A DNA stretch of 64,000 bases from Rhodoferax sp. GTDB taxonomy: Bacteria; Pseudomonadota; Gammaproteobacteria; Burkholderiales; Burkholderiaceae_C. Shown here one piece after another: positions 1 through 64,000 of this stretch. Location: positions 3,728-67,727 of the forward strand of contig NZ_JAGPBB010000010.1 of the NCBI RefSeq assembly GCF_018063565.1, written 5' to 3'. The number at the start of each line of letters is the position of its first letter. Within the stretch, counting starts at the first letter, position 1. The position numbers and the translations under genes were made by a program. The notes beneath the pieces were generated by a model. It had not been told where the DNA came from and made no database searches. It saw only the letters and a list, made by a program, of their open reading frames with translations.

Positions 1-60
1 TATCCACTCACGTGGGTAGCGGACTGGCACGGGTAAGCACCTCACACTGGTGAACTTTTC

Positions 61-1833
61 ATGGCCAGGCTTTGTATCTTTGGATGCCAGAATTTTCAGC
101 TGGAGATGCAGGCCAGCCTGGCGGCTGAGGCTTGGCCCGATGTCGTTTCATTGGCTTTTCCCGCGCGTTGTGGGCGTCCCCCGGTCCAGTGGCAAGACCT
201 TCGAGGTCTTTTGCCTGCTGATTGCTCGGAGGTGATCGTTCTGGGGCGTGCCTGCCTTGCAGGGCTGGGAGACCCGCCCGCAGACTTTCCGCTCACACGG
301 GTGCTGATTCAGGAGCAGTGTTTCCATCTGCTGGCTGGTGCCACCCTGGTGAACGAGGTCATGTCGGGTGGTGGCTACCTGATGAGTCCAGCGTGGTTGC
401 AAGGCTGGCGAGAAAATGTGGAAGATCTCGGGTTTACCAGCGATACCGCGCCAGCTTTTTTTCAGGACTTTGCCAAGCGGCTGGTGTTGCTGGACACAGG
501 TATCGACGACAGGGCTGCTGCATTGCTGGCAGAAATCGAGATCGCCGTGGGCATACCAGCGCACCGCTTGGCAGTCGGGCTGGATCACCTTCGGCTCTAC
601 CTGAGTCGCCTGGTACTCACATGGCGACTTGGTCAATCTGACGGTCTTGTCCGACTGCAGGCGAAAAGTCATGCGCGTGCGCTGGCAGACCACATGACAG
701 CCATGGACCTGTTGGCCCGGATGACCAAGGCGCGCACGGAGCCCGAGGTCATCAGTGCCGTTGAGGACCTGTTTCGCATGCTATTTGCACCGGGCATCTG
801 GTATTACGTCTCAACGGAACCCCAACCAGGGGCCGAATTCACCGATATACCCGCTGAAATTGCTGAGCAGGTCCACGCCCTGACTGCACCTTATGGATGG
901 ACAAGCTCTGACCAGGGATTCATGCTGCGTGTGGCGCGTGATGACCATGTGTTTGGTCATGTTGTGGTGGATGCGCTTGCGTTCCCGCAGCAGCGTGAGC
1001 GCTACCTGAATCTGGCGCTGGCCATGACCGACATGATGGCGCTGGCAATCGAAAACGCCCGAACCCGCAAACGCCTGGTTGAAGCAGAAAAAATGGCTTC
1101 CTTGGGTGTGATGGTGGCCGGTGTGGCCCACGAAATCAACACGCCGGTGGGCGTCGGCGTTCTGGCTGCGTCCACCATGCAGTCACGCACCCAGAATCTG
1201 TCGCAGAGCTTTTCAGAGCGGCGTATGACGCAGTCTGACCTGCAGGTCTATCTGAAGGATTCTCAGGCGCAGTCGACACTGATTCTGTCCAATCTGGAGC
1301 GCATCGGGTTGTTGATTGACAAGTTTCGGCAGGTGGCCGTGAATGGTTTACCGCAGACGAAAAGTCGATTCCGGGTGAAAAACTGCCTCAATGAGGTCAT
1401 TCACAGTTTTGGTGATCGCATCTCGCCCGAACGCATTCGTGTCAGTGTGATTTGCGATGATTCTCTGGAGATTGAAAGCTACCCGGGGGACTGGACCAGC
1501 ATCTTCACCAACTTTGTATCCAACTCGCTGCAGCACGGTTTCAAGGGTCGTGACGCGGGGTGTATTCAAGTGGAGCTTGTTCTAGCCAAGTCCATGCTGT
1601 CGCTCGTTTACTCCGATGATGGCAATGGATTGACAGCTGAGGCGCAGGCGCGAATTTTCGACCCGTTTTTTACCACCGATATGCAAAATGGCATTGGCCT
1701 GGGCATGCATCTCGTCTACAACCTGATCACCCAGAGGCTGGGCGGGAGCATCACCGTTCAGCGCAGCCCCAGTGGGGGGGTGTGCTTTCGCATTGAGGTC
1801 CCTAACCATGATGGTCTGAAAGAAAAGCCATGA
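61..1833 (+). CDS. Soluble sensor histidine kinase with DUF1638-like N-terminal domain
   Basis: A 590-residue cytoplasmic histidine kinase with no membrane segment. Residues 1-190 (early Cys9, Cys64 and Cys87, then a GGGYLMSPAWLQGW stretch near 103-116 and LVLLDTG near 141-147) resemble the DUF1638 family as I remember it; this is an inference. Residues about 215-335 look GAF-like. The kinase core is clear: H-box GVAHEINTP with phosphoacceptor His357, N-box Asn484/Asn488, G1 box DDGNG 519-523, F box FDPFFTT, and G2 GIGLGMH near 544-550. The start ATG is the only one available after the in-frame stop at 34-36. The stop overlaps the next gene, the response regulator at 1830, by 4 bases, so the two form a coupled two-component pair. 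The input signal is unknown; a cofactor or small ligand bound by the N-terminal domain is a guess. Confidence 0.88.
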   Translation: MARLCIFGCQNFQLEMQASLAAEAWPDVVSLAFPARCGRPPVQWQDLRGLLPADCSEVIVLGRACLAGLGDPPADFPLTRVLIQEQCFHLLAGATLVNEVMSGGGYLMSPAWLQGWRENVEDLGFTSDTAPAFFQDFAKRLVLLDTGIDDRAAALLAEIEIAVGIPAHRLAVGLDHLRLYLSRLVLTWRLGQSDGLVRLQAKSHARALADHMTAMDLLARMTKARTEPEVISAVEDLFRMLFAPGIWYYVSTEPQPGAEFTDIPAEIAEQVHALTAPYGWTSSDQGFMLRVARDDHVFGHVVVDALAFPQQRERYLNLALAMTDMMALAIENARTRKRLVEAEKMASLGVMVAGVAHEINTPVGVGVLAASTMQSRTQNLSQSFSERRMTQSDLQVYLKDSQAQSTLILSNLERIGLLIDKFRQVAVNGLPQTKSRFRVKNCLNEVIHSFGDRISPERIRVSVICDDSLEIESYPGDWTSIFTNFVSNSLQHGFKGRDAGCIQVELVLAKSMLSLVYSDDGNGLTAEAQARIFDPFFTTDMQNGIGLGMHLVYNLITQRLGGSITVQRSPSGGVCFRIEVPNHDGLKEKP

Positions 1834-4799
1834 CTGATTCCGACGCCTTTTCCGACCTGTTTGCGCCTGAACCAGAGTCCGCAGCAGGGCCCGATGGATC
1901 CACCGTGTCGGCCTGGAAAGTGCTGCTGGTGGACGATGAAAAAGACATTCATGCCGTACTGAACCTGGCGCTTCGGGACATGCGGGTGGAGGGAAAACCA
2001 CTGCAATTGTTGGACGCCCACTCGGCTGCTGAGGCCAAGAAAATCCTGGCCGAGCATCCGGACATCTCGTTGATACTGCTGGATGTGGTGATGGAGTCTG
2101 AGCTTGCCGGATTGAATCTGGTGCGCCATATCCGTCGTGACATCTGCAACCGCATGGTTCAGATCGTACTGGTGACCGGACAACCCGGTTATGCGCCGCA
2201 GCGCGAGGTGGTGACGGATTACGAAATTGACGGTTACCGCCTGAAATCCGAGCTGACTGCCGACAAGATCTTTGTCTCGGTGTACGTTGCACTGCGGACC
2301 TACAAGGCGCTGCGCGAGTCGGAGATGCAGCGCCAGCAGGTCGAGGCGATGGCGCAGGTATTGAGTGAAAAAGAACAACGCTTGCGCGCGGTGGTGGATA
2401 CCGCCCCGGACGCCATCATTCAGGCTGATGCCAATGGGCTGGTGATTGGATGGAACGAAGGTGCTTGCCATCTTTTTGGTTACACGGCCGACGAGATGCT
2501 GGGTCAATCGGTGAACCGTTTGATGCCGCAGCGACTCAACCATGCGCATGATCTGGCGATGGCTCGTTTGCGCGAAGGGACTCCCCCTCACCTGCTGGGC
2601 AAGGTGCTCGAGTTGATTGGCCTGCGAAAGGGTGGCAGTGAATTTCCCATAGAACTGGTACTGGGTTCCTGGGCGACCTCGAACGGCGCGCATTTCAGCG
2701 CTGTGATTCGGGATGTCAGTGAAAGAAAGCGCGCCGAATCGGGCTTGCGGCTGGCTGCCAGTGTTTACGCGAACAGTTACGAAGGCATCATCATTTGCGC
2801 GCCCGATAAGACCATTGTGGATGTCAACCCGGCCTTCACGCGCATCACCGGTTACTCACGCGACGAGGCGCTTGGCCGAACGCCCAAACTGTTGGCGTCA
2901 GGCAAGCATGATGCTGCGTTCTACCAACAGATGTGGTCTTCCATCGCCGAGCATGACTTCTGGCAGGGAGAGGTCTGCAACCGGCGCAATAACGCCGAGC
3001 TGTACACCGAAATACTGTCTCTTTCTGTGATTCGAGACAGCGCGGGCAAACTGCAGCATTACATCGGCGTCTTTTCTGACATCAGTTTGCTCAAAGCCCA
3101 CGAAGAAGAGTTGTATCGCATCGCGCACTTTGACATGCTGACCGGGGTTCCCAATCGCCGACTTCTGCTGGACCGTTTGAGTCAAGCCCTTTTGCGTACC
3201 CGACGGACCGGACGGTCGGTGGCCGTCTGCTACCTCGATCTCGATGGGTTCAAGGTCGTCAATGACCGGTTTGGACATGACGGCGGCGACAAACTACTGG
3301 TGGAAATCACCAGACGTTTGAGAAAGGTCTTGCGAACAGACGACACCCTGGGGCGACTCGGCGGCGACGAATTCGTTCTTCTGTTGACTGACCTGGCTGG
3401 TCCGCAAGAAAGCCAACTGGCGCTGGACCGAGTACTGGAGGTCGTCAAGGAGCCCATCGAAATAGCCGGGAACTTGGTGGCGGTGTCGGCCAGTGTTGGT
3501 GTCACGATTTATCCGTCTGACGACGCTGATGCCGATGTTTTGCTGCGGCACGCCGACCAGGCCATGTACCTGGCCAAGGAGACTGGCAAGAACAGCTACC
3601 ACTTCTTTGATCCCCGGCACGACCGGCAGGTTCAGACGCAGCGGCATTACATGCAACGCCTGCGTGAAGCCTTGGATAAATCAGAGTTTGTGCTCTATTT
3701 TCAGCCCAAGGCCAATCTGCGCAACGGCGACATCGTGGGATTTGAAGCGTTGATTCGTTGGCAGCATCCGGAGCGAGGGCTGCTTTCGCCCGGCGAATTC
3801 TTGCACTACATGGACGGCAGTGAACTGGAAGTGATGGTGGGCGAGTGGGTTATCGACACCGTGCTCAAGCAGATGGCCACCTGGAGCAGGGCCAGCATCG
3901 ATTGCATGGTGAGCGCAAACGTCAGTGCCGATCATCTGCTGCGTGACAATTTTGCCGAGAGATTGCGCCTGATTCTGGAGCGACATCCTGAAGTCGCGCC
4001 TGAACGGTTGGAGCTTGAGATCCTTGAAACAGCGGCACTGGCCGATATGAAGAAAGCCGTCGAAACCATCACCCAGTGCCGAAAACTCGGGGTTCAGTTT
4101 GCGCTGGATGACTTTGGTACGGGCTATTCGTCGTTAACCTATTTCCTCAATCTGCCCGTCCAACTGCTCAAGATTGACCAGAGCTTTGTGCGCGTGATGC
4201 TGGAGGACCCGGGTGGTCTCGGCATTGTGGAGAGTGTCGTGCGCCTGGCGCAAGCCTTCAACAGACCGGTGATTGCGGAAGGTGTTGAAACACTGGAGCA
4301 TGGCGCCGTGCTGCTCCACTTTGGCTGCCATCTGGCGCAGGGTTATGGCATTTCCAGGCCCATGCCGGCTGATCAGGTGGAAACCTGGCTGCACACCTGG
4401 TATGTGGGACAGTCCTGGGGCGCCATGGTCATTCCTTCCATGGGCCAGGATGTCACCTTGCAGGTCGCGGCTCAAAGCCATCGGGCCTGGGTGGATAAAG
4501 TGACCCGACAGGTGACGGAACTGGATGGTGATGTGGTCATTGAGGCCGATAGCAATATCTGTAGTTTTGGTCGTTGGTATCGGGGTAGCGGAGTGACCCG
4601 ATATGGCAAAGCGCCAGAGTACAAGGAAATCGCGGTTTACCACGAACAAGGGCACTCACTGGCTACCGCTGCATTGGCACTTGCCAGATCAGGCAACTGT
4701 CACGATGCCAATCTGCTGTTGCAAGAACTTTACCAATCCAGGGACAGCATGCTGCGCTTGCTCGACAAATTGGCTTGCCAGTCCGTGGTCTGGCGTTAA
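1830..4799 (+). CDS. Response regulator: REC-PAS-PAS-GGDEF-EAL-CZB cyclic-di-GMP enzyme
   Basis: A 989-residue multidomain regulator that probably makes and breaks cyclic di-GMP. In order: REC (about 28-155; phosphoacceptor Asp85 in LILLD), PAS (about 185-300), PAS (about 305-420), GGDEF (about 430-595; intact GGDEF at 511-515), EAL (about 605-855; intact EAL at 639-641 and DDFGTGYSS at 760-768), and a C-terminal CZB-type zinc-binding module (about 880-985) with His884, Cys911 in CSFGRWYRG, His938 and His942. Both catalytic signatures are intact, so either activity could dominate. It overlaps the kinase gene by 4 bases and is its likely phosphorylation partner. CZB domains bind zinc in chemoreceptors and in the cyclase DgcZ; having one after an EAL domain is uncommon and suggests zinc or redox control added to phosphorylation. 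Confidence 0.93.
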   Translation: MTDSDAFSDLFAPEPESAAGPDGSTVSAWKVLLVDDEKDIHAVLNLALRDMRVEGKPLQLLDAHSAAEAKKILAEHPDISLILLDVVMESELAGLNLVRHIRRDICNRMVQIVLVTGQPGYAPQREVVTDYEIDGYRLKSELTADKIFVSVYVALRTYKALRESEMQRQQVEAMAQVLSEKEQRLRAVVDTAPDAIIQADANGLVIGWNEGACHLFGYTADEMLGQSVNRLMPQRLNHAHDLAMARLREGTPPHLLGKVLELIGLRKGGSEFPIELVLGSWATSNGAHFSAVIRDVSERKRAESGLRLAASVYANSYEGIIICAPDKTIVDVNPAFTRITGYSRDEALGRTPKLLASGKHDAAFYQQMWSSIAEHDFWQGEVCNRRNNAELYTEILSLSVIRDSAGKLQHYIGVFSDISLLKAHEEELYRIAHFDMLTGVPNRRLLLDRLSQALLRTRRTGRSVAVCYLDLDGFKVVNDRFGHDGGDKLLVEITRRLRKVLRTDDTLGRLGGDEFVLLLTDLAGPQESQLALDRVLEVVKEPIEIAGNLVAVSASVGVTIYPSDDADADVLLRHADQAMYLAKETGKNSYHFFDPRHDRQVQTQRHYMQRLREALDKSEFVLYFQPKANLRNGDIVGFEALIRWQHPERGLLSPGEFLHYMDGSELEVMVGEWVIDTVLKQMATWSRASIDCMVSANVSADHLLRDNFAERLRLILERHPEVAPERLELEILETAALADMKKAVETITQCRKLGVQFALDDFGTGYSSLTYFLNLPVQLLKIDQSFVRVMLEDPGGLGIVESVVRLAQAFNRPVIAEGVETLEHGAVLLHFGCHLAQGYGISRPMPADQVETWLHTWYVGQSWGAMVIPSMGQDVTLQVAAQSHRAWVDKVTRQVTELDGDVVIEADSNICSFGRWYRGSGVTRYGKAPEYKEIAVYHEQGHSLATAALALARSGNCHDANLLLQELYQSRDSMLRLLDKLACQSVVWR

Positions 4800-4882
4800 T
4801 GGGAAAGGACGCGGACCGCCCGCGAGGATGAGATCAGCCCCGTTGCCATTTCGTGCGGCCCCGTGCCCCGCCGCTTACCGCA

Positions 4883-7078
4883 TCAATGGACGCCCTGCTT
4901 CGTCAGGCGCCAATCCTTCCCCTGCCGCAGTAACACCGGCACCACCATGCCAACGCCAATCAAGGTGGCGCTCAGGCTGGGAGCCACCATCAGGAGCGCA
5001 GCGGCAATGCACAACGCTTGCTCCCAGCGTTTCATCTCGACCAGGAAGAACTTGGAGAACGCCATCGCCAAAAAGGTGATGCCCAGCACGCAACCGGTGA
5101 AGGTGATGGCAAAGTCTGCCCACGTAAAGCCTTTGGCCACCAGAATCAGCGACGGCGAGAAAACAAATACGAATGGCACCAGCGCCTTCGCGATGCCCAG
5201 CCGGAAAGCGGTGTTGCCGGTCTTGAACGGGTCGCTGCCAGCCATACCGGCTGCCGCATAGGCCGCCAGCGCGACTGGCGGCGTGATGTCAGCTAGCACG
5301 CCGTAATAAAACACAAAGAAGTGCGCCACCAGCGGTTCCACGCCGAGCTGCACTAACGTCGGTGCGGCCACTGTCACCATGATGATGTAGTTGGCGGTGG
5401 TGGGAATGCCCGCGCCCATCAAGATGCACACCGCCGCCGTCATGACCAGTGCCGCCAACAGCGTGAGTGATTGCATGGCCATCAGGTAGCTGGGCACGAT
5501 CACACTCAGCCCATTGGCTATGGCCGTGGCCGCGCCGGTGATGATGAAGCTGATCTTGAAACCCACGCCGGTGAGGGTGACCACGCCAATGACGATGCCC
5601 ACCGTGGCGGCTGCCGCGCCCACTGCCAGCGCGTATTTCGCCCCAGTTTCAAACGCTTCGACCAGCACCGCCAGTTCGATGCGGCCACGAATCTTCGCCA
5701 GCCGCATGGTGACCAGAGTGATGGCCATCGCCACACCAAAGATGCCCAGTTTGGTCATCTCATCCAGATCAGTAAAGGCCACAGCCACCAGCGCTAGGTG
5801 CATCACCGCCATCAGCAGCCAGTTTTTGACCGTGTTGCCCTGCACCTGGGTGGTCACACCCACGATGGCGCTCGAGGTGATGCCAACAAACGCCGCAAGA
5901 TACGGCGTGCGGCCACTGACCAGAATGCTGATCAGCAAAAACAGCGGAATCAGCGTGGGCCAGCGCATCTTGAGGCTTTGCCGCAATTTGGGCATTTCTT
6001 CTTCGGTCAGGCCGCGCAGGCCGTAGCGTTTGGCCTCAAAGTGCACCTGCATGAACACGCCAAAAAAGTGCATGAAGGCCGGCACGATGGCTGCGGTGAT
6101 GATGGTCTGGTAAGGCAGGCCCAAAAACTCGATCATCAAAAACGCTGCCGCACCCAAAACCGGTGGCGTGATCTGACCCCCGGTGGACGCAGCAGCCTCC
6201 ACCGCGCCGGCAAATTCGCGCTTGTAGCCTACGCGAATCATGGCCGGAATGGTGAGCGAGCCGACCGTGACCGCATTGGCCACTGACGAGCCCGACAACA
6301 TGCCAAACATGGCCGAGCCAAACACGCTGACCTTGGCCGGCCCACCGGCGTAGCGTCCGGCAATGCTCGATGCAATGTCCAGAAACAGTTGCCCCAGCCC
6401 GATACGCGTGGCCATCACGCCAAACAGCACAAAGTGAAACACATAGGTGGCCACCACGCCAACGGCCACACCGTAGATGCCCTGGCTGGTGAGGTACTGG
6501 TGGTTGATGAACTGGCTCCAGCTCGATCCGGCGTGCTGCAGCAAACCGGGGAAATACTGGCCAAAGAGTGAGTAAAAGGTAAAGCCCAGCGCAATGAGCG
6601 GCAGTGGCCAGCCCATGCTGCGCCGCGTGGCCTCCAGCAAGGCGACAAACAATACCGTGCCAAAGATCACGTCGAAGTTGTTGGGGTTGCCAACGCGAAA
6701 CGCCAGGTCTTCAAAGGTGTAGGGGATGTACAGCACGGCAAGCGCCACAGCAATACCGAGTAGCCAGTCGTACAGCGGAATGCCGCCGGGTGATGCCAGG
6801 CTGTGACGCACCGAGCGGTTTTCCGCCGCCTTGCTGCCGGCAAATACCAGAAAAATCAGCCCCAGCACAAACGCCAGGTGCACGCCCCGATGGGTGGTTT
6901 CGCGCAACAAGCCAAAACCGGCCGTGTAGTAATGAAAACAACTCAAGGTGATGAGCAACCACTTGATCAGCACCGTGCCTGGCGGCACCGAGGGGCGAAA
7001 GCGCATCTCGGGGTCGAACTTTTCCTCCAGCGCCAGCAGCTGTTTGTCATCTGGCAGGGTGACGGGAATGGTGCTCAT
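4883..7078 (-). CDS. TRAP transporter fused permease (4TM/12TM), TAXI system
   Basis: A 731-residue, very hydrophobic inner-membrane protein in which the small (DctQ-like) and large (DctM-like) permease subunits are fused, as usual in TAXI-type TRAP transporters. After a soluble N-terminal tail of about 40 residues there are many membrane spans; the glycine-rich segment ASTGGQITPPVLGAAAF and the later GAGIPTTANYIIM region are typical DctM-family motifs. It should drive ion-coupled uptake of an organic acid or amino acid delivered by the binding protein encoded just upstream (7193-8146, same strand). The 114-base gap between the two genes holds two strong hairpins, so the permease is probably expressed at a lower level than the binding protein. 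The substrate cannot be read from the sequence. Confidence 0.92.
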   Translation of the reverse strand: MSTIPVTLPDDKQLLALEEKFDPEMRFRPSVPPGTVLIKWLLITLSCFHYYTAGFGLLRETTHRGVHLAFVLGLIFLVFAGSKAAENRSVRHSLASPGGIPLYDWLLGIAVALAVLYIPYTFEDLAFRVGNPNNFDVIFGTVLFVALLEATRRSMGWPLPLIALGFTFYSLFGQYFPGLLQHAGSSWSQFINHQYLTSQGIYGVAVGVVATYVFHFVLFGVMATRIGLGQLFLDIASSIAGRYAGGPAKVSVFGSAMFGMLSGSSVANAVTVGSLTIPAMIRVGYKREFAGAVEAAASTGGQITPPVLGAAAFLMIEFLGLPYQTIITAAIVPAFMHFFGVFMQVHFEAKRYGLRGLTEEEMPKLRQSLKMRWPTLIPLFLLISILVSGRTPYLAAFVGITSSAIVGVTTQVQGNTVKNWLLMAVMHLALVAVAFTDLDEMTKLGIFGVAMAITLVTMRLAKIRGRIELAVLVEAFETGAKYALAVGAAAATVGIVIGVVTLTGVGFKISFIITGAATAIANGLSVIVPSYLMAMQSLTLLAALVMTAAVCILMGAGIPTTANYIIMVTVAAPTLVQLGVEPLVAHFFVFYYGVLADITPPVALAAYAAAGMAGSDPFKTGNTAFRLGIAKALVPFVFVFSPSLILVAKGFTWADFAITFTGCVLGITFLAMAFSKFFLVEMKRWEQALCIAAALLMVAPSLSATLIGVGMVVPVLLRQGKDWRLTKQGVH

Positions 7079-7105
7079 AAGTGGAAGGCTTCAGGTTTTT
7101 CCAAC

Positions 7106-7130
7106 AAAAACGGGCGGTGATGCCGCCCGT
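7106..7130 (-). terminator. Hairpin with T-tract between TAXI binding protein and permease
   Basis: Read on the minus strand: ACGGGCGG, a 5-base loop, CCGCCCGT, then a run of five T. The shape is that of an intrinsic terminator or attenuator. It lies after the binding-protein gene and about 30 bases before the permease start, so complete termination would silence the permease; partial termination is more likely. Confidence 0.7.
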
Positions 7131-7138
7131 CAAACCAT

Positions 7139-7175
7139 GCGCCAGATGGCACCTGGGTGAGGTGCCATCTGGCGC
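7139..7175 (-). repeat. Perfect 16-bp stem-loop downstream of TAXI binding protein gene
   Basis: GCGCCAGATGGCACCT at 7139-7154 and its exact reverse complement at 7160-7175 enclose a 5-base loop. It lies 17 bases after the stop codon of the binding-protein gene, without a T-tract. It could protect the 3' end of the upstream message against exonucleases. Confidence 0.8.
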
Positions 7176-7192
7176 GCTGAGTCAAGCGCGGT

Positions 7193-8146
7193 TTACTTCA
7201 ACACACCGGCTTCCTTGTAGAACTTCTCGGCACCCGGGTGATAGGGAATACCAACGCCTTGCACGGCGTTTTGCAGCGTGATGTACTTGCCCTTGGCGTG
7301 ACCAGCAGCGAGCGACTTCTGCGCTGCATCGCCGTACAGCGCCTTGGTGATTTGATAGACGGTGTCGGTATCGACCTTGTCGCTGGTCACCAGTTGCGCA
7401 CCGACCGCCAGGGTTTTGACGGCGGCGACACCCTTGTAGGTGTCAGCCGGGATCGAGTCCACCGCAAAGAAGGTGCTGGACTTGCGCAGACCATCAGCAG
7501 CGGCACCGTCAATCGGCAGCAATTCAATGCCGCCACCGGCGCTGGCCAACTCGGCAATGGCACCCGCAGGTGCGCCGCCAGTGAAGAAGAAGGCGTCAAG
7601 TGCGCCGTCTTTCATCTTGTCACCGGCCTGATTGGGTTTGATGTACTCGGGCTTGATGTCAGACTCTTTGATGCCGTAGGCGGCCAGCACCAGACGGGCG
7701 TTGATCAGCGTGCCCGAGCCGGGTTCATCCAGCGCCACGCGTTTGCCCTTGAGGTCGGCAATGCTCTTGAAACCAGAGCCCTTTTTCACCACCACGTGAA
7801 TGCTCTCCGGGTACAGGTTGGCAATCATGCGCAGGCCAGCCACCTTGGGTTTGCCTTCAAAAATGCCGGTGCCGGTTTGCGCCCAGGTGGCTACGTCGGA
7901 CTGGCTGAACCCCGCTTCCATCGCGCCGCCAGCGATACCATTGACATTGCCCAGCGAACCATTGCTGGCCTGTGCGGTGGCAATGATCTTGCCGGGTTGT
8001 GAGACCGCATTGGCGATCATCCCGCCTACGGGATAGTAAGTGCCGGCGGTACCGCCGGTGCCGATGCGGAAAAACTGCTGGGCGCTGGCGGTGCCAACGA
8101 GTGCAGCAGAGGTCAAAACAGCAGCGGCGAAAAGTTTGAATTTCAT
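7193..8146 (-). CDS. TAXI-family TRAP transporter substrate-binding protein
   Basis: A 317-residue periplasmic binding protein. The N-terminus is a classical signal peptide (KFKLFAAAVLTSAALVGTASA, with likely cleavage before QQFF), followed by the TAXI hallmark FRIGTGGTAGTYYPVGG. The family binds small carboxylates or amino acids such as glutamate and passes them to a fused TRAP permease, here the next gene on the strand. I chose the ATG at 8146: it has a strong AAGGAG ribosome site 7-8 bases upstream and begins exactly at the signal peptide, whereas the open frame runs on another 62 codons of non-conserved sequence. Two hairpins follow the stop codon. Confidence 0.93.
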   Translation of the reverse strand: MKFKLFAAAVLTSAALVGTASAQQFFRIGTGGTAGTYYPVGGMIANAVSQPGKIIATAQASNGSLGNVNGIAGGAMEAGFSQSDVATWAQTGTGIFEGKPKVAGLRMIANLYPESIHVVVKKGSGFKSIADLKGKRVALDEPGSGTLINARLVLAAYGIKESDIKPEYIKPNQAGDKMKDGALDAFFFTGGAPAGAIAELASAGGGIELLPIDGAAADGLRKSSTFFAVDSIPADTYKGVAAVKTLAVGAQLVTSDKVDTDTVYQITKALYGDAAQKSLAAGHAKGKYITLQNAVQGVGIPYHPGAEKFYKEAGVLK

Positions 8147-8478
8147 CAAATAGCTCCTTGTGGTTGAAATTGCCTGCCCAGCATCGGCTGGTGCAGGGGC
8201 CAGAACGACCTTTGCAGTGTACTCCGGCTTAGCCCGCGCCTGACGCTGATCTGACGGGTTTGACCGCGTGACCAGGCCCTGGCATTCCAGGCGAGCCGGC
8301 GCCTCCGGAATCAATTGAACTCGGCTCCACAATGGTGTGAATGAGAGGCCAGGGTGGCACCTGTGGTGGTAACGGGCAAATCATGCCCATAGGCGGGGAT
8401 TTTGTTCCCGGGGATTCACCACGCTCGGCCCATCAATGCCCAGAGGAATCGGACACGTTGCGTGTCGCCGGAGCGGCG
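8147..8478. other. 332-base intergenic region upstream of the TAXI operon
   Basis: No credible gene seen. It must hold the promoter of the TAXI operon (minus strand) and the end of the aminotransferase gene, which also reads on the minus strand and begins further right. A small stem, GACACG-TTG-CGTGTC at 8452-8466, lies just past the aminotransferase-proximal end, but has no T-tract. No tRNA-like fold or obvious operator seen. Confidence 0.5.
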
Positions 8479-9381
8479 TCAGAGAGCAGCGCTAACGGAC
8501 AGCGCCTGCGCCTTGGCCGCCTGGTATCCCGCGTACAGCTTGGCATACATCGGGCCGGGCTTGCCGTTGCCCACCGGCTGGGCGTCGAGCAGTGTCACTG
8601 GCAGCACCTCTTTGGTGGCAGAAGTCAACATGAGTTCGTCGGCGGCCAACACCTCGGCACGGCTGATGCGGCGCAGCTCGAAGCCAATGCCCTGGTCGCG
8701 GCAAATTTCTTCGATCAGGCCATAACGAATGCCTTCCAGCACCAGATTGTCCTTGGGTGTCCCAAGCACTTTGCCGTCTTTGACAATCCAGACATTGCAG
8801 GCGGCGGCCTCGCTCAAATAGCCGTCGCGAAACATTACCGTCTCAACTGCTCCGGCGTCAAAGCTGATCTGGCGCGCAAACACCGCACCGAGCAGGCTGG
8901 TGGCCTTGATGTGCGCCTTGGCCCAGCGAAAGTCGTCGGCGCTGACGCAAGCGACACCCTGGCTGCGCTGCTCGGCGCTAGGCGGCTTCATCCCGTTGGT
9001 CATGACAAATACTGTGGGGGTCAGTCCCTCGGGCATGACGTGGTCGCGCATGGCCACGCCACGGGTGATCTGCAGGTAGATCAATTGGTCGGTATTTTGC
9101 GCTTTGGCGCTTATGGAATCAGCATAAGTAGCTATTAACTTGATTGCGATTTCAGCCCACTGCATGCGCGTGAAAGGGTTGGGGATGCGCAGTTCCTTCA
9201 GGCTGCGTTCCAGCCTCGCCATGTGGTTTTCGAAGCGGAACAAGCGCCCCTGGTACACCGGTGCCACCTCGTACACGCCATCGCCAAAGATAAAGCCCCG
9301 GTCCATGACGCTGATCTTGGCATTGGGCAAGGTGGTGAACTCACCGTTGAGGTAGCAGGGTAGGGCGGGTAGGGTATTCAT
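8479..9381 (-). CDS. dat: D-amino acid aminotransferase (class IV PLP aminotransferase)
   Basis: A 300-residue class IV (branched-chain/D-alanine/ADC lyase fold) PLP enzyme. The motif SVMDRGFIFGDGVYEV near 24-39 is typical of D-amino acid aminotransferases, as is the PLP-binding lysine at about 159 in HIKATSLL and the YLSEAAACNVW phosphate-cup region. It should interconvert D-amino acids and 2-oxo acids, feeding D-alanine and D-glutamate to peptidoglycan or degrading D-amino acids; aminodeoxychorismate lyase is a less likely alternative. Codons for about residues 80-97 lie in an AT-rich patch that matches the dispersed element described for this window. Transcribed alone as far as can be seen; 237 bases separate it from the next gene upstream. 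Confidence 0.85.
   Translation of the reverse strand: MNTLPALPCYLNGEFTTLPNAKISVMDRGFIFGDGVYEVAPVYQGRLFRFENHMARLERSLKELRIPNPFTRMQWAEIAIKLIATYADSISAKAQNTDQLIYLQITRGVAMRDHVMPEGLTPTVFVMTNGMKPPSAEQRSQGVACVSADDFRWAKAHIKATSLLGAVFARQISFDAGAVETVMFRDGYLSEAAACNVWIVKDGKVLGTPKDNLVLEGIRYGLIEEICRDQGIGFELRRISRAEVLAADELMLTSATKEVLPVTLLDAQPVGNGKPGPMYAKLYAGYQAAKAQALSVSAAL
9091..9145 (-). repeat. Dispersed AT-rich palindromic element, copy inside the aminotransferase gene
   Basis: On the minus strand it reads TTAATAGCTACTTATGCT followed by ATTCCATAAGCGCCAAAGC, matching the pattern ATAGCT..., ...GCTT, short centre, AAGCGC..., AGC(C/G) shared with the other copies. It is in frame and encodes roughly IATYADSISAKAQ. 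AT-richer than the flanking gene. Confidence 0.6.
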
Positions 9382-9618
9382 GAGTGTGGCTTCGCTTGTA
9401 CAAAGGAGGGTGGCTTGGCGTGGGCGATACGCGTGTTGATTCTGACGAGTCGAAGTCCGCGTGGAAACACCGGTGCAGTCGAAGAGCTTTGGAACATTGA
9501 TTGACAGGCTTCAACCTTGGTCAAAAGTGCAGAGGCTATCCAGAATCCGGTTCGGATGGCGACGGCCGGTGTCTTGATCTGTCACTCCCATTCGGTGTCA
9601 ATTGGCGAACCCGAAGAT

Positions 9619-10587
9619 TTATAAAGCGAAACTCTTCCAACTGGGTGCGGCAGCTTTGGCTTTGGCGATTTCAGAGGACGAGTAGCTTGAGAGCTCACGA
9701 TACCGGACATGGGTGAGGCCTCTAAGTTTGTTCGGGTTTGCTGCGAGGCTCGGGTTGTGCCACCAAATCAGGGGCCAGAGGTCAAACGTTTGGTAAACCG
9801 CCATCGACACGGCCGAAAGCGATCGGCGCTTGGGATCGTTGAAATCGAGCTTGAACTCCTTGTCCGTTGCACCTGGACCAGGCGAAATCGGGCAAATACC
9901 GACCGGCGAAGTGTCAAACGTTGGCATGCGTGGCGGGGGGGTGGCAAGCGTCTTTTGAACAAAATTGACGGCATCGCGAAGCGCTGCAGTCGCTTTGGCA
10001 ATGGCAATCGCCCCGTCACCAATGATCGGGATCGCCGACTGACCCTCAAGCAGCTCAGAGCCAAATGCGATACCGGACTGAGCGCGAATCGCTTGGCCGT
10101 AGTTCCATTTGATCGACTTGAACCAGGCGCCGAGACCACCGTGGAACCCATTGAAAAAAGCAGCAGCAACATTGCCTCCCAAAGCATCGGCTTCGAGTGC
10201 TTTCAGCACGGGACGCTTCAGAACAATGTCAAATGTTTCCCATCCAACAACCCCCACCTGGGTCAGTGCCGGCCCGATCGCGACCTCCATGAACGCGGCT
10301 ACAAAAAAATGCTCTACATCGGCAATGCATTCCCCGGAATAATAGCCAGGCGCTTTGTTGAGTTGCCGATTGACGGAGTCATTGTCCTCCTGGGCACCGT
10401 CTTGACGGTAGTAAGTGAGCCAATCTTTGGCATGGAGAACCTGTCTGGCGTCGGGGGTTGTGAACCGATACTGGTTGACACTGCAAATATCAGAAAAGAA
10501 ATTTGTCTTGGTGGCAGCCAATGCCCAAACCTGCGCGGCCATCTCGCGTTGCTTGGCTTCTGGAAAATACTTGAGCGGACTTGCCAT
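9619..10587 (-). CDS. Unknown protein with LysM-like C-terminal segment
   Basis: A 322-residue protein I do not recognise. It has no signal peptide. Residues about 95-185 are rich in Gly, Ala and aromatic residues and moderately hydrophobic. After a proline-rich linker (PPPRMP and PISPGPG near 215-235) the tail contains TFDLWPLIWWHNPSLAANPNKLRG, whose spacing recalls the second half of a LysM domain, though a full one is not evident. The gene starts only 6 bases after the GNAT acetyltransferase stop, so it is probably co-transcribed with that gene and the lipase-like hydrolase upstream. Its codon use is somewhat less GC-biased than that of its neighbours. An envelope-related or effector-like role is possible, but nothing proves it. 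Confidence 0.7.
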   Translation of the reverse strand: MASPLKYFPEAKQREMAAQVWALAATKTNFFSDICSVNQYRFTTPDARQVLHAKDWLTYYRQDGAQEDNDSVNRQLNKAPGYYSGECIADVEHFFVAAFMEVAIGPALTQVGVVGWETFDIVLKRPVLKALEADALGGNVAAAFFNGFHGGLGAWFKSIKWNYGQAIRAQSGIAFGSELLEGQSAIPIIGDGAIAIAKATAALRDAVNFVQKTLATPPPRMPTFDTSPVGICPISPGPGATDKEFKLDFNDPKRRSLSAVSMAVYQTFDLWPLIWWHNPSLAANPNKLRGLTHVRYRELSSYSSSEIAKAKAAAPSWKSFAL

Positions 10588-10593
10588 GGGAAA

Positions 10594-11136
10594 TTATGGT
10601 AACTCAAAAGACTCCCGAGTGCTTGGGCGGTCGAGTCCATACCACATGTGCAACTTGTCGACATAAGAGGTACCCACGGCCACTGCCATCGGCTCCAGAC
10701 CGAAGGGCACAAAGCCATGGCGTGCATACAGCGACCGGGCCGCAACATTGGCGTCGGTCACGGTGAGCTGTACCAATCGGACGCCGGGCCGGGTTCTGGC
10801 ATAGGACAGTGCGTGTTGAACCAAATGCTGGCCCAGCCCCATCCGGCGGTACTCTGCTGGAACATACATGCCAAACAAGCTGGCCTTGTGCCTGACCTTG
10901 TCCCGCCGCTCGAACGCCAGGCCGGCCACACCTGCCAGCTGATGGTCCAGGAGGCAGCCAAATACCAGCTCGTCGGGTGCGTCACCGGGGGCAAGGCGGC
11001 TTTCCCACCAGCCCAGCGGTAACCTGGCACGCTCTTCCACGCTGGAGGTAAATGCTTGCGGGTGCTGCGCGTAAGCTTCGAGCATGAGCGCGCGGTAGTC
11101 ACTGGCGTGAGACGGGTCAAGGCGGATCAATTTCAT
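10594..11136 (-). CDS. GNAT family N-acetyltransferase
   Basis: A 180-residue acetyltransferase of the GNAT fold. The acetyl-CoA pyrophosphate loop is visible in YVPAEYRRMGLGQHLVQHAL (the R-x-x-G-x-G/A pattern), preceded by a beta-strand FGMYV and followed by LTVTDANVAARSLYARHGF, the usual C-terminal helix and strand. It would move acetyl from acetyl-CoA to an amine on a small molecule or protein; the substrate is unknown. I chose the ATG at 11136, which starts MKLIRLDPSHASDY at the expected first strand. A TTG at 11181 would add 15 residues and overlap the stop of the upstream hydrolase gene. No strong ribosome site precedes either. Confidence 0.85.
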   Translation of the reverse strand: MKLIRLDPSHASDYRALMLEAYAQHPQAFTSSVEERARLPLGWWESRLAPGDAPDELVFGCLLDHQLAGVAGLAFERRDKVRHKASLFGMYVPAEYRRMGLGQHLVQHALSYARTRPGVRLVQLTVTDANVAARSLYARHGFVPFGLEPMAVAVGTSYVDKLHMWYGLDRPSTRESFELP

Positions 11137-11177
11137 GGAGGCCAAAGGTAACCGAGTTTTCCCGGTATCGTCGCAGA

Positions 11178-12455
11178 TCAAGCCAGCCAGTTGAGCAACT
11201 GCTGACCCACCTGCGGGTTGTGGAGCAACTGCATGTGATTCGTGCGGTACACAATGCGTTGGTGCTCAGGGGCGAACGCCAGTTGCCGCGCCGGGTCGTC
11301 GTGATGCCCCAGGGCGCTATGCAGGGGTACCAGTCCGTCTCCGATCAGTCGGTCCGCCAGTTTGCCGCGTTGAGCAGCGGTGGTGGCCGCGATGGTGTAG
11401 CAGGCGATGTGCTCTGGCAGCGGCACAGGCTGGCGGCTGTCGGGTTTGCGCCGGAACCGGTCGTGCCCCTGCCAGTCCACATCCAGCACATGGCCATAGC
11501 GCAGATCGGTGACGCCCGCGCTGCGCAGCTGCCCGAGTTTGGCAAATGGGCGGCTGTAAGGCGTGCTGCCCAGTATCACGTCGACCCAGTTGCCGGCGCG
11601 CTCCAGCGGCGCACCGTGGTGGGGCGTGCCGAGGAAGACGATACTTTTGACCAGCTGGGGCCAGTGCAGCCCAGCCTGCGCGGCGTAGTAGAGCGCGCTG
11701 CGTGTCACCAGCCCGCCCATGCTGTGCACCAGCACGGTCAGTTCGGTCACAGGCGTCGGCCAGTTTTGCATCAATTGTTCCAGCTGGTCGGCCAGCGCAT
11801 GGCCGTTTTGCGACACGTGCAGGCCTGTGTTGTAGCGCAGGTAGATCGGCGTAAAGCCCAGCGCCTGCGCCAGGGTGCTGGCGTGGTTGACATCATGACC
11901 GCCTTGCTCAGTGCTCCACTGCAGGTCGTTCATGCACAGGCCGTGAATCACCAGCAGCAGCTTGGGGGATGCATCGGATATCTGATCATTTATAGGTAAA
12001 CTGAGGTCCAGCGCTTTTGAGTATTGGCCTAAATGCTCTCTAAAACGTAGCGTCATGGTGGTGCTCAGCGGACTGGCGCTGTCTTGCAGCCGGTCACCCA
12101 TCACACCATTGAGTGCCGCCAGCACGGCAGCGCGCTCGGGCGACGCCGTTGGCGCGCCTTCCAGTTGTTGCAACAGCGGCTCCAGTTGGGTCAGCGCGGC
12201 CGACACGCCCCGGCCAACCAGCCGAGTGACCCCTTGAATGCTCTGGTAGACCAGCCCGGTCAAGCCACGCGTTTGGGCGGTGGTGCCACCACTGGGTGCG
12301 CCCAGGGTACGCCAGACCGACTGGTGGACGCCCTCGCTCAGGCGGGTGATGGCATGCGTGGCCTCAACGGCCAATTGGGCGACGGCTCGCAAATCGGTGG
12401 CCCGCAGGTGGCGGCTCTTTGGCATCGGAGGAGTTGCAGGCGTCATACAACGCAT
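11178..12455 (-). CDS. Alpha/beta hydrolase, PGAP1/lipase-like
   Basis: A 425-residue serine hydrolase. The first 160 residues form a helical region of unknown role. The hydrolase core follows: LLLVIHGLCMND (oxyanion strand, about 167-177), the nucleophile elbow HSMGG with Ser245, a GDGLVPLHSALGH segment carrying the likely acid Asp, and NHMQLLHNP, with the probable catalytic His near the C-terminus. The fold and elbow resemble lipases and PGAP1-type deacylases; the substrate is probably an acyl ester. No signal peptide is seen, so the action is likely cytoplasmic. It leads a minus-strand run with the GNAT gene and the unknown 322-residue protein. An AT-rich patch at 11979-12045 encodes SKALDLSLPINDQ and looks like a degenerate dispersed element. 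Confidence 0.82.
   Translation of the reverse strand: MRCMTPATPPMPKSRHLRATDLRAVAQLAVEATHAITRLSEGVHQSVWRTLGAPSGGTTAQTRGLTGLVYQSIQGVTRLVGRGVSAALTQLEPLLQQLEGAPTASPERAAVLAALNGVMGDRLQDSASPLSTTMTLRFREHLGQYSKALDLSLPINDQISDASPKLLLVIHGLCMNDLQWSTEQGGHDVNHASTLAQALGFTPIYLRYNTGLHVSQNGHALADQLEQLMQNWPTPVTELTVLVHSMGGLVTRSALYYAAQAGLHWPQLVKSIVFLGTPHHGAPLERAGNWVDVILGSTPYSRPFAKLGQLRSAGVTDLRYGHVLDVDWQGHDRFRRKPDSRQPVPLPEHIACYTIAATTAAQRGKLADRLIGDGLVPLHSALGHHDDPARQLAFAPEHQRIVYRTNHMQLLHNPQVGQQLLNWLA
11979..12045 (-). repeat. Probable degenerate dispersed element inside the hydrolase gene
   Basis: An AT-rich patch in an otherwise GC-rich gene containing the core GGTCCAGCGCTTTTGAGTAT, with a weak match to the other copies. 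The translated insert lies between the N-terminal helical region and the hydrolase core, a place that tolerates insertion. This is the least certain of the copies. Confidence 0.4.
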
Positions 12456-12507
12456 TGTGGCCGCTCACGGGCTGCCGGTGTTAGAGGCGAGGGTCTATCC
12501 ACTGGGT

Positions 12508-15465
12508 TCAGGAGGAAGCATCGTCAACGGGCATCGACCGCCCGGGTAACCATTTGGCCAGCGCGGATTTCAGTGCTTCCAGGTCAATCGGCTTGGTCAG
12601 GAAGTCGTCCATCCCGACCGCCAGGCAGTGTTGCCGATCTTCTTCAAATGCGTCCGCGGTCAGGGCAATGATGGGCATACGGCGTTGTTGCCGCGCCAGT
12701 TCGAATTGCCTGATTTGCTCCGTGGCGCGGTAACCGTCGAGTACCGGCATCTGCAAATCCATCAGGACCAGATCTGGCCGCTGATGTTGATCGGGGTCGG
12801 CGCCGGAGGCGGCCTGCTCGATGGCTTGAACCGCCTGCTCGCCATCGTGCACCAGCGCTACGCTCAACCCCAGGCTGCCCAGCAAGGTTTCAATCACCAG
12901 GCAATTGACCAGATTGTCTTCGGCCACCAGCACATGGCCGTGCAACAACGCCGGGCTGGCAGATGTCTGGCCGGCGGTCGCACGCTCTGACTGGCGACTG
13001 TCCTGGGTTTCGGCAAGGACTTGAATCGGCACCCGGAACCAGAAGCGCGACCCAACACCGGGTTCGCTGCTCACCCCCACCTCACCCTCCATGGCTTTGG
13101 CCAGATGACTCACAATCGACAAGCCCAGCCCCGATCCGCCAAACTCGCGGGTGATTGAGCTGTCGGTTTGTGAGAACGGTTTGAACAGCAAGCCCAGCTT
13201 GTCGGCCGAAATGCCGATACCGGTGTCTTGTACCGAAAACTCCAGCCACAAGGTGTCGCCATGGCGGTCGCGTTCGCTGACTTCAATCAGGACCTGTCCC
13301 TGCTGCGTGAACTTGACGGCATTGCCCAACAGGTTGGCAAGCATCTGGCGCAACCGGTGCGCATCGGCCAGACCGCGTCGCTTGGGTGTGCCGTGCCATC
13401 GCGCATCCAGTTGCAAACCTTTCGCCTGGGCCGTACCGGCAAACAGGTTACAAATCTCGTGCAGCAGGTCCGGCGGGCTGAACGTGGTGCGTTCGAGCTG
13501 GAACTTGCCCGCTTCGATCTTTGACAAATCCAGAATGTCATTGAGCAGGGTCAGCAGCGTTTGACCGCTCGACAAAATGGTGCGGGCATAGTCGTTGCGT
13601 TGCTGCTCGTCCAAATGGGGGGTCAACAGCATCTGCGCCATACCCAGAATGCCGTTCATCGGGGTGCGGATCTCATGGCTCATGGTGGCCAGAAAGCGAC
13701 TTTTGGCCAGGTTGGCCGTTTCGGCGGCTTCTTTGGCGAGGTAAAGCTCGGTGATGTCGACGCGAAAACCAACGGTGTGACCCGTCGGTGTGCGACGCTC
13801 CCTGATCTTGACCCAGCGGCCATCGTCGAGTTTCTGGATCAGCTCCTGCTCGCCGCGCCGACGAATCGCCAGACGCTCTTGCAGCCAGTCTTCTTCCCGC
13901 CCGATGGCGGCTGCGTACTGGCCCCGTTCCAGGCCATAGCGCAGAATTTCTTCAAAAGTGCGGCCCTCCTGGATGGCGGGCGCTGAAGTGGCATAAAACG
14001 CCCGGTATTGATCGTTGCAAAATACCAGGCGATCGCGCGGGTCGTACACGACAAAGGCTTCACCGATGGTTTCAACGGCCGAGCGCAGCAGCAATTCAGC
14101 CTGACGCAGCTGCTCTTCAGCCCGTTTGCTTGCCGTGATGTCGAGTCCAATGGCAACCAGGTAACAGGGCTGGCCTTGTGGGTCCGGCAGGGTGGTATTG
14201 GACCAGGCCAGAAGCCGCTGTTCACCGCTGCGGTTGATCCAGTAGTTTTCATAGTGGTGGGGAATGTTCCCGGTGGCAAAGGACTTGAATACCTCTTGCA
14301 CTGCGGCCTGCTGATCAGGCGGGAAAAATCGCGTCCAGAAATAGGCCTGGCCTTTGACCTCGGCAAAGGCGTAACCGGTAAAGTCCTGTGCCGCCTGGTT
14401 AAACCGGACGATGGTTCCACTGCGGTCAATGACCAGGCCGATATTTCCAACCGCGTCAAAAATGGCATGGCTGAACAGTTGTTCTTGTTGCCGGCGCGCA
14501 TCACTTTGGGCGAGTTGCGCATTTTTTCGCCCAATCCGCAGCAGCAGGAAACTGATGGCGACTGCAAACAGCGTCAGGGTTGCCATACCCAGCAGGGCAC
14601 GCTGGCGCTCCACTGCATGACCCTGCCCGATTCTGAGCAACTCCGGGCTCTCATTGACCGCAACCACCACGCTGACTGGCCACTCGGTCAATTTGCGCCA
14701 AGAGAACAGCATCGGAATTTTGTCGAGTGTCGAGATGTCGCGAAATCGGCCATGTGCACCGGGTTGTGCCGACAGGAACGGGCGGGACAGGGGCAACTGG
14801 GTCTTGAGTGCTGCTTCGAGGTTGCGGCTGCGGGTGACAAAACGACCGTCTGCACGCACGATGGTGACCAGGTCCAGCGGGTCGGTTTGCATGGCATTGA
14901 GCAGTCGCGCCATATAGTCCGGCCGCAACGGGATGCCGATCACCCCGACAAACCGGCCGTCCACAAGAATTGGACGGGTGATCTGGATCAGCGGGACACT
15001 GGAGATGCGCCCGACGATGGGTTTGCTGATAAACAGCGCGTCTGCCTGCCTGTCAGCGTGCACGCGAAAGTGCTCCCGGTCGCCAAAAAACAGTCGCTCG
15101 GTGCTTCCATCGGATGAGTACTGAAGGTAGCCATCGGCACCGAACACGGTGACGAACTGCAACATGTCCGGGGGATACGTTCGAAGCAACTCCTGCGCCG
15201 CTGCATCAAAGTTCTTGCGGTCATGCACATACACCTTGCGCAGGTGCTTGAGAGCGGTGTCCACACTTCGGATGACAGCATCAAACTGCTGGGACACTGC
15301 AATGCTGAGCTGGTCAGCGCGTTGCTCGTGGCGGATTCTGGCGTTTTGCAGTTCCGTGGCTTCGCTATCGACCAGGGAGACCCAGAAATAAACGCTGCCC
15401 GCCACGCTGAGTACAACGATCAACAACGACAGAAGTGCCAGGCGAAGACCTGATCCCGTTTTCAT
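12508..15465 (-). CDS. Membrane hybrid sensor histidine kinase/response regulator
   Basis: A 985-residue hybrid kinase. Membrane span 1 (about 8-30), a periplasmic dCache-like sensor (about 40-285, with FGDREHFRVH and ISKPIVGRISS motifs), membrane span 2 (about 290-310), PAS (about 330-445), a second PAS (about 455-575), HisKA with His597 in TMSHEIRTPMNGILG, HATPase with Asn711/Asn715 and DTGIGI, and a C-terminal REC with Asp903 in LMDLQMP and Lys958. It lacks an Hpt domain, so a separate phosphotransfer partner is expected. The dCache type often senses small organic acids or amino acids. The gene lies 109 bases downstream of the DctP binding protein on the same strand, so it may sense the substrate of that TRAP system; that link is inference. 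Confidence 0.92.
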   Translation of the reverse strand: MKTGSGLRLALLSLLIVVLSVAGSVYFWVSLVDSEATELQNARIRHEQRADQLSIAVSQQFDAVIRSVDTALKHLRKVYVHDRKNFDAAAQELLRTYPPDMLQFVTVFGADGYLQYSSDGSTERLFFGDREHFRVHADRQADALFISKPIVGRISSVPLIQITRPILVDGRFVGVIGIPLRPDYMARLLNAMQTDPLDLVTIVRADGRFVTRSRNLEAALKTQLPLSRPFLSAQPGAHGRFRDISTLDKIPMLFSWRKLTEWPVSVVVAVNESPELLRIGQGHAVERQRALLGMATLTLFAVAISFLLLRIGRKNAQLAQSDARRQQEQLFSHAIFDAVGNIGLVIDRSGTIVRFNQAAQDFTGYAFAEVKGQAYFWTRFFPPDQQAAVQEVFKSFATGNIPHHYENYWINRSGEQRLLAWSNTTLPDPQGQPCYLVAIGLDITASKRAEEQLRQAELLLRSAVETIGEAFVVYDPRDRLVFCNDQYRAFYATSAPAIQEGRTFEEILRYGLERGQYAAAIGREEDWLQERLAIRRRGEQELIQKLDDGRWVKIRERRTPTGHTVGFRVDITELYLAKEAAETANLAKSRFLATMSHEIRTPMNGILGMAQMLLTPHLDEQQRNDYARTILSSGQTLLTLLNDILDLSKIEAGKFQLERTTFSPPDLLHEICNLFAGTAQAKGLQLDARWHGTPKRRGLADAHRLRQMLANLLGNAVKFTQQGQVLIEVSERDRHGDTLWLEFSVQDTGIGISADKLGLLFKPFSQTDSSITREFGGSGLGLSIVSHLAKAMEGEVGVSSEPGVGSRFWFRVPIQVLAETQDSRQSERATAGQTSASPALLHGHVLVAEDNLVNCLVIETLLGSLGLSVALVHDGEQAVQAIEQAASGADPDQHQRPDLVLMDLQMPVLDGYRATEQIRQFELARQQRRMPIIALTADAFEEDRQHCLAVGMDDFLTKPIDLEALKSALAKWLPGRSMPVDDASS

Positions 15466-15546
15466 GACAGGTCATTCTATGCCTGACGCCGGTGTCAATG
15501 GGCGTCAGACGGCCTGCTTTTGATGAACAGGCAAGGGGCAATACCA

Positions 15547-15561
15547 CCACCCTGCGGGTGG
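15547..15561 (-). terminator. Short hairpin after the DctP gene
   Basis: CCACCC, three bases, GGGTGG lies 14 bases past the end of dctP on the minus strand. It has no T-tract, so it is at best a weak terminator or a 3'-end stabiliser before the hybrid kinase gene. Confidence 0.35.
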
Positions 15562-15574
15562 CGGCGTCACTGGC

Positions 15575-16615
15575 TTACTTCTTGCGCGCCACAATGGCTT
15601 TTTCGGCGGTGCTCACAAGATCAGCGCCAATGGTTTTTTTCCACTTCTCATAGACCGGGCGCGTGGCCTTGACAAACTCGTCGCGCTCAGCAGTGCTCAG
15701 CTGCACGATGTTGACGCCCATGGCGGCGATGTCCTTGAGCAGAGGCTGTCCGGCATCAGCCAGACCCTTGCGAGCAATTTCGATCTCCTGTTTGCCGGCG
15801 TCGATGGCCGCCTGGCGCACCACCGCCTGGTCTGCCGGTGTCCAGGAAGCCCAGATGTCCTTGTTGACCACAAACACCAGCGGGTCGGCCATATAGCCCC
15901 ACATGGTCACGTTCTTCTGTCCCACGTTGTGCAGCTTGGCGGCGGTGAAGATCGACATCGGGTTTTCCTGGCCGTCCACCGCGCCACTGGCAAAGGCGGG
16001 TTGGGCATCGGCCCAGCTCATCTGTGTCGGGTTGGCACCCAGCGCGGTAAAGGTGTCGAGGAACAAGGGGGAGCCCACCACGCGAATCTTCAGGCCTTTG
16101 AGGTCAGCCGGGCTGCGTACCGGGCGCTTGGAGTTGGTCAGCTCCCGGTAGCCGTTCTCGCCCCAGGCCAGCGGCACCACGCCTGCTTTGTACAGGGTGG
16201 CAAACATCTTCTGCCCCACTTCACCCTGCGTCAGTGCATCGATGGCAGCGTAGTCGGGCATCAGGAAAGGCAGCGAGAACAGGTTGAGTTCCTTCACTTG
16301 TGGCGACCAGTTGATGGTGGAGCCAATTGCCATGTCGATCACACCCTGACGCAGCGCAGAAAATTCGCGCGTTTGGTCACCCTGGATCAGCGACACACCG
16401 GGGTAGAGCTTGATGTTGATGCGACCTTGGGTGCGCTCCTTGATCAGGTCAGCCCAGATCTGGCCACCCTTGCCCCAGGGGAAGGCGGTACCGACCACCA
16501 GTGACATGCGGTACTCGGCCTTGTAAGGCTCAGCGGCCACAGCCGGGGTCGAGAGCGCGCCCAAGGTGGCCGCAACGGCGGCCAGGCCGACCAGGGTTCT
16601 ACGCAATTTCATCAT
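15575..16615 (-). CDS. dctP: TRAP transporter substrate-binding protein, DctP family
   Basis: A 346-residue periplasmic protein. The signal peptide (LVGLAAVAATLGALSTPAVAA, cleavage probably before EPYK) precedes a DctP fold with typical stretches: GGQIWADLIKERTQGRINIKLYPG near 50-73, LRQGVIDMAIGS, the substrate-arginine strand LKGLKIRVVGSPLF near 165-178, and SWADAQPAFASGAVDGQENP near 200-219. The family binds C4-dicarboxylates, 2-oxo acids and other carboxylates through that conserved arginine. It is the last transporter gene in the run E1 alpha, E1 beta, DctQ, DctM, DctP. The start has an AAGGAG ribosome site; two consecutive ATGs make the exact start ambiguous by one residue. Confidence 0.93.
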   Translation of the reverse strand: MMKLRRTLVGLAAVAATLGALSTPAVAAEPYKAEYRMSLVVGTAFPWGKGGQIWADLIKERTQGRINIKLYPGVSLIQGDQTREFSALRQGVIDMAIGSTINWSPQVKELNLFSLPFLMPDYAAIDALTQGEVGQKMFATLYKAGVVPLAWGENGYRELTNSKRPVRSPADLKGLKIRVVGSPLFLDTFTALGANPTQMSWADAQPAFASGAVDGQENPMSIFTAAKLHNVGQKNVTMWGYMADPLVFVVNKDIWASWTPADQAVVRQAAIDAGKQEIEIARKGLADAGQPLLKDIAAMGVNIVQLSTAERDEFVKATRPVYEKWKKTIGADLVSTAEKAIVARKK

Positions 16616-16663
16616 CTCAAGTCTCCTTCAGTTAAAAAATCCAAACGTCTCAAGCACGCTGTG

Positions 16664-17962
16664 TCAGTAACCCAAACGGGTCGGCAACCACAACGCCACC
16701 TGCGGGAACACAATCACCAGCAGCAGCACACTCAGCAGCGCGGCCAGCAGCCAGATCACCCAGCGCACGGTTTCTTCCATGCGTACACCGGCAATGCGGC
16801 AAGTCACCATCAGGTTGACCGCGATCGGCGGGGTGAACTGGCCCAGGGCCACCATGAGAGTCAGCAACACGCCAAACCACACCAGGTCCCAATGGTAAAA
16901 CTGGGCTACCGGTATCAGCAGCGGCACAAAGATCAAAAAGATCGAAATACCGTCCAGAAACATACCCACCACCACCAGCAAGGCCATCAGCAATGCCAGC
17001 ACGCCGTACTCACCCAGCCCGGAGTTGACAATGGCCTGCGTCACCGGGTCGATGATGCCCAGGGTCGAGAGCGAGTAGGCAAACACGCCGGCCAGAGCCA
17101 CCACCAGCAAGATGATGGCTGACAGTTCACCCGATTCGCGCAGAATCTCAAACAGGTCGCGCACTTTGATGCTGCGGTAGATCACCATGCCGACGAACAG
17201 ACCGTAGAACACCGCCACCACGGCAGCCTCGGTGGGGGTGAACCAGCCGGCACGCATACCACCCAGAATCAGCACCGGTGCCGCCAGTCCCCAGGACGCC
17301 TCACGCAGGCTGGCCCAGAACGGTGGGCGCGGCAACAAAGACTCCTGTTGGCCCATGCCGTGATGACGCGACAGCCACACGGCGGGCACCATCAGCGCCA
17401 GTCCGACCAGCAAACCGGGCACCATGCCGGCGGCAAAAATGGCCGGTACCGAGGCCCCTGGCACCAGCACTGAATAGACGATGAAGGCAATCGACGGGGG
17501 AATCAAAATGTCGATGGAGGCCGCAGCCCCCACCACGCTGGCCGAAAACGCCGGCGCATAACCGGCGCGCGTCATGGCAGCAATCATCACGCCCCCGACG
17601 GCGGCGGCTGTGGCCGGCCCGGAGCCAGAAATACCGCCCATGAACATGGCCACCGCAATCACGACCAGCGGCAACATGCCCGGGCCACGCCCAACGATGG
17701 CGGTGGCAAAGTTGACCAATCGCAAAGCAACGCCCGAGCGGTCAAAAATCGAGCCGACCAGCACAAACATTGGGATCGCGAGCAGCGGGTACTTGCCCAA
17801 GCCGGCGTAAAAGTTCTGCGGCACCGCCAGCAGACCAAGCCACTGTGAGCCGGCGTTGGCCAGCGCAATGGCCGCTGCGCCGGCCAGACCCAGCGACACA
17901 CCAATCGGCACGCCCGCCAGCATCATGCCAACAAACACTACGAACAACAACGTGGCGATCAT
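16664..17962 (-). CDS. dctM: TRAP transporter large permease, DctM family
   Basis: A 432-residue inner-membrane protein with about a dozen hydrophobic spans, the ion-coupled channel subunit of the DctPQM transporter. Characteristic stretches include GISGSGPATAAAVGGVMI near 115-132, DILIPPSIAFIVY and GQFTPPIAVNLMVTCRIAG. The start is the ATG at 17962, which forms an ATGA overlap with the dctQ stop, giving translational coupling; the open frame extends upstream by 61 codons but that part overlaps dctQ and is not conserved-looking. The stop is followed by 48 bases and then dctP. Confidence 0.93.
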   Translation of the reverse strand: MIATLLFVVFVGMMLAGVPIGVSLGLAGAAAIALANAGSQWLGLLAVPQNFYAGLGKYPLLAIPMFVLVGSIFDRSGVALRLVNFATAIVGRGPGMLPLVVIAVAMFMGGISGSGPATAAAVGGVMIAAMTRAGYAPAFSASVVGAAASIDILIPPSIAFIVYSVLVPGASVPAIFAAGMVPGLLVGLALMVPAVWLSRHHGMGQQESLLPRPPFWASLREASWGLAAPVLILGGMRAGWFTPTEAAVVAVFYGLFVGMVIYRSIKVRDLFEILRESGELSAIILLVVALAGVFAYSLSTLGIIDPVTQAIVNSGLGEYGVLALLMALLVVVGMFLDGISIFLIFVPLLIPVAQFYHWDLVWFGVLLTLMVALGQFTPPIAVNLMVTCRIAGVRMEETVRWVIWLLAALLSVLLLVIVFPQVALWLPTRLGY

Positions 17963-18486
17963 GGCGCGCGCCCGCGCCGGATGAACAGGCCCAGCGCCCG
18001 CAAAGCGATGGCGATCGACAGAACGGGCAGCCACATGGTGTACCACCATTGCGGCACGCCAATACCAGGCGAGGTTTCGCCGTACTGAAAATCGTCGTAC
18101 ACGGTGCGCACACTCAATACCGCCATCAGCGTGAAGAGTGCACACACCATCAGCGCCCCAAAGCGTGCCAGCGCACGCTGGCGTGCTGGCGTGCCACTGT
18201 CAGAAAAAAACTCGATGCGGATTTGCCGGTTGCGCGCCACCGAGGCCGAACCCGCCACCAGCGCCAGCACAATCATCAGGAACACCGAAAACTCTTCGGT
18301 CCAGGCAAATGACTCGTTGGTGAAATAGCGCACCAGCACGTTGGTGAAAGTGATGAGCGCCAGCAGCGCCATGACGATCACGGTCAACCAGTCTTCTACC
18401 TTGAGCGGAACGCGGGGGTGTTCTTCGGGAACGGTCGGGTCTTGCACCTCAATGGGCAGGTGATGGGGTTCGTGGGGTAAGTGCAT
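17959..18486 (-). CDS. dctQ: TRAP transporter small permease, DctQ family
   Basis: A 175-residue membrane protein with four hydrophobic spans (about 33-55, 68-88, 110-130, 147-166), the small permease subunit that pairs with DctM. FTNVLVRYFTNESFAWTEEFSVFLMI is the typical DctQ signature (R-Y, then W-x-E-E). The long charged N-terminal tail (HLPHEPHHLP) is a little unusual. Start chosen at 18486, 13 bases after the E1 beta stop; the open frame goes further upstream but into that gene. Its stop overlaps the dctM start. Confidence 0.9.
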   Translation of the reverse strand: MHLPHEPHHLPIEVQDPTVPEEHPRVPLKVEDWLTVIVMALLALITFTNVLVRYFTNESFAWTEEFSVFLMIVLALVAGSASVARNRQIRIEFFSDSGTPARQRALARFGALMVCALFTLMAVLSVRTVYDDFQYGETSPGIGVPQWWYTMWLPVLSIAIALRALGLFIRRGRAP

Positions 18487-18499
18487 CGTCGGGTCGGGC

Positions 18500-19483
18500 C
18501 TAAGCCAGCATGGTTCTGACCGTGGCGGCAATCGTCTCAGGGCTGATGCGCGATTGTGCTTCCAGAATGGGCGAGTAGCCGACCGGAATGCGCGGTGCAC
18601 CGAGTCGTTTGACGCGCGCGCCAGTCACTTCGGCCACTGTGGCGGCAATCTCGGCGCCAAAACCCGCCACCTGAATCGCTTCGTGCACCACCAGCAGACG
18701 GCCGGTTTTGGCGGTGGAGGTGAGTACGCACTCACGGTCCCACGGCCAAATACTGCGCAAATCGATCAGCTCGACGTCGATGCCTTGCGCCGCGAGCGTC
18801 TGGCACGCCTGTTCGCACAGCAGCGCCTGCCGGCTCCAGCTCACCAGCGTCAACTGGGTGCCAGGGCGGCGAATGGCAGCTTTGCCAAGTGGCACTTGCA
18901 ACGCTTCATCGACAGCACCCGATGCGCCCCAGAGCGTTTTGTGTTCGATGTAAATCACCGGGTCGCCACAGGCCAGCGCGGCGCGCAACAGTGAGTAGTT
19001 GTCTTGCACCGTCGCCGGGCAGACCACCACCACCCCCGGCAGGGCGGCAAACCAGGCTTCGAAACTCTGCGAGTGCTGGGCAGCCGATGCGTCCCAAATC
19101 CCGCCGGGCAGGCGCGCCACCAGCGGCACCCGGCCCTGGCCGCCAAACATATAGCGGTTCTTGGCGGCCTGGTTGACGATTTCATCCATGCCGCACAGGG
19201 CAAAGTCGGCCACCCGCATCTCCACCACCGGGCGCAGGCCTGCCAGCGCCATCCCGACGCCCGCGCCCATGATGGCCGATTCGCTGATCGGAGTGTCAAT
19301 GACGCGATCCACACCAAACTCGGCTTGCAGCCCGGCGTACTGGCCAAAAATGCCACCGCGCCCCACATCTTCGCCCAGCACCACCACATGGGGGTCGGCG
19401 CGCATCTCAAGTTGCAAGGCACGCACGGCGGCTTGCGCGTAGGTCATGCTCTGCGCGGCAGGCGCTGTTGTTGTCAATACCAT
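18500..19483 (-). CDS. 2-oxoacid/acetoin dehydrogenase E1 component, beta subunit
   Basis: A 327-residue transketolase-like protein, the beta half of a thiamine-diphosphate E1 heterotetramer. It shows the typical LGEDVGRGGIFGQYAGLQAEFG near 36-57, DTPISESAIMGAGVGMA near 63-79, the PGGIWDASAAQHSQSFEAWFA segment and a C-terminal transketolase domain ending PYSP-like in VGYSPILE. It should act with the alpha subunit whose stop overlaps its start by 10 bases. The sequence resembles acetoin dehydrogenase AcoB as much as pyruvate dehydrogenase. No E2 (lipoyl transacetylase) or E3 gene lies nearby, so the acceptor of the decarboxylated product is unknown. Immediately followed by dctQMP. Confidence 0.9.
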   Translation of the reverse strand: MVLTTTAPAAQSMTYAQAAVRALQLEMRADPHVVVLGEDVGRGGIFGQYAGLQAEFGVDRVIDTPISESAIMGAGVGMALAGLRPVVEMRVADFALCGMDEIVNQAAKNRYMFGGQGRVPLVARLPGGIWDASAAQHSQSFEAWFAALPGVVVVCPATVQDNYSLLRAALACGDPVIYIEHKTLWGASGAVDEALQVPLGKAAIRRPGTQLTLVSWSRQALLCEQACQTLAAQGIDVELIDLRSIWPWDRECVLTSTAKTGRLLVVHEAIQVAGFGAEIAATVAEVTGARVKRLGAPRIPVGYSPILEAQSRISPETIAATVRTMLA

Positions 19484-20523
19484 GTGCCGGCTCCGGTGGT
19501 CTGGACGTCGGTATAAGCAGCGCTGGCGTCAGGCCAGGGGGCAGCAGCAGCAGCAGCCAGGGCCGCGTTGACCTCGGCAGCCGCTGCATCTTCAATAGCT
19601 GTCAGCGATTGATCTGTCTGCGCTATAGCCTTAAAACGTTCACGAAGTCGGGCGATCGGGTCGGTTTGCAAGGCTGCTGCCAGCTCTTGTGGGTTGCGGT
19701 AAGCGGCCGGGTCCACTGACACATGACCTTTGACCCGGTAAGTCAGGGCGTGCAGCAGGCGCGGCCCCAGGCCAGCGCGCACCTGCGCCACCAACGCCTG
19801 CGCAGCTTGGTACACCGCGACGACATCGTTGCCATCCACCTGGGTGGCCGCGATGTCAAGACTCTGGGCCCGCGCGGAGGCTCCCGCCCCGGCAGTCATG
19901 GCTGTGCTTTCGGTGGTGGCGCTCCAGCGGTTGTCTTCGCAGACAAACAGCACCGGCAGGTGATAGACCTGCGCCCAGTTCAGGGCCTCCAGGAACGGCC
20001 CCCGGTTAATGGCGCCATCGCCAAAAAAACACACGGTGATGGTGTTTTCAATCTCTCGTCCTTGTTCGGCTTGCGTCTTCTGCTTCAGTTTTTGCGCCTG
20101 TGCCGCACCCACGGCGATCGGCAAACCGGCCGCCACCACGCCGTTGGCACCCAGCATGCCGACCGAAAAGTCGGCAATGTGCATGGAGCCGCCCTTGCCA
20201 CCATTGAAGCCGCTGGCTTTGCCAAACAGTTCAGCCATCATGCGCCCCAGGTCAGCGCCCTTGGCCAGGGTGTGGCCGTGTCCGCGGTGGGTCGAGGTGA
20301 TGGTGTCGCGGGTACTCAAGTGTGCGCAGACGCCCGCTGGCACCGCTTCCTGTCCGGTGGATAAATGCAGCGGGCCGCGCACCTGGGCGCTGCCACCGGC
20401 GCTTTGGCCGTAAGCGCTGACACCACCCTGGCTGGCGATCTCGGCGGCGTTCTCAAAGGCGCGAATGCGCACCATGCAGCGGTAGAGGTTGCTGAGTGTG
20501 TCGATCGCAGGGTAGGGGTTCAC
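19474..20523 (-). CDS. 2-oxoacid/acetoin dehydrogenase E1 component, alpha subunit
   Basis: A 349-residue thiamine-diphosphate enzyme subunit. The opening LYRCMVRIRAFENAAE is the standard E1 alpha start, followed by STGQEAVPAGVCAHL, STHRGHGHTLAKG and the thiamine-diphosphate motif GDGAINRGPFLEALNWA closing at CEDN. It decarboxylates a 2-oxo acid (or cleaves acetoin) together with the beta subunit. I place the start at the GTG at 20523 (VNPYPAIDTL), preceded by a GAAGAG stretch; the longer frame from 20619 adds 32 non-conserved residues. A dispersed AT-rich element lies near its 3' end and encodes KAIAQTDQSLTAIE just after the last conserved helix. First gene of a probable five-gene operon with E1 beta and dctQMP. 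Confidence 0.88.
   Translation of the reverse strand: MNPYPAIDTLSNLYRCMVRIRAFENAAEIASQGGVSAYGQSAGGSAQVRGPLHLSTGQEAVPAGVCAHLSTRDTITSTHRGHGHTLAKGADLGRMMAELFGKASGFNGGKGGSMHIADFSVGMLGANGVVAAGLPIAVGAAQAQKLKQKTQAEQGREIENTITVCFFGDGAINRGPFLEALNWAQVYHLPVLFVCEDNRWSATTESTAMTAGAGASARAQSLDIAATQVDGNDVVAVYQAAQALVAQVRAGLGPRLLHALTYRVKGHVSVDPAAYRNPQELAAALQTDPIARLRERFKAIAQTDQSLTAIEDAAAAEVNAALAAAAAAPWPDASAAYTDVQTTGAGTWY
19593..19637 (-). repeat. Dispersed AT-rich element inside the E1 alpha gene
   Basis: On the plus strand: AATAGCTGTCAGCGATTG, centre, CTGCGCTATAGCCTTAAAA. It matches the shared pattern ATAGCTG..AGCG..TTGAT..GCGCTA.AGCC very well. It is in frame and encodes a charged, helix-like KAIAQTDQSLTAIE near the C-terminus. 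Confidence 0.7.
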
Positions 20524-20659
20524 GTGGGCTATCTCTTCGGAGGGCAGTTGGCACGGGTCGTTACATGGTCTGCAGCGACCGTCAAGGGCGATGATAGCTT
20601 CAGGTGTGACGCCACCCACTGCCCAAAATCAAACGCCGTGAGATAGGGTCTGAAGTGGC

Positions 20660-21640
20660 TCAAAAGTGCTCGTGCGGTGCCAGGTAACGCCATTGGCCCA
20701 CGGGCAGATTGCCCAGCATGACCTTGCCGACGCGCACGCGTTTCAGGCCGACGACCTTCAGGCCGACCAGCTCGCACATGCGGCGAATCTGGCGTTTTTT
20801 GCCTTCGGTCAGCACAAAGCGCAACTGCTCGGGGTTCTGCCATTCAACTTGCGCGGGCTTCAAGGGCTGACCGTCCAGCCGCAGACCGTGGCGCAGCAGT
20901 GCCAGCTGCTCGGGTGGGAACACAGACTGCACGTCCTGACTCACCGGGTCGTCGTCATCGATGCGGCTGAGTTGCGTGGGCGCAGCGGGGCGGTTCAGGG
21001 TGGCGCGTGCGACGGGCCTCGCGGTATGGGTGGCAGCGGCCGAGCTGGCCGCAGCGGTGTTGATGACACCGGTGTAGATCACCCGTACCAGATATTCCTT
21101 TTCCATCGACGCGTCTTCACCGATGAGCTGGCGTGCCACCCGTCCGTCTTGCGTGAGCACCAGGAGGCCGGTGGAGTCGATGTCGAGCCGTCCGGCAGGC
21201 ACCAGGCTTTTGAGCTGGCTGGGGTGAAAGAAAAAGCGTGCGTTGTCCTCGGTCCAGCGATTCTGCGGTTGCACCAGCGTGATGGCAGGTTGATGCCCGT
21301 CTTCGGCCTGTCCACTGACCAGACCGAGCGGTTTGTTGATCAGTACCGTGACCTGTTTGGCCTGCTGGCCCTGTGCCTGTTTGTCGATCTCGATCTTGAC
21401 GTCGGGCGCCACCTGCATTCCCATTTCCGCGACGCGGCCGTTGACCTTGACCCAGCCCTTGGCAATCCAGTCATCGGCTTCGCGGCGCGATGCAAGTCCC
21501 AACTCGGCCATGCGTTTGTTGAGCCTCAAGGTGCCGTTGGCACCAAACGCTGCGGTGTTGCTTTGGCCAGCAGGGATCGGGGCTTTTTGGGGGGGAGGTG
21601 CGGCGCGCCGGAAGGCAGGAGGCTGGGGTGAAGACGTCAT
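20660..21640 (-). CDS. 23S rRNA pseudouridine synthase, RsuA/RluB/RluF family
   Basis: A 326-residue RNA-modifying enzyme. A Pro/Ala-rich tail of about 35 residues leads to an S4 RNA-binding domain ([25 protein letters not shown], about 38-62) and the catalytic domain with the [11 protein letters not shown] motif; Asp153 is the expected nucleophile. [12 protein letters not shown] and the C-terminal [18 protein letters not shown] are also typical; the overall look is closest to RluF. Odd: a low-complexity insertion of about 45 residues rich in Ala, Thr and Asp (about 185-230) splits the catalytic domain. Start placed at the ATG at 21640; a TTG at 21700 would add 20 residues encoded by a dispersed element and overlap the upstream regulator gene. 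Confidence 0.9.
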
Positions 21641-21643
21641 AGT

Positions 21644-21699
21644 ATTGAAATTGTAGCTACTAACACTTGATGAATATGGGCTGAAGCCCGATTTATTCA
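21644..21699 (-). repeat. Dispersed AT-rich element in the leader of the pseudouridine synthase gene
   Basis: Plus strand: GAAATTGTAGCTACTAACAC, TTGATGAATATGGGCTGAAG, CCCGATTTATTC. It shares TAGCT.CTA..(G/A)CTTGATGAAT and the closing GAAGCCCGATTT with the other copies. It sits between the Crp/Fnr stop codon and the next start codon. Confidence 0.65.
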
Positions 21700-22406
21700 A
21701 TAAAGTAACTGCTGCGCAGTGCCTGCAGATTGACCACCCTCAGGCCGCCATATTCCACCGCAATTGCGCCGTGGGACGCCAGGGTTGTCAGCGCCTCGTT
21801 CACCCGCTGGCGCGACAGTCCCACCAGATAGGCCAGTTCCTGCTGGGTGATACGCAGCTCGGTGCCCAGCCCGGGATACAGCACCGGGTTGAACAGCGCC
21901 GCCAGACTGCGGGCCACCCGGATAGTCGGGTTGCTCATGCGGTCGATCTCGCGGGCGGCGATGAACTGGCCCAGCCTCTCGTTGAGTTGGTTCATCACAA
22001 ATCGGTTAAATCCGATGGAATGGTCGAGCAACCAGTGAAAGGTGTCCACATGCAGGCCGGCCACCATGCTGTTGCGCAGCGCCTGGATGTTGTAGCGGTA
22101 CACCTCGCGTTTCAGCGCGGTGCCCTCGCCAAACCAGCCACCGGGGGGCACACCGGTGAAGGTCATGGTCTGGCCTTCGGCGTTGTCGGTGCTCATCTTT
22201 AGCAGTCCGTCAATCACGCCAAACCAGTATGTCACCTGCCGGCCGGTGCGGCAAACATAGTCCCCGGGTTTGGCGTCCGAGACCTGCAGGTCTTCCACGG
22301 CACGCTCGCGCTCGGTGGGTAGCAGTCGCTTGAGCCATGGGATCTGGTCAAGCTCGGCGGGTGTGAGGGGACGTCGGCGCTGAAACAGACTCGGTTCGGT
22401 GGTCAT
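21693..22406 (-). CDS. Crp/Fnr family transcriptional regulator
   Basis: A 237-residue regulator. The N-terminal cyclic-nucleotide-binding-like beta barrel (about 30-145, with [20 protein letters not shown] and [12 protein letters not shown]) is followed by a long dimer helix and a winged helix-turn-helix (about 165-230; [21 protein letters not shown] is the recognition unit). It has no N-terminal cysteine cluster, so it is not an oxygen-sensing FNR, and the ligand is unknown. It is divergent from the CoA-ligase/ABC-importer operon starting at 22582, with a perfect palindrome in the shared 175-base promoter region, so it most likely controls that operon and itself. Confidence 0.9.
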
Positions 22407-22471
22407 GGATCAGCTCCTTTGTCAACAAATTGATAAAACGCAGGGAAAACACCTACCGAGAAAGCGCCAGA

Positions 22472-22489
22472 TTGTCGTCCAAACGACAA
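22472..22489. promoter_or_regulatory. Perfect 7-4-7 palindrome, candidate Crp/Fnr operator
   Basis: TTGTCGT-CCAA-ACGACAA: exact 7-base inverted repeats around a 4-base spacer, mid-way between the divergent regulator and CoA-ligase genes. Size and symmetry suit a Crp/Fnr dimer. A second perfect palindrome, TTGACGTCAA, follows at 22491-22500. Confidence 0.65.
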
Positions 22490-22581
22490 CTTGACGTCAA
22501 ACTGCGTCCTATCATTGCGCCCACTTCAGCCAGTATCCGGGTTACCGGACTGGCATTGAATCAGGCAGACAAGGCAAACCG

Positions 22582-24528
22582 ATGCAGACGACTTTTCCGC
22601 GATTACTGTTGAACCATGCCACGCAGCGCCCCACCGACACCGCCATGCGTGAGAAGGAATACGGCATCTGGCAGGCGACCAGTTGGGCCGACATGGCAGC
22701 ACTGGTGGAGCACCTGGCCTGTGGGCTGCATCAGGCGGGGCTGCGTCAGCACGACCACATGGTGGTGATTGGGGCGAATCGCCCACGTTTGTACGCCACC
22801 ATGCTGGCGGTGCAGTCGCTGGGCGCAGTGCCGATTGCGCTGTACCAGGATGCTGCAGCACCCGAGTGTGTGTTCCCGCTCAACAACGCCGAGGTCCGTT
22901 TTGCCTTTGCCGAGGATCAGGAGCAGGTTGACAAGTTGCTGGAAATACGGGAGCAGTGCCCGCAGCTCACGCATATTTACTTTGACGATCCACGTGGCCT
23001 GCGCAATTACGACGAGCCCGGCCTGGCCGCGCTGGACGAACTGATTGCCGCCGGCAAGGCGTTTGCTGCCATCCACACCGAGTTCTTCAAATCCGAGGTT
23101 GACAAGGTGTTGCCCGATGATGTGGCGGCGATGTTCTTTACCAGTGGCACCACCGGCAACCCCAAGGGCGTGGTGCATACCCACGACACCCTGCTCAACC
23201 GGGCGCGCGCCGGTGCCGAGTTTGACAAATTGACCCACCATGAAGACGTGCTGGCCTATTTGCCACCGGCCTGGATTGGGCAAAACATCTTCAGTTACGC
23301 GCAGTGGTTGAGCTGTGGTTATGTGGTGAACTGCCCGGAGTCAGCCGCCACCGTGACCATTGATCTGAAGGAAATTGGGCCGACCTATTACTTTGCGCCA
23401 CCCAGGGTGTTTGAGGGCTTGTTGACCAGTGTGATGATCCGCATGGAAGACGCCGGTAGCATCAAGCGCAAGATGTTTCACGCCTTCATGGCGATTGCCA
23501 AACGGGTAGGACCGACCTTGATGGATGGCAAAAGTGTGCCGCTGGGTGACCGGCTGATGTACGCCTTGGGTGATTTTCTGGTGTATGGGCCACTGCGCAA
23601 CAACCTGGGGTTTAGCCGGGTGCGGGTGGCCTACACCGCTGGCGAGGCGATTGGCCCGGACCTGTTCAGCTTCTACCGCTCCATTGGCGTCAACATCAAG
23701 CAACTGTATGGCTCAACCGAAACGGCCGTGTTTGTCTGCCTGCAGCCCGACCATGAAGCGCGTGCCGACACGGTGGGCGTGCCGTGCGCGGGCGTGGAGA
23801 TCAAACTGGCCGACAACGGCGAGATTCTGGTCAAGTCGCCCGGCTTGCTCAAAGGCTATTTCAAAAACCCCGAAGCCACGGCCGAGGTGTTGACCACTGA
23901 CGGCTGGTACCACACCAGCGATGCCGGCTTTCTGGATGCGCACGGCCACCTGAAAATCATCGATCGCGTGAAAGACGTGGGCCGTATCAAGGGCGGTGCC
24001 AACGACGGTGCGATGTTTGCGCCCAAGTATGTCGAGAACAAGCTCAAGTTCTTTCCGCACATCAAAGAAGTGGTGGCGTATGGCGATGGCCGCGAAAAGG
24101 TCTGCGTGATGATCAATATCGACTTTGACGCGGTTGGCAACTGGGCCGAACGGCGCAATCTGCCTTACGCGGGTTATACCGATCTGGCGCAGAAGCCTGA
24201 GGTCTATCAGCTGGTCAAAGAGTGTGTGGAGAAGGTCAACGCCGATTTGAGTGTGGACACTCTGCTGGCGGGCTCTCAGGTCAGCCGCTTCCTGGTGCTG
24301 CACAAGGAACTCGATGCCGACGATGGCGAACTGACACGCACCAACAAAGTCCGCCGCGGTTTCATTGCCGAAAAATACGATGTGCTGATCGACGCGCTCT
24401 ATGGCGGCAAAACCACGCAGTACATCGAAACACAGGTCAAATTTGAAGACGGTCGCACCGGCAAGGTGAGCGCCACCTTGCGCATCGACGACACCAAAAC
24501 CTTTGCACCGGTCAAAGCGGCAGCCTGA
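22582..24528 (+). CDS. AMP-forming acyl-CoA synthetase (long-chain/aromatic acid CoA ligase type)
   Basis: A 648-residue adenylate-forming enzyme. The P-loop-like motif FTSGTTGNPKGVVHTH (about 191-206), the YGSTE motif near 376 and the hinge region GWYHTSDAGFLDAHGHLKIIDRVKD (about 443-467) are intact. It activates a carboxylic acid as acyl-AMP and then acyl-CoA. Its closest general type is the long-chain fatty acid CoA ligase (FAA1/FadD15-like) that in betaproteobacteria often accompanies a Liv-type ABC importer. First gene of a seven-gene run on the plus strand, 14 bases before livG. Regulation by the divergent Crp/Fnr protein is likely. The exact substrate, aliphatic or aromatic, is not readable. 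Confidence 0.9.
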   Translation: MQTTFPRLLLNHATQRPTDTAMREKEYGIWQATSWADMAALVEHLACGLHQAGLRQHDHMVVIGANRPRLYATMLAVQSLGAVPIALYQDAAAPECVFPLNNAEVRFAFAEDQEQVDKLLEIREQCPQLTHIYFDDPRGLRNYDEPGLAALDELIAAGKAFAAIHTEFFKSEVDKVLPDDVAAMFFTSGTTGNPKGVVHTHDTLLNRARAGAEFDKLTHHEDVLAYLPPAWIGQNIFSYAQWLSCGYVVNCPESAATVTIDLKEIGPTYYFAPPRVFEGLLTSVMIRMEDAGSIKRKMFHAFMAIAKRVGPTLMDGKSVPLGDRLMYALGDFLVYGPLRNNLGFSRVRVAYTAGEAIGPDLFSFYRSIGVNIKQLYGSTETAVFVCLQPDHEARADTVGVPCAGVEIKLADNGEILVKSPGLLKGYFKNPEATAEVLTTDGWYHTSDAGFLDAHGHLKIIDRVKDVGRIKGGANDGAMFAPKYVENKLKFFPHIKEVVAYGDGREKVCVMINIDFDAVGNWAERRNLPYAGYTDLAQKPEVYQLVKECVEKVNADLSVDTLLAGSQVSRFLVLHKELDADDGELTRTNKVRRGFIAEKYDVLIDALYGGKTTQYIETQVKFEDGRTGKVSATLRIDDTKTFAPVKAAA

Positions 24529-24542
24529 AAGAAGTTCATCCC

Positions 24543-25328
24543 ATGGCAAGCAAACAAATTGGCGACGTCATTCTTGACGTCAAGAACATCTCCCTGCGTT
24601 TTGGCGGTGTCAAGGCGCTGACAGACATCAGCTTCAACGTGCATGAGCACGAGGTACGCGCCATCATCGGCCCCAATGGTGCCGGCAAGAGCTCCATGCT
24701 CAACTGCATCAACGGCGTCTATCGGCCGACGGAAGGTGCCATTACTTTCAGAGGCCAGACCTTCAGTCACATGGACAGCCACCAGGTGGCCACCATGGGC
24801 ATTGGGCGCACGTTTCAGAACCTGGCGCTGTTCAAGGGCATGAGCGTGATCGACAACATCATGACCGGTCGCAACCTGCGTATCAAAAGCAACATCTTCC
24901 TGCAGGCGCTGCGCATCGGCCCGGCCCAGCGCGAAGAGGAAAAACATCGCGAGTTTGTGGAACACATCATCGACTTTCTGGAGATCCAGGCGTTTCGCAA
25001 GACCCCGGTCGGCCAGCTGCCCTACGGCCTGCAAAAGCGCGTCGACCTGGGCCGTGCGCTGGCGATGGAGCCGCAACTGCTGCTGCTCGATGAGCCCATG
25101 GCCGGCATGAACGTCGAAGAAAAGCAGGACATGAGCCGTTTTGTGCTGGATGTGAACGAAGAGTTTGGCACCACCATTGTGCTGATCGAGCACGACATGG
25201 GTGTGGTGATGGACATCAGCGACCGCGTCGTGGTGCTGGACTACGGCAAAAAAATTGGCGATGGCACACCCGACGAGGTGCGTACCAACGAAGAAGTGAT
25301 CAGCGCCTATCTTGGCACCAGTCACTAA
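24543..25328 (+). CDS. livG: ABC transporter ATP-binding protein, LivG type
   Basis: A 261-residue ABC ATPase. Walker A GPNGAGKSSMLN (about 41-52), signature region LPYGLQKRVDLGRALAMEP (about 159-177), Walker B LLLLDEPMAGMN (about 180-191), and a switch histidine in IEHDMGVVMDI. The family powers branched-chain amino acid and, in many betaproteobacteria, aromatic or short-chain carboxylate import together with LivF. It sits 14 bases after the CoA ligase and 19 bases before livH. Confidence 0.93.
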   Translation: MASKQIGDVILDVKNISLRFGGVKALTDISFNVHEHEVRAIIGPNGAGKSSMLNCINGVYRPTEGAITFRGQTFSHMDSHQVATMGIGRTFQNLALFKGMSVIDNIMTGRNLRIKSNIFLQALRIGPAQREEEKHREFVEHIIDFLEIQAFRKTPVGQLPYGLQKRVDLGRALAMEPQLLLLDEPMAGMNVEEKQDMSRFVLDVNEEFGTTIVLIEHDMGVVMDISDRVVVLDYGKKIGDGTPDEVRTNEEVISAYLGTSH

Positions 25329-25347
25329 GCACGCAGGAGTTAAGCAC

Positions 25348-26277
25348 ATGGGATTTTTCATTGAAACCTTGCTCGGTGGCCTCATGGCCGGCATGCTGTA
25401 TTCGCTGGTGGCGTTAGGCTTTGTGCTGATTTACAAGGCTTCGGGGGTATTTAACTTTGCCCAGGGTGCGATGGTGCTGTTTGCGGCGCTGGCGATGGCG
25501 CGATTTTCTGAGTGGATCCCCCTTTACGCGGGTATCACCAGCAGTTTTGTGGCGAATGCGCTGGCCTTCATTGGCGCCGGGATCCTGATGTTTGGCGTGG
25601 CCTGGCTGATTGAGCGCTTGGCCTTGCGTCACCTGGTCAATCAGGAAGGCACCACACTGTTGATGGCCACGCTGGGGATCAGCTACTTTCTCGACGGCGT
25701 GGGCCAGACCATTTTTGGCAGCGACATTTACAAGATTGATGTGGGCATGCCCAAAGAGCCGATCATGGCCTTTGAGAGCCTGTTTGAAGGCGGCATCCTG
25801 ATCAACAAGGAGGATTTGTATGCGGCTGTAATTGCCGCCGTGCTGGTCGGCCTGCTGACCGTGTTTTTCCAGAAAACCGTGACCGGGCGTGCGTTGCGGG
25901 CGGTGGCAGACGACCATCAGGCGGCGCAGAGCATCGGCATTCCGCTCAATCGCATCTGGGTCATCGTGTGGTGTGTGGCGGGTGTGGTGGCGCTGGTGGC
26001 CGGCATGATCTGGGGCAGCAAGCTTGGTGTGCAGTTTTCTCTGACCACGGTGGCGCTGCGGGCGCTGCCGGTGGTGATCCTGGGGGGACTGACATCGGTG
26101 CCTGGGGCCATCATTGGGGGCCTGATCATCGGCGTGGGTGAAAAGTTGTCTGAAGTGTTTTTGGGGCCGTATGTGGGTGGCGGCATCGAGATCTGGTTTG
26201 CCTATGTGTTGGCGCTGTTGTTTTTGCTGTATCGGCCACAAGGGTTGTTTGGCGAGAAGATCATTGATCGCGTCTGA
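25348..26277 (+). CDS. livH: Branched-chain-type ABC transporter permease, LivH
   Basis: A 309-residue inner-membrane permease with about eight spans. The opening GGLMAGMLYSLVALGFVLIYKASGVFNFAQGA is the signature of LivH, and the cytoplasmic loop GRALRAVADDHQAAQSIGI (about 180-198) is the ATPase-coupling EAA-type segment. I chose the ATG at 25348 because it has an AGGAG site 10 bases upstream; the open frame begins 12 codons earlier inside livG. Works with LivM, LivG, LivF and the binding protein of this operon. Confidence 0.93.
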   Translation: MGFFIETLLGGLMAGMLYSLVALGFVLIYKASGVFNFAQGAMVLFAALAMARFSEWIPLYAGITSSFVANALAFIGAGILMFGVAWLIERLALRHLVNQEGTTLLMATLGISYFLDGVGQTIFGSDIYKIDVGMPKEPIMAFESLFEGGILINKEDLYAAVIAAVLVGLLTVFFQKTVTGRALRAVADDHQAAQSIGIPLNRIWVIVWCVAGVVALVAGMIWGSKLGVQFSLTTVALRALPVVILGGLTSVPGAIIGGLIIGVGEKLSEVFLGPYVGGGIEIWFAYVLALLFLLYRPQGLFGEKIIDRV

Positions 26278-26323
26278 AACTGGTCCTGACATTTTTCCAG
26301 CCCCCAACGAATAGAGAATCGAC

Positions 26324-27400
26324 ATGTTCTACAGAGAAAACGGCCAATTCAAGACCAGCTACCGGGCCGATCAGCAGATTTTTCCGATTGCACAGGATCG
26401 CTGGGCGGTACTGCTGATCATCGCCGCGGCATATCTGGTGGTGCCGCTGTTCAGCAGCGACTACATGTTCCGTGCCATCCTGATCCCGTTCCTCATCATG
26501 GCGCTGGCTGCATTGGGGGTCAACATCTTGGTCGGTTACTGCGGCCAGATTTCTCTGGGGTCGGGCGCCTTCATGGCGGTGGGGGCTTATGCCGCGTTCA
26601 ATTTTTTTGTACGTGTGCCAGGCATGCCACTGGTTGCTGCGCTGGTGTTGGGTGGTATCTGTTCGGCGGCGTTTGGAATCTTGTTTGGTTTACCAAGCCT
26701 TAGGGTCAAGGGCTTGTATTTGGCAGTGGCCACGCTGGCGGCGCAGTTTTTTGCCGACTGGATGTTCTTGCGCATCAAATGGTTCACCAACGACGCGCCC
26801 TCGGGGTCGGTTTCGGTATCAGGACTGCAGGTATTTGGCATGCCCATTGAGTCGCCGCTTTCCAAATACCTGCTGTGTCTTTCCCTTTTGGTGGTGATTG
26901 GCCTGCTGGCCAAGAACCTGGTGCGTAGTGCCATGGGACGGGAGTGGATGGCGATCCGCGACATGGACGTGGCCGCTGCGGTGATCGGCATCCGTCCGAT
27001 GTATGCCAAATTGACTGCGTTTGCGGTCAGCTCGTTCATCGTTGGTATGGCGGGGGCGTTGTGGGGCTTTGTCTATCTGGGTTCCTGGGAGCCGGCGGCG
27101 TTTTCGATCAACCAGTCGTTCAATCTGTTGTTCATGGTGATCATTGGCGGCATGGGCTCCATCATGGGCAGCTTTTTTGGTGCCGCGTTCATTGTGTTGC
27201 TCCCCATCTTTTTGAACCAGTTCTTGCCGCTGCTGGGTGGTCTGGTCGGTGTGCAGATTTCGACGTCGGGAATTTCTCACGCTGAGCTGATGATTTTTGG
27301 CGCGTTGATTGTCTGGTTTCTGATTGTTGAGCCGCATGGGCTGGCCAAACTCTGGTCCATTGGCAAACAAAAGATGCGCTTGTGGCCATTTCCACACTGA
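26324..27400 (+). CDS. livM: Branched-chain-type ABC transporter permease, LivM
   Basis: A 358-residue inner-membrane permease, the partner of LivH. About ten spans; LNVNILVGYCGQISLGSGAFMAVGAYAAF-type sequence (about 65-95) and the coupling loop GREWMAIRDMDVAAAVIGIRP (about 205-225) are typical of the family. The first 40 residues form a soluble tail (NGQFKTSYRADQQIFP), common in the subset of LivM proteins linked with CoA ligases. It lies 46 bases after livH and 63 before the binding-protein gene. Confidence 0.92.
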   Translation: MFYRENGQFKTSYRADQQIFPIAQDRWAVLLIIAAAYLVVPLFSSDYMFRAILIPFLIMALAALGVNILVGYCGQISLGSGAFMAVGAYAAFNFFVRVPGMPLVAALVLGGICSAAFGILFGLPSLRVKGLYLAVATLAAQFFADWMFLRIKWFTNDAPSGSVSVSGLQVFGMPIESPLSKYLLCLSLLVVIGLLAKNLVRSAMGREWMAIRDMDVAAAVIGIRPMYAKLTAFAVSSFIVGMAGALWGFVYLGSWEPAAFSINQSFNLLFMVIIGGMGSIMGSFFGAAFIVLLPIFLNQFLPLLGGLVGVQISTSGISHAELMIFGALIVWFLIVEPHGLAKLWSIGKQKMRLWPFPH

Positions 27401-27463
27401 TTTTGTTGTTTGTTCCCGTTCGTTAACCATAGGCACGTGAGTGTCAATTACTTAGGAGACTCC

Positions 27464-28780
27464 ATGAAAATTCGCAACATCGTTCTGGCCAGTGCCATGG
27501 TCGCTGCCGCCGCAGGGGCGTTTGCCCAGGCCAAAGAGCAGTTCTTCCCCGGTCTGCCGTATCGCACCGGACCCTACGCACCGAACGGGGTGCCATGGGC
27601 CAACGGCTACGCGGACTACATGGCGCTGACCAATGCGCGCGGTGGTATCAATGGCGTGAAGATCATTTACGAAGAGTGCGAGACTGGCTACGACACGGCA
27701 CGTGGTGTGGAGTGTTATGAGCGTCTTAAAGGCAAACATGGCGGTGCCACCGTGTTCCAGCCCTTGTCCACCGGTATCACGTTTGCTTTGACAGAAAAAG
27801 CGCCAGGCGACAAGATTTCCTTGATCACTGCAGGCTATGGCCGCAGCGAAAGCCAGGATGGCTTGATTTTCAAGTGGAACTTCCCGATCGCGGGCACCTA
27901 CTGGCTGGCTGCTGACGCCTTGGTGCAAACCATCGGCAAGAAGGAAGGTGGCCTCGACAAGCTCAAAGGCAAGAAGGTCACCTTGGTCTACCATGACTCA
28001 CCCTATGGTAAAGAGCCGATCCCGCTCTTGCAGGAGCGCGCTGCCATGCACGGTTTCAATCTGCAATTGTTGCCAGTCACTGCCCCAGGTGTTGACCAGA
28101 AAGCGACCTGGCTGCAGGTACGCCAGGCCCGTCCCGACTACGTATTGTTGTGGGGTTGGGGTGTGATGAATTCCACTGCGCTCAAAGAAGCTCAGGCTAC
28201 CGGTTATCCGCGTGACAAGATGTACGGTGTATGGTGGTCGGGTGCCGAGCCTGACGTGAAAGACGTGGGCGAGGGGGCCAAGGGCTACAACGCGGTCACC
28301 ATGCAACATGGTGCTGAACCCAATTCAGCCGTTGTCAAGGAAATCCTGGCCAAGGTCCATGGTGCTGGCAAAGGCAGTGGCCCCAAGGAAGAGGTGGGTT
28401 CGGTGCTGTACATGCGGGGTGCCATGAGTGCGATGTTCGCGGTTGAAGGTGTGCGACGCGCGCAAGAGCGTTTTGGCAAAGGCAAGTGGATGAATGGTGA
28501 GCAGGCTCGCTGGGGCTATGAAAACCTCGCGCTTGATCAAAAGAAGCTTGACGGGCTGGGTTTTGCCGGGGTTATGCGTCCGGTGGCCACCACCTGCGCC
28601 GACCACATGGGTTCCAACTGGGCGCGTGTACACACCTGGGATGGCAAACAATGGGCATTCAGCTCTGACTGGCTGCAGGCCGACGAGCAAATTCTCAAAC
28701 CCCTGGTCAAAAAGACGGCTGCCAAATATGCCGAGGACAAGAAGCTGACCCCGCGCACCCCGGCGGACTGCCAGTCCTGA
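27464..28780 (+). CDS. livK: ABC transporter substrate-binding protein, LivK type
   Basis: A 438-residue periplasmic binding protein with signal peptide (IVLASAMVAAAAGAFAQ). The type I periplasmic-binding fold shows RTGPYAPNGVPWANGYADYMALTNARGGINGVKI early on and the hinge region KVTLVYHDSPYGKEPIPLLQERA near 165-187. Longer than classical LivK (about 370), as usual for the class associated with aromatic or other carboxylic acids. The start ATG at 27464 has a TAGGAG site 8 bases upstream; the frame opens 18 codons earlier at a TTG that is not credible. Two strong hairpins follow the stop, as for the TAXI binding protein at 7193. Confidence 0.92.
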   Translation: MKIRNIVLASAMVAAAAGAFAQAKEQFFPGLPYRTGPYAPNGVPWANGYADYMALTNARGGINGVKIIYEECETGYDTARGVECYERLKGKHGGATVFQPLSTGITFALTEKAPGDKISLITAGYGRSESQDGLIFKWNFPIAGTYWLAADALVQTIGKKEGGLDKLKGKKVTLVYHDSPYGKEPIPLLQERAAMHGFNLQLLPVTAPGVDQKATWLQVRQARPDYVLLWGWGVMNSTALKEAQATGYPRDKMYGVWWSGAEPDVKDVGEGAKGYNAVTMQHGAEPNSAVVKEILAKVHGAGKGSGPKEEVGSVLYMRGAMSAMFAVEGVRRAQERFGKGKWMNGEQARWGYENLALDQKKLDGLGFAGVMRPVATTCADHMGSNWARVHTWDGKQWAFSSDWLQADEQILKPLVKKTAAKYAEDKKLTPRTPADCQS

Positions 28781-28789
28781 TATCTCCCC

Positions 28790-28844
28790 GCATCCCGGCT
28801 GCTAGCCGGGATGCCCAGCCAACAGTCCTGCGTGCAGGGTTGTT
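28790..28844 (+). repeat. Tandem stem-loops between the binding-protein gene and livF
   Basis: First hairpin: GCATCCCGGCT, loop GCT, AGCCGGGATGC (28790-28814), a perfect 11-bp stem. Second: CAACAGTCCTGC, loop GT, GCAGGGTTGTTG (28819-28844), a 12-bp stem if two G-U pairs are allowed. There is no T-tract. Probably a message-stabilising or transcription-damping element after the binding-protein gene. Confidence 0.75.
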
Positions 28845-28865
28845 GATTGGTGAAAGCTAGGAAAT

Positions 28866-29675
28866 ATGGAACCCAACAACATCGTTCTCAATGTCAATGG
28901 CATCGAAGTCATATACAACCATGTCATTCTGGTGCTCAAAGGTGTGTCGCTGAATGTGCCGCAGGGCAACATTGTGGCCATCCTCGGGGGCAACGGCGCG
29001 GGCAAAACCACCACACTGCGTGCCATCTCCAACCTGTTGCGTGGTGAACGGGGCGAGGTCACCAAGGGTTCGATCGAGTTGCGGGGTGAACGCATCGAAA
29101 ACCTGTCGCCCGCCGACCTGGTGCAGCGTGGTGTGGTGCAGGTGATGGAAGGGCGCCACTGTTTTGCCCACCTGACCATTGAAGAAAACCTGCTCACAGG
29201 CAGCTACACGCGCAAGGACAAAGGCGAAATTGCCGCCAATCTGGACAAGGTCTACACCTATTTCCCGCGCCTGAAAACCCGGCGCACCAGTCAGGCCGCC
29301 TACACCTCGGGTGGTGAGCAGCAGATGTGCGCGATTGGCCGAGCGCTCATGACCAACCCCAGCATGGTGTTGCTGGATGAACCGTCGATGGGATTGGCGC
29401 CGCAGATTGTTGAAGAGGTGTTCGAGATCGTGAAAGATCTGAACGAGAAAGAGAAAGTCACCTTCCTGCTGGCGGAACAGAACACCAACATGGCGCTCAA
29501 GTACGCCGACTATGGCTACATCATGGAGTCGGGCCGGGTGGTGATGGACGGTGTGGCCAGTGACCTGGCCAACAACGAGGATGTCAAAGAGTTTTATCTG
29601 GGCATGGGTGGTGGTGAACGCAAGAGCTTCAAGGACGTGAAGAGTTACAAGCGGCGCAAGCGCTGGTTGGCGTGA
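28866..29675 (+). CDS. livF: ABC transporter ATP-binding protein, LivF type
   Basis: A 269-residue ABC ATPase. Walker A LGGNGAGKTTTLR (about 38-50), signature TSGGEQQMCAIGRALM (about 148-163), Walker B MVLLDEPSMGL (about 168-178) and a LAEQNTNMAL switch region. The basic tail KSYKRRKRWLA is seen in LivF homologues paired with CoA ligases. It is translated from an ATG with GGAAAT upstream and its stop overlaps or abuts the next gene, a phenylacetate-CoA-ligase-like protein. Confidence 0.93.
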   Translation: MEPNNIVLNVNGIEVIYNHVILVLKGVSLNVPQGNIVAILGGNGAGKTTTLRAISNLLRGERGEVTKGSIELRGERIENLSPADLVQRGVVQVMEGRHCFAHLTIEENLLTGSYTRKDKGEIAANLDKVYTYFPRLKTRRTSQAAYTSGGEQQMCAIGRALMTNPSMVLLDEPSMGLAPQIVEEVFEIVKDLNEKEKVTFLLAEQNTNMALKYADYGYIMESGRVVMDGVASDLANNEDVKEFYLGMGGGERKSFKDVKSYKRRKRWLA

Positions 29676-29695
29676 CAGTTTTTTCTGGGAAGAAC

Positions 29696-30949
29696 ATGAA
29701 CAATTTTTTTGACGCGCTGGAAACGCGGGAACCAGCTGCGCGTGAAATGGCTCTGCTGAGCGCCTTGCCGGTGCAGGTGGCACACGCCAAGTTGGCCTCC
29801 CCGGCATTTGCGCAACTGCTACAGGACGTCGATCCGTTCAGTGTCAATAGCCGGCAGGCTCTGGCCCAACTGCCCGTCATACGCAAGCATGAGCTGCTTG
29901 AGCGGCAACTCGCCAGCCGCAAGCAAGGCCTTAGCGTGTTTGGTGGCTTTAGCGCCGCCGGTTTTGGTGCGCAAATGCCGCGTGTGTTTGCCAGTCCCGG
30001 TCCGATCTACGAGCCCGAAGGCACGGGACAGGATTACTGGCGGATGGCGCGCGCCATTTTTGCGGCCGGTTTCAGGCCGGGTGAATTGATCCACAACAGC
30101 TTCAGCTATCACTTTGTACCGGCCGGCTCGATGATGGAAACCGGTGCCCATGCGCTGGGTTGTACGGTGTTCCCCGGCGGCACCGGTCAGACCGAGCAGC
30201 AGGTGCAGGCGATGGCCGAGTTGCAGCCCGCAGGCTATATCGGTACACCCAGTTTCCTCAAGATCATTCTTGAAAAAGCGCTTGAGATGGACGTGCCTCT
30301 GCCCAGCTTGACCAAGGCCATGTTTGGCGGTGAGGCCTTTCCGCCGAGTTTGCGTGACTGGTTTGCGGCGCACGGCGTGGCTGGTTATCAGTGTTACGCC
30401 ACGGCCGATGTGGGTTCGATTGCGTTCGAAACCGCTTCGCGCGAAGGTTTGGTGGTGGACGAAGGCGTATTGCTGGAGATCGTGCGCCCGGGCACCGGTG
30501 ACCCGGTGGCTGCGGGGGAGGTGGGTGAAGTGGTGGTGACCACGCTGAACCGGACCTACCCGCTGATTCGTTTTGGCACGGGAGACCTGTCGGCGGTGCT
30601 GCCGGGCAGTTGCCCCACCGGGCGGACCAACACCCGTATCAAGGGCTGGATGGGTCGCGCCGATCAAACCACCAAGGTGCGTGGCATGTTTGTGCACCCG
30701 GGGCAGGTGAACACCGTTGTCAAGCGTTTCCCCGAGATCACTCGGGCGCGTCTGGTGGTCAGTGGCGAAATGGCCAACGACAGCATGACACTCAAGGTCG
30801 AAGCCTTGGGTGATGCCATCGGTCTGGCTGAACAGTTGACCCAGGCCATGCGGGACGTGACCAAATTGCGCGCCCAGGTCGAATTGCTGCCGATCGGCAC
30901 CCTGCCCAACGATGGCAAGGTGATCGAGGACGCCAGAAGTTATCAATAA
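29696..30949 (+). CDS. Phenylacetate-CoA ligase-like AMP-dependent synthetase
   Basis: A 417-residue adenylate-forming enzyme of the PaaK type. FDALETREPAAREMALLSALP at the start, HNSFSYHFVPAGSMMETGAHALGCTVFPGG (about 137-166), GEAFPPSLRDWFAA, CYATADVGSIAFET and the hinge-like RFGTGDLSAVLPG are typical. The C-terminal domain is short and ends in LPNDGKVIEDARS, where the usual catalytic lysine (GK) is present. It would activate an aromatic or related acid to its CoA thioester. It is the second ligase in this import operon. The ATG at 29696 with GGGAAGA upstream is preferred over a GTG at 29672 inside the livF end. Confidence 0.85.
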   Translation: MNNFFDALETREPAAREMALLSALPVQVAHAKLASPAFAQLLQDVDPFSVNSRQALAQLPVIRKHELLERQLASRKQGLSVFGGFSAAGFGAQMPRVFASPGPIYEPEGTGQDYWRMARAIFAAGFRPGELIHNSFSYHFVPAGSMMETGAHALGCTVFPGGTGQTEQQVQAMAELQPAGYIGTPSFLKIILEKALEMDVPLPSLTKAMFGGEAFPPSLRDWFAAHGVAGYQCYATADVGSIAFETASREGLVVDEGVLLEIVRPGTGDPVAAGEVGEVVVTTLNRTYPLIRFGTGDLSAVLPGSCPTGRTNTRIKGWMGRADQTTKVRGMFVHPGQVNTVVKRFPEITRARLVVSGEMANDSMTLKVEALGDAIGLAEQLTQAMRDVTKLRAQVELLPIGTLPNDGKVIEDARSYQ

Positions 30950-30998
30950 TATAGCGATAAACCCAATATGGGTAAGCGCCAAAACCAGTTTTTATGCT
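30944..30998. repeat. Dispersed AT-rich element after the PaaK-like gene
   Basis: Plus strand: TCAATAATATAGCGATAAAC, CCAATATGGGTAAGCGCCAA, AACCAGTTTTTATG. It keeps the ATAGC and (T)AAGCGC.A blocks of the family and overlaps the last codons of the ligase gene. It may double as a transcript end between the convergent ligase and DUF1840 genes. Confidence 0.5.
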
Positions 30999-31006
30999 GG
31001 AATAGA

Positions 31007-31342
31007 TCAGACACCCCAGGTGATGGGCTCTTCTTCTTTCTGGCATAACCGTATCATCTCCATCAAGGGCTGCGCGCGCTGGCGCAAGCCGATGGCGTCA
31101 AATCGGGGTGCTGGCAAGTGCTCGGCTTGTGCGGCGGCGATGGCATCGCGGCGTGCCGCTTCTTCGTGCGCGATGGCTGCGCTCAAGGCGTCCAGCGCCT
31201 GCGCCATCTGCTCTGGTAGCAAAATGCCCTTCACACTGGGTTCGTCGGCGCTGTGTTTGCCGATGATCTGTAGAACATGCTCGCCGTTGGGCTGCAACAT
31301 AATCACGTCACCGGCGGCTTTTGATTTGAATTTGTAGAGCAT
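31007..31342 (-). CDS. DUF1840 family protein
   Basis: A 111-residue small cytoplasmic protein beginning LYKFKSKAAGDVIMLQPNGEHVLQIIGK, the characteristic opening of DUF1840, a family found almost only in Burkholderiales and relatives. The rest is helical with an alanine-rich stretch (AQALDALSAAIAHEEAARRDAIAAAQAEH) and a short acidic end. The function of the family is not known. I placed the start at the ATG at 31342, where the conserved part begins; a longer frame adds 12 residues. It is divergent from the lipoprotein gene at 31413 and convergent with the CoA-ligase operon. Confidence 0.85.
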   Translation of the reverse strand: MLYKFKSKAAGDVIMLQPNGEHVLQIIGKHSADEPSVKGILLPEQMAQALDALSAAIAHEEAARRDAIAAAQAEHLPAPRFDAIGLRQRAQPLMEMIRLCQKEEEPITWGV

Positions 31343-31412
31343 TCCTGATGTCTTTCTGTGATGTGGTCTGTGAGCCAAAGGCTTCGGTCAGTCATGCTAC
31401 ACCGTGCCAGTC

Positions 31413-32513
31413 ATGGCGCTCGGTGTGATAACCCACATTGTCGCGCGGCGCTTGCTGCTGGCGCTGACGCTGCTGTTGGGTGCCTGCGCCGAAACCGCCT
31501 ACTACTGGCAGTCGATCGGCGGACACATGCGCCTGATGCAGTCGGCGCGCCCCATCCGCGACTGGCTGGAAGACGCGCAGACCGCGCCGGCGCTGCGTGC
31601 GCGCCTGCAACTGGCGCAGCAGATACGCCACTTTGCAACAACCCGGTTGCATCTGCCAGACAACGCCAGCTACCAAGCCTACGCCGATTTGCATCGCCGT
31701 CATGTGGTTTGGAACGTGGTGGCGACCCCCGAGTTTTCTCTGACATTGAAGACCTGGTGCTTTCCGGTGGCGGGTTGTGTGACTTATCGCGGCTATTTTG
31801 ATGAGTCTGCCGCCAACCAGCAGGCCAGCGAATTGCGCCATCAGGGATGGGAGGTCAGCGTTTATGGCGTACCGGCCTACTCGACCTTGGGCTGGATGAA
31901 CTGGGCTGGCGGCGACCCCCTGCTCAATACCTTTGTCCATTACAGCGATGGCGAACTGGCGCGCCTGATGTTTCATGAACTGGCCCACCAGGTGGTGTAT
32001 GTGGCGGACGACACGCGCTTCAATGAATCTTTTGCGACCGCTGTGGAGCGCCTCGGTGTGCGGCAATGGCTGGATTTAAAGGGCGATCCTCAGGTCAAAG
32101 CGCAGTACCAGCTGTTCGATCAGCGGCGTGTTCAGTTTCGTACACTGACCCGACAGACGCGCCAGAAGCTGCTTGATTTTTACGCTCAAAAACAGGCTCT
32201 AGCGCAATCTAAACAAGAGATTTCTGCTATAAAAAATAAGATCATGCAGGAGTTTCGGGCCGACTACACCCAGATCAAACAACAGTGGGGTGGTTACAGC
32301 GGCTTTGATGCCTGGGTGGCGCAGGCCAACAATGCGAGTTTTGCCGCACAAGCGGCCTATGATGATCTGGTGCCGGGGTTTGAGGCTCTGTTTGAGCAGG
32401 TCGGGCGCGACTGGCAGAGGTTTTATGATGCGGTCAGGCAATTGGCCAAAATGGCGGCAATCGAACGCAACACACACCTTCAACAATGGGCACAGGAGCA
32501 GACACTTGGCTGA
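31413..32513 (+). CDS. Putative zinc aminopeptidase lipoprotein (COG4324-like)
   Basis: A 366-residue predicted peptidase. The N-terminus is a lipoprotein signal (RRLLLALTLLLGAC, lipobox LLGAC with Cys25). The zinc motif is MFHELAHQVVYV with His188 and His192, and FNESFATAVERLG, carrying the third ligand Glu, lies 20 residues on, as in gluzincins. It is a predicted aminopeptidase anchored to the outer or inner membrane; the substrate is unknown. The start is uncertain: the ATG at 31413 or a GTG at 31404, neither with a good ribosome site. Its 3' part carries a dispersed AT-rich element encoding KQALAQSKQEISAIKNK. The stop overlaps the next gene by 8 bases. Confidence 0.82.
   Translation: MALGVITHIVARRLLLALTLLLGACAETAYYWQSIGGHMRLMQSARPIRDWLEDAQTAPALRARLQLAQQIRHFATTRLHLPDNASYQAYADLHRRHVVWNVVATPEFSLTLKTWCFPVAGCVTYRGYFDESAANQQASELRHQGWEVSVYGVPAYSTLGWMNWAGGDPLLNTFVHYSDGELARLMFHELAHQVVYVADDTRFNESFATAVERLGVRQWLDLKGDPQVKAQYQLFDQRRVQFRTLTRQTRQKLLDFYAQKQALAQSKQEISAIKNKIMQEFRADYTQIKQQWGGYSGFDAWVAQANNASFAAQAAYDDLVPGFEALFEQVGRDWQRFYDAVRQLAKMAAIERNTHLQQWAQEQTLG
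32186..32240 (+). repeat. Dispersed AT-rich element inside the aminopeptidase gene
   Basis: Plus strand: AAAAACAGGCTCTAGCGC, centre AATCTAAACAAGAGATTTC, TGCTATAAAAAATAAG. In reverse orientation it gives ATAGCA...GCGCTAGAGCCTGTTTTT, an excellent fit to the family. In frame; it encodes a Lys/Gln-rich helix. Confidence 0.7.
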
Positions 32514-32862
32514 TTTACACATCGTTCGCGAACACAGCTTGGGCCTGGCCAAAGCCAGAAAGATCGCCTTTCAATGGGCTGAACAGGTCGAGGCCGATTT
32601 CGGCATGGCTTGCAGCTATGCAGAAAGCAAGGGCGGTGATGAGGTGGTGTTTTCCCGCTCAGGCGTCAAAGGCAACTTGCTGGTGCACAAAGACCGTTTT
32701 GAATTGCGCGCACAACTCGGTTTTCTGTTGGGCGCATTCAAGCACAAGATCGAGGCCGAAATTGTCAAAAACCTCGATACCTTGCTCGCGCCAAAAACAG
32801 AACCGCAAGCACCTCGGGTGGTGCGCGCACGGCCCAAACAAAAGGCCGGGTCAGCTGAGTGA
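32506..32862 (+). CDS. Polyhydroxyalkanoic acid system family protein (PHA_gran_rgn)
   Basis: A 118-residue protein. DLHIVREHSLGLAKARKIAFQWAEQVEADFGM followed by FSRSGVKGNLLVHKDRFELRAQLGFLLGAFKHKIEAEI matches the family named for polyhydroxyalkanoate-system proteins (TIGR02610/PHA_gran_rgn) as I recall it; its biochemical role is not known. The start is a TTG at 32506 with AGGAG 8 bases upstream, overlapping the lipoprotein stop by 8 bases, so the two are translated in a coupled way. The basic, proline-rich tail is not conserved. Its 3' end overlaps that of the convergent acyl-CoA-binding protein gene by 12 bases. Confidence 0.82.
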   Translation: MADLHIVREHSLGLAKARKIAFQWAEQVEADFGMACSYAESKGGDEVVFSRSGVKGNLLVHKDRFELRAQLGFLLGAFKHKIEAEIVKNLDTLLAPKTEPQAPRVVRARPKQKAGSAE

Positions 32863-33105
32863 TTCGATCAAGTCAACGTACTGCTGCATGGCGTCGTTGC
32901 TGGCCGTACCTTTTAGCCCGTTCCAGGCGTCCCACTTGGCGCGTCCCACCATGTCGGTGAATCCAGGTTTCTTTTCTGTGTTGTCACCGCTGCTGGCTTG
33001 TTTGTACAGGGCGTACAACTTGAGCAAGGTCATGTTGTCGGGGCGCTCACTCAGATTTTTTGAGTTGGCAACGGCGGCTTCGAACTTGGTTTTCAGGGCT
33101 GACAT
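32851..33105 (-). CDS. Acyl-CoA-binding protein (ACBP)
   Basis: An 84-residue protein, the normal length for ACBP. LKLYALYKQASSGDN (about 28-42) and AKWDAWNGLKGTASNDAMQQYVDLIESL (about 55-82) are the conserved acyl-CoA-binding helices with the Tyr and Lys residues that hold the CoA 3'-phosphate. It binds long-chain acyl-CoA in the cytoplasm and can shuttle it between synthesis, beta-oxidation and storage. It lies beside a wax ester synthase gene and near a fatty acyl-CoA reductase, both users of long-chain acyl-CoA. ACBP is mainly eukaryotic but occurs in some Burkholderiales and other bacteria. Confidence 0.93.
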   Translation of the reverse strand: MSALKTKFEAAVANSKNLSERPDNMTLLKLYALYKQASSGDNTEKKPGFTDMVGRAKWDAWNGLKGTASNDAMQQYVDLIESLS

Positions 33106-33225
33106 GGCGGACTTTCCTTGGGTTCTTGGTTGTGAGGCTGGGGCAGTGCGTATCAGGGTAATACACAGCTATCTTAAAGGCGCGATTGCCGACAAAATAG
33201 AGATCATTCCCAAAAAAGCCAGTGT

Positions 33226-34713
33226 ATGGTGACCCGAAAAGATATTCCATTTACCGTAGAGCGCATGAGCAAGGTGGACACCGCCTGGCTGCGCATGGAT
33301 GCCCCAAGTAACCTGATGATGATTGTTGGGGTCTGGATCATCAAGCCGCGTGTGCGGTATGCCGCAGTGTGCGAGCGCATCGAGGAGCGTTTGCTCAAGT
33401 ATCCGAGATTTTCTCAGCGCGTACAGCTCGATGCAACCGGGGCCAACTGGGTGACTGATACCCGGTTCAGCATCAGGCGTCATGTGCTGCGTGAAAAACT
33501 CCCGGCTTCGGCCAAGTCCCAGCCGGAACAGGCGCTGCAGCAACGTCTGGGTGAACTGGCGATGCAGCCTTTGGATGCCCGCTATCCGTTGTGGGATTTT
33601 CGTTTGGTGGAGCATTACGACGGCGGCTCTGCCCTGGTGGCGCGGATCCACCATTGCATCGCCGACGGGCTGGCTTTGATCTCGGTCATTCAGTCCTTGG
33701 TGGACGGTGGATCCGACCCACCCCAGCGGGCACCGCGGGGGGCACACCCGCATGGCTGGGAGGCGGCCGAGGAGTGGATGAGCCACACCCTGATCGAACC
33801 CTTGACGGTGGCTGCCGTCAAGGCATTGGAAGTTGCTGGTGATGGGGCAGTGCATGCTTTCGAGGCCATGGGCGACCCACGCAATGTGTTGGAGCGCTGG
33901 CTGGAAAGTGGTTTCAGCAAAGGTAAGGCCGGGTCGGCGGAGCTTGCCCGGTTGGCCTATCAGGTGTTGCGTGACGGTGCGGCGCTGGCGCTGATGCCCG
34001 ATGACTCGCCCACACGCCTCAAGGGAATACCTGGCACCAGCAAACGCGTCGCCTGGTGTCGTCCCATTCCGCTGGATGAAGTGCGTGCGGTGAGCAAAGC
34101 CTTGCGCTGTTCGATCAACGACGTGCTACTGGCCAGTGTGGCCGGCGCCATCGCCCAGTATCTCAAGGGCCATGGTGACGCGGTGCTGGGCAAAGAGGTA
34201 CGGGCCATGGTGCCGGTGAACTTGCGCCCGATGTCGCAGGCGTACAAGCTGGGCAACCAGTTTGGTCTGGCACCGGTGGTGCTGCCTTTGGGTCTGGAAA
34301 ATCCGATCGCGCGTGTCTACGAGGTGCGTCGACGCATGTCCGAACTGAAAGGCAGCATGCAGCCCCTGTTGGCCTTTGGTATGTTGGCTGTGGCCGGGTT
34401 ACTGTTGAAGCCGGCTCAGGATGCGATGCTCAATCTGTTTTCCAAGAAAACCACGGCGGTCATGACCAATGTGCCCGGACCCCGTGAGAAACTGCAGTTT
34501 TGCGGTGCCACGCTGGATCAGACGCTGTTTTGGGTGCCGCAGTCCGGCACCGTGGGACTGGGTGTGTCAATTCTGAGTTACGGCGGTGGTGTGCAGTTTG
34601 GCGTGATCAGTGACACCACGTTGTGCCCCGACCCCCAAGCCATCATCGATGGTTTTGCCCCCGAGTTTGAGAAACTCAGTTGGCTGACTTTGATGTTGCC
34701 CTGGGATGATTGA
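33226..34713 (+). CDS. Wax ester synthase/diacylglycerol acyltransferase (WS/DGAT)
   Basis: A 495-residue acyltransferase that joins an acyl-CoA to a fatty alcohol (wax ester) or diacylglycerol (triacylglycerol). Visible motifs: KVDTAWLRMDAPSNLMMIVG near the start, PLW at 121-123, the catalytic HHxxxDG box as IHHCIADG with His143 and Asp147, the C-terminal ND motif SINDVLLASVAGAIAQYL, and the NVPGP and G-V-SILSY signatures. No membrane span is obvious; such enzymes attach to the inner leaflet and lipid bodies. Start at the ATG at 33226; an inner ATG at 33265 would drop 13 residues. Divergent from the ACBP gene, convergent with a TPR gene, 3.5 kb from a fatty acyl-CoA reductase that would supply its alcohol. 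Confidence 0.93.
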   Translation: MVTRKDIPFTVERMSKVDTAWLRMDAPSNLMMIVGVWIIKPRVRYAAVCERIEERLLKYPRFSQRVQLDATGANWVTDTRFSIRRHVLREKLPASAKSQPEQALQQRLGELAMQPLDARYPLWDFRLVEHYDGGSALVARIHHCIADGLALISVIQSLVDGGSDPPQRAPRGAHPHGWEAAEEWMSHTLIEPLTVAAVKALEVAGDGAVHAFEAMGDPRNVLERWLESGFSKGKAGSAELARLAYQVLRDGAALALMPDDSPTRLKGIPGTSKRVAWCRPIPLDEVRAVSKALRCSINDVLLASVAGAIAQYLKGHGDAVLGKEVRAMVPVNLRPMSQAYKLGNQFGLAPVVLPLGLENPIARVYEVRRRMSELKGSMQPLLAFGMLAVAGLLLKPAQDAMLNLFSKKTTAVMTNVPGPREKLQFCGATLDQTLFWVPQSGTVGLGVSILSYGGGVQFGVISDTTLCPDPQAIIDGFAPEFEKLSWLTLMLPWDD

Positions 34714-34719
34714 CCGGGT

Positions 34720-35493
34720 TTAGTCCTCAAGCTCGGCTTTGGCCATTTCGACTTCCAGTCGCTCCATGGCATCACGCGGATGGCTGCGTGACGCCAGTTG
34801 ATAGAGGTGTGTGGCTTCTTCCATCATTTTGTCGCCGTCAAACATCAGCAGTGCGCGGGCGTATTCCACCATGCAGCGGGGTGATTTGCTGTTGAGTTGC
34901 ATGGCGTTGGCAAAAAGTTTGAGCCCGACGTCTTTGTTCACGCCATACGCCATGGCACCAATCAGCGAGCCGACCTTGTCGATGATCTCGGCGTGAAAGT
35001 TTCCCAGCGCAATGTGGGCATCGGCATGTCTGGGTTGCAGCCGAATTACCTTTTCCAACTGGCTTTTGACCTTGTTGTCCAGACCCTGGGCCAGTGCCTT
35101 GGCGACACTCAAACCCTGGCTGTAGCGCCCCAGGGCAAAGGCCCACCAATAGTGCGCACTGGCATTGTCCGGTTGTGCCAGTGCCCGCTGCTCGGCACGC
35201 TGCGCCACCTGCAGGAACAGGTCAAGTCGGTGTTCTTCGTGTTTTTCCAGGTAGGTGGCGTGGGTGCAGGTGGCTTTGCAGTAAACCGTCAGGCCTTCGT
35301 GCCCCAGGCCCTGTCCCAGCGTTGCCGCTTTGTGAAATTCGCCATTGTGAAAATGCACCCAGGCTTGAAGGACTTGCGGATGGGTCGGCAAAGGCTCCAG
35401 ATCACCTGCGTGGAGCAAGAGCCACTTTCGGCTGAGGATGGCGGCATCAAAGTTGTCCGTGCCAGCATAAGGAAAAGCCGTCCATCTGGCCAT
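34720..35493 (-). CDS. TPR-like repeat protein of unknown function
   Basis: A 257-residue all-helical protein without signal peptide. Repeats reminiscent of tetratricopeptides are seen at about 95-110 (ASAHYWWAFALGRYSQG), 135-160 (LEKVIRLQPRHADAHIALGNFH) and 180-240 (LFANAMQLNSKSPRCMVEYARALLMF). Such proteins are usually scaffolds for protein assemblies. It is the last gene of a minus-strand run phasin, patatin, TetR, TPR in the lipid-storage neighbourhood, 32 bases after the TetR gene, and its 3' end nearly meets that of the WS/DGAT gene. A role in lipid-body or granule assembly is an inference from position only. Confidence 0.8.
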   Translation of the reverse strand: MARWTAFPYAGTDNFDAAILSRKWLLLHAGDLEPLPTHPQVLQAWVHFHNGEFHKAATLGQGLGHEGLTVYCKATCTHATYLEKHEEHRLDLFLQVAQRAEQRALAQPDNASAHYWWAFALGRYSQGLSVAKALAQGLDNKVKSQLEKVIRLQPRHADAHIALGNFHAEIIDKVGSLIGAMAYGVNKDVGLKLFANAMQLNSKSPRCMVEYARALLMFDGDKMMEEATHLYQLASRSHPRDAMERLEVEMAKAELED

Positions 35494-35525
35494 TTTTGTC
35501 TCCTAGAACCTGTTTTTTTGAACCG

Positions 35526-36182
35526 CTACCCTTTATTGTAGGCATCTGCAAGTTGCAGCAAATGGGCACGCTGGCCAGACTCAAGGTAAGGTGCCAACAA
35601 ATTCAGTGTGTGCTGCGCGCCACGCATCAGCGCAGACTGCGCGTTGTTGGGCTCAAGCGCATTGCGCGGGTCGCGCACATACTCATAACTGAGCCAATAG
35701 GTCAGCACCACCACCATGCTCGTCGCAGTGGCGTCGATCTCGCGCGAGTCGATCTGCAACGCACCACCCCGGCGCATGCCGTCAAGCAGCGCCCGAGCGG
35801 CACGTGTCTTGTTCTTCAGGACCAGCTGGAAATGAGTTTCCAGGCGGCGGTTCTTGCTCAGCAGGTCGTTGAGGTCGCGGTACAAAAAACGGTATTGCCA
35901 GATCAGCTCGAACAGGCTGTGCATAAAGAACCATGCGTCTTCCACGTTGCGCACATCGTCACTGGCGTTGAGCAACTCGCCCAGCTCGCGCTCAAAACGG
36001 TTGAACAGGGCGTTGATCAGCTCGTCTTTGGCCGGGTAGTGGTAGTAAAGGTTTCCGGGACTGATATTGAGCTCGGCCGATATCAGGGTAGTCGACACAT
36101 TGGGCTCGCCGAAGCGATTGAACAGCGCCAGTGTGACCTCAAGAATGCGCTCAGCCGTACGTCGTGGTGCCTTCTTTACCAT
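35526..36182 (-). CDS. TetR family transcriptional regulator
   Basis: A 218-residue regulator. The DNA-binding domain is at the start: RILEVTLALFNRFGEPNVSTTLISAELNISPGNLYYHYPAKDELINALF, where NISPGNLYYHYPAK is the recognition helix. The C-terminal ligand domain is hydrophobic with aromatic residues (WFFMHSLFELIWQYRFLYRDL), suiting an acyl or other lipid ligand. It overlaps the end of the patatin gene by 7 bases and is followed by the TPR gene. In this setting it probably controls the lipid-storage run and perhaps the divergent fatty acyl-CoA reductase; this is inference. Confidence 0.9.
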   Translation of the reverse strand: MVKKAPRRTAERILEVTLALFNRFGEPNVSTTLISAELNISPGNLYYHYPAKDELINALFNRFERELGELLNASDDVRNVEDAWFFMHSLFELIWQYRFLYRDLNDLLSKNRRLETHFQLVLKNKTRAARALLDGMRRGGALQIDSREIDATATSMVVVLTYWLSYEYVRDPRNALEPNNAQSALMRGAQHTLNLLAPYLESGQRAHLLQLADAYNKG

Positions 36183-37426
36183 GCGGTTTGACTTTCGGCG
36201 CGGGGATGATCCACCACCTGACTCAAATTGTTCATCAAGTCATGCAGCTTGGTCAACGCCCTTCCAATCCGGGCGGGCGGGTGTTTCGGCAAGCATAAAT
36301 GCCGATGGGAGTCGTCAAGCAGACGGTGATTCAGCGTGATCCCGTGGTAGCCAAACTTGGCCGTCAGATTGGTCTGATTGGAGCGCAGCATCTGGCGCGT
36401 CTGCTGGTAAGCGTGTTCCGCCAGGTGACGCCTTTGACTGTAGCTGAAAGTATTGGCCAAATACAATTCGGGGTCGCGATGGTTCGGCTCGATCAGCACA
36501 ATGTCGGTATTGGGATAGGATAGTTCGTAATTCTTGAGGCCAAGCACCATCCTCGAATGAATCAATGAGCGGAACGTCTGACTCAGCACGGCGGGCAGGC
36601 CCCCTTCCGCGATGCGCGGAATGGGTTCGGGTGCGGTCCATGGCATGATTCGGTCTCTCGCTGTAACCGGTGTTGTCGCGTCAAATGGCACCAGGGGGTT
36701 CAGGCACAACATCAGGTCCACACCCTCGTCGAGCGCGATCGACGCATGCATCGTTTTGATCAACGCGCCATCAACGAAATGCTGCCCATCAATTTCGACC
36801 GGTGGAAACAGGCCCGGCAAGGCCGCACTGGCCTGCACGGCACGGGAAATTGGCACATGGTCCCAACCCGGTCGGCCAAAGGGCACGGCGGTGCTGCTGT
36901 CGAGATGGGTGGCCACCAGTGTCAGGCGGCTTTTCAGTTGCCGAAAATCATTGCTGCGTCCCGGGCGGGAAAACAGCCGACTCAACTCGGTGTGGATCTG
37001 GGCATTGGAAAACAGACCGGTTGGCAAACTAGGGCTCAGCCGCTCAAGCGCCCGCATCCACGACTTGCGCCCCAGTGTGCCCTGCCAGACACCTGCCATC
37101 ATCAGTTCAGGCAACAGCAGGGAACGAGAAAAAAACTCGGAGAATGCAGGCCTGAGCAGCAGAGCAGGGTCAAAAATCTCGGTTTGACGTTTGCTGTCTT
37201 CAATGAACAGCGTGAACAACTGCTGTGGCGTGATGCCGTTGGCCAGTCCAGCCGCTATAAAACCGCCGGCAGAAACACCGACGTAATGTTGCAAGCGATT
37301 GAAGTCAATGCCGAGCAGTGAATCCTGGAGGGCGCACAAGGCGCCAATTTCATAGATGGCACCAAGAGGCCCGCCACCTGCCAACGCCAAAGCAATTCTG
37401 GGAGTGGCGGGTGGTGAAGTCTTCAT
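36176..37426 (-). CDS. Patatin-like phospholipase
   Basis: A 416-residue acyl hydrolase of the patatin fold. The oxyanion glycine loop ALAGGGPLGAIYEIGAL (about 14-30), the nucleophile GVSAGGF with Ser52 and the dyad Asp219 in HFVDGALI are all intact. Such enzymes release fatty acids from phospholipids or storage lipids in the cytoplasm; some patatins are lipid-body or PHA-granule depolymerases. No signal peptide. It lies 25 bases after the phasin gene and overlaps the TetR gene, so it is transcribed with both. A role in mobilising storage lipid is likely from context. Confidence 0.9.
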   Translation of the reverse strand: MKTSPPATPRIALALAGGGPLGAIYEIGALCALQDSLLGIDFNRLQHYVGVSAGGFIAAGLANGITPQQLFTLFIEDSKRQTEIFDPALLLRPAFSEFFSRSLLLPELMMAGVWQGTLGRKSWMRALERLSPSLPTGLFSNAQIHTELSRLFSRPGRSNDFRQLKSRLTLVATHLDSSTAVPFGRPGWDHVPISRAVQASAALPGLFPPVEIDGQHFVDGALIKTMHASIALDEGVDLMLCLNPLVPFDATTPVTARDRIMPWTAPEPIPRIAEGGLPAVLSQTFRSLIHSRMVLGLKNYELSYPNTDIVLIEPNHRDPELYLANTFSYSQRRHLAEHAYQQTRQMLRSNQTNLTAKFGYHGITLNHRLLDDSHRHLCLPKHPPARIGRALTKLHDLMNNLSQVVDHPRAESQTAW

Positions 37427-37451
37427 GGGTCACAGTTTAAGACCGATCGTG

Positions 37452-38060
37452 CTATTTCGACTCAGGGTTTACCTGATCCGCTTGGGTTTCAGCCACGGCA
37501 GGCTTGACAGCGGCTTTGGGCGAAGTCACTTTCTTCGCCACGGGTTTTTTTGCCACGGGTGCCTTCGCGGCAGTCTTGGGACCAGCTTTGGGCACGGTCT
37601 TGGCTGCAGGTTGGGTACCCGAGAGCTTTTGCACACTGGCATTGAGTTCGTCAATGCGTGCGATCAGTGCGCTGACATCCTTGGCAGACGGAACCCCCAG
37701 TTTATTCAGAGCCTTGGCGACACGGTCTTCAAAAATGTTCTCCAGCTTGTCCCATTGACCAGAGGCCTTGCTGGAGATGTCGGTCGCCATGCTGGACATC
37801 TTCTGAGTGGCTTCATTGATTTTTTCCTCGGCAGCGGACTGCGTCTTGCGCTGAAAACTGACGCCTTCCTTGACCAATGCCTCAAAGGCCTTGGTGCCTT
37901 CGGTCTGTGCCTTGGTGAATGCGCCCAGACCGGCTTGCCAGATCTGTTGTGCTGAATCTTTCACCGAGCCCGCCAGTGGCAATGCGGTCTTTTTGCTGGC
38001 GGTTGTTTTGCCACGTGTGGGTTTGCTGGGTGCTGCGGCTTTCGTAAGTTTGGTCACCAT
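37452..38060 (-). CDS. Phasin, PhaF/PhaI-like, with histone-like tail
   Basis: A 202-residue granule-associated protein. The N-terminal part is basic, then a phasin helix bundle (about 30-130: AQQIWQAGLGAFTKAQTEGTKAFEALVKEG, ending KALNKLGVPSAKDVSALIARIDELNASVQKL, typical of PhaF-type phasins). The tail (about 145-185) is made of AKxP/KKP repeats like those of histone H1, as in Pseudomonas PhaF, which binds both PHA granules and the nucleoid. No PHA synthase is in the window, so it may coat PHA made elsewhere or wax-ester inclusions. It is the first gene of the phasin, patatin, TetR, TPR run and is divergent from the fatty acyl-CoA reductase over a 199-base gap. Confidence 0.87.
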   Translation of the reverse strand: MVTKLTKAAAPSKPTRGKTTASKKTALPLAGSVKDSAQQIWQAGLGAFTKAQTEGTKAFEALVKEGVSFQRKTQSAAEEKINEATQKMSSMATDISSKASGQWDKLENIFEDRVAKALNKLGVPSAKDVSALIARIDELNASVQKLSGTQPAAKTVPKAGPKTAAKAPVAKKPVAKKVTSPKAAVKPAVAETQADQVNPESK

Positions 38061-38259
38061 GGTATGTACTCCGGTTGGTTCAAAAATAGTTTCAAAACAG
38101 GCTTGCGGCCCGAATTTGGCGCAACTGTAGGGGTACCGATGTTCGAGGTGTAGGTGTGTCTTACTAATTTGCCGGCCATGGGCGTGCTGCCCACGGGTTT
38201 ACGCTGAATGCAAAAAGTGCTGTTTCGGGCAAGAATGCGGCATCAGTAATGGAGTTGAC

Positions 38260-40257
38260 ATGCAATATTTTGTGACGGGTGCGACGGGTTTCATCGGAAA
38301 ACGTCTGGTTGGCAAGCTGCTGCAGCGAAAAGGCGCGGTGGTTTATTTTCTGATCCGCAAGGAAAGCCAGGACAAAGTCAAGGCGCTGCGCGAGTTTTGG
38401 GGTGTGGGGCCGACACGGGCCATCCCGGTACTGGGTGAGCTAGCTGACAAAAAACTGGGTGTGGCTGCGGCCGATATCAAGCAGATCAAGGGGCAGATCG
38501 ACCACTTTTATCATCTCGCCGCCATTTACGACCTGGGGGCTGATGAAGGCAGCCAGATCGCAGTCAACGTGGATGGGACCCGCAATACGGTCGATTTCGC
38601 CCGAAGCATTGAGGCGAAACATTTTCACCACGTGTCGTCTATTGCTGCGGCCGGTTTGTATGAAGGGGTGTTTCGCGAGGATATGTTCGATGAGGCCGAG
38701 AATTACGAGCACCCGTATTTCATGACCAAGCACGAGAGTGAAAAAATTGTGCGCACCGAGTGCAAGCTGCCCTGGAGCATTTACCGTCCGGCAATGGTCG
38801 TGGGCGATAGCCGCACGGGCGAAATGGACAAGATCGACGGACCCTACTATTTTTTCAAGCTGATTCAGCGTATGCGGCAGCTGTTGCCGCCATGGATGCC
38901 ATCGATCGGGCTGGAAGGTGGGCGCATCAATATTGTGCCGGTTGACTTTGTGGTGGATGCACTTGCCACCATCAGTCATCAAAGCAGCATTGCCGGCAAG
39001 TGTTACCACCTGGTCGATCCGGTGGGGTACCGCGTTGGTGATGTGCTGGATATTTTCAGCCGTGCCGCGCATGCGCCCAAGATGAACCTGTTTATCAATG
39101 CAGCGCTGCTGGGTTTTATACCGCGCAGCGTCAAGAAGGGGCTGATGGCGCTGGCACCGGTGCGCCGCATTCGCAGCGCCATCATGGCCGATCTGGGGTT
39201 GCCGGAAGACATGCTCACCTTTGTGAACTACCCCACGCGTTTTGATTGCCGGGACACTGTCGCCGCACTCAAGGGGACCGGTGTTGCCTGTCCCAAGCTG
39301 GATGACTATGCCTGGCGGTTGTGGGACTACTGGGAGCGGCATCTGGATCCGGACCTGCACATCGACCGCAGTCTGCGTGGCACGGTGGCCGGAAAGGTGG
39401 TTCTTGTCACAGGCGGATCTTCTGGCATTGGTTTGGCTGCAGCCCACAAGTTTGCTGAGGCGGGTGCTATCACTTTGATTTGTGGCCGCGACCAGGAGAA
39501 GCTTGACGAGGCGTGTGCCGAGGCCACCTCCCGCGGCTACAAGTTTGTTGCGTACGCCGTCGACATTGCCGAACAGGCCGCCTGTGACGCGTTTGTGCAG
39601 CAGGTGATCACGCAGCACGGTGGCGTGGACTTTCTGATCAACAACGCTGGGCGCTCCATTCGCCGGGCGATTGAGTCCAGCTATGACCGCTTCCACGACT
39701 ATGAGCGCACCATGCAGCTCAACTACTTTGGCAGCCTGCGCGTCACCACCGGCTTTTTGCCTGGCATGGTGGCCAAACGCAGGGGCCATGTGGTCAACAT
39801 CAGTTCCATTGGTGTGCTGACCAATGCGCCGCGTTTCAGTGCCTATGTGGCCAGCAAGGCTGCGCTGGATGCCTGGACGCGTTGCGCTTCCAGCGAGTTT
39901 GCCGATCAGGGCATCAGTTTCACCACCATCAATATGCCGCTGGTGCGCACTCCCATGATTGCGCCAACCAACCTTTATAACAACGTGCCGACGCTTTCAC
40001 CCGAAGAGGCGGCCGACATGATTGCGCAGGCCTGCATCTTTAAACCGGTGCGCATTGCCACCCGGTTGGGCATCACCGGGCAGATTTTGCATGCGGCCTT
40101 GCCTCGGGTAGCTCAGATCGCCATGAACACCAGTTTCAGGATGTTCCCCGATTCCAGCGCCGCAAAAGGTGCCAAACCTGACGAAAAATCTGCCAAGTCG
40201 CAACTGTCGCCCGAAGCGGTGGCGTTGCAGCAGATGATGCGCGGCATCCATTTTTAG
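38260..40257 (+). CDS. Two-domain fatty acyl-CoA reductase (alcohol-forming, Marinobacter type)
   Basis: A 665-residue protein made of two Rossmann enzymes. The N-terminal extended-SDR domain (1-370) has TGATGFIG (6-13), the HVSSIAAAGL strand and YFMTK with Tyr153/Lys157. The C-terminal classical SDR (374-600) has TGGSSGIG (384-391), NNAG (461-464), Ser515/516 and YVASK with Tyr529/Lys533. From memory, this length and order, with GEMDKIDGPYYFFK and MQLNYFGS, match the Marinobacter long-form fatty acyl-CoA reductase that reduces acyl-CoA through the aldehyde to fatty alcohol with NADPH. The alcohol would feed the WS/DGAT at 33226. An AAT-GGAG site precedes the ATG, and a terminator follows. 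The similarity is recalled, not computed. Confidence 0.88.
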   Translation: MQYFVTGATGFIGKRLVGKLLQRKGAVVYFLIRKESQDKVKALREFWGVGPTRAIPVLGELADKKLGVAAADIKQIKGQIDHFYHLAAIYDLGADEGSQIAVNVDGTRNTVDFARSIEAKHFHHVSSIAAAGLYEGVFREDMFDEAENYEHPYFMTKHESEKIVRTECKLPWSIYRPAMVVGDSRTGEMDKIDGPYYFFKLIQRMRQLLPPWMPSIGLEGGRINIVPVDFVVDALATISHQSSIAGKCYHLVDPVGYRVGDVLDIFSRAAHAPKMNLFINAALLGFIPRSVKKGLMALAPVRRIRSAIMADLGLPEDMLTFVNYPTRFDCRDTVAALKGTGVACPKLDDYAWRLWDYWERHLDPDLHIDRSLRGTVAGKVVLVTGGSSGIGLAAAHKFAEAGAITLICGRDQEKLDEACAEATSRGYKFVAYAVDIAEQAACDAFVQQVITQHGGVDFLINNAGRSIRRAIESSYDRFHDYERTMQLNYFGSLRVTTGFLPGMVAKRRGHVVNISSIGVLTNAPRFSAYVASKAALDAWTRCASSEFADQGISFTTINMPLVRTPMIAPTNLYNNVPTLSPEEAADMIAQACIFKPVRIATRLGITGQILHAALPRVAQIAMNTSFRMFPDSSAAKGAKPDEKSAKSQLSPEAVALQQMMRGIHF

Positions 40258-40301
40258 CAGCGCGCCTGATTGCAGTCGATGCGGCGATAATCCGCCGCTC
40301 G

Positions 40302-40323
40302 GGGCACCTGGGGGTGCCCTTTT
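40302..40323 (+). terminator. Intrinsic terminator after the fatty acyl-CoA reductase gene
   Basis: GGGCACC (40302-40308), loop TGGG, GGTGCCC (40313-40319), then TTTT. It separates the lipid region from the polysaccharide locus that begins at 40384. Confidence 0.8.
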
Positions 40324-40383
40324 AATGTCCGAGTGGCTTGATGCTGGCAGAGTCCCTGCGGGCGAAGCTCTCCTTCCTGCCTG

Positions 40384-41745
40384 ATGCCACCTGCCACCCT
40401 TCTGTCGCGCAGTCTCCTTCACTCGGTTTTCTGGTCCTTGTCAGGAACCGTGGTGCCCATGCTCGCCGCGCTCGCGGCGGTGCCCTGGTTGATGCAGACC
40501 CTGGGACAGGAGCGTGTGGGCATCCTGTCGTTGGTCTGGGTGGTGGTGGGTTATTTCAGTTTTCTTGACATGGGGCTTGGCCGCGCGGTGACCGTGGCGG
40601 TTGCTGCCCTGAGGGCGAACGCGGTGGCGGGAACTCACGTCGATGAGACCCACGTGTTGGGAACAGCATCGGTTTTGTTGTCAGGCATCGGTGTGGCGGC
40701 GGCGGTGGTTTTGGGCCTTGCGGTTTCAGTCTGGGGGGTGCCGTTTGACTTGTCTTCACCCAGCTTGCGTGAAGAGGTGAAGCTGGCCTTGTTTTGGACC
40801 TTGCCCAGTTTGCCATTGCTATTGCTGTCATCAGCGCTGCGCGGCCAACTGGAAGGGATCGGGGCATTCAAGGCCCTCAATCTGCTGCGTATTCCGACCG
40901 GTGTCCTGCTGGTCTTGGGTCCGTGTCTGAGTGCCACCTGGACGCCCAGTCTGATTGGTGCCTGTGTCAGCATTCTGATCGTGCGTCTGTTGCATGTGCT
41001 GGTACTTTGGCGCCTGGTGTCGGATCAGGCTGGCGTTGGCGCTGCTGCCTATGGCCGTGTTTTGTTGCATGGCGTCAGCCTGGTCTGGCTGCGCCGACTG
41101 CTCTCTTTTGGCAGTTGGGTGACGGTCAGCAATGTGATTGGCCCCTTGATCGTTTATGTGGATCGGTTTGTCATTGGTTTTACACTGTCTGCCGCTGCAG
41201 TGGCCGTCTATGCGATTCCGTTTGACCTGGTGTCGCGACTGCCGATTTTGATCGCGGCTTTGTGCAGCGTGCTGCTTCCCGAGCTGGCGCGTCTGGCCAG
41301 CCTGGCGTCATCCTCAGACCCTTCGGCAACTTCCAGAGCGCAGCAACTGGTCGCGCGTTCCAGTGCCCTGAGTCTGCTGGTTGTCACATTGGTGGTGGCA
41401 CTGGCCTATCTGGGCACGCCGTGGGCGTTTCATGTGTGGCTTGGCGCAGACTTTTCTGCCCAGGCAACGGCGCCGACACGCGTGTTGCTGTTTGCCTTCG
41501 GTGTCAATGCCCTGGCGCAGATTCCGTTCACTGCACTGCAGGCGGTTGGCAGGGTCCGACAGGTCGCCTTGTTGCACAGTATTGAGTTGCTGCCCTATGC
41601 TGCACTTGTTTTCTTGGCCATTTCTAGCCTTGGGCTGATCGGAGCCGCTTGGGCCTGGCTGCTCAGAAGCGTCGTAGACTACGCCGCTTTGGCCTGGATG
41701 TGGCATCGGCACCAGGGTACCGCCGCGATCAGCAGCACGATTTGA
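40384..41745 (+). CDS. Polysaccharide flippase, Wzx/MATE-like
   Basis: A 453-residue inner-membrane protein with 12 or so hydrophobic spans and few charged residues, of the oligosaccharide-flippase (Wzx, RfbX) type. The opening HSVFWSLSGTVVPMLAALAAVPWLMQTLGQERVGILSLVW is typical of the family. It should flip undecaprenyl-diphosphate-linked glycan units from the cytoplasmic to the periplasmic face. It is the first gene of the plus-strand polysaccharide run, only 3 bases before the methyltransferase gene. The upstream terminator at 40302-40323 suggests its own promoter in 40324-40383. Confidence 0.88.
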   Translation: MPPATLLSRSLLHSVFWSLSGTVVPMLAALAAVPWLMQTLGQERVGILSLVWVVVGYFSFLDMGLGRAVTVAVAALRANAVAGTHVDETHVLGTASVLLSGIGVAAAVVLGLAVSVWGVPFDLSSPSLREEVKLALFWTLPSLPLLLLSSALRGQLEGIGAFKALNLLRIPTGVLLVLGPCLSATWTPSLIGACVSILIVRLLHVLVLWRLVSDQAGVGAAAYGRVLLHGVSLVWLRRLLSFGSWVTVSNVIGPLIVYVDRFVIGFTLSAAAVAVYAIPFDLVSRLPILIAALCSVLLPELARLASLASSSDPSATSRAQQLVARSSALSLLVVTLVVALAYLGTPWAFHVWLGADFSAQATAPTRVLLFAFGVNALAQIPFTALQAVGRVRQVALLHSIELLPYAALVFLAISSLGLIGAAWAWLLRSVVDYAALAWMWHRHQGTAAISSTI

Positions 41746-41748
41746 GCC

Positions 41749-42405
41749 ATGCAAAGTTATACCAACAAAGCCGATACTTATTTTGCGCACGCCCGCAAGG
41801 AAATCGCGCCGCTTCTGCCAGCCGATTGTGGGCGCGTTCTTGAGTTGGGGTGCGGCTCCGGTGCGACGCTGGCGTGGTTGCGCCAGGTGCGGCGTGTGGC
41901 TTACACGGCCGGGGTTGAAATTTCAGAAACTGCGGCAAAGGCGGCACGTCAGGACGTGGACGAGGTGCACTGTGCCGATATCGAGCGCACCGAGGTGTTT
42001 TTCTCAGGCGGTCGGTTCGACCTGGTGCTGTGTCTGGATGTTTTGGAGCATCTGGTCGACCCATGGGCCATGGTTGACCGCCTGGTTACACAACAACTGG
42101 CCGCGGGTGGTACGCTCATTGTGAGTGTGCCCAATATCCGGCATTTCAGTGTGCTGGTTCCGCTGCTGTTTCAGGGGCGCTGGGATTACACCGATGCGGG
42201 CCATCTGGATCGAACACATTTGCGTTTTTTCACACGGCATTCTGCGTTGCAGCTGCTGACCCATCCACGGCTGACGAAGCCGGTCTGCCGGGACACGGGT
42301 TTTGTCGGCTGGTCACGCAAGAATCTGCTCAATACCCTGACTTTGGGCCTCTTCAGGGACTTTGTCACCTACCAGTACTATCTGGTGGCTCGAGAGAGGA
42401 GCTAG
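41749..42405 (+). CDS. Class I SAM-dependent methyltransferase
   Basis: A 218-residue methyltransferase. Motif I LELGCGSGAT (31-40) binds S-adenosylmethionine, and FDLVLCLDVLEHLVDPW (about 88-104) is the typical motif II/III region, followed by LIVSVPNIRHFS. Likely acts on a sugar or lipid-linked glycan in the locus, or may be a regulatory methylation enzyme; the acceptor is unknown. It is 3 bases after the flippase gene, and its stop is followed 1 base later by a TTG start of the acyltransferase. Confidence 0.88.
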   Translation: MQSYTNKADTYFAHARKEIAPLLPADCGRVLELGCGSGATLAWLRQVRRVAYTAGVEISETAAKAARQDVDEVHCADIERTEVFFSGGRFDLVLCLDVLEHLVDPWAMVDRLVTQQLAAGGTLIVSVPNIRHFSVLVPLLFQGRWDYTDAGHLDRTHLRFFTRHSALQLLTHPRLTKPVCRDTGFVGWSRKNLLNTLTLGLFRDFVTYQYYLVARERS

Positions 42406-42406
42406 T

Positions 42407-43429
42407 TTGGGGGCAGGGCTTGGAAAGACGGCCAGTGCGGGCAACTCCCTTGATCTGTTGCGCTTGGGCGCTGCGGGTATGGTGCTGTACAGTCACCAGC
42501 ATGTGTTGCTCGGCCATCCCGAGACCAATTTCATGGGGTGGACCAGCTTTGGCGGGGCGGGGGTATCGGTGTTTTTCTTCTTGAGTGGATGTCTGATTTG
42601 GTCGAGTTGGGTGCGGGATCCCGATGGATGGCGATTTTTTCAGCGTCGTGCCTTGCGGATCTTTCCGGCGTTGTGGGTGTTGGTGTTGCTCACGGTGCTG
42701 GTGCTGGGTCCTGCCATCTCGGTCTTGCCGCTTGGGGAGTACGGGTCTTCTGCTGCGACCTGGCGTTACCTGAGCACGGCAATCTTGCTGGTGCGTTATG
42801 GGTTGCCGGGTGTTTTTGAAGACAATCCGTACCCTGACGCGGTCAATGGTTCTTTGTGGACCTTGCCAGTGGAGTTTTTTTGTTATGTTCTGCTGGCTGT
42901 GCTGGGCCTTGTTTTTCGTCGAGCGAACTGGCGTGGATTGGCGCTCGGAATGGCACTGGCGCTGAGTGGTGCGGCCTTTGGCGTACCCGTGTTAGGGCAG
43001 CGGTTTCTTGCACATTTTGAGATGGTTGCTTTTTTTTGGTGGGGTGCCGTCTACGCGTTCGTTCGTGGCGACCCGGCTTGGACAAAACACCAGTGGCGGG
43101 TATCCGCAGCCGTTTTGTTGGCGCTATTGATTTTTTGGGTCAGCAGCCCGCGCGGCATGGAGCGCACGGCTTTGCTGCTGTTTGCCGCAGGCCTGGTGGC
43201 TGTGGCGCAAGTTTGGCAGGGTGGCGCACGGTTGACGAAACCTTTGGGTGATTTGTCTTACGGTATGTACATATTTGCCTTTCCGGTGCAGCAGGTGGTG
43301 GTGTCGATGGGTCAGTCTTACGGCTGGAGTTTTGAGTTCCACCTGGCGCTGTCGTTTGGGTTGACGATGCTGCTGGCCTGGTTGTCCTGGCATCTTGTCG
43401 AAAAAAGAGCGCTTCGCTTTAAGCCATGA
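42407..43429 (+). CDS. Acyltransferase 3 family protein (OafA/NolX-like)
   Basis: A 340-residue membrane protein with about ten spans, of the family that acetylates or otherwise acylates sugars on surface polysaccharides. The N-terminal SLDLLRLGAAGMVLYSHQHVLLGHP with its His residue, GAGVSVFFFLSGCLIWSSW and RRALRIFPALWVLVLLTV are characteristic. The start is TTG at 42407: it is preceded by AGAGAGGAGC 6-7 bases upstream and sits just after the methyltransferase stop. The open frame extends 15 codons back into that gene. Its stop overlaps the next start by 4 bases. Confidence 0.85.
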   Translation: MGAGLGKTASAGNSLDLLRLGAAGMVLYSHQHVLLGHPETNFMGWTSFGGAGVSVFFFLSGCLIWSSWVRDPDGWRFFQRRALRIFPALWVLVLLTVLVLGPAISVLPLGEYGSSAATWRYLSTAILLVRYGLPGVFEDNPYPDAVNGSLWTLPVEFFCYVLLAVLGLVFRRANWRGLALGMALALSGAAFGVPVLGQRFLAHFEMVAFFWWGAVYAFVRGDPAWTKHQWRVSAAVLLALLIFWVSSPRGMERTALLLFAAGLVAVAQVWQGGARLTKPLGDLSYGMYIFAFPVQQVVVSMGQSYGWSFEFHLALSFGLTMLLAWLSWHLVEKRALRFKP

Positions 43430-44271
43430 CCAAGGATGGCAGCACGAGTCGGGTCGGTGTGGTGGTGCTCAACTGGAACGGTTGGCGCGACACACTTGCC
43501 TGCCTTGCGTCATTGCAGAAGCTGGATTATCCGGACTTTGACCTGATCGTGGTGGACAACGGTTCCACCGACGATTCGGTGCAGCACATCCTGGCACATC
43601 AACCGGCCGTGACGCTGCTGCAAACTGGGGCGAACTTGGGGTTTGGAGGCGGTTGCAATGTGGGTATTCGGTACGCTCTTGGCGTTGGTGCAGATTACAT
43701 CTGGCTGATCAACAGCGACGCCACCGTGGCAGTCGGCGCACTTTCTGCGCTGGTGACCGTGGCGCAAGGCAACCCATCGTTGGGCGCGGTGGGCTCGCTG
43801 CTGTTTGATGCCGGTGGAGTTGATCGGATCCAGCTTTGGGGCGGTGGCCGGGTGAATCTGTGGACCGGGCGTTCCCATCATCAGCGTGTGCCCGCTGCGC
43901 TGGACTTTGTCTCTGGGGCTTCGATGTTGCTGCGCCGAGAGGCACTGCAGCAAGTGGGGCTGTTTGATGATCGGTCTTTCTTCATGTACTGGGAAGACAC
44001 CGACTTGGGCGCTCGCCTTCGCCAAGCAGGCTGGCTACTAGGCGTCGCGGAGCAGTCGCGGGTGTGGCACAAGCAATCGGCAAGTCTGGGGCGGGGCAGT
44101 CCCCTGCTGGATCAATACTTCACACGGTCTGCCTTGCGGTTCTTTCGCAAGCATGCACCAATACCCTGGGTTCCAACTGTGAGTTTGATGGTCATGATGC
44201 TGCTCAAACGCGTTTTTTGTGCTGACAGCCAGCGGGCTTGCGCGGTGCTGAAGGGTTTTGTCGACGCATGA
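43426..44271 (+). CDS. Glycosyltransferase family 2 (rhamnosyltransferase-like)
   Basis: A 281-residue glycosyltransferase. VGVVVLNWNGWRDTLACLASLQ and DLIVVDNGSTDDSV are the nucleotide-sugar half of a GT2 (GT-A) fold; YIWLINSDATV carries the metal-binding DxD-like acidic residues, and FMYWEDTDLGARLRQAGW is the acceptor-side ED motif. It would add a sugar to the lipid-linked glycan on the cytoplasmic side. Start and stop both overlap neighbours by 4 bases (ATGA), so translation is coupled along the run. Confidence 0.9.
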   Translation: MTKDGSTSRVGVVVLNWNGWRDTLACLASLQKLDYPDFDLIVVDNGSTDDSVQHILAHQPAVTLLQTGANLGFGGGCNVGIRYALGVGADYIWLINSDATVAVGALSALVTVAQGNPSLGAVGSLLFDAGGVDRIQLWGGGRVNLWTGRSHHQRVPAALDFVSGASMLLRREALQQVGLFDDRSFFMYWEDTDLGARLRQAGWLLGVAEQSRVWHKQSASLGRGSPLLDQYFTRSALRFFRKHAPIPWVPTVSLMVMMLLKRVFCADSQRACAVLKGFVDA

Positions 44272-45098
44272 AAACCTCTGTTGCGGTTTCGGTGGTGATC
44301 CCGTGCTTTCGCTGTGCGAAAACCATTGAGCGTGCCTTGGCCTCGGTGGTGGCGCAGACCTGTCAGCCGGTCGAGGTGATTCTGGTCGATGATGCAAGCG
44401 GTGATGACACGCTTTCAGTCTTGCGTGCACAGCAGGCGAAATTTGAACCGGGCTGGATCAATTTGCTGGCGCTGGAGCAGAACCAGGGTGCTGCTAGCGC
44501 TCGAAATGCCGCCTGGGCCGTGGCCAGCCAGCCTTTTGTTGCTTTTTTGGATGCCGACGACGCCTGGCACTTCCGCAAGCTCGAAATCCAGTTCGCCTAC
44601 ATGGCAGCCAACCCCGATGTGGTGTTGTGTGGTCATGGGCACCGGCTGCTCAAACAGGGTGTGTTGCCGTATTGGGCCGTGCAAAAATCGGCCGGCATTG
44701 TGCTGCGCAAATGGCGCCTGATTTTGTCCAACCGCTTTGTGACGCCTTCGGTCATGATCCGGCGCGACACCGTACACCGGTTTGAAGAGCGCCAGCGGTA
44801 TATGGAAGACCATATGCTGTGGCTGAAAGTAGTGTGCGCCGGCGAGAAGGTGGTGAAGTTGCCGATGGATCTGGCCGCCATTTACAAAAACCCTTTCGGA
44901 GTCACGGGTTTGAGCTCGCAGGTGTGGCTGATGGAACGTAGCGATCTGGGCAACTACCAGCGCCTGTTCCGGCGGGGCAGTATCCAGCGTTGGCAGTTGT
45001 CGCTGTTGGCCGTTTATTCCGTGCTGAAGTATTTTCGCCGTCTGATCATTTATCTGATTTATTTGCGATGGAAAACCAAACGGCCGAAAGATCTATGA
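44268..45098 (+). CDS. Glycosyltransferase family 2
   Basis: A 276-residue GT2 enzyme with a basic, hydrophobic C-terminus. VSVVIPCFRCAKTIERALASVVAQTCQPVEVILVDDASGDDT (about 5-46) and VAFLDADDAWHF (DAD triad, near 90-100) are intact. The long frame begins ten codons earlier inside the previous gene, but the ATG at 44268 forms the ATGA overlap seen throughout this operon. The donor sugar is unknown. It is more distantly related to the other two GT2s here, so each probably makes a different linkage. Confidence 0.88.
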   Translation: MKTSVAVSVVIPCFRCAKTIERALASVVAQTCQPVEVILVDDASGDDTLSVLRAQQAKFEPGWINLLALEQNQGAASARNAAWAVASQPFVAFLDADDAWHFRKLEIQFAYMAANPDVVLCGHGHRLLKQGVLPYWAVQKSAGIVLRKWRLILSNRFVTPSVMIRRDTVHRFEERQRYMEDHMLWLKVVCAGEKVVKLPMDLAAIYKNPFGVTGLSSQVWLMERSDLGNYQRLFRRGSIQRWQLSLLAVYSVLKYFRRLIIYLIYLRWKTKRPKDL

Positions 45099-45847
45099 TG
45101 ATCACCGTTTCAGTCGTCAGCCACGGGCAATGGCCGCTGGTTGCAAAGTTGCTGGAGGATTTTCAGTCGAGTTGCGCTGATTTCGCTTTTGAGCTGATTC
45201 TGACACTCAATATCCCGGAACTTGCGGTATTTGATGCTGCTGATTATGACTTTCCGGTCCAGATCATTCGAAACCTGAAACCCAAAGGATTCGGTGCCAA
45301 TCACAATACTGCTTTTGCTCAGTCCAGAGGCCACTACTTTTGTGTGATGAATCCGGATATCCGATTTAGCGCATGTCCTTTCGGGGGGTTGCTGGCGTCC
45401 TTTGTCGATCCATCCGTGGGTATTGCAGCACCCTTGGTACTCGGTCCAACTGGTCAGCTCGAAGACAGCGCGCGTAAATTTCCCACACCCAAAAAAATAC
45501 TTGGCAAATTGACTTCGGGCTCACAACAAGCAGATTACCCATCGGATGGTGAGGTGCGGGTCGTGGATTGGTGTGCGGGTATGTTGCTGCTATTTCCCAA
45601 GCAGGTGTATGCAGAACTACAAGGATTTGATGAGCGGTATTTTCTCTATTATGAAGACGTGGACATTTGTGCGCGCCTGAGTTTGTCGCAACGCCAGGTG
45701 GCGTGGTGCACCCAGACTCAGGTCGTGCATCATGCACAGCGCACCAGCCATCGACAATTCAAGTACACCGTGTGGCATATCCGTAGCATTGCTCGCTTTT
45801 TTCGGTCACCGGTTTTCCGGCAACTGCGTGGGGCCGGCCTTCTATGA
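45095..45847 (+). CDS. Glycosyltransferase family 2
   Basis: A 250-residue GT2 enzyme. ITVSVVSHGQWPLVAKLLEDF opens the fold; NLKPKGFGANHNTAFAQSRGHYFCVMNPDIRF (about 65-96) and YFLYYEDVDICARLSLSQ (acceptor-side ED) are conserved in rhamnosyltransferase-like GT2s. The start at 45095 is the first of two adjacent ATGs and forms an ATGA overlap with the previous stop. Slightly more AT-rich than the neighbours, as is common for polysaccharide loci. Confidence 0.87.
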   Translation: MMITVSVVSHGQWPLVAKLLEDFQSSCADFAFELILTLNIPELAVFDAADYDFPVQIIRNLKPKGFGANHNTAFAQSRGHYFCVMNPDIRFSACPFGGLLASFVDPSVGIAAPLVLGPTGQLEDSARKFPTPKKILGKLTSGSQQADYPSDGEVRVVDWCAGMLLLFPKQVYAELQGFDERYFLYYEDVDICARLSLSQRQVAWCTQTQVVHHAQRTSHRQFKYTVWHIRSIARFFRSPVFRQLRGAGLL

Positions 45848-46791
45848 GGGTATTGGTCACGGGTGCCAATGGACTGGTCGGACGTCGTCTGTGCGGACAT
45901 CTGACCGCGCTCGGTGTGGCGGTGCGGGCGGTTGTGCGGGATGGTGGCGCGAGCAAACTGTCGGGCGATTGTGTCCGCGTGGGGGATCTCGGCGCTTCAA
46001 CGTCGTGGCACGAGGCGCTGTCCGGTGTGGATACCATCGTCCATCTGGCAGCGCGGGTGCATGTCATGAACGACGATGCAGCCGATCCGCTGGCGGCATT
46101 TCGACAGGTGAACGTGGCGGCGACGCTGAATCTGGCACGACAGGCGGTCAGCGCCGGGGTGCGGCGCCTGGTGTTCGTCAGCACCGTCAAGGTCAATGGA
46201 GAGCACACCGCCCCGGGGCAGGTTTTTGCGGAGCATGATATACCCGCACCGCAGGACCCTTATGCCATCAGCAAGTGGGAGGCAGAACAGGGCTTGTGGG
46301 CGATTGTCCGCGACACCGGTCTGGAACTGGTGATTGTTCGCCCGCCCTTGGTGTATGGGCCAGGGGTGCGCGCCAACTTTGCCGCATTGGTGCGTTGGGT
46401 TCAGCGCGGCTGGCCTTTGCCGCTGGCGGCAGTTCACAATGCCAGAAGCCTGGTTGCATTGGACAACCTGGTGGACTTTCTGAGTATTTGCCTCAGCCAT
46501 CCGGCGGCCGCCAATCAGCTATTTCTGGTCAGCGACGGTGAAGACAAGTCGACCGCTGATCTGGTTCGAGGAATCGCTCACGCGCTGAGACGACCATCAA
46601 GACTGGTTGCTTTGCCGGTCTGGGCTTTGCAGCTGGCGGGCCGCTTGACGGGTCGCACTCACGTCATTGACCGTTTGTGCGCCAACTTGCAGCTGGATAT
46701 TCATAAAGCCCGCCAACGGTTGCAATGGGAACCAAGGATCACCGTTGCAGAGGGTTTGCGTCGGACGATTTCCATTGAAGCCCCGACATGA
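45844..46791 (+). CDS. NAD-dependent epimerase/reductase (WbpV/WreQ-like)
   Basis: A 315-residue extended-SDR enzyme. VLVTGANGLVG (Rossmann, 3-13), VSTVKVNG with catalytic Ser113, and YAISK with Tyr140/Lys144 are intact. In operons with a CapD/WbpM-type dehydratase and a small phosphoglycosyl transferase, this type usually reduces UDP-4-keto-6-deoxy-HexNAc to UDP-QuiNAc or UDP-FucNAc; a UDP-glucose 4-epimerase role is the alternative. ATGA overlaps on both sides couple it to the preceding glycosyltransferase and the following transferase. Confidence 0.85.
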   Translation: MRVLVTGANGLVGRRLCGHLTALGVAVRAVVRDGGASKLSGDCVRVGDLGASTSWHEALSGVDTIVHLAARVHVMNDDAADPLAAFRQVNVAATLNLARQAVSAGVRRLVFVSTVKVNGEHTAPGQVFAEHDIPAPQDPYAISKWEAEQGLWAIVRDTGLELVIVRPPLVYGPGVRANFAALVRWVQRGWPLPLAAVHNARSLVALDNLVDFLSICLSHPAAANQLFLVSDGEDKSTADLVRGIAHALRRPSRLVALPVWALQLAGRLTGRTHVIDRLCANLQLDIHKARQRLQWEPRITVAEGLRRTISIEAPT

Positions 46792-47348
46792 AAAGGATTT
46801 TTGATGTTTTGCTGGCGTTGTTGGCGCTGGTGCTCCTGTTGGTACCGCTGATTGCGGTCGCCATCGTGGTACGGCTTACCTCTCGTGGGCCAATACTATA
46901 TTGGTCAGACCGGGTTGGACGGGACAATCAGCTATTCAGAATGCCGAAGTTTCGTAGCATGAAAATTGGCACGCCCGCGGTCGCCACCCATTTGTTGAAC
47001 AATCCCGCGATTTACCTGACGTCGGTAGGTGGTTTCTTGAGAAAGAGCAGTCTGGATGAATTGCCGCAATTGTGGAGCATTCTGAAAGGAGATATGAGTT
47101 TTGTCGGGCCACGACCGGCTTTGTTCAATCAGCATGACCTGATCACTTTACGAACCCGGGTGCAAGTCCATCGTTTGACTCCGGGTTTGACGGGCTGGGC
47201 ACAAATCAACGGCCGTGATGAGTTGCCGATTCCGGACAAAGTCGCATTGGATATTGAATACTTGAAGAATCAATCGCTTTATTTTGATGTGAAGATTATT
47301 TTTAGCACGATTTTTAAGGTGATAAGGCGGGATAATGTTACGCATTAA
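46788..47348 (+). CDS. Initiating sugar-1-phosphate transferase (monotopic phosphoglycosyl transferase)
   Basis: A 186-residue PglC-type enzyme that moves a sugar-1-phosphate from UDP-sugar to undecaprenyl phosphate and so starts the glycan. It has the re-entrant N-terminal hydrophobic helix (KRIFDVLLALLALVLLLVPLIAVAIVVRL), the basic GPILYWSDRVGRDNQLF segment, the catalytic Asp90-Glu91 dyad in SSLDELPQLW, FVGPRP and GLTGWAQINGR. This is the short form without an N-terminal dehydratase-like extension. ATGA overlap with the preceding gene; 51 bases to the H-NS-like gene after it. Confidence 0.92.
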   Translation: MKRIFDVLLALLALVLLLVPLIAVAIVVRLTSRGPILYWSDRVGRDNQLFRMPKFRSMKIGTPAVATHLLNNPAIYLTSVGGFLRKSSLDELPQLWSILKGDMSFVGPRPALFNQHDLITLRTRVQVHRLTPGLTGWAQINGRDELPIPDKVALDIEYLKNQSLYFDVKIIFSTIFKVIRRDNVTH

Positions 47349-47399
47349 AACAATACGCCAAGTCGACTTTCAGGGATTTTTCATGAACAGGTATTTGAA

Positions 47400-47723
47400 A
47401 TGAACAATTTGATCGAGATACAGAACCAGATTGCAATGCTGCAAAAACAGGCCGAGGAGATCAAGGCCCAGGAGTTCAGCAAGACAGTGCAGGAGATCCT
47501 GGCCAAAATGGAGGCCTTTGGCATCACGGTGGCCGATTTGGAGGGTGGCAAGGGTCGACCACGCAAGGTAGCCGGCAGCGCGACCAAGTCGAGCAATCCG
47601 GCACCGGCCAAATACCGTGGTCCCAACGGGGAAACCTGGAGTGGTCGTGGCTTGATGCCGCGCTGGCTTGCCGCTTTGGTGGCTCAAGGTAGAACCAAAG
47701 AGTCATTTGCCATCTCATCTTGA
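47400..47723 (+). CDS. H-NS family nucleoid-associated protein
   Basis: A 107-residue DNA-binding protein of the short Burkholderiales H-NS type. A coiled oligomerisation helix (about 1-45), an AT-hook-like KGRPRK at 51-56 in a flexible linker, and the C-terminal motif YRGPNGETWSGRGLMPRWL (72-90), which inserts in the minor groove of AT-rich DNA. It lies inside a polysaccharide locus, on the same strand, 51 bases after the phosphoglycosyl transferase gene and 25 bases before the dehydratase gene. H-NS proteins typically silence AT-rich, horizontally acquired genes, so this copy may regulate this locus itself. Confidence 0.92.
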   Translation: MNNLIEIQNQIAMLQKQAEEIKAQEFSKTVQEILAKMEAFGITVADLEGGKGRPRKVAGSATKSSNPAPAKYRGPNGETWSGRGLMPRWLAALVAQGRTKESFAISS

Positions 47724-47748
47724 GAATAGGGTGATTCAAGGTTATTGA

Positions 47749-49626
47749 ATGCAAAGCAGGGTTCTGGAGTGGCCGCGCTGGGTCAAGCGGCTGGTGGTGA
47801 TTGGTCTTGATGTTGCTCTGGCCCTGTTTGCAACCTGGATCGCCTTTGCCTTGCGGCTGGACTATTACGGGCCGCCAGTGGGAGCCCAATGGTGGGTCTA
47901 TTTGCTGGCGCCAGCGCTCTTCATCCCGATTTTTTTCCGCTTTGGCCTGTATCGGGCCATCTTTCGTTACACCGGCCAGGCCGCCTTGCAAACCACCGGA
48001 TTGGCGGTACTGATCTACGGTGGTGTTCTTTTTGTGATTCTGCTGTGGATGCAGTGGCCCTGGGTCCCTCGTACCTTGGGTGTTTTGCAGCCATTGATTT
48101 TTTTGTTGCTGCTGGTCAGTAGCCGTGCCGTCGCTCGCTTCTGGCTGGCCGGACAAGGCCACCATGGCGCCAAGCTTGAAGGTCGGCTGTTGGTGTACGG
48201 TGCGGGTACGGCAGGTGTACAAACCGCGGCGGCGCTTCGGTTGTCACAGCAGTATGCGCTGCTGGGTTTTGTGGACGATGATCCGACCAAGGCAGGGCGC
48301 AGCCTCAACGGGGTTCCGGTGTTTTCTCCGGCTGATATCGCTCGGGTCATTGCCCGGCAGGGCGTGACCGATATCCTGCTGGCCCTGCCCAGTGTCTCGC
48401 GTGACCGGCGCAATGCGATATTGCAAAGCCTGGCGCATTTGCCCGTTCATGTGCGCACCTTGCCGGGTTTGGCCGATCTGGCCAGTGGCCGCGTCACGGT
48501 ACAGGACTTTCATGAACTTGACCTGGAAGACCTGCTTGGACGCGACCCGGTGCCACCCGACCCGGTCTTGCTGGCGCGCGATCTCGCCGGACAGGTGGTA
48601 CTGGTCACGGGTGCCGGGGGCAGCATTGGCAGCGAACTGACCCGGCAGATTGTGCGGCAGCGCCCGCGCCAACTGCTGCTGTTTGACCACCACGAGTTTG
48701 GTCTTTACAGTATTCATCAGGAACTGCTGGAACTGATGAATGCCGAAGGTTTGCAGGTGGCATTGCGGCCGCTGCTTGGCAGTATCAGCAACCCGGAGCG
48801 ACTGGACACCATTTGCGCGATTTACCGTCCCAGCACGGTCTACCACGCGGCAGCCTACAAGCACGTGCCAATGGTGGAAGACAACCCAGGTGAAGGGGTG
48901 CTGAACAACGTGTTTGGTACTTTGAACGTGGCGCTGGCGGCGCGGCGCAGCGGTGCTGCGCGCTTTGTGCTGGTCTCCACCGACAAGGCGGTTCGTCCGA
49001 CCAATGTGATGGGTGCCAGCAAGCGAATGGCCGAACTGGTCTTGCAGGCCTTGTCGCCTTTGGAGGATGGTGCTGCGGGCACCTGCTTCTGTATGGTCCG
49101 CTTTGGTAACGTGCTGGGCTCCAGCGGTAGTGTGGTGCCGTTGTTTCGTCGCCAACTTGCCAGTGGCGGCCCGCTGACCGTCACCCATCCGGAAGTCACG
49201 CGTTACTTCATGACCATCCCTGAGGCAGCGCAACTGGTGTTGCAGGCAGGTGCCATGGCACGCGGTGGCGATGTTTTCGTGCTGGACATGGGGGAGCCCG
49301 TGAGAATCATGGATCTGGCGCGGCGCATGGTGGCGCTGGCGGGTCTTCGGGTTCGCGATGCGGCCTGTCCCGATGGCGATATCGAAATCGCGGTGACCGG
49401 GCTGCGTCCGGCTGAAAAGCTGTATGAAGAGCTGCTGATCGGTGATGATCCGCAGCCTACCACCCATCCGCGCATCATGAAAGCGCAAGAAGTCTGTTTG
49501 ACCTGGACCGAACTGGCCCCGCATCTGGACACCCTGCGCAGCGCTGCCGCAGCCGGCGACTTGCCAGGCATCAAAGCGGTACTTGGCTGCTGTGTCCAAG
49601 GGTTTGCCACGGCGACCACCGGTTGA
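47749..49626 (+). CDS. Nucleoside-diphosphate-sugar 4,6-dehydratase, WbpM/CapD type
   Basis: A 625-residue membrane-anchored enzyme. Four hydrophobic spans occupy the first 130 residues, then a Rossmann-like CoA-binding-type domain ([15 protein letters not shown]), then the catalytic SDR domain with [13 protein letters not shown] (about 283-295), [16 protein letters not shown] and [16 protein letters not shown]. The usual Tyr of the catalytic triad is Met here, as in WbpM-type UDP-GlcNAc C4,C6 dehydratases. It makes the 4-keto-6-deoxy sugar nucleotide used by the reductase and transferase at 45844-47348. It follows the H-NS-like gene by 25 bases. Confidence 0.92.
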
Positions 49627-49709
49627 ATTGGCGTCGGTCCTTGCGGCAGCTTGCGGATGCGGCACAATTTAAGCTTCCATCCGGATTCCTTTCTGTCAAC
49701 ACCACGCAC

Positions 49710-50600
49710 ATGACCGACGTATCTCACATTTCCCCACGCGACAAGGCTGAAATTCTGGCTCAGGCGCTGCCTTACATTCGCAAGTTTCACGGCAAGACCA
49801 TGGTCATCAAATACGGTGGCAACGCCATGACCGACCCGGCCCTGCAGGCAGATTTTGCCGAAGACGTGGTTCTGCTCAAGCTGGTGGGTATCAATCCGGT
49901 GGTGGTCCACGGTGGTGGCCCGCAAATCGAAACCGCGCTGAAGCGTTTGGGTAAAAAGGGCGAATTCATTCAGGGTATGCGGGTCACCGATGCCGAAACC
50001 ATGGAAGTGGTCGAGTGGGTGCTGGGCGGGGAGGTGCAGCAAGACATTGTTGGTCTGATCAATCAGGCGGGTGGCAAGGCAGTGGGGCTGACCGGGCGCG
50101 ATGGTGGCATGATCCGCGCGCAAAAACTCAAGATGCTTGACAACGCCGACCCGAGCAAAGAGCACGATGTCGGGCAGGTGGGAGACATCGTCAGCGTCGA
50201 CCCCAGCGTGGTCAGGGCTTTGCAGGACGACGCTTTCATTCCGGTCATCAGTCCGATTGGCTTTGGTGACAACAACGAGAGTTACAACATCAATGCCGAC
50301 GTGGTGGCGGCCAGACTCGCCATGGTGCTCAAGGCCGAGAAACTGATGATGCTGACCAATATCAGCGGCGTGCTCAACAAGGCGGGTGAACTGCTCCCGG
50401 AATTGACAGCACAGCAGATAGACGGCCTCTTTGCCGACGGCACGCTCAGCGGTGGCATGTTGCCAAAAATTGCGGGTGCGCTGGATGCTGCCAAAAGCGG
50501 CGTCAATGCCGTGCACATCATCGATGGTCGCGTGCCCCATGTGCTGCTGCTTGAAATCTTGACCGATCAAGCCTTTGGCACCATGATCCGTTCCCAATAA
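49710..50600 (+). CDS. argB: Acetylglutamate kinase
   Basis: A 296-residue amino-acid kinase, the usual size. [14 protein letters not shown] (phosphate-binding lysine), [10 protein letters not shown] (substrate glycine loop), and [15 protein letters not shown] and [18 protein letters not shown] (C-terminal nucleotide site) are intact. It phosphorylates N-acetylglutamate in arginine synthesis and is usually the step inhibited by arginine in organisms with cyclic ornithine synthesis. Start at the ATG at 49710, preceded by no strong ribosome site; an open frame from 49623 adds 29 residues overlapping the previous gene. Followed by slmA, a linkage common in betaproteobacteria. Confidence 0.96.
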
Positions 50601-50656
50601 TTGCTATTGAAAACGTATCTAAAAAAATAATACATGCAAGCGCTAGAGGCCAACAG
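50598..50656. repeat. Partial dispersed AT-rich element between argB and slmA
   Basis: An AT-rich gap ending in TGCAAGCGCTAGAGGCCAAC, the strongly conserved right half of the family, preceded by AATTGCTATTGAAAACGTAT. The left half has decayed. Confidence 0.5.
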
Positions 50657-50659
50657 AAC

Positions 50660-51292
50660 ATGAAAAATGCAAGCCAGGCCGAGGCGTCACCACTCAGCAC
50701 CCGGACGCGTGCACGGGCCAAGCCCGGCGAGCGGCGCTTGCAGATTCTGCAGGCACTGGCGGTCATGCTGGAGCAGCCCGCTGCCGAGCGCATCACCACG
50801 GCAGCCCTGGCGGCGCAATTGCAGGTTAGCGAGGCCGCACTGTACCGCCACTTTGCCAGCAAGGCGCAAATGTTTGAAGCGCTGATCGATTTCATCGAGC
50901 AAAGCGTTTTTGGCTTGATCGGTCAGATCAGCAGCAGCAACGCAGCCGGTGGCCAACAGGCTGGGCAGATGGTGACCCTGTTACTGCGGTTTGCCGAGAA
51001 AAACCGTGGCATGGCACGCGTCATGGTGGGCGAAGCCTTGGTGCTGGAGCATCCGCGATTGCAGCAGCGAATGAACCTGTTTTTCGACAAGTTTGAATCT
51101 GCGCTCAAGCAAAGTCTGCGCGATGGTGCGCTCGATGCCGCCACCGCGACGCCCACGCGGATGCAACATCTTCGTGCCGCAATCCTGACCGCATTTGCCA
51201 TAGGACGATTGCAGCGTTATGTGCGTGGCGGTTTCAGGCACCTGCCGTCGGAGCAGCTGGAGGAGGGCCTGTTGCTCATGCTGGGTCATTGA
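50660..51292 (+). CDS. slmA: Nucleoid occlusion factor SlmA (TetR family)
   Basis: A 210-residue TetR-fold protein. ERITTAALAAQLQVSEAALYRHFASKAQMFEALIDFIEQSVFGLI (about 45-90) is the HTH and first helices with the pattern typical of SlmA rather than of drug-sensing TetR proteins. SlmA binds specific sites spread over the chromosome and blocks FtsZ polymerisation over the nucleoid. The basic, non-conserved tail at the start (STRTRARAKPGERR) is normal in Burkholderiales. Identification rests on the HTH, the length and the argB neighbourhood. Confidence 0.85.
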   Translation: MKNASQAEASPLSTRTRARAKPGERRLQILQALAVMLEQPAAERITTAALAAQLQVSEAALYRHFASKAQMFEALIDFIEQSVFGLIGQISSSNAAGGQQAGQMVTLLLRFAEKNRGMARVMVGEALVLEHPRLQQRMNLFFDKFESALKQSLRDGALDAATATPTRMQHLRAAILTAFAIGRLQRYVRGGFRHLPSEQLEEGLLLMLGH

Positions 51293-51419
51293 ATGCTCGC
51301 TATTCAGGGCGCGCAAGGGTTGGCGTGCCGGTTCACTAGGGGAAAACCCCGGTCCGGGCTAGAACGAGGTCCCTAGAACTGCTGCGCTGTCGCTACAAAA
51401 CCGGGATTTGTTGCAAAAT

Positions 51420-51433
51420 AGAACGACCGTTCT
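51420..51433. promoter_or_regulatory. Palindromic TetR operator upstream of the beta-oxidation run
   Basis: AGAACG-AC-CGTTCT, a 6-2-6 inverted repeat ending 10 bases before the start codon of the adjacent TetR gene. A half-site-like AGAACGAGG lies further upstream at 51361. Such palindromes next to a TetR gene are usually its own operator. Confidence 0.7.
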
Positions 51434-51443
51434 TTTATGCAAC

Positions 51444-52133
51444 ATGCGCAAACTCCTATCTACATCCCAACCTGAGCGTGACAGCGTCTCGTCTGCGTCC
51501 CGCGGTGAGCGTGCCTTGCAGAAGGGCCAGCAAACCAAGCAGCTCATCATCGACGCTGCGCTGGGGCTGGCTGAGCAGATTGGGCTTGAAGGCCTGAGTA
51601 TCGGCGCGCTGGCCGAAGTCACCCATATGAGCAAGTCGGGCGTGTTTGCCCACTTCGGCTCGCGTGAAGAATTGCAGATCTCGGTGATCCGCGAGTATTA
51701 CAAGCGCTTTGCTGACGAGGTGTTTTTCCCCGCCATGAACGAGCCGCGTGGCCTGCCACGGGTGCGCGCGCTGTTTGCCAACTGGATGAAACGCGTGGCC
51801 GTTGAAATCCAGTCGGGCTGCATATTCATCAGTGGTGCCGTCGAGTTTGACGATCGCCCCGGCCCGGTGCGCGATGCATTGGCTTCTTCGGTGCAGACAT
51901 GGCTAGCGGCCATGTACCGTGCCGTTGTGCAAGCCAAAGAGGCCAGCCATCTGGTGGCTGATGCCGATGAGCAGCAGATGGCCTTCGAGATTCATGGCCT
52001 GATCCTGGCACTGCATTACGAGGCCCGCTTCTTGAAAAACCCGGGTGCCATTGGCCGCGCCAATACCGGATTTGAAAACATTTTGTTGCGTTACGGCAGG
52101 TCGGTCGCCAGACCTTCCGGCATGTCGCGCTGA
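51444..52133 (+). CDS. TetR family regulator of fatty acid degradation
   Basis: A 229-residue regulator. LIIDAALGLAEQIGLEGLSIGALAEVTHMSKSGVFAHFGSREELQISVI (about 35-83) is the HTH domain, with MSKSGVFAHFGS as the recognition part; the C-terminal domain is the TetR_C type common next to acyl-CoA dehydrogenases. The first 30 residues are an unconserved Ser/Arg-rich tail. Start at the ATG at 51444; the frame opens 12 codons earlier across the operator, which is not credible. It lies 26 bases before the acyl-CoA dehydrogenase gene and probably represses the run from 52160 to 59564 until acyl-CoA is present. Confidence 0.9.
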   Translation: MRKLLSTSQPERDSVSSASRGERALQKGQQTKQLIIDAALGLAEQIGLEGLSIGALAEVTHMSKSGVFAHFGSREELQISVIREYYKRFADEVFFPAMNEPRGLPRVRALFANWMKRVAVEIQSGCIFISGAVEFDDRPGPVRDALASSVQTWLAAMYRAVVQAKEASHLVADADEQQMAFEIHGLILALHYEARFLKNPGAIGRANTGFENILLRYGRSVARPSGMSR

Positions 52134-52159
52134 TATCCCTCGCCTACAAGGAGAAAACC

Positions 52160-53956
<1,797 letters not shown>

Positions 53957-53988
53957 ACTTTTTTAACCACTATTCGAGGAGACTTTAT

Positions 53989-54447
53989 ATGACAAATTGG
54001 ACTCTAGCCCATACCGGACGTGCGCTGATAGCTAGCGTATTGGTTGCATTCGGTGGTGCCGCAGCGGCCCAGATGACCCCCGTAGGCCAATGGCACAGCA
54101 TCGACGACAAGACCAATGAGCTCAAGAGCCTGATCATCATCAAGGAGGCCGGCGGCGTGCTCACGGGGCACATCGAGAAGTTGTTGCGCAAGGATGCCGA
54201 CCAGAAAAAGCTCTGCACCGAGTGCAGCGACGATCGCAAGGACAAGCCGGTCCTGGGCATGGAAATCATCCGTGGGGCCAAAAAGGTCGAGGGCAAAGAC
54301 GTTTGGGAGGACGGCAAGATTCTTGATCCGGAAAACGGCAAGTCCTATACCCTGCGTTTGACCCCGATTGAAGACGGCAAAAAGCTGGAAGTCCGCGGCT
54401 CGGTATTTGGCATTGGCCGCACGCAAACCTGGGTGCGCGTTCAGTAA
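53989..54447 (+). CDS. DUF2147 family exported protein
   Basis: A 152-residue protein with a signal peptide (about 1-27, RALIASVLVAFGGAAAAQ). After cleavage: GQWHSIDDKTNELKSLIIIKEAGGVLTGHIEKLL and later GKILDPENGKSYTLRLTPIEDGKKLEVRGSVFGIGRTQTWVRV, the DUF2147 pattern, with a Cys pair in KLCTECSDD. The function is unknown; family members sit often beside acyl-CoA genes in betaproteobacteria. A clear GAGGAGA site precedes the ATG. The signal-peptide codons fall in a dispersed AT-rich element. Confidence 0.88.
   Translation: MTNWTLAHTGRALIASVLVAFGGAAAAQMTPVGQWHSIDDKTNELKSLIIIKEAGGVLTGHIEKLLRKDADQKKLCTECSDDRKDKPVLGMEIIRGAKKVEGKDVWEDGKILDPENGKSYTLRLTPIEDGKKLEVRGSVFGIGRTQTWVRVQ
53992..54040 (+). 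repeat. Dispersed AT-rich element forming part of the DUF2147 signal sequence
   Basis: Plus strand: ACAAATTGGACTCTAGCCC, centre ATACCGGACG, TGCGCTGATAGCTAGCGTAT. It keeps GCTCTAGC-like, GCGCT and ATAGCT blocks. In frame, it encodes TNWTLAHTGRALIASV, which includes the start of the hydrophobic signal core. Confidence 0.55.
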
Positions 54448-54459
54448 ATCGCGCGCACT

Positions 54460-54529
54460 GTTCGCCCTGAGCTTGTCAAAGGGCATATCAGAACGTATTC
54501 AAGGGCTTCGACAAGCTCGGCCCTAACGG
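54460..54529. repeat. Inverted pair of GAGCTTGTC-type intergenic repeats
   Basis: Left arm TTCGCCCTGAGCTTGTCAAA at 54461-54480 and right arm TTCGACAAGCTCGGCCCTAA (54508-54527) are inverted, near-complementary copies of a widespread intergenic repeat. They could fold into a long hairpin between the DUF2147 and FadB-like genes. Confidence 0.75.
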
Positions 54530-54538
54530 AGTTAAACC

Positions 54539-56959
54539 ATGTCTCGTTTCAATGTGAAAAAAGTCGCCGTCCTCGGCGCAGGTGTGATGGGCGCGCAAAT
54601 TGCCGCGCACCTGGCCAACGTCAAGGTGCCGGTCGTTCTGTTTGACCTGCCGGCCAAAGAGGGGCCCAAAAACGGCATCGTCACCCGCGCGGTCGATGGC
54701 CTGAAAAAGCTCAAACCCTCGCCACTGGGTGTGCCCGAAGATGCCGCGCTGATTGGCCAGGCCAATTACGAAGAACATCTGGAGCAATTGCGCGATTGCG
54801 ACTTGATCATTGAAGCGATTGCCGAACGCATGGACTGGAAGCTCGATCTGTACAAAAAGATTGCACCTTTTGTCGCACCGCACGCCATTGTCGCGTCGAA
54901 CACCTCGGGCCTGTCGATCACCAAGCTGAGTGAGGTTTTGCCTGAGGAAATCAAGCCGCGCTTTTGCGGCATCCATTTCTTCAATCCACCCCGCTACATG
55001 CTGCTGGTGGAATTGATCAATACCCCGACGACGCAGCCCAGCATTCTGGACGAACTCGAAGCGTTTGTCACCACCGCGCTGGGCAAGGGCGTGGTGCGCG
55101 CCAAGGACACGCCCAACTTCATCGCCAACCGCATCGGTGTGGCGGGCATGTTGTCCACCATGAAAGAAGTGGAAAATTTCGGCTTGAGTTACGACGTGGT
55201 CGATGACCTGACGGGCAAGAAGCTGGGGCGCGCCAGCTCAGGCACTTTCCGCACCGCCGATGTGGTGGGTCTGGACACCATGGCGCATGTCATCAAGACC
55301 TTGCAGGACACGCTGAGCGGCGATGCTGCGGCAGGCGTCGGCAAGTTTGATCCGTTTTACGCCAGCTTTGCCACACCCGAAGTGCTCAAAACCCTGCTGG
55401 AGATGGGCAACCTGGGACAAAAGACCAAAGCTGGTTTCTTCAAAAAGGTTGGACGCGACATCACGCGCTTCGATCTGGCAAGCAAAACCTATGTACCCGC
55501 TGGCGAGAAGGCCGACGAGGTTTATGCCCGCATGTTGAAAAAACCCGCCGCTGAGCGCCTGCAACTGCTGCGCAACAGCGAGGGCGCGCAGGGCAAGTTC
55601 CTGTGGGCCATCCTGCGCAACGCTTTCCACTACGCCGCCGTACATCTGGCCGACGTGGCCGACAACGCGCGTGACGTGGACTTTTGTATGCGCTGGGGCT
55701 TTGGCATGAAGCAAGGCCCGTTCGAGCTGTGGCAGGAGGCCGGCTGGCTGACAGTGGCCAATATGGTCAAGGAAGACATTGACGCTGGTAAAGCGCTGTG
55801 CAATGCCCCACTGCCTGAGTGGGTGTTCAGTGGCCCGGTGGCCGACGCCGGCGGGGTGCACACGCCGGCAGGTTCGTGGAATCCGACGACCGGCCAGTTT
55901 GTGCCGGTACGCAGCTTGCCGGTGTATGCGCGCCAGCACTTCCCGGAAAGCGTCCTGGGCTCCCAGGCACCCGACCATGCCAGCGCCGGCACCACCGAAT
56001 ATGAGGACGACGCGGTGCGCCTGTGGACGCTCGATGGCGAGGTACTGATTGTGACCAGCAAGACCAAGATGCACACCCTGCACCCCGATGTGGTCGAAGG
56101 CCTGGTGCGTGCGGTTGATCTGGCCGAAGCGCGTTTTCAGGCGGTGGTGATCTGGAGTGGAGACGAGGTTTTTTCCGCAGGTGCTGACTTGCAGGCGTTG
56201 TTGCCTGCCTACATGAGCGGGGGTTCCAAGGCCATTGAACCGGTCGAGGCACAAATGCAACAGGCGTTTTTGCGTGTGCGGTATGCCCAAGTGCCGGTGG
56301 TGGCCGCCATTCGCGGCATCGCCTTGGGCGGGGGCTGTGAACTCGCCGTCAGTTGCGCGCGCCGTGTGGCGGCGATGGAAAGTTATGTCGGTCTGGTGGA
56401 AGTCGGGGTTGGCCTGATCCCCGGAGCTGGCGGCCTGACCTACATTGCCCGGCGGGCCGCGGAAAATGCCGCCGCGTCGACCGGCAAAGACCTGCTGCCC
56501 TTCCTCACGGACGGTTTTACTGCCGCTGCCATGGCCAAGGTCGGCACCAGCGCGCTGGAGTCGCGCAAGATCGGTTATCTGCTCGATAGTGATGTGATCG
56601 TGCCACACAAGGACGAGCTGCTGTTTGTGGCCATCAATGAGGCACGCTCCATGGCGCGCTCAGGCTATCGCCCACCGCACAAACGCCAGTTTGCCGTGGC
56701 CGGACGCAGCGGCATTGCCACTTTCAAAGGCTCGCTGGTCAACATGCGCGACGGTGGCTTCATCAGTCAGCACGATTTCCATATTGCCAGCCTGATTGCC
56801 AATGTGGTCTGCGGTGGTGATGTGGATGCCGGTAGTCTGGTGACAGAGGAATACCTGATGACGCTGGAGCGACAGACCTTCTGCTCGCTGCTTGACAATC
56901 CCAAGACCCAGGAGCGCGTCATGGGCATGATGTCCACCGGCAAGCCGGTTCGCAACTAA
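54539..56959 (+). CDS. 3-hydroxyacyl-CoA dehydrogenase/enoyl-CoA hydratase, FadN type
   Basis: An 806-residue bifunctional beta-oxidation enzyme. The order is reversed relative to E. coli FadB: the NAD-binding 3-hydroxyacyl-CoA dehydrogenase comes first (VAVLGAGVMGAQIAAHLAN, about 9-27; FCGIHFFNPPRYMLLVELI, with the catalytic His, about 142-160), followed by a second dehydrogenase domain, and the enoyl-CoA hydratase last (about 480-720; ALGGGCELAVSC and LVEVGVGLIPGAGG carry the two catalytic Glu). This resembles Bacillus FadN. A GGAG site precedes the ATG. It is followed 70 bases later by the thiolase gene, which together complete the beta-oxidation spiral. Confidence 0.94.
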   Translation: MSRFNVKKVAVLGAGVMGAQIAAHLANVKVPVVLFDLPAKEGPKNGIVTRAVDGLKKLKPSPLGVPEDAALIGQANYEEHLEQLRDCDLIIEAIAERMDWKLDLYKKIAPFVAPHAIVASNTSGLSITKLSEVLPEEIKPRFCGIHFFNPPRYMLLVELINTPTTQPSILDELEAFVTTALGKGVVRAKDTPNFIANRIGVAGMLSTMKEVENFGLSYDVVDDLTGKKLGRASSGTFRTADVVGLDTMAHVIKTLQDTLSGDAAAGVGKFDPFYASFATPEVLKTLLEMGNLGQKTKAGFFKKVGRDITRFDLASKTYVPAGEKADEVYARMLKKPAAERLQLLRNSEGAQGKFLWAILRNAFHYAAVHLADVADNARDVDFCMRWGFGMKQGPFELWQEAGWLTVANMVKEDIDAGKALCNAPLPEWVFSGPVADAGGVHTPAGSWNPTTGQFVPVRSLPVYARQHFPESVLGSQAPDHASAGTTEYEDDAVRLWTLDGEVLIVTSKTKMHTLHPDVVEGLVRAVDLAEARFQAVVIWSGDEVFSAGADLQALLPAYMSGGSKAIEPVEAQMQQAFLRVRYAQVPVVAAIRGIALGGGCELAVSCARRVAAMESYVGLVEVGVGLIPGAGGLTYIARRAAENAAASTGKDLLPFLTDGFTAAAMAKVGTSALESRKIGYLLDSDVIVPHKDELLFVAINEARSMARSGYRPPHKRQFAVAGRSGIATFKGSLVNMRDGGFISQHDFHIASLIANVVCGGDVDAGSLVTEEYLMTLERQTFCSLLDNPKTQERVMGMMSTGKPVRN

Positions 56960-57029
56960 TTTTTTTGCGGGACAGAACAAGATTTGCGCAGCAAATTTGC
57001 CCTCTCCCCAACTGATCAAAGGATTTCAA

Positions 57030-58223
57030 ATGAAACAACTGACTGATGCCTACATCGTTGCCGCCACGCGCACCCCCATTGGCAAGTCGCACCGTGGCTA
57101 TTTCCGCAACACTCGTCCTGACGACCTGTTGGTCAAGGTGCTGCAGTCGCTGCTGGCACAGGCACCCGGCCTGGACAAGGCGGCGGTCGAGGACGTGATC
57201 TGCGGTTGCGCGATCCCCGAAGGAGCACAGGGCCTGAATGTGGCGCGTATCGCCGCTGTGCTGGCCGGCCTGCCAGTGAGTGTGGGTGGTATCACTGTCA
57301 ACCGCTTTTGCGCCTCGGGCTTGAGCGCCATCCAGATGGCGGCCGACCGCATCCGCGTCGGTGAGGCCGAGGTGATGATTGCTGCCGGCACCGAAAGCAT
57401 GAGTATGGTGCCGATGATGGGCAACACACCGTCGCTGTCACCGGCCATTTTTGCCAGCGAGGATGTGGGCATTGCCTACGGCATGGGGCTGACCGCCGAG
57501 AAAGTGGCACAGCAGTACAAGGTGAGCCGCGAGGCGCAGGACGCCTTTGCCCTGCAGTCACACCAGCGTGCGCTGGCGGCGCAAGCTGCGGGTGAGTTTG
57601 CCGACGAAACCACACCGATCGAGGTGGTGGACCGCAGCCCGGATCTGCTTGGCGGCACAGTGGTGGAGAAGAAACGCAGCGTCAGTGTGGATGAAGGCGC
57701 ACGCGCCGACACCAGCCTGGAAGGTCTGGCCAAGCTCAAGACCCCGTTCGCAGCGCGTGGCTCGGTCACGGCGGGCAACAGCTCGCAAACCAGCGACGGC
57801 GCTGGCGCTTTGTTGCTGGTCAGCGAAAAGGCACTCAAGCAGTACGGCCTGACGCCGTTGGCGCGCTTTGTGAGTTTTGCTGCGCGGGGGGTGCCGCCAC
57901 ACCTGATGGGCATCGGTCCCGTCGAGGCCATTCCGGCTGCGTTGAAGAACGCAGGCCTGACGCAGGACGCGCTGGACTGGATCGAACTCAACGAGGCGTT
58001 TGCTGCACAGTCTCTGGCAGTGATGAACACCTTGGGGCTGGATGGGGCCAAAGTCAATCCGCTGGGTGGTGCCATCGCTTTGGGTCACCCATTGGGTGCC
58101 ACGGGTGCGATCCGGGCCGCCACTCTGGTGCATGGCCTGAAGCGCCGGCAGCTCAAGTACGGCATGGTGAGCATGTGCATTGGCATGGGCCAGGGCGCTG
58201 CTGGCATTTTTGAGCGGGTTTGA
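57030..58223 (+). CDS. fadA: Acetyl-CoA C-acyltransferase (thiolase), FadA type
   Basis: A 397-residue thiolase. The nucleophile Cys94 (NRFCASGLSAIQMA), the base-pair His353 (GHPLGATGA) and Cys383 (CIGMGQGAA), plus NEAFAAQ, are all in place. It cleaves 3-ketoacyl-CoA to acetyl-CoA and a shortened acyl-CoA, the last step of beta-oxidation. I chose the ATG at 57030, preceded by AAAGGA 5-10 bases upstream; the frame opens 11 codons earlier. It pairs with the FadN-type protein encoded just before it. Confidence 0.95.
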   Translation: MKQLTDAYIVAATRTPIGKSHRGYFRNTRPDDLLVKVLQSLLAQAPGLDKAAVEDVICGCAIPEGAQGLNVARIAAVLAGLPVSVGGITVNRFCASGLSAIQMAADRIRVGEAEVMIAAGTESMSMVPMMGNTPSLSPAIFASEDVGIAYGMGLTAEKVAQQYKVSREAQDAFALQSHQRALAAQAAGEFADETTPIEVVDRSPDLLGGTVVEKKRSVSVDEGARADTSLEGLAKLKTPFAARGSVTAGNSSQTSDGAGALLLVSEKALKQYGLTPLARFVSFAARGVPPHLMGIGPVEAIPAALKNAGLTQDALDWIELNEAFAAQSLAVMNTLGLDGAKVNPLGGAIALGHPLGATGAIRAATLVHGLKRRQLKYGMVSMCIGMGQGAAGIFERV

Positions 58224-58250
58224 GGAAAATTCACGGATCCAGGATGCTGC

Positions 58251-59015
58251 ATGGCCGATGTATGGATTGACACCAACGCCCAGGTGACGACGCTCACCCT
58301 GAACCGGGTCGACAAAAAAAACGCCTTCACGGCGGCGATGTACGCCGAAATGGCGCTGGCGCTGGAGCACGCGCAGGATGATGCCGGAGTGCGGGTGGTG
58401 GTGTTGCAAGGTCATGAGACGGTGTTCAGCGCCGGCAATGACATTGCGGACTTTCTGCAGAACCCGCCGCTGTCGCTGGACGTGCCAGTGTTTCGCTTCA
58501 TGCGCGCCATCGCCAGGTTCAGCAAACCGCTGGTGGCTGCGGTGTGTGGTCCGGCGGTGGGCATTGGCACCACCTTGCTGTTTCACTGTGATCTGGTCTA
58601 TGCGGGTGACAACGCGGCGTTTTCCATGCCCTTTGTCAATCTGGGTCTATGTCCGGAGGCTGCTTCAAGTCTGCTGGCACCGCAGCGCATGGGTCATGGC
58701 CGTGCTGCCGAGGCGCTGTTGCTGGGAGAACCTTTCCTGGCGGAGGCGGCGCTCGAAATGGGCCTGGTCAGCCGCATCGTGCCACCGTCCGAGGCCAACG
58801 CGCTGGCGCAGCAGCAGGCGCGCAAGCTGGCGGCCAAGCCGATGAGTTCACTGCTGCAAACCAAGCGCTTCCTGAAAATGGGCCAGGCTGACGCGGTGGC
58901 ACAGCGACTGGCCGACGAAGCTGTGGTGTTCGGCCGGATGTTGGGTGAACCCGCCGCACGCGAGGCCTTTGCGGCCTTCATGGCCAAGCGCCTGCCGGAC
59001 TTCTCAAAAATGTAA
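58251..59015 (+). CDS. Enoyl-CoA hydratase/isomerase family protein
   Basis: A 254-residue crotonase-fold protein. LTLNRVDKKNAFTAAMY (about 18-34), FSAGNDIADFL (about 62-72, oxyanion strand) and GPAVGIGTTLLFHCDLVYAGDNAAFSMPFVNLGLCPEAASS (about 100-140) are typical. The usual second Glu of hydratases (after PFVNLGL) is present as PEAAS. It may hydrate or isomerise unsaturated acyl-CoA in addition to the FadN-type enzyme. It lies 27 bases after fadA. Confidence 0.9.
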   Translation: MADVWIDTNAQVTTLTLNRVDKKNAFTAAMYAEMALALEHAQDDAGVRVVVLQGHETVFSAGNDIADFLQNPPLSLDVPVFRFMRAIARFSKPLVAAVCGPAVGIGTTLLFHCDLVYAGDNAAFSMPFVNLGLCPEAASSLLAPQRMGHGRAAEALLLGEPFLAEAALEMGLVSRIVPPSEANALAQQQARKLAAKPMSSLLQTKRFLKMGQADAVAQRLADEAVVFGRMLGEPAAREAFAAFMAKRLPDFSKM

Positions 59016-59017
59016 GT

Positions 59018-59070
59018 AAAATAAGGTTCAAGCGCTTTTTCTGCTTGCTTTGTCAGCTATATTTTTGGTA
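59018..59070. repeat. Dispersed AT-rich element before the thioesterase gene
   Basis: Plus strand: AAAATAAGGTTCAAGCGCTT, centre, GTCAGCTATATTTTTGG. In reverse it gives ATAGCTGAC...AAGCGCTTGAACCTTATTTT, a good fit. It occupies almost the whole gap between the hydratase stop and the thioesterase ATG. Confidence 0.65.
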
Positions 59071-59075
59071 GTTTT

Positions 59076-59564
59076 ATGTCCCAGCAGAGTCTCAAATCCA
59101 GCGTGCCCGTGTTCGAAGACGAATTTGTGACCGGGCTCAAGAAGGTCTTTGAGGAGCTGATCGTTTTTAACCGGCTACTGGGCTTGAAGATCACCGCGTT
59201 GCAACCGGATCGTGTGTGTGCCCGGCTGGCCATGCGCAATGACCTGGTGGGCCATTTTTCCTACAACCGGGTCCACGGCGGTGTGATCAGTGCCGGGCTC
59301 GATGCCATGGGTGGCCTGGCGGTGATGGCGGCTATCGGTGCGCGCCACATGGACGAGTCACCGGCACAGCGGCTGCAGCGCTTTGCCAAGCTGGGCACGA
59401 TCGACCTGCGCGTCGACTACCTGCGACCGGGCATCGGCGAGCACTTCGAACTGCGCGCCGAGGTGATGCGCCTGGGTTCGCGAGTGGCCTCCACGCGCAT
59501 GGAGTTCCTGGGCGCCGACGGAAAATTGCTCTCCACCGGGGCGGGTGCCTACATCGTTTCCTGA
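59076..59564 (+). CDS. PaaI-family hotdog thioesterase
   Basis: A 162-residue hotdog-fold protein. NDLVGHFSYNRVHGGVISAGLDAMGGLAVMAAIGA (about 50-85) is the conserved helix and active-site region (the HGG motif), and GTIDLRVDYLRPGIGEHFELRAEVMRLGSRVASTRMEFLGADGKLLSTGAGAYIV is the typical second half. It probably hydrolyses acyl-CoA, freeing CoA in the beta-oxidation run. No convincing ribosome site; the leader is the dispersed element. The next gene starts 12 bases after its stop. Confidence 0.88.
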   Translation: MSQQSLKSSVPVFEDEFVTGLKKVFEELIVFNRLLGLKITALQPDRVCARLAMRNDLVGHFSYNRVHGGVISAGLDAMGGLAVMAAIGARHMDESPAQRLQRFAKLGTIDLRVDYLRPGIGEHFELRAEVMRLGSRVASTRMEFLGADGKLLSTGAGAYIVS

Positions 59565-59576
59565 CCGCCTGGCAGC

Positions 59577-60512
59577 ATGTCAAGCGGCGCTCTGACATCC
59601 GAGACCCTCACTCTGCTGGTGCTGGCGGCCGGTATGGGTTCGCGGTATGGTGGCCTCAAGCAGATCGAACCGATGGGACCGCACGGTGAGTCGATTCTGG
59701 ATTATTCAGTGCACGATGCCTTGCGCGCTGGATTTGACCGAGTTGTGTTCGTCATTCGGCGCGATTTTGCCGAACTGTTTGAGCAACAGGTCATGGCCAG
59801 ATACACCGGCAAAGTTGCGGTGAGCTGTGTTTTTCAGGACCCGAATGACCTGCCGTCCGGTTACTCCTGGCCTGAGGGTCGCAGCAAACCCTGGGGCACG
59901 CTGCACGCCGTGCTGGCGGCGCGGCACTTGATGAGCGGTTACTTTGCGGTGGTGAACGCCGACGATTTTTATGGTCAGGCGGCCTACCGTGCGATGGCCG
60001 AGCATCATCGCCAGTGGCTGGCCAATGCGTGTCCCAATCGGTCCTGTAGCATGGTGGCCTATCAGTTGGACCACACGCTTTCCAGCCACGGTGGCGTGAA
60101 CCGTGGCATATGCTCGATCAGCAACGGATTGCTGACGGGCGTCGAAGAGATCACCGACATCCGTCGGGGTGACAGCTCGGTTTGCCATGGGCTTAACCTG
60201 GCGGGCCAAACGGTGATGGTTGCACCCGACGCGCCAGCGTCGATGAATTTCTGGGGCTTTGCGCCCCAGGTGCTGCCCGATCTGCAGGCGGGTTTTTTGG
60301 ATTTTTTGCACCAGAGCGCCTGCAATCCGGCGGCAGAGTGTTACATCCCGACCGTGGTGGGGCGTTTGATCGAGCAGGGGCTTGACTGTCATGTGTTGGG
60401 CGGCGGGAGCGATTGGTTTGGTGTGACCTATCCGCAGGACAAAGGCATTTGTCGCAGCAAAATTCAGCAGTTGATTCAGCGCGGTGTCTATCCCAACCAG
60501 CTTTGGGCTTGA
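59577..60512 (+). CDS. NTP-dependent sugar nucleotidyltransferase-like protein
   Basis: A 311-residue protein of the GT-A nucleotidyltransferase fold. LAAGMGSRYGGLKQIEPMG (16-34) is the nucleotide-binding signature G-x-G-x-R...K, and the metal-binding Asp lies in VVNADDFYG (about 121-129). The product class, NDP-sugar or NDP-choline-like, cannot be settled. It has no N-terminal hotdog relation to its neighbour but starts 12 bases after the thioesterase stop, so it is probably co-transcribed. A 130-base gap separates it from the ABC importer. Confidence 0.85.
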   Translation: MSSGALTSETLTLLVLAAGMGSRYGGLKQIEPMGPHGESILDYSVHDALRAGFDRVVFVIRRDFAELFEQQVMARYTGKVAVSCVFQDPNDLPSGYSWPEGRSKPWGTLHAVLAARHLMSGYFAVVNADDFYGQAAYRAMAEHHRQWLANACPNRSCSMVAYQLDHTLSSHGGVNRGICSISNGLLTGVEEITDIRRGDSSVCHGLNLAGQTVMVAPDAPASMNFWGFAPQVLPDLQAGFLDFLHQSACNPAAECYIPTVVGRLIEQGLDCHVLGGGSDWFGVTYPQDKGICRSKIQQLIQRGVYPNQLWA

Positions 60513-60642
60513 TCGACATCAAGTCAAGGGTTTATCCCGGCGTGTTTTGCCATACGCCTGTCGAAGTCGGCTTGCATTTCGGTCAAAATCCGACCATCCG
60601 AATTCATGCCCATCCACCCGATTACACCCAGGAGATTCTTTG

Positions 60643-61623
60643 ATGAAGATGACACGCAGATTTCTGTCGATTTTGGCCGTTGGCGCCTTGCTGACCACAC
60701 AGGCATTGGCGCAAAGCAAGGTGACCATTTACACCGCAGCACCACAAGACCTGTTGGATCACGTCATTCCGGCTTTTGAGAAAAGCGCCAACGTCAAGGT
60801 TGAACTCATCAAGGGCGGCTCGGGCGACCTGATCAATCGGCTCAAGGCCGAAAAGGGGCGTCAGGCCGCGGACGTGTTGTTCAGTGTCTCGACCGAGGTC
60901 ATCGAAGCCAATGCGGCCTTGTTCTCCAAGTTCAGCCCCGAGAACATCAAGTTTTTGTCCAGTGTGTTCAAGATCAACGACGCGGCGGTGCCCTTTACAG
61001 CAGTTGCCAACTCGTTTGGGGTCAACACCAAGCTGCTGACGCCAGCGCAATATCCCAAAACATGGATGGATCTGGGAAACCCCATGTACAAGGGCAAGAT
61101 TTCGGCCGGTCGCCCCGACAAATCCGGCTCGGCATTCATTCAATTGGCGCTGATCCTGCAGATCTATGGTGAAGAAAAGGGCTGGGACATTTACGCCAAG
61201 ATCCTTGACAACACCGTGTTGTCCAATAGCTCGGGCGCTGTGTCCAAATTTGTCAATGACGGCGAGGCGTTGATTGGCCTGTCCAACGAGGACACCTTGC
61301 TCAAGTTCAAGGCGGGTGGTGGTCCGGTGGATATTCTCTACCCGACGGACGGCACCTCGGCGCTGGCGGACTCGATGGCACTGACTGCAACCCCGGCCAA
61401 TGCCGAAGGTGGCAAGGCCTTCATCAACTTCATGTTGTCACGTGAGGCACAGGAGATTCTTGACGGTGTTGGCCGGCGTACGGTGCGCGGTGACGTGGTG
61501 TCCAAAAATCAGCTGACGCCGCTCAACAAGATCAATGTCTTCAAGTACAACGACGACTGGGCCGGTGCCAACCGGGCGCGTATTCTGGCCAAGTTCAACG
61601 AGATGCTGCTGAATAAAAAATAA
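60643..61623 (+). CDS. ABC importer substrate-binding protein, ferric-iron/aminoethylphosphonate type
   Basis: A 326-residue periplasmic protein. Signal peptide RRFLSILAVGALLTTQALAQ with cleavage before SKVTIY; then VTIYTAAPQDLLDHVIPAFEKSANVKVELIKGGSGDLINRLKAEKGRQAADVLFSVS, the opening of the type II binding proteins for Fe(III) (FbpA-like) or phosphonate. Tyr residues for iron are not decisive. An AGGAG site precedes the ATG at 60643; a second ATG lies at 60649, so the start is ambiguous by two residues. The binding protein, ATPase and permease are consecutive and probably one operon. Confidence 0.88.
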   Translation: MKMTRRFLSILAVGALLTTQALAQSKVTIYTAAPQDLLDHVIPAFEKSANVKVELIKGGSGDLINRLKAEKGRQAADVLFSVSTEVIEANAALFSKFSPENIKFLSSVFKINDAAVPFTAVANSFGVNTKLLTPAQYPKTWMDLGNPMYKGKISAGRPDKSGSAFIQLALILQIYGEEKGWDIYAKILDNTVLSNSSGAVSKFVNDGEALIGLSNEDTLLKFKAGGGPVDILYPTDGTSALADSMALTATPANAEGGKAFINFMLSREAQEILDGVGRRTVRGDVVSKNQLTPLNKINVFKYNDDWAGANRARILAKFNEMLLNKK

Positions 61624-61650
61624 TTTTTGCACCGGTGGTGTGACCGATCC

Positions 61651-62736
61651 ATGTCTCAGCTTGAACTGCAAAACATCAAGAAGGCTTACGGTAGCCACCT
61701 GGCACTGAAAGACGTTAGCCTCAGCATTCCCAGCGGGGCTTTTTTTACTCTGCTGGGTCCCAGCGGGTGCGGTAAAACCACCCTGTTGCGGGCGATTGCC
61801 GGTTTTCATCAGCAGGACGCGGGCGACATTCTGGTGGATGGGCTGTCCATCGGCCGACTTGGGGCCAACCAGCGCCATGTGGGCATGGTGTTTCAGGATT
61901 ACGCGGTGTTTCCGCACCTGAACGTTTTTGACAATGTGGCCTTTGGTTTGCTGCAGCAAAAAGTATCCACGATAGAGATCAGTCGCCGTGTCGCTGAAAT
62001 CCTGCAAACGGTGCAACTTGACCAGCACGCGCAGCGGATGCCGCATCAGCTCAGCGGCGGGCAGCAGCAGCGCGTTGGTCTGGCGCGGGCGCTGGTGATT
62101 CGCCCCAAGGTGTTGTTGATGGATGAACCCCTGTCCAATCTGGATGCCAAACTGCGGGTCGATCTGCGACGGGACATCCGTGCGTTGCAGCAATCCTTTG
62201 GCATCACCACCGTGTATGTCACCCATGACCAGGAAGAAGCTTTGTCGATCTCCGACCAGGTCTGTGTCATGCACGACGGCATCGTGCAACAGGTGGGCAC
62301 GCCGTGGGATGTTTACAACCGGCCGTCCAACCGTTTTGTGGCCGCGTTTGTGGGTGCCAACAACTTTGTCCCGGTGACACGGGATGCGGCGGGCCATCAC
62401 AGCGTGCTGGGGTCGCCGCTCGATTTGCCCGTTGGGGTGCTTGCCAGGGCAGCGGCAACGGGCTGTGTTGCCGCCATGCGCCCGGAGAGTCTGGCGGTCA
62501 ATTCGTCTTTGCCAGGTCCGGGGTTGCGTGCCACTGCTGTGATCAGGCAGGCCATGTTCACAGGCCGTGAGTTGCAACTGTCGGTTGAGGTGGCGGGTCA
62601 CGGGATGCTCGACGCGCTGGTCAAGCCTGATCAAGCCATGATGGCGCTGAAGCCCGGTCAGTCGGTTGAATTGGCGGTGCTGACCCGCGATATGGTGTTT
62701 TTCGCTGCGGACGCCGCCGCGGTGTCGTTGTCATGA
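61651..62736 (+). CDS. ABC transporter ATP-binding protein, FbpC/PotA/PhnT-like
   Basis: A 361-residue ABC ATPase with a C-terminal TOBE domain. Walker A GPSGCGKTTLLRAIAG (about 35-50), signature LSGGQQQRVGLARAL (about 138-152), Walker B VLLMDEPLSNLD (about 158-169), and D-loop/switch DQEEALSISDQ. The TOBE region (about 250-361) is poor in conserved motifs. The start is the ATG at 61651; the open frame extends 8 codons upstream. Its stop forms an ATGA overlap with the permease gene. Confidence 0.94.
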   Translation: MSQLELQNIKKAYGSHLALKDVSLSIPSGAFFTLLGPSGCGKTTLLRAIAGFHQQDAGDILVDGLSIGRLGANQRHVGMVFQDYAVFPHLNVFDNVAFGLLQQKVSTIEISRRVAEILQTVQLDQHAQRMPHQLSGGQQQRVGLARALVIRPKVLLMDEPLSNLDAKLRVDLRRDIRALQQSFGITTVYVTHDQEEALSISDQVCVMHDGIVQQVGTPWDVYNRPSNRFVAAFVGANNFVPVTRDAAGHHSVLGSPLDLPVGVLARAAATGCVAAMRPESLAVNSSLPGPGLRATAVIRQAMFTGRELQLSVEVAGHGMLDALVKPDQAMMALKPGQSVELAVLTRDMVFFAADAAAVSLS

Positions 62737-64000
62737 TCGGCCAGACTTCGCGGCGGCAACAACTGGGCCGGACGCGGCTGGATTTTTGGTCGGGTGTCAT
62801 GGCCCTGGCCCTGGCGCTGGTCAGTTTGCTGCTGATCTGGCCGATCGTGCAGGTACTGCAGATGGGTTTTCTTGACCCGCAGACCCAGGGCTTTACGCTG
62901 GCCAACTATCTCAAGGTTCTGACCCACCCCTATTACCTTGGCGCGCTCTGGAACACCGTGATCATCGGGGTCGGCGGCATGGTTGGTGCTTGCCTGCTGG
63001 GTGTACCGCTGGCCTATTTCACCGCGCGATATGTCATCAAAGGGCGCAGCCTGATTGCCACACTGGCGGTTTTGGCGTTGGTGTCGCCGCCGTTCATTGG
63101 GGCTTACTCCTGGGTGGTGGTGGCCGGCAACAATGGTTGGTTGACGCAGCAGCTCAAGGCGCTCGGCATCGCGTTGCCGACCATTTACGGCCTGCACGGC
63201 ATCATCCTGGTGTTCAGCCTGAAGTTTTTCCCGTTTGTCTACCTGATGACCGAAAGCGCGCTGCGCAATATCAACCGCTCCTTTGAGGAGGCCGCAGAAA
63301 ACCTGGGCTGCACCCGATGGCAGCGGTTTTACAAGATCACCTTGCCACTGGTGTTTCCGGCCACCAGTTCCGGGGCCATCCTGTGTTTTGTGCTTTCCAT
63401 TGCCGATTTTGGCACGCCGTCGATCATCGGGCGTGACCTGCGTACCCTGTCCACCATCGCTTACAACCAGTACACCTCCGAGATGGGCGGTCCCCCGACC
63501 ATGGCGGTGAGCATTTCGATGCTGATGATTGTGATCTCGATGATGGCGGTTTTTCTGCAGCGCTACCTGATCAACAAACGACGTTACGCCGGGTCTTTGA
63601 CCAACCTGACCGTGCCCAAGACTTTGAGCGGGCCGTATTCGGTGCTGGTGCACGGTCTGTGTTATGGCATTGTGGCGTTGGCGACTCTGCCCATTGCGGT
63701 GGTGATCTATACCTCGTTCCTGCAGACCAGTGGGCCGGTGTTCAGCGGTGGCTTCGGACTGAACAGCTACGCCCGCGTCATCCGGGAGGTGCCCGATGTG
63801 ATCACCAACACCTTCAAATTCTCCTTGCTGGCCACCCTGATGATCACGCTGGTGGGTGGGCTGGTGTCCTACATCATTGTTCGCCGCGAGACCGCGCTGT
63901 CGGGTCTGCTCGACTCGGTTCTGATGGTTCCCTATGTGGTGCCCGGGGTGGTGATGGCCATCGGTTTCTTGCTGACCTTCAACAGCGGCGTGCTGGATTT
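62733..64000 (+). CDS. ABC transporter permease, FbpB/PhnU-like (partial, runs off the window)
   Basis: A membrane permease translated from the ATG at 62733 (ATGA overlap) through at least 422 codons to the window edge without a stop. Spans occur at about 24-46, 72-98, 105-125, 145-165, 225-250 and more, and there are two copies of the coupling-loop EAA-type motif in the long version of this family; the first is visible as FEEAAENLGCTRWQRFYKITLPLVFP (about 186-211). The size expected for a fused, double-length FbpB-like permease (about 550) fits. The gene is partial: its 3' end lies beyond 64000. Confidence 0.9.
   Translation, partial: MIGQTSRRQQLGRTRLDFWSGVMALALALVSLLLIWPIVQVLQMGFLDPQTQGFTLANYLKVLTHPYYLGALWNTVIIGVGGMVGACLLGVPLAYFTARYVIKGRSLIATLAVLALVSPPFIGAYSWVVVAGNNGWLTQQLKALGIALPTIYGLHGIILVFSLKFFPFVYLMTESALRNINRSFEEAAENLGCTRWQRFYKITLPLVFPATSSGAILCFVLSIADFGTPSIIGRDLRTLSTIAYNQYTSEMGGPPTMAVSISMLMIVISMMAVFLQRYLINKRRYAGSLTNLTVPKTLSGPYSVLVHGLCYGIVALATLPIAVVIYTSFLQTSGPVFSGGFGLNSYARVIREVPDVITNTFKFSLLATLMITLVGGLVSYIIVRRETALSGLLDSVLMVPYVVPGVVMAIGFLLTFNSGVLD

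Follow-up and report, generated by a model that had tools for sequence, protein, structure and literature searches.

Genes and elements of the locus

The window analysed here is a stretch of 64,000 nucleotides from a Rhodoferax sp. genome. Between positions 31007 and 40257 it holds the following genes and one candidate regulator site.

31007..31339, minus strand: DUF1840 protein, flanking gene (PF08895, 93 bits)
31404..32513, plus strand: putative aminopeptidase (PF10023, 440 bits)
32506..32862, plus strand: PHA_gran_rgn "polyhydroxyalkanoic acid system" protein (PF09650, 98.7 bits; TTG start assumed)
32851..33105, minus strand: acyl-CoA-binding protein (ACBP), 84 aa, divergent from the WS/DGAT gene (PF00887, 103.5 bits)
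33226..34713, plus strand: WS/DGAT acyltransferase (TIGR02946, 347 bits, cut-off 310)
34720..35493, minus strand: TPR-repeat protein (weak TPR matches)
35526..36182, minus strand: TetR-family regulator (PF13972, 150 bits); its start overlaps the end of the patatin gene
36176..37426, minus strand: patatin-like phospholipase/lipase (PF01734, 98 bits)
37452..38060, minus strand: PF05597 phasin with an Ala/Lys/Pro-rich tail (165 bits, cut-off 28.8)
38150..38167, plus strand: GTAGG-N9-CTAA element in the phasin/FAR intergenic region, candidate regulator site
38260..40257, plus strand: fatty acyl-CoA reductase (FAR) with two domains, NAD_binding_4 and SDR (NF005539, 1014 bits, cut-off 549)

An earlier, sequence-only reading of this interval had listed eight gene families, and all eight were found by profile matches, with the enzyme motifs intact. 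That reading made the PHA-system gene the first of the interval, but position 31007 belongs to the DUF1840 gene, with the PHA-system gene further on, at about 32506-32862. The interval also contains the PF10023 aminopeptidase gene, which was absent from the earlier list. In a profile search the PHA_gran_rgn protein matched TIGR02610 at 50 bits (cut-off 40.25), and the phasin reached 106 bits against TIGR01837 (cut-off 94.7). Because the strands alternate along the locus, it is not one operon; at least three transcription units are present. A polysaccharide-type gene cluster adjoins FAR on the right. Its genes were considered as members of the locus and rejected, the flippase and the methyltransferase each being found in 4 of 80 FAR loci (raw counts, some loci being truncated by contig ends).

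Both FAR domains carry a YxxxK motif, and both motifs are kept in all 80 relatives; homologues were sought at E ≤ 1e-100, a threshold that leaves distant reductases uncounted. The patatin motifs GGGPLG, GVSAGG and DGA are likewise kept in relatives, as are the WS/DGAT motifs HHCIADG, PLWD, SINDVLLA and NVPGP. HHxxxDG was present in 31 of 32 related loci, the remaining one lying outside the alignment coverage. Two further WS/DGAT homologues are encoded in the genome, both on another contig. The window WS/DGAT is only 24% identical to the intact paralogue and matched 6chj at 75.5 bits, as compared with 182.5 bits for the paralogue; one paralogue is thus closer to the solved WS/DGATs than the window enzyme is. 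This divergence makes the acceptor of the window enzyme uncertain.

Co-inheritance of the reductase and the acyltransferase

Co-occurrence was counted in 120 genomes from 120 genera of the family, a sample in which genome size and habitat were uncontrolled. FAR and WS/DGAT were both present in 55 genera and both absent from 56, leaving nine discordant. Six genera had WS/DGAT and patatin without FAR. Three genomes had FAR without the window-type WS/DGAT, and all three carried a homologue of what we call the C192 type, a loose class whose best matches outside its own genome are 37-58% identical. None of the 58 FAR genomes lacked a WS/DGAT homologue of either the window or the C192 type. When the analysis was confined to the 74 genomes without a C192-type enzyme, agreement was complete (20 with both FAR and WS/DGAT, 54 with neither, none discordant). 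The C192-type enzyme was also considered as the main partner of FAR, and the association was weaker (38 with both, 20 with FAR only, 8 with WS/DGAT only, 54 with neither).

Joint gain and loss were followed on an rpoB tree of 99 of the 120 genomes. Outside the tree were 11 genomes in which rpoB gave no match (that of the window was one of them), nine with pieces below the cut-off, and one (G093) that was removed for its ambiguous strand. Across 18 independent pairs, WS/DGAT changed in the same direction as FAR in a mean of 12.4 and in the opposite direction in 0.0 (median p 0.0005). In the same pairs, the corresponding values were 9.4 and 0.0 for the phasin, 7.4 and 1.1 for the C192-type WS/DGAT, 5.8 and 0.0 for TetR, and 2.5 and 0.1 for ACBP. 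Gain and loss of FAR and WS/DGAT are thus coupled across the family, and the two genes are not scattered independently; the earlier reading had named such scatter of either enzyme among relatives as the outcome that would count against it. Its proposal that FAR and WS/DGAT are a functional pair is supported by their joint presence and absence across the 120 genera and by the tree test. The two enzymes, each a member of its family with intact motifs, are tightly co-inherited.

FAR and WS/DGAT together constitute the minimal two-enzyme route to wax esters, and judging from sequence the pair encoded here probably carries out this step, from acyl-CoA through fatty alcohol to wax ester. For substrates, reaction direction and product we infer the following. 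The N-terminal domain of FAR would convert long-chain acyl-CoA to aldehyde and its C-terminal SDR domain would convert the aldehyde to fatty alcohol, which WS/DGAT would join to a second acyl-CoA to give the wax ester. The divergently encoded ACBP may supply acyl-CoA to WS/DGAT. More tentatively, the phasin might form a coat on inclusions of the ester alone or of ester and PHA together, and the patatin might free acyl groups from such inclusions. A literature search over titles and abstract openings found no report of wax-ester measurement in Comamonadaceae.

Locus conservation and upstream elements

We next consider the 55 related loci in which the 10 kb on the left side of FAR are completely covered, referred to as full FAR loci. 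Since the phasin gene was present in all 55, TetR in 53 and TPR in 51, the clustering exceeds chance. The aminopeptidase gene was found in 22 and DUF1840 in 18, whereas patatin was absent from 17; the DUF1840 gene does not clearly belong to the lipid system. Within 10 kb of FAR lay the phasin gene in 55 of 58 genomes and the patatin gene in 34 of 37, the TPR gene lay within 10 kb of TetR in all 63 genomes with both, and ACBP was within 3 kb of the WS/DGAT gene in 58 of 61 WS genomes. All eight genes occurred together in only 19 of the 55 full FAR loci (9 of the 19 titled Rhodoferax), and FAR and WS/DGAT were no more than 10 kb apart in only 11 of the 55 genomes holding both. The eight genes are therefore not one fixed module, as had been proposed from the sequence. 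Among 10 loci from genomes without FAR and WS/DGAT, seven retained ACBP beside TetR or TPR. Without both enzymes, phasin, TetR, TPR and ACBP can stay adjacent, which indicates an older locus of the granule type in which the enzymes are gained and lost. The older conserved locus is made up of the aminopeptidase, PHA_gran_rgn, ACBP, TPR, TetR and phasin genes; FAR, WS/DGAT and, less strictly, patatin are variable.

The same observations can be read as two neighbouring systems, a PHA-granule locus (phasin, TetR, TPR and PHA_gran_rgn) that merely houses a wax-ester pair, with phasin and TetR not acting on wax esters. We give this alternative a nearly even chance. It fits the proposed FAR and WS/DGAT step and competes only with the part that concerns the coat and the regulator. 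The Pseudomonas pha locus contains the TetR-like PhaD and the phasin PhaF, and the present locus resembles it in having a TetR gene close to a PF05597 phasin gene; unlike the Pseudomonas locus, no PhaC gene was found in it. A PHA synthase gene (PhaC_N) is present in 118 of the 120 genomes, so that the phasin may serve PHA, and its presence does not tell lipid storage from PHA storage. The seven loci that retain ACBP without the enzyme pair also favour two systems, as does the finding that, of the 56 genomes lacking both enzymes, 32 have TetR and 22 have the phasin. On the other hand, each of the 64 genomes that carry FAR or WS/DGAT also has the phasin, and this association, together with the tree result, is tighter than a pure PHA role predicts.

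The upstream regions would fit two systems. A dyad search of 32 loci found no operator common to the FAR and WS/DGAT upstream regions beyond start-codon words. Of 78 FAR upstream regions, counting that of the window itself, 58 contained the element TAGG-N9-CTAA; it occurred in 0 of 32 WS/DGAT upstream regions, where a different conserved element, GGGT-N10-TATCTTA, was found. Within the window, GTAGG-N9-CTAA had a sole exact match, and its two matches at one mismatch equal the chance expectation. The palindrome TAG-N11-CTA was tried as a description of the FAR-side element and rejected, the word occurring in 0 of 78 FAR upstream regions; the element therefore keeps only three-base inverted arms around N10. 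Lacking a shared motif, and with TetR so frequent where neither enzyme occurs, control of the whole locus by one TetR, as the earlier reading had it, finds no support. A phasin coat and TetR control of the wax-ester system are hypothetical.

Known systems, alternative products and significance

The wax-ester pair has close counterparts. The locus shares with the Marinobacter pathway, in which a MAQU_2507-type FAR works with WS/DGAT, the two-part kind of FAR and the WS/DGAT family, and differs from it in its divergent WS/DGAT with an ACBP neighbour and in its phasin, TetR and TPR setting. Galvan et al. (2023) described WS/DGAT, ACBP, a MAQU_2507-like FAR and a PHA-system gene in members of the Burkholderiales, some of which are closely related to Rhodoferax ferrireducens (PMC10351704). 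Their scaffolds are alike in placing WS/DGAT beside ACBP, the MAQU_2507-like SDR and the PHA-system gene, with the phasin on a separate scaffold; the published identity of the Burkholderiales FAR homologues to MAQU_2507, about 59%, refers to those proteins and not to the window FAR (PMC10351704). The earlier view that no such set had been described in Rhodoferax-like bacteria was thus overstated, since that paper covers much of the neighbourhood. It differs in that its Burkholderiales section mentions neither a patatin nor a TetR or TPR gene and offers no figures on co-inheritance, the word "patatin" having no occurrence in its text, supplementary figures apart (PMC10351704). In Mycobacterium tuberculosis, FCR1 (Rv3391), a reductase of 650 aa that is 40% identical to MAQU_2507 across 639 aa, likewise supplies the fatty alcohol from which wax esters are built, and the knock-out strain is impaired in both lipid classes (PMC3522743). 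That route belongs to another phylum, and the passages on it deal with dormancy and mention no phasin/TetR locus (PMC3522743).

It is conceivable, if quite improbable, that WS/DGAT here forms mainly triacylglycerol and that FAR serves another end, such as the alcohols of surface lipids. Against this, triacylglycerol synthesis works without FAR, FAR is always accompanied by a WS/DGAT homologue (0 of 58 genomes without one), and FAR and WS/DGAT agree throughout the 74 genomes that lack a C192-type enzyme. WS/DGATs can nevertheless be bifunctional (PMC5806253), and the six genera with WS/DGAT but no FAR and the divergence of the window enzyme would suit such a product. Very improbable, too, is a product that does not serve storage, such as an ester of unusual alcohols or a lipid that is secreted or built into membranes: the divergent WS/DGAT and the polysaccharide-type cluster would fit it, but the right-hand genes are rarely beside FAR, and linkage is seen instead with ACBP and phasin.

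Returning to the wax-ester reading, one extension, which we hold to be rather unlikely, is that in Comamonadaceae a PHA-type granule locus became the housing site for jointly gained and lost wax-ester enzymes, with phasin, TetR and ACBP serving both cargoes and hybrid or switchable PHA/wax-ester inclusions being possible. If the wax-ester reading is true, wax-ester storage would be widespread but patchy in a large family, given that 55 of the 120 sampled genera have both enzymes, and the trait would sit where nearly all genomes (118 of 120) also have PHA synthase. Relatives that differ in whether one locus holds the enzyme pair would then constitute a natural comparison of how carbon is split between polyester and wax, and one that bears on whether a single phasin coats both.

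Gene layout and enzymes of the locus

The sequence-only reading placed a neutral-lipid module of eight gene families under one TetR regulator, and profile matches in the window bore out the presence of all eight.

31007-31339, minus strand: DUF1840
31404-32513, plus strand: PF10023 aminopeptidase, absent from that reading's list
about 32506-32862, plus strand: PHA_gran_rgn
32851-33105, minus strand: acyl-CoA-binding protein (ACBP)
33226-34713, plus strand: WS/DGAT acyltransferase (WS)
34720-35493, minus strand: TPR protein
35526-36182, minus strand: TetR
36176-37426, minus strand: patatin
37452-38060, minus strand: PF05597 phasin
38260-40257, plus strand: two-domain fatty acyl-CoA reductase (FAR)

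Strands and gaps define at least three transcription units, and the locus is therefore not a single operon: phasin-patatin-TetR-TPR reads leftward, FAR reads rightward out of a divergent region of 199 bases, and a second such region, of 120 bases, separates ACBP from WS. Directly to the left (22582-30949) lie an AMP-binding acyl-CoA synthetase, branched-chain-type ABC transporter genes and a PaaK-like AMP ligase. On the other side, beta-oxidation genes (52160-59015; acyl-CoA dehydrogenase, FadB-like, thiolase, enoyl-CoA hydratase) follow at a distance of about 12 kb, separated from the locus by a polysaccharide-type cluster starting at 40384.

WS, with the active-site motif HHCIADG, scores 347 bits against TIGR02946 (cut-off 310) and FAR 1014 bits against NF005539 (cut-off 549); from their sequences the enzymes look intact. 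Among related loci (top 80 of at least 581), HHxxxDG is retained in 31/32 (the remaining one lies outside the alignment), YxxxK of each reductase domain in 80/80 and the patatin GxSxG in 58/58. Their prediction as a wax-ester-type enzyme pair is well supported; in passages of PMC3522743, M. tuberculosis FCR1 is a producer of fatty alcohol for wax esters.

The window's genome has one reductase above the NF005539 cut-off and three WS/DGAT homologues. The other two lie in a second acyltransferase cluster on contig C192 (G000, locus L092, 11861-15796), which contains an intact WS/DGAT (HHAMLDG), an alpha/beta-hydrolase-like gene, a WS/DGAT homologue (HHAAVDV) and a further hydrolase-like gene on the left, the hydrolase-like neighbours being identified by eye. 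The window WS is 23-25% identical to these two, and resembles solved WS/DGATs less closely than its intact paralogue does (75.5 versus 182.5 bits against 6chj). Relatives' proteins resembling the C192 homologues form a loose class, C192-type WS. One such gene adjoins phasin and TetR in a genome that lacks both FAR and window-type WS (G029:C9, about 29219-32943); elsewhere both types are adjacent (G090:C101, about 44893-47791).

Co-inheritance of reductase and acyltransferase

One genome from each of 120 genera, evenly drawn from the window's own family, was surveyed. FAR was found in 58, WS in 61, patatin in 43, TetR in 94, TPR in 64, phasin in 86, ACBP in 100, C192-type WS in 46 and PhaC_N (PHA synthase domain) in 118. 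Only three genomes had FAR without WS and six WS without FAR, in statistics where genome size and habitat are uncontrolled. Among genomes with both, the two genes lie within 10 kb in only 11/55 and on separate contigs in 30/55, many genomes being drafts. Spacing within 10 kb was seen for TetR-TPR in 63/63 genomes, FAR-phasin in 55/58, FAR-patatin in 34/37 and WS-TetR in 35/60; in 58/61 WS genomes ACBP is no more than 3 kb away from WS.

The three FAR genomes without window-type WS (two are 85-86% complete) each carry a C192-type WS, so that every FAR genome has some WS/DGAT homologue (0/58 without). Where C192-type WS is absent, FAR and window-type WS agree in 74/74 genomes (20 both, 54 neither). 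The dependence of WS on FAR is looser than the reverse, as six genera have WS without FAR (G009, G027, G050, G063, G107, G113), all with patatin.

Shared ancestry was addressed on a quick, single-gene rpoB tree of 99 genomes, using 18 genome pairs that differ in FAR and have non-overlapping paths. WS changed the same way as FAR in 12.4/18 pairs on average and the opposite way in 0.0 (median p 0.0005); on a tree retaining genome G093 the values were 11.4/16 and 0.0. For the same 18 pairs, same-way and opposite values were 9.7 and 0.4 for TPR, 9.4 and 0.0 for phasin, 8.8 and 0.4 for patatin, 7.4 and 1.1 for C192-type WS, 5.8 and 0.0 for TetR, and 2.5 and 0.1 for ACBP. The independent scatter that would have spoken against a module is thus not seen for FAR and WS (55 genomes with both, 56 with neither, 0 opposite on the tree). 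Such co-inheritance would be expected if WS consumes the alcohol that FAR makes.

Neighbourhoods and upstream elements

A reductase-based scan found at least 581 relatives, and the top 80 loci were compared (Rhodoferax, Polaromonas, Acidovorax, Hydrogenophaga, Ramlibacter, Caenimonas, Roseateles, Tibeticola, Aquabacterium and untitled MAGs); 55 of these 80 have the complete 10 kb left of FAR. Among these 55, phasin is present in all, TetR in 53, TPR in 51, patatin in 38, ACBP in 27, WS in 26, PHA_gran_rgn in 24 and aminopeptidase in 22. All eight families occur together in 19 (nine titled Rhodoferax, including R. ferrireducens isolate A7 and R. antarcticus, one Ramlibacter and nine without genus name); the proposed module is thus not a fixed set, but it recurs in 9/11 Rhodoferax loci. 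All ten Acidovorax loci among the 55 lack both patatin and WS in the flank. This uneven presence resolves the locus into two units, phasin-(patatin)-FAR and PHA_gran_rgn-ACBP-WS, with TetR-TPR beside either; the window unites them. The PaaK-like AMP ligase adjoins the locus in 12 of the 55.

A motif search of 32 loci found no operator common to the FAR and WS upstream regions. TAGG-N9-CTAA is conserved upstream of FAR (58/78 regions) and GGGT-N10-TATCTTA upstream of WS (20/32 loci; TATCTTA alone 29/32; window region 33106-33225), and neither element was found upstream of the other gene in the 32 loci. The WS-side element is perhaps a promoter.

The locus without the enzymes

The 56 genomes with neither FAR nor WS hold no patatin; TPR occurs in 10, phasin in 22, TetR in 32 and ACBP in 41. 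Ten loci were picked from them for TetR near phasin or TPR, and ACBP stands beside TetR or TPR in seven. Some match the window order (phasin, TetR, TPR, ACBP, (PHA_gran_rgn), aminopeptidase) but lack FAR, patatin and WS; the variable parts are therefore FAR, WS and, to a looser degree, patatin. By inference the remaining granule-type locus would be older than the enzymes; the rpoB tree does not separate gain from loss. The phasin could serve PHA.

WS/DGAT scaffolds from Burkholderiales are described in passages of Galvan et al. 2023 (PMC10351704): they carry ACBP, a PHA-system gene and an SDR that shares about 59% identity with the Marinobacter reductase MAQU_2507, and a phasin lies on a different scaffold. 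The authors put forward relatives of R. ferrireducens T118 as possible producers of wax esters or triacylglycerol. Among the openly licensed papers listed, none reports a wax-ester measurement in Comamonadaceae, judged by title or opening of the abstract. The locus is common in Rhodoferax-like bacteria and described in part before; of the novelty first supposed, the association of ACBP, SDR and PHA-system gene with WS/DGAT falls away, going by those passages. The newer elements are co-inheritance of FAR and WS despite little linkage, and enzymes that come and go against a stable granule-type locus.
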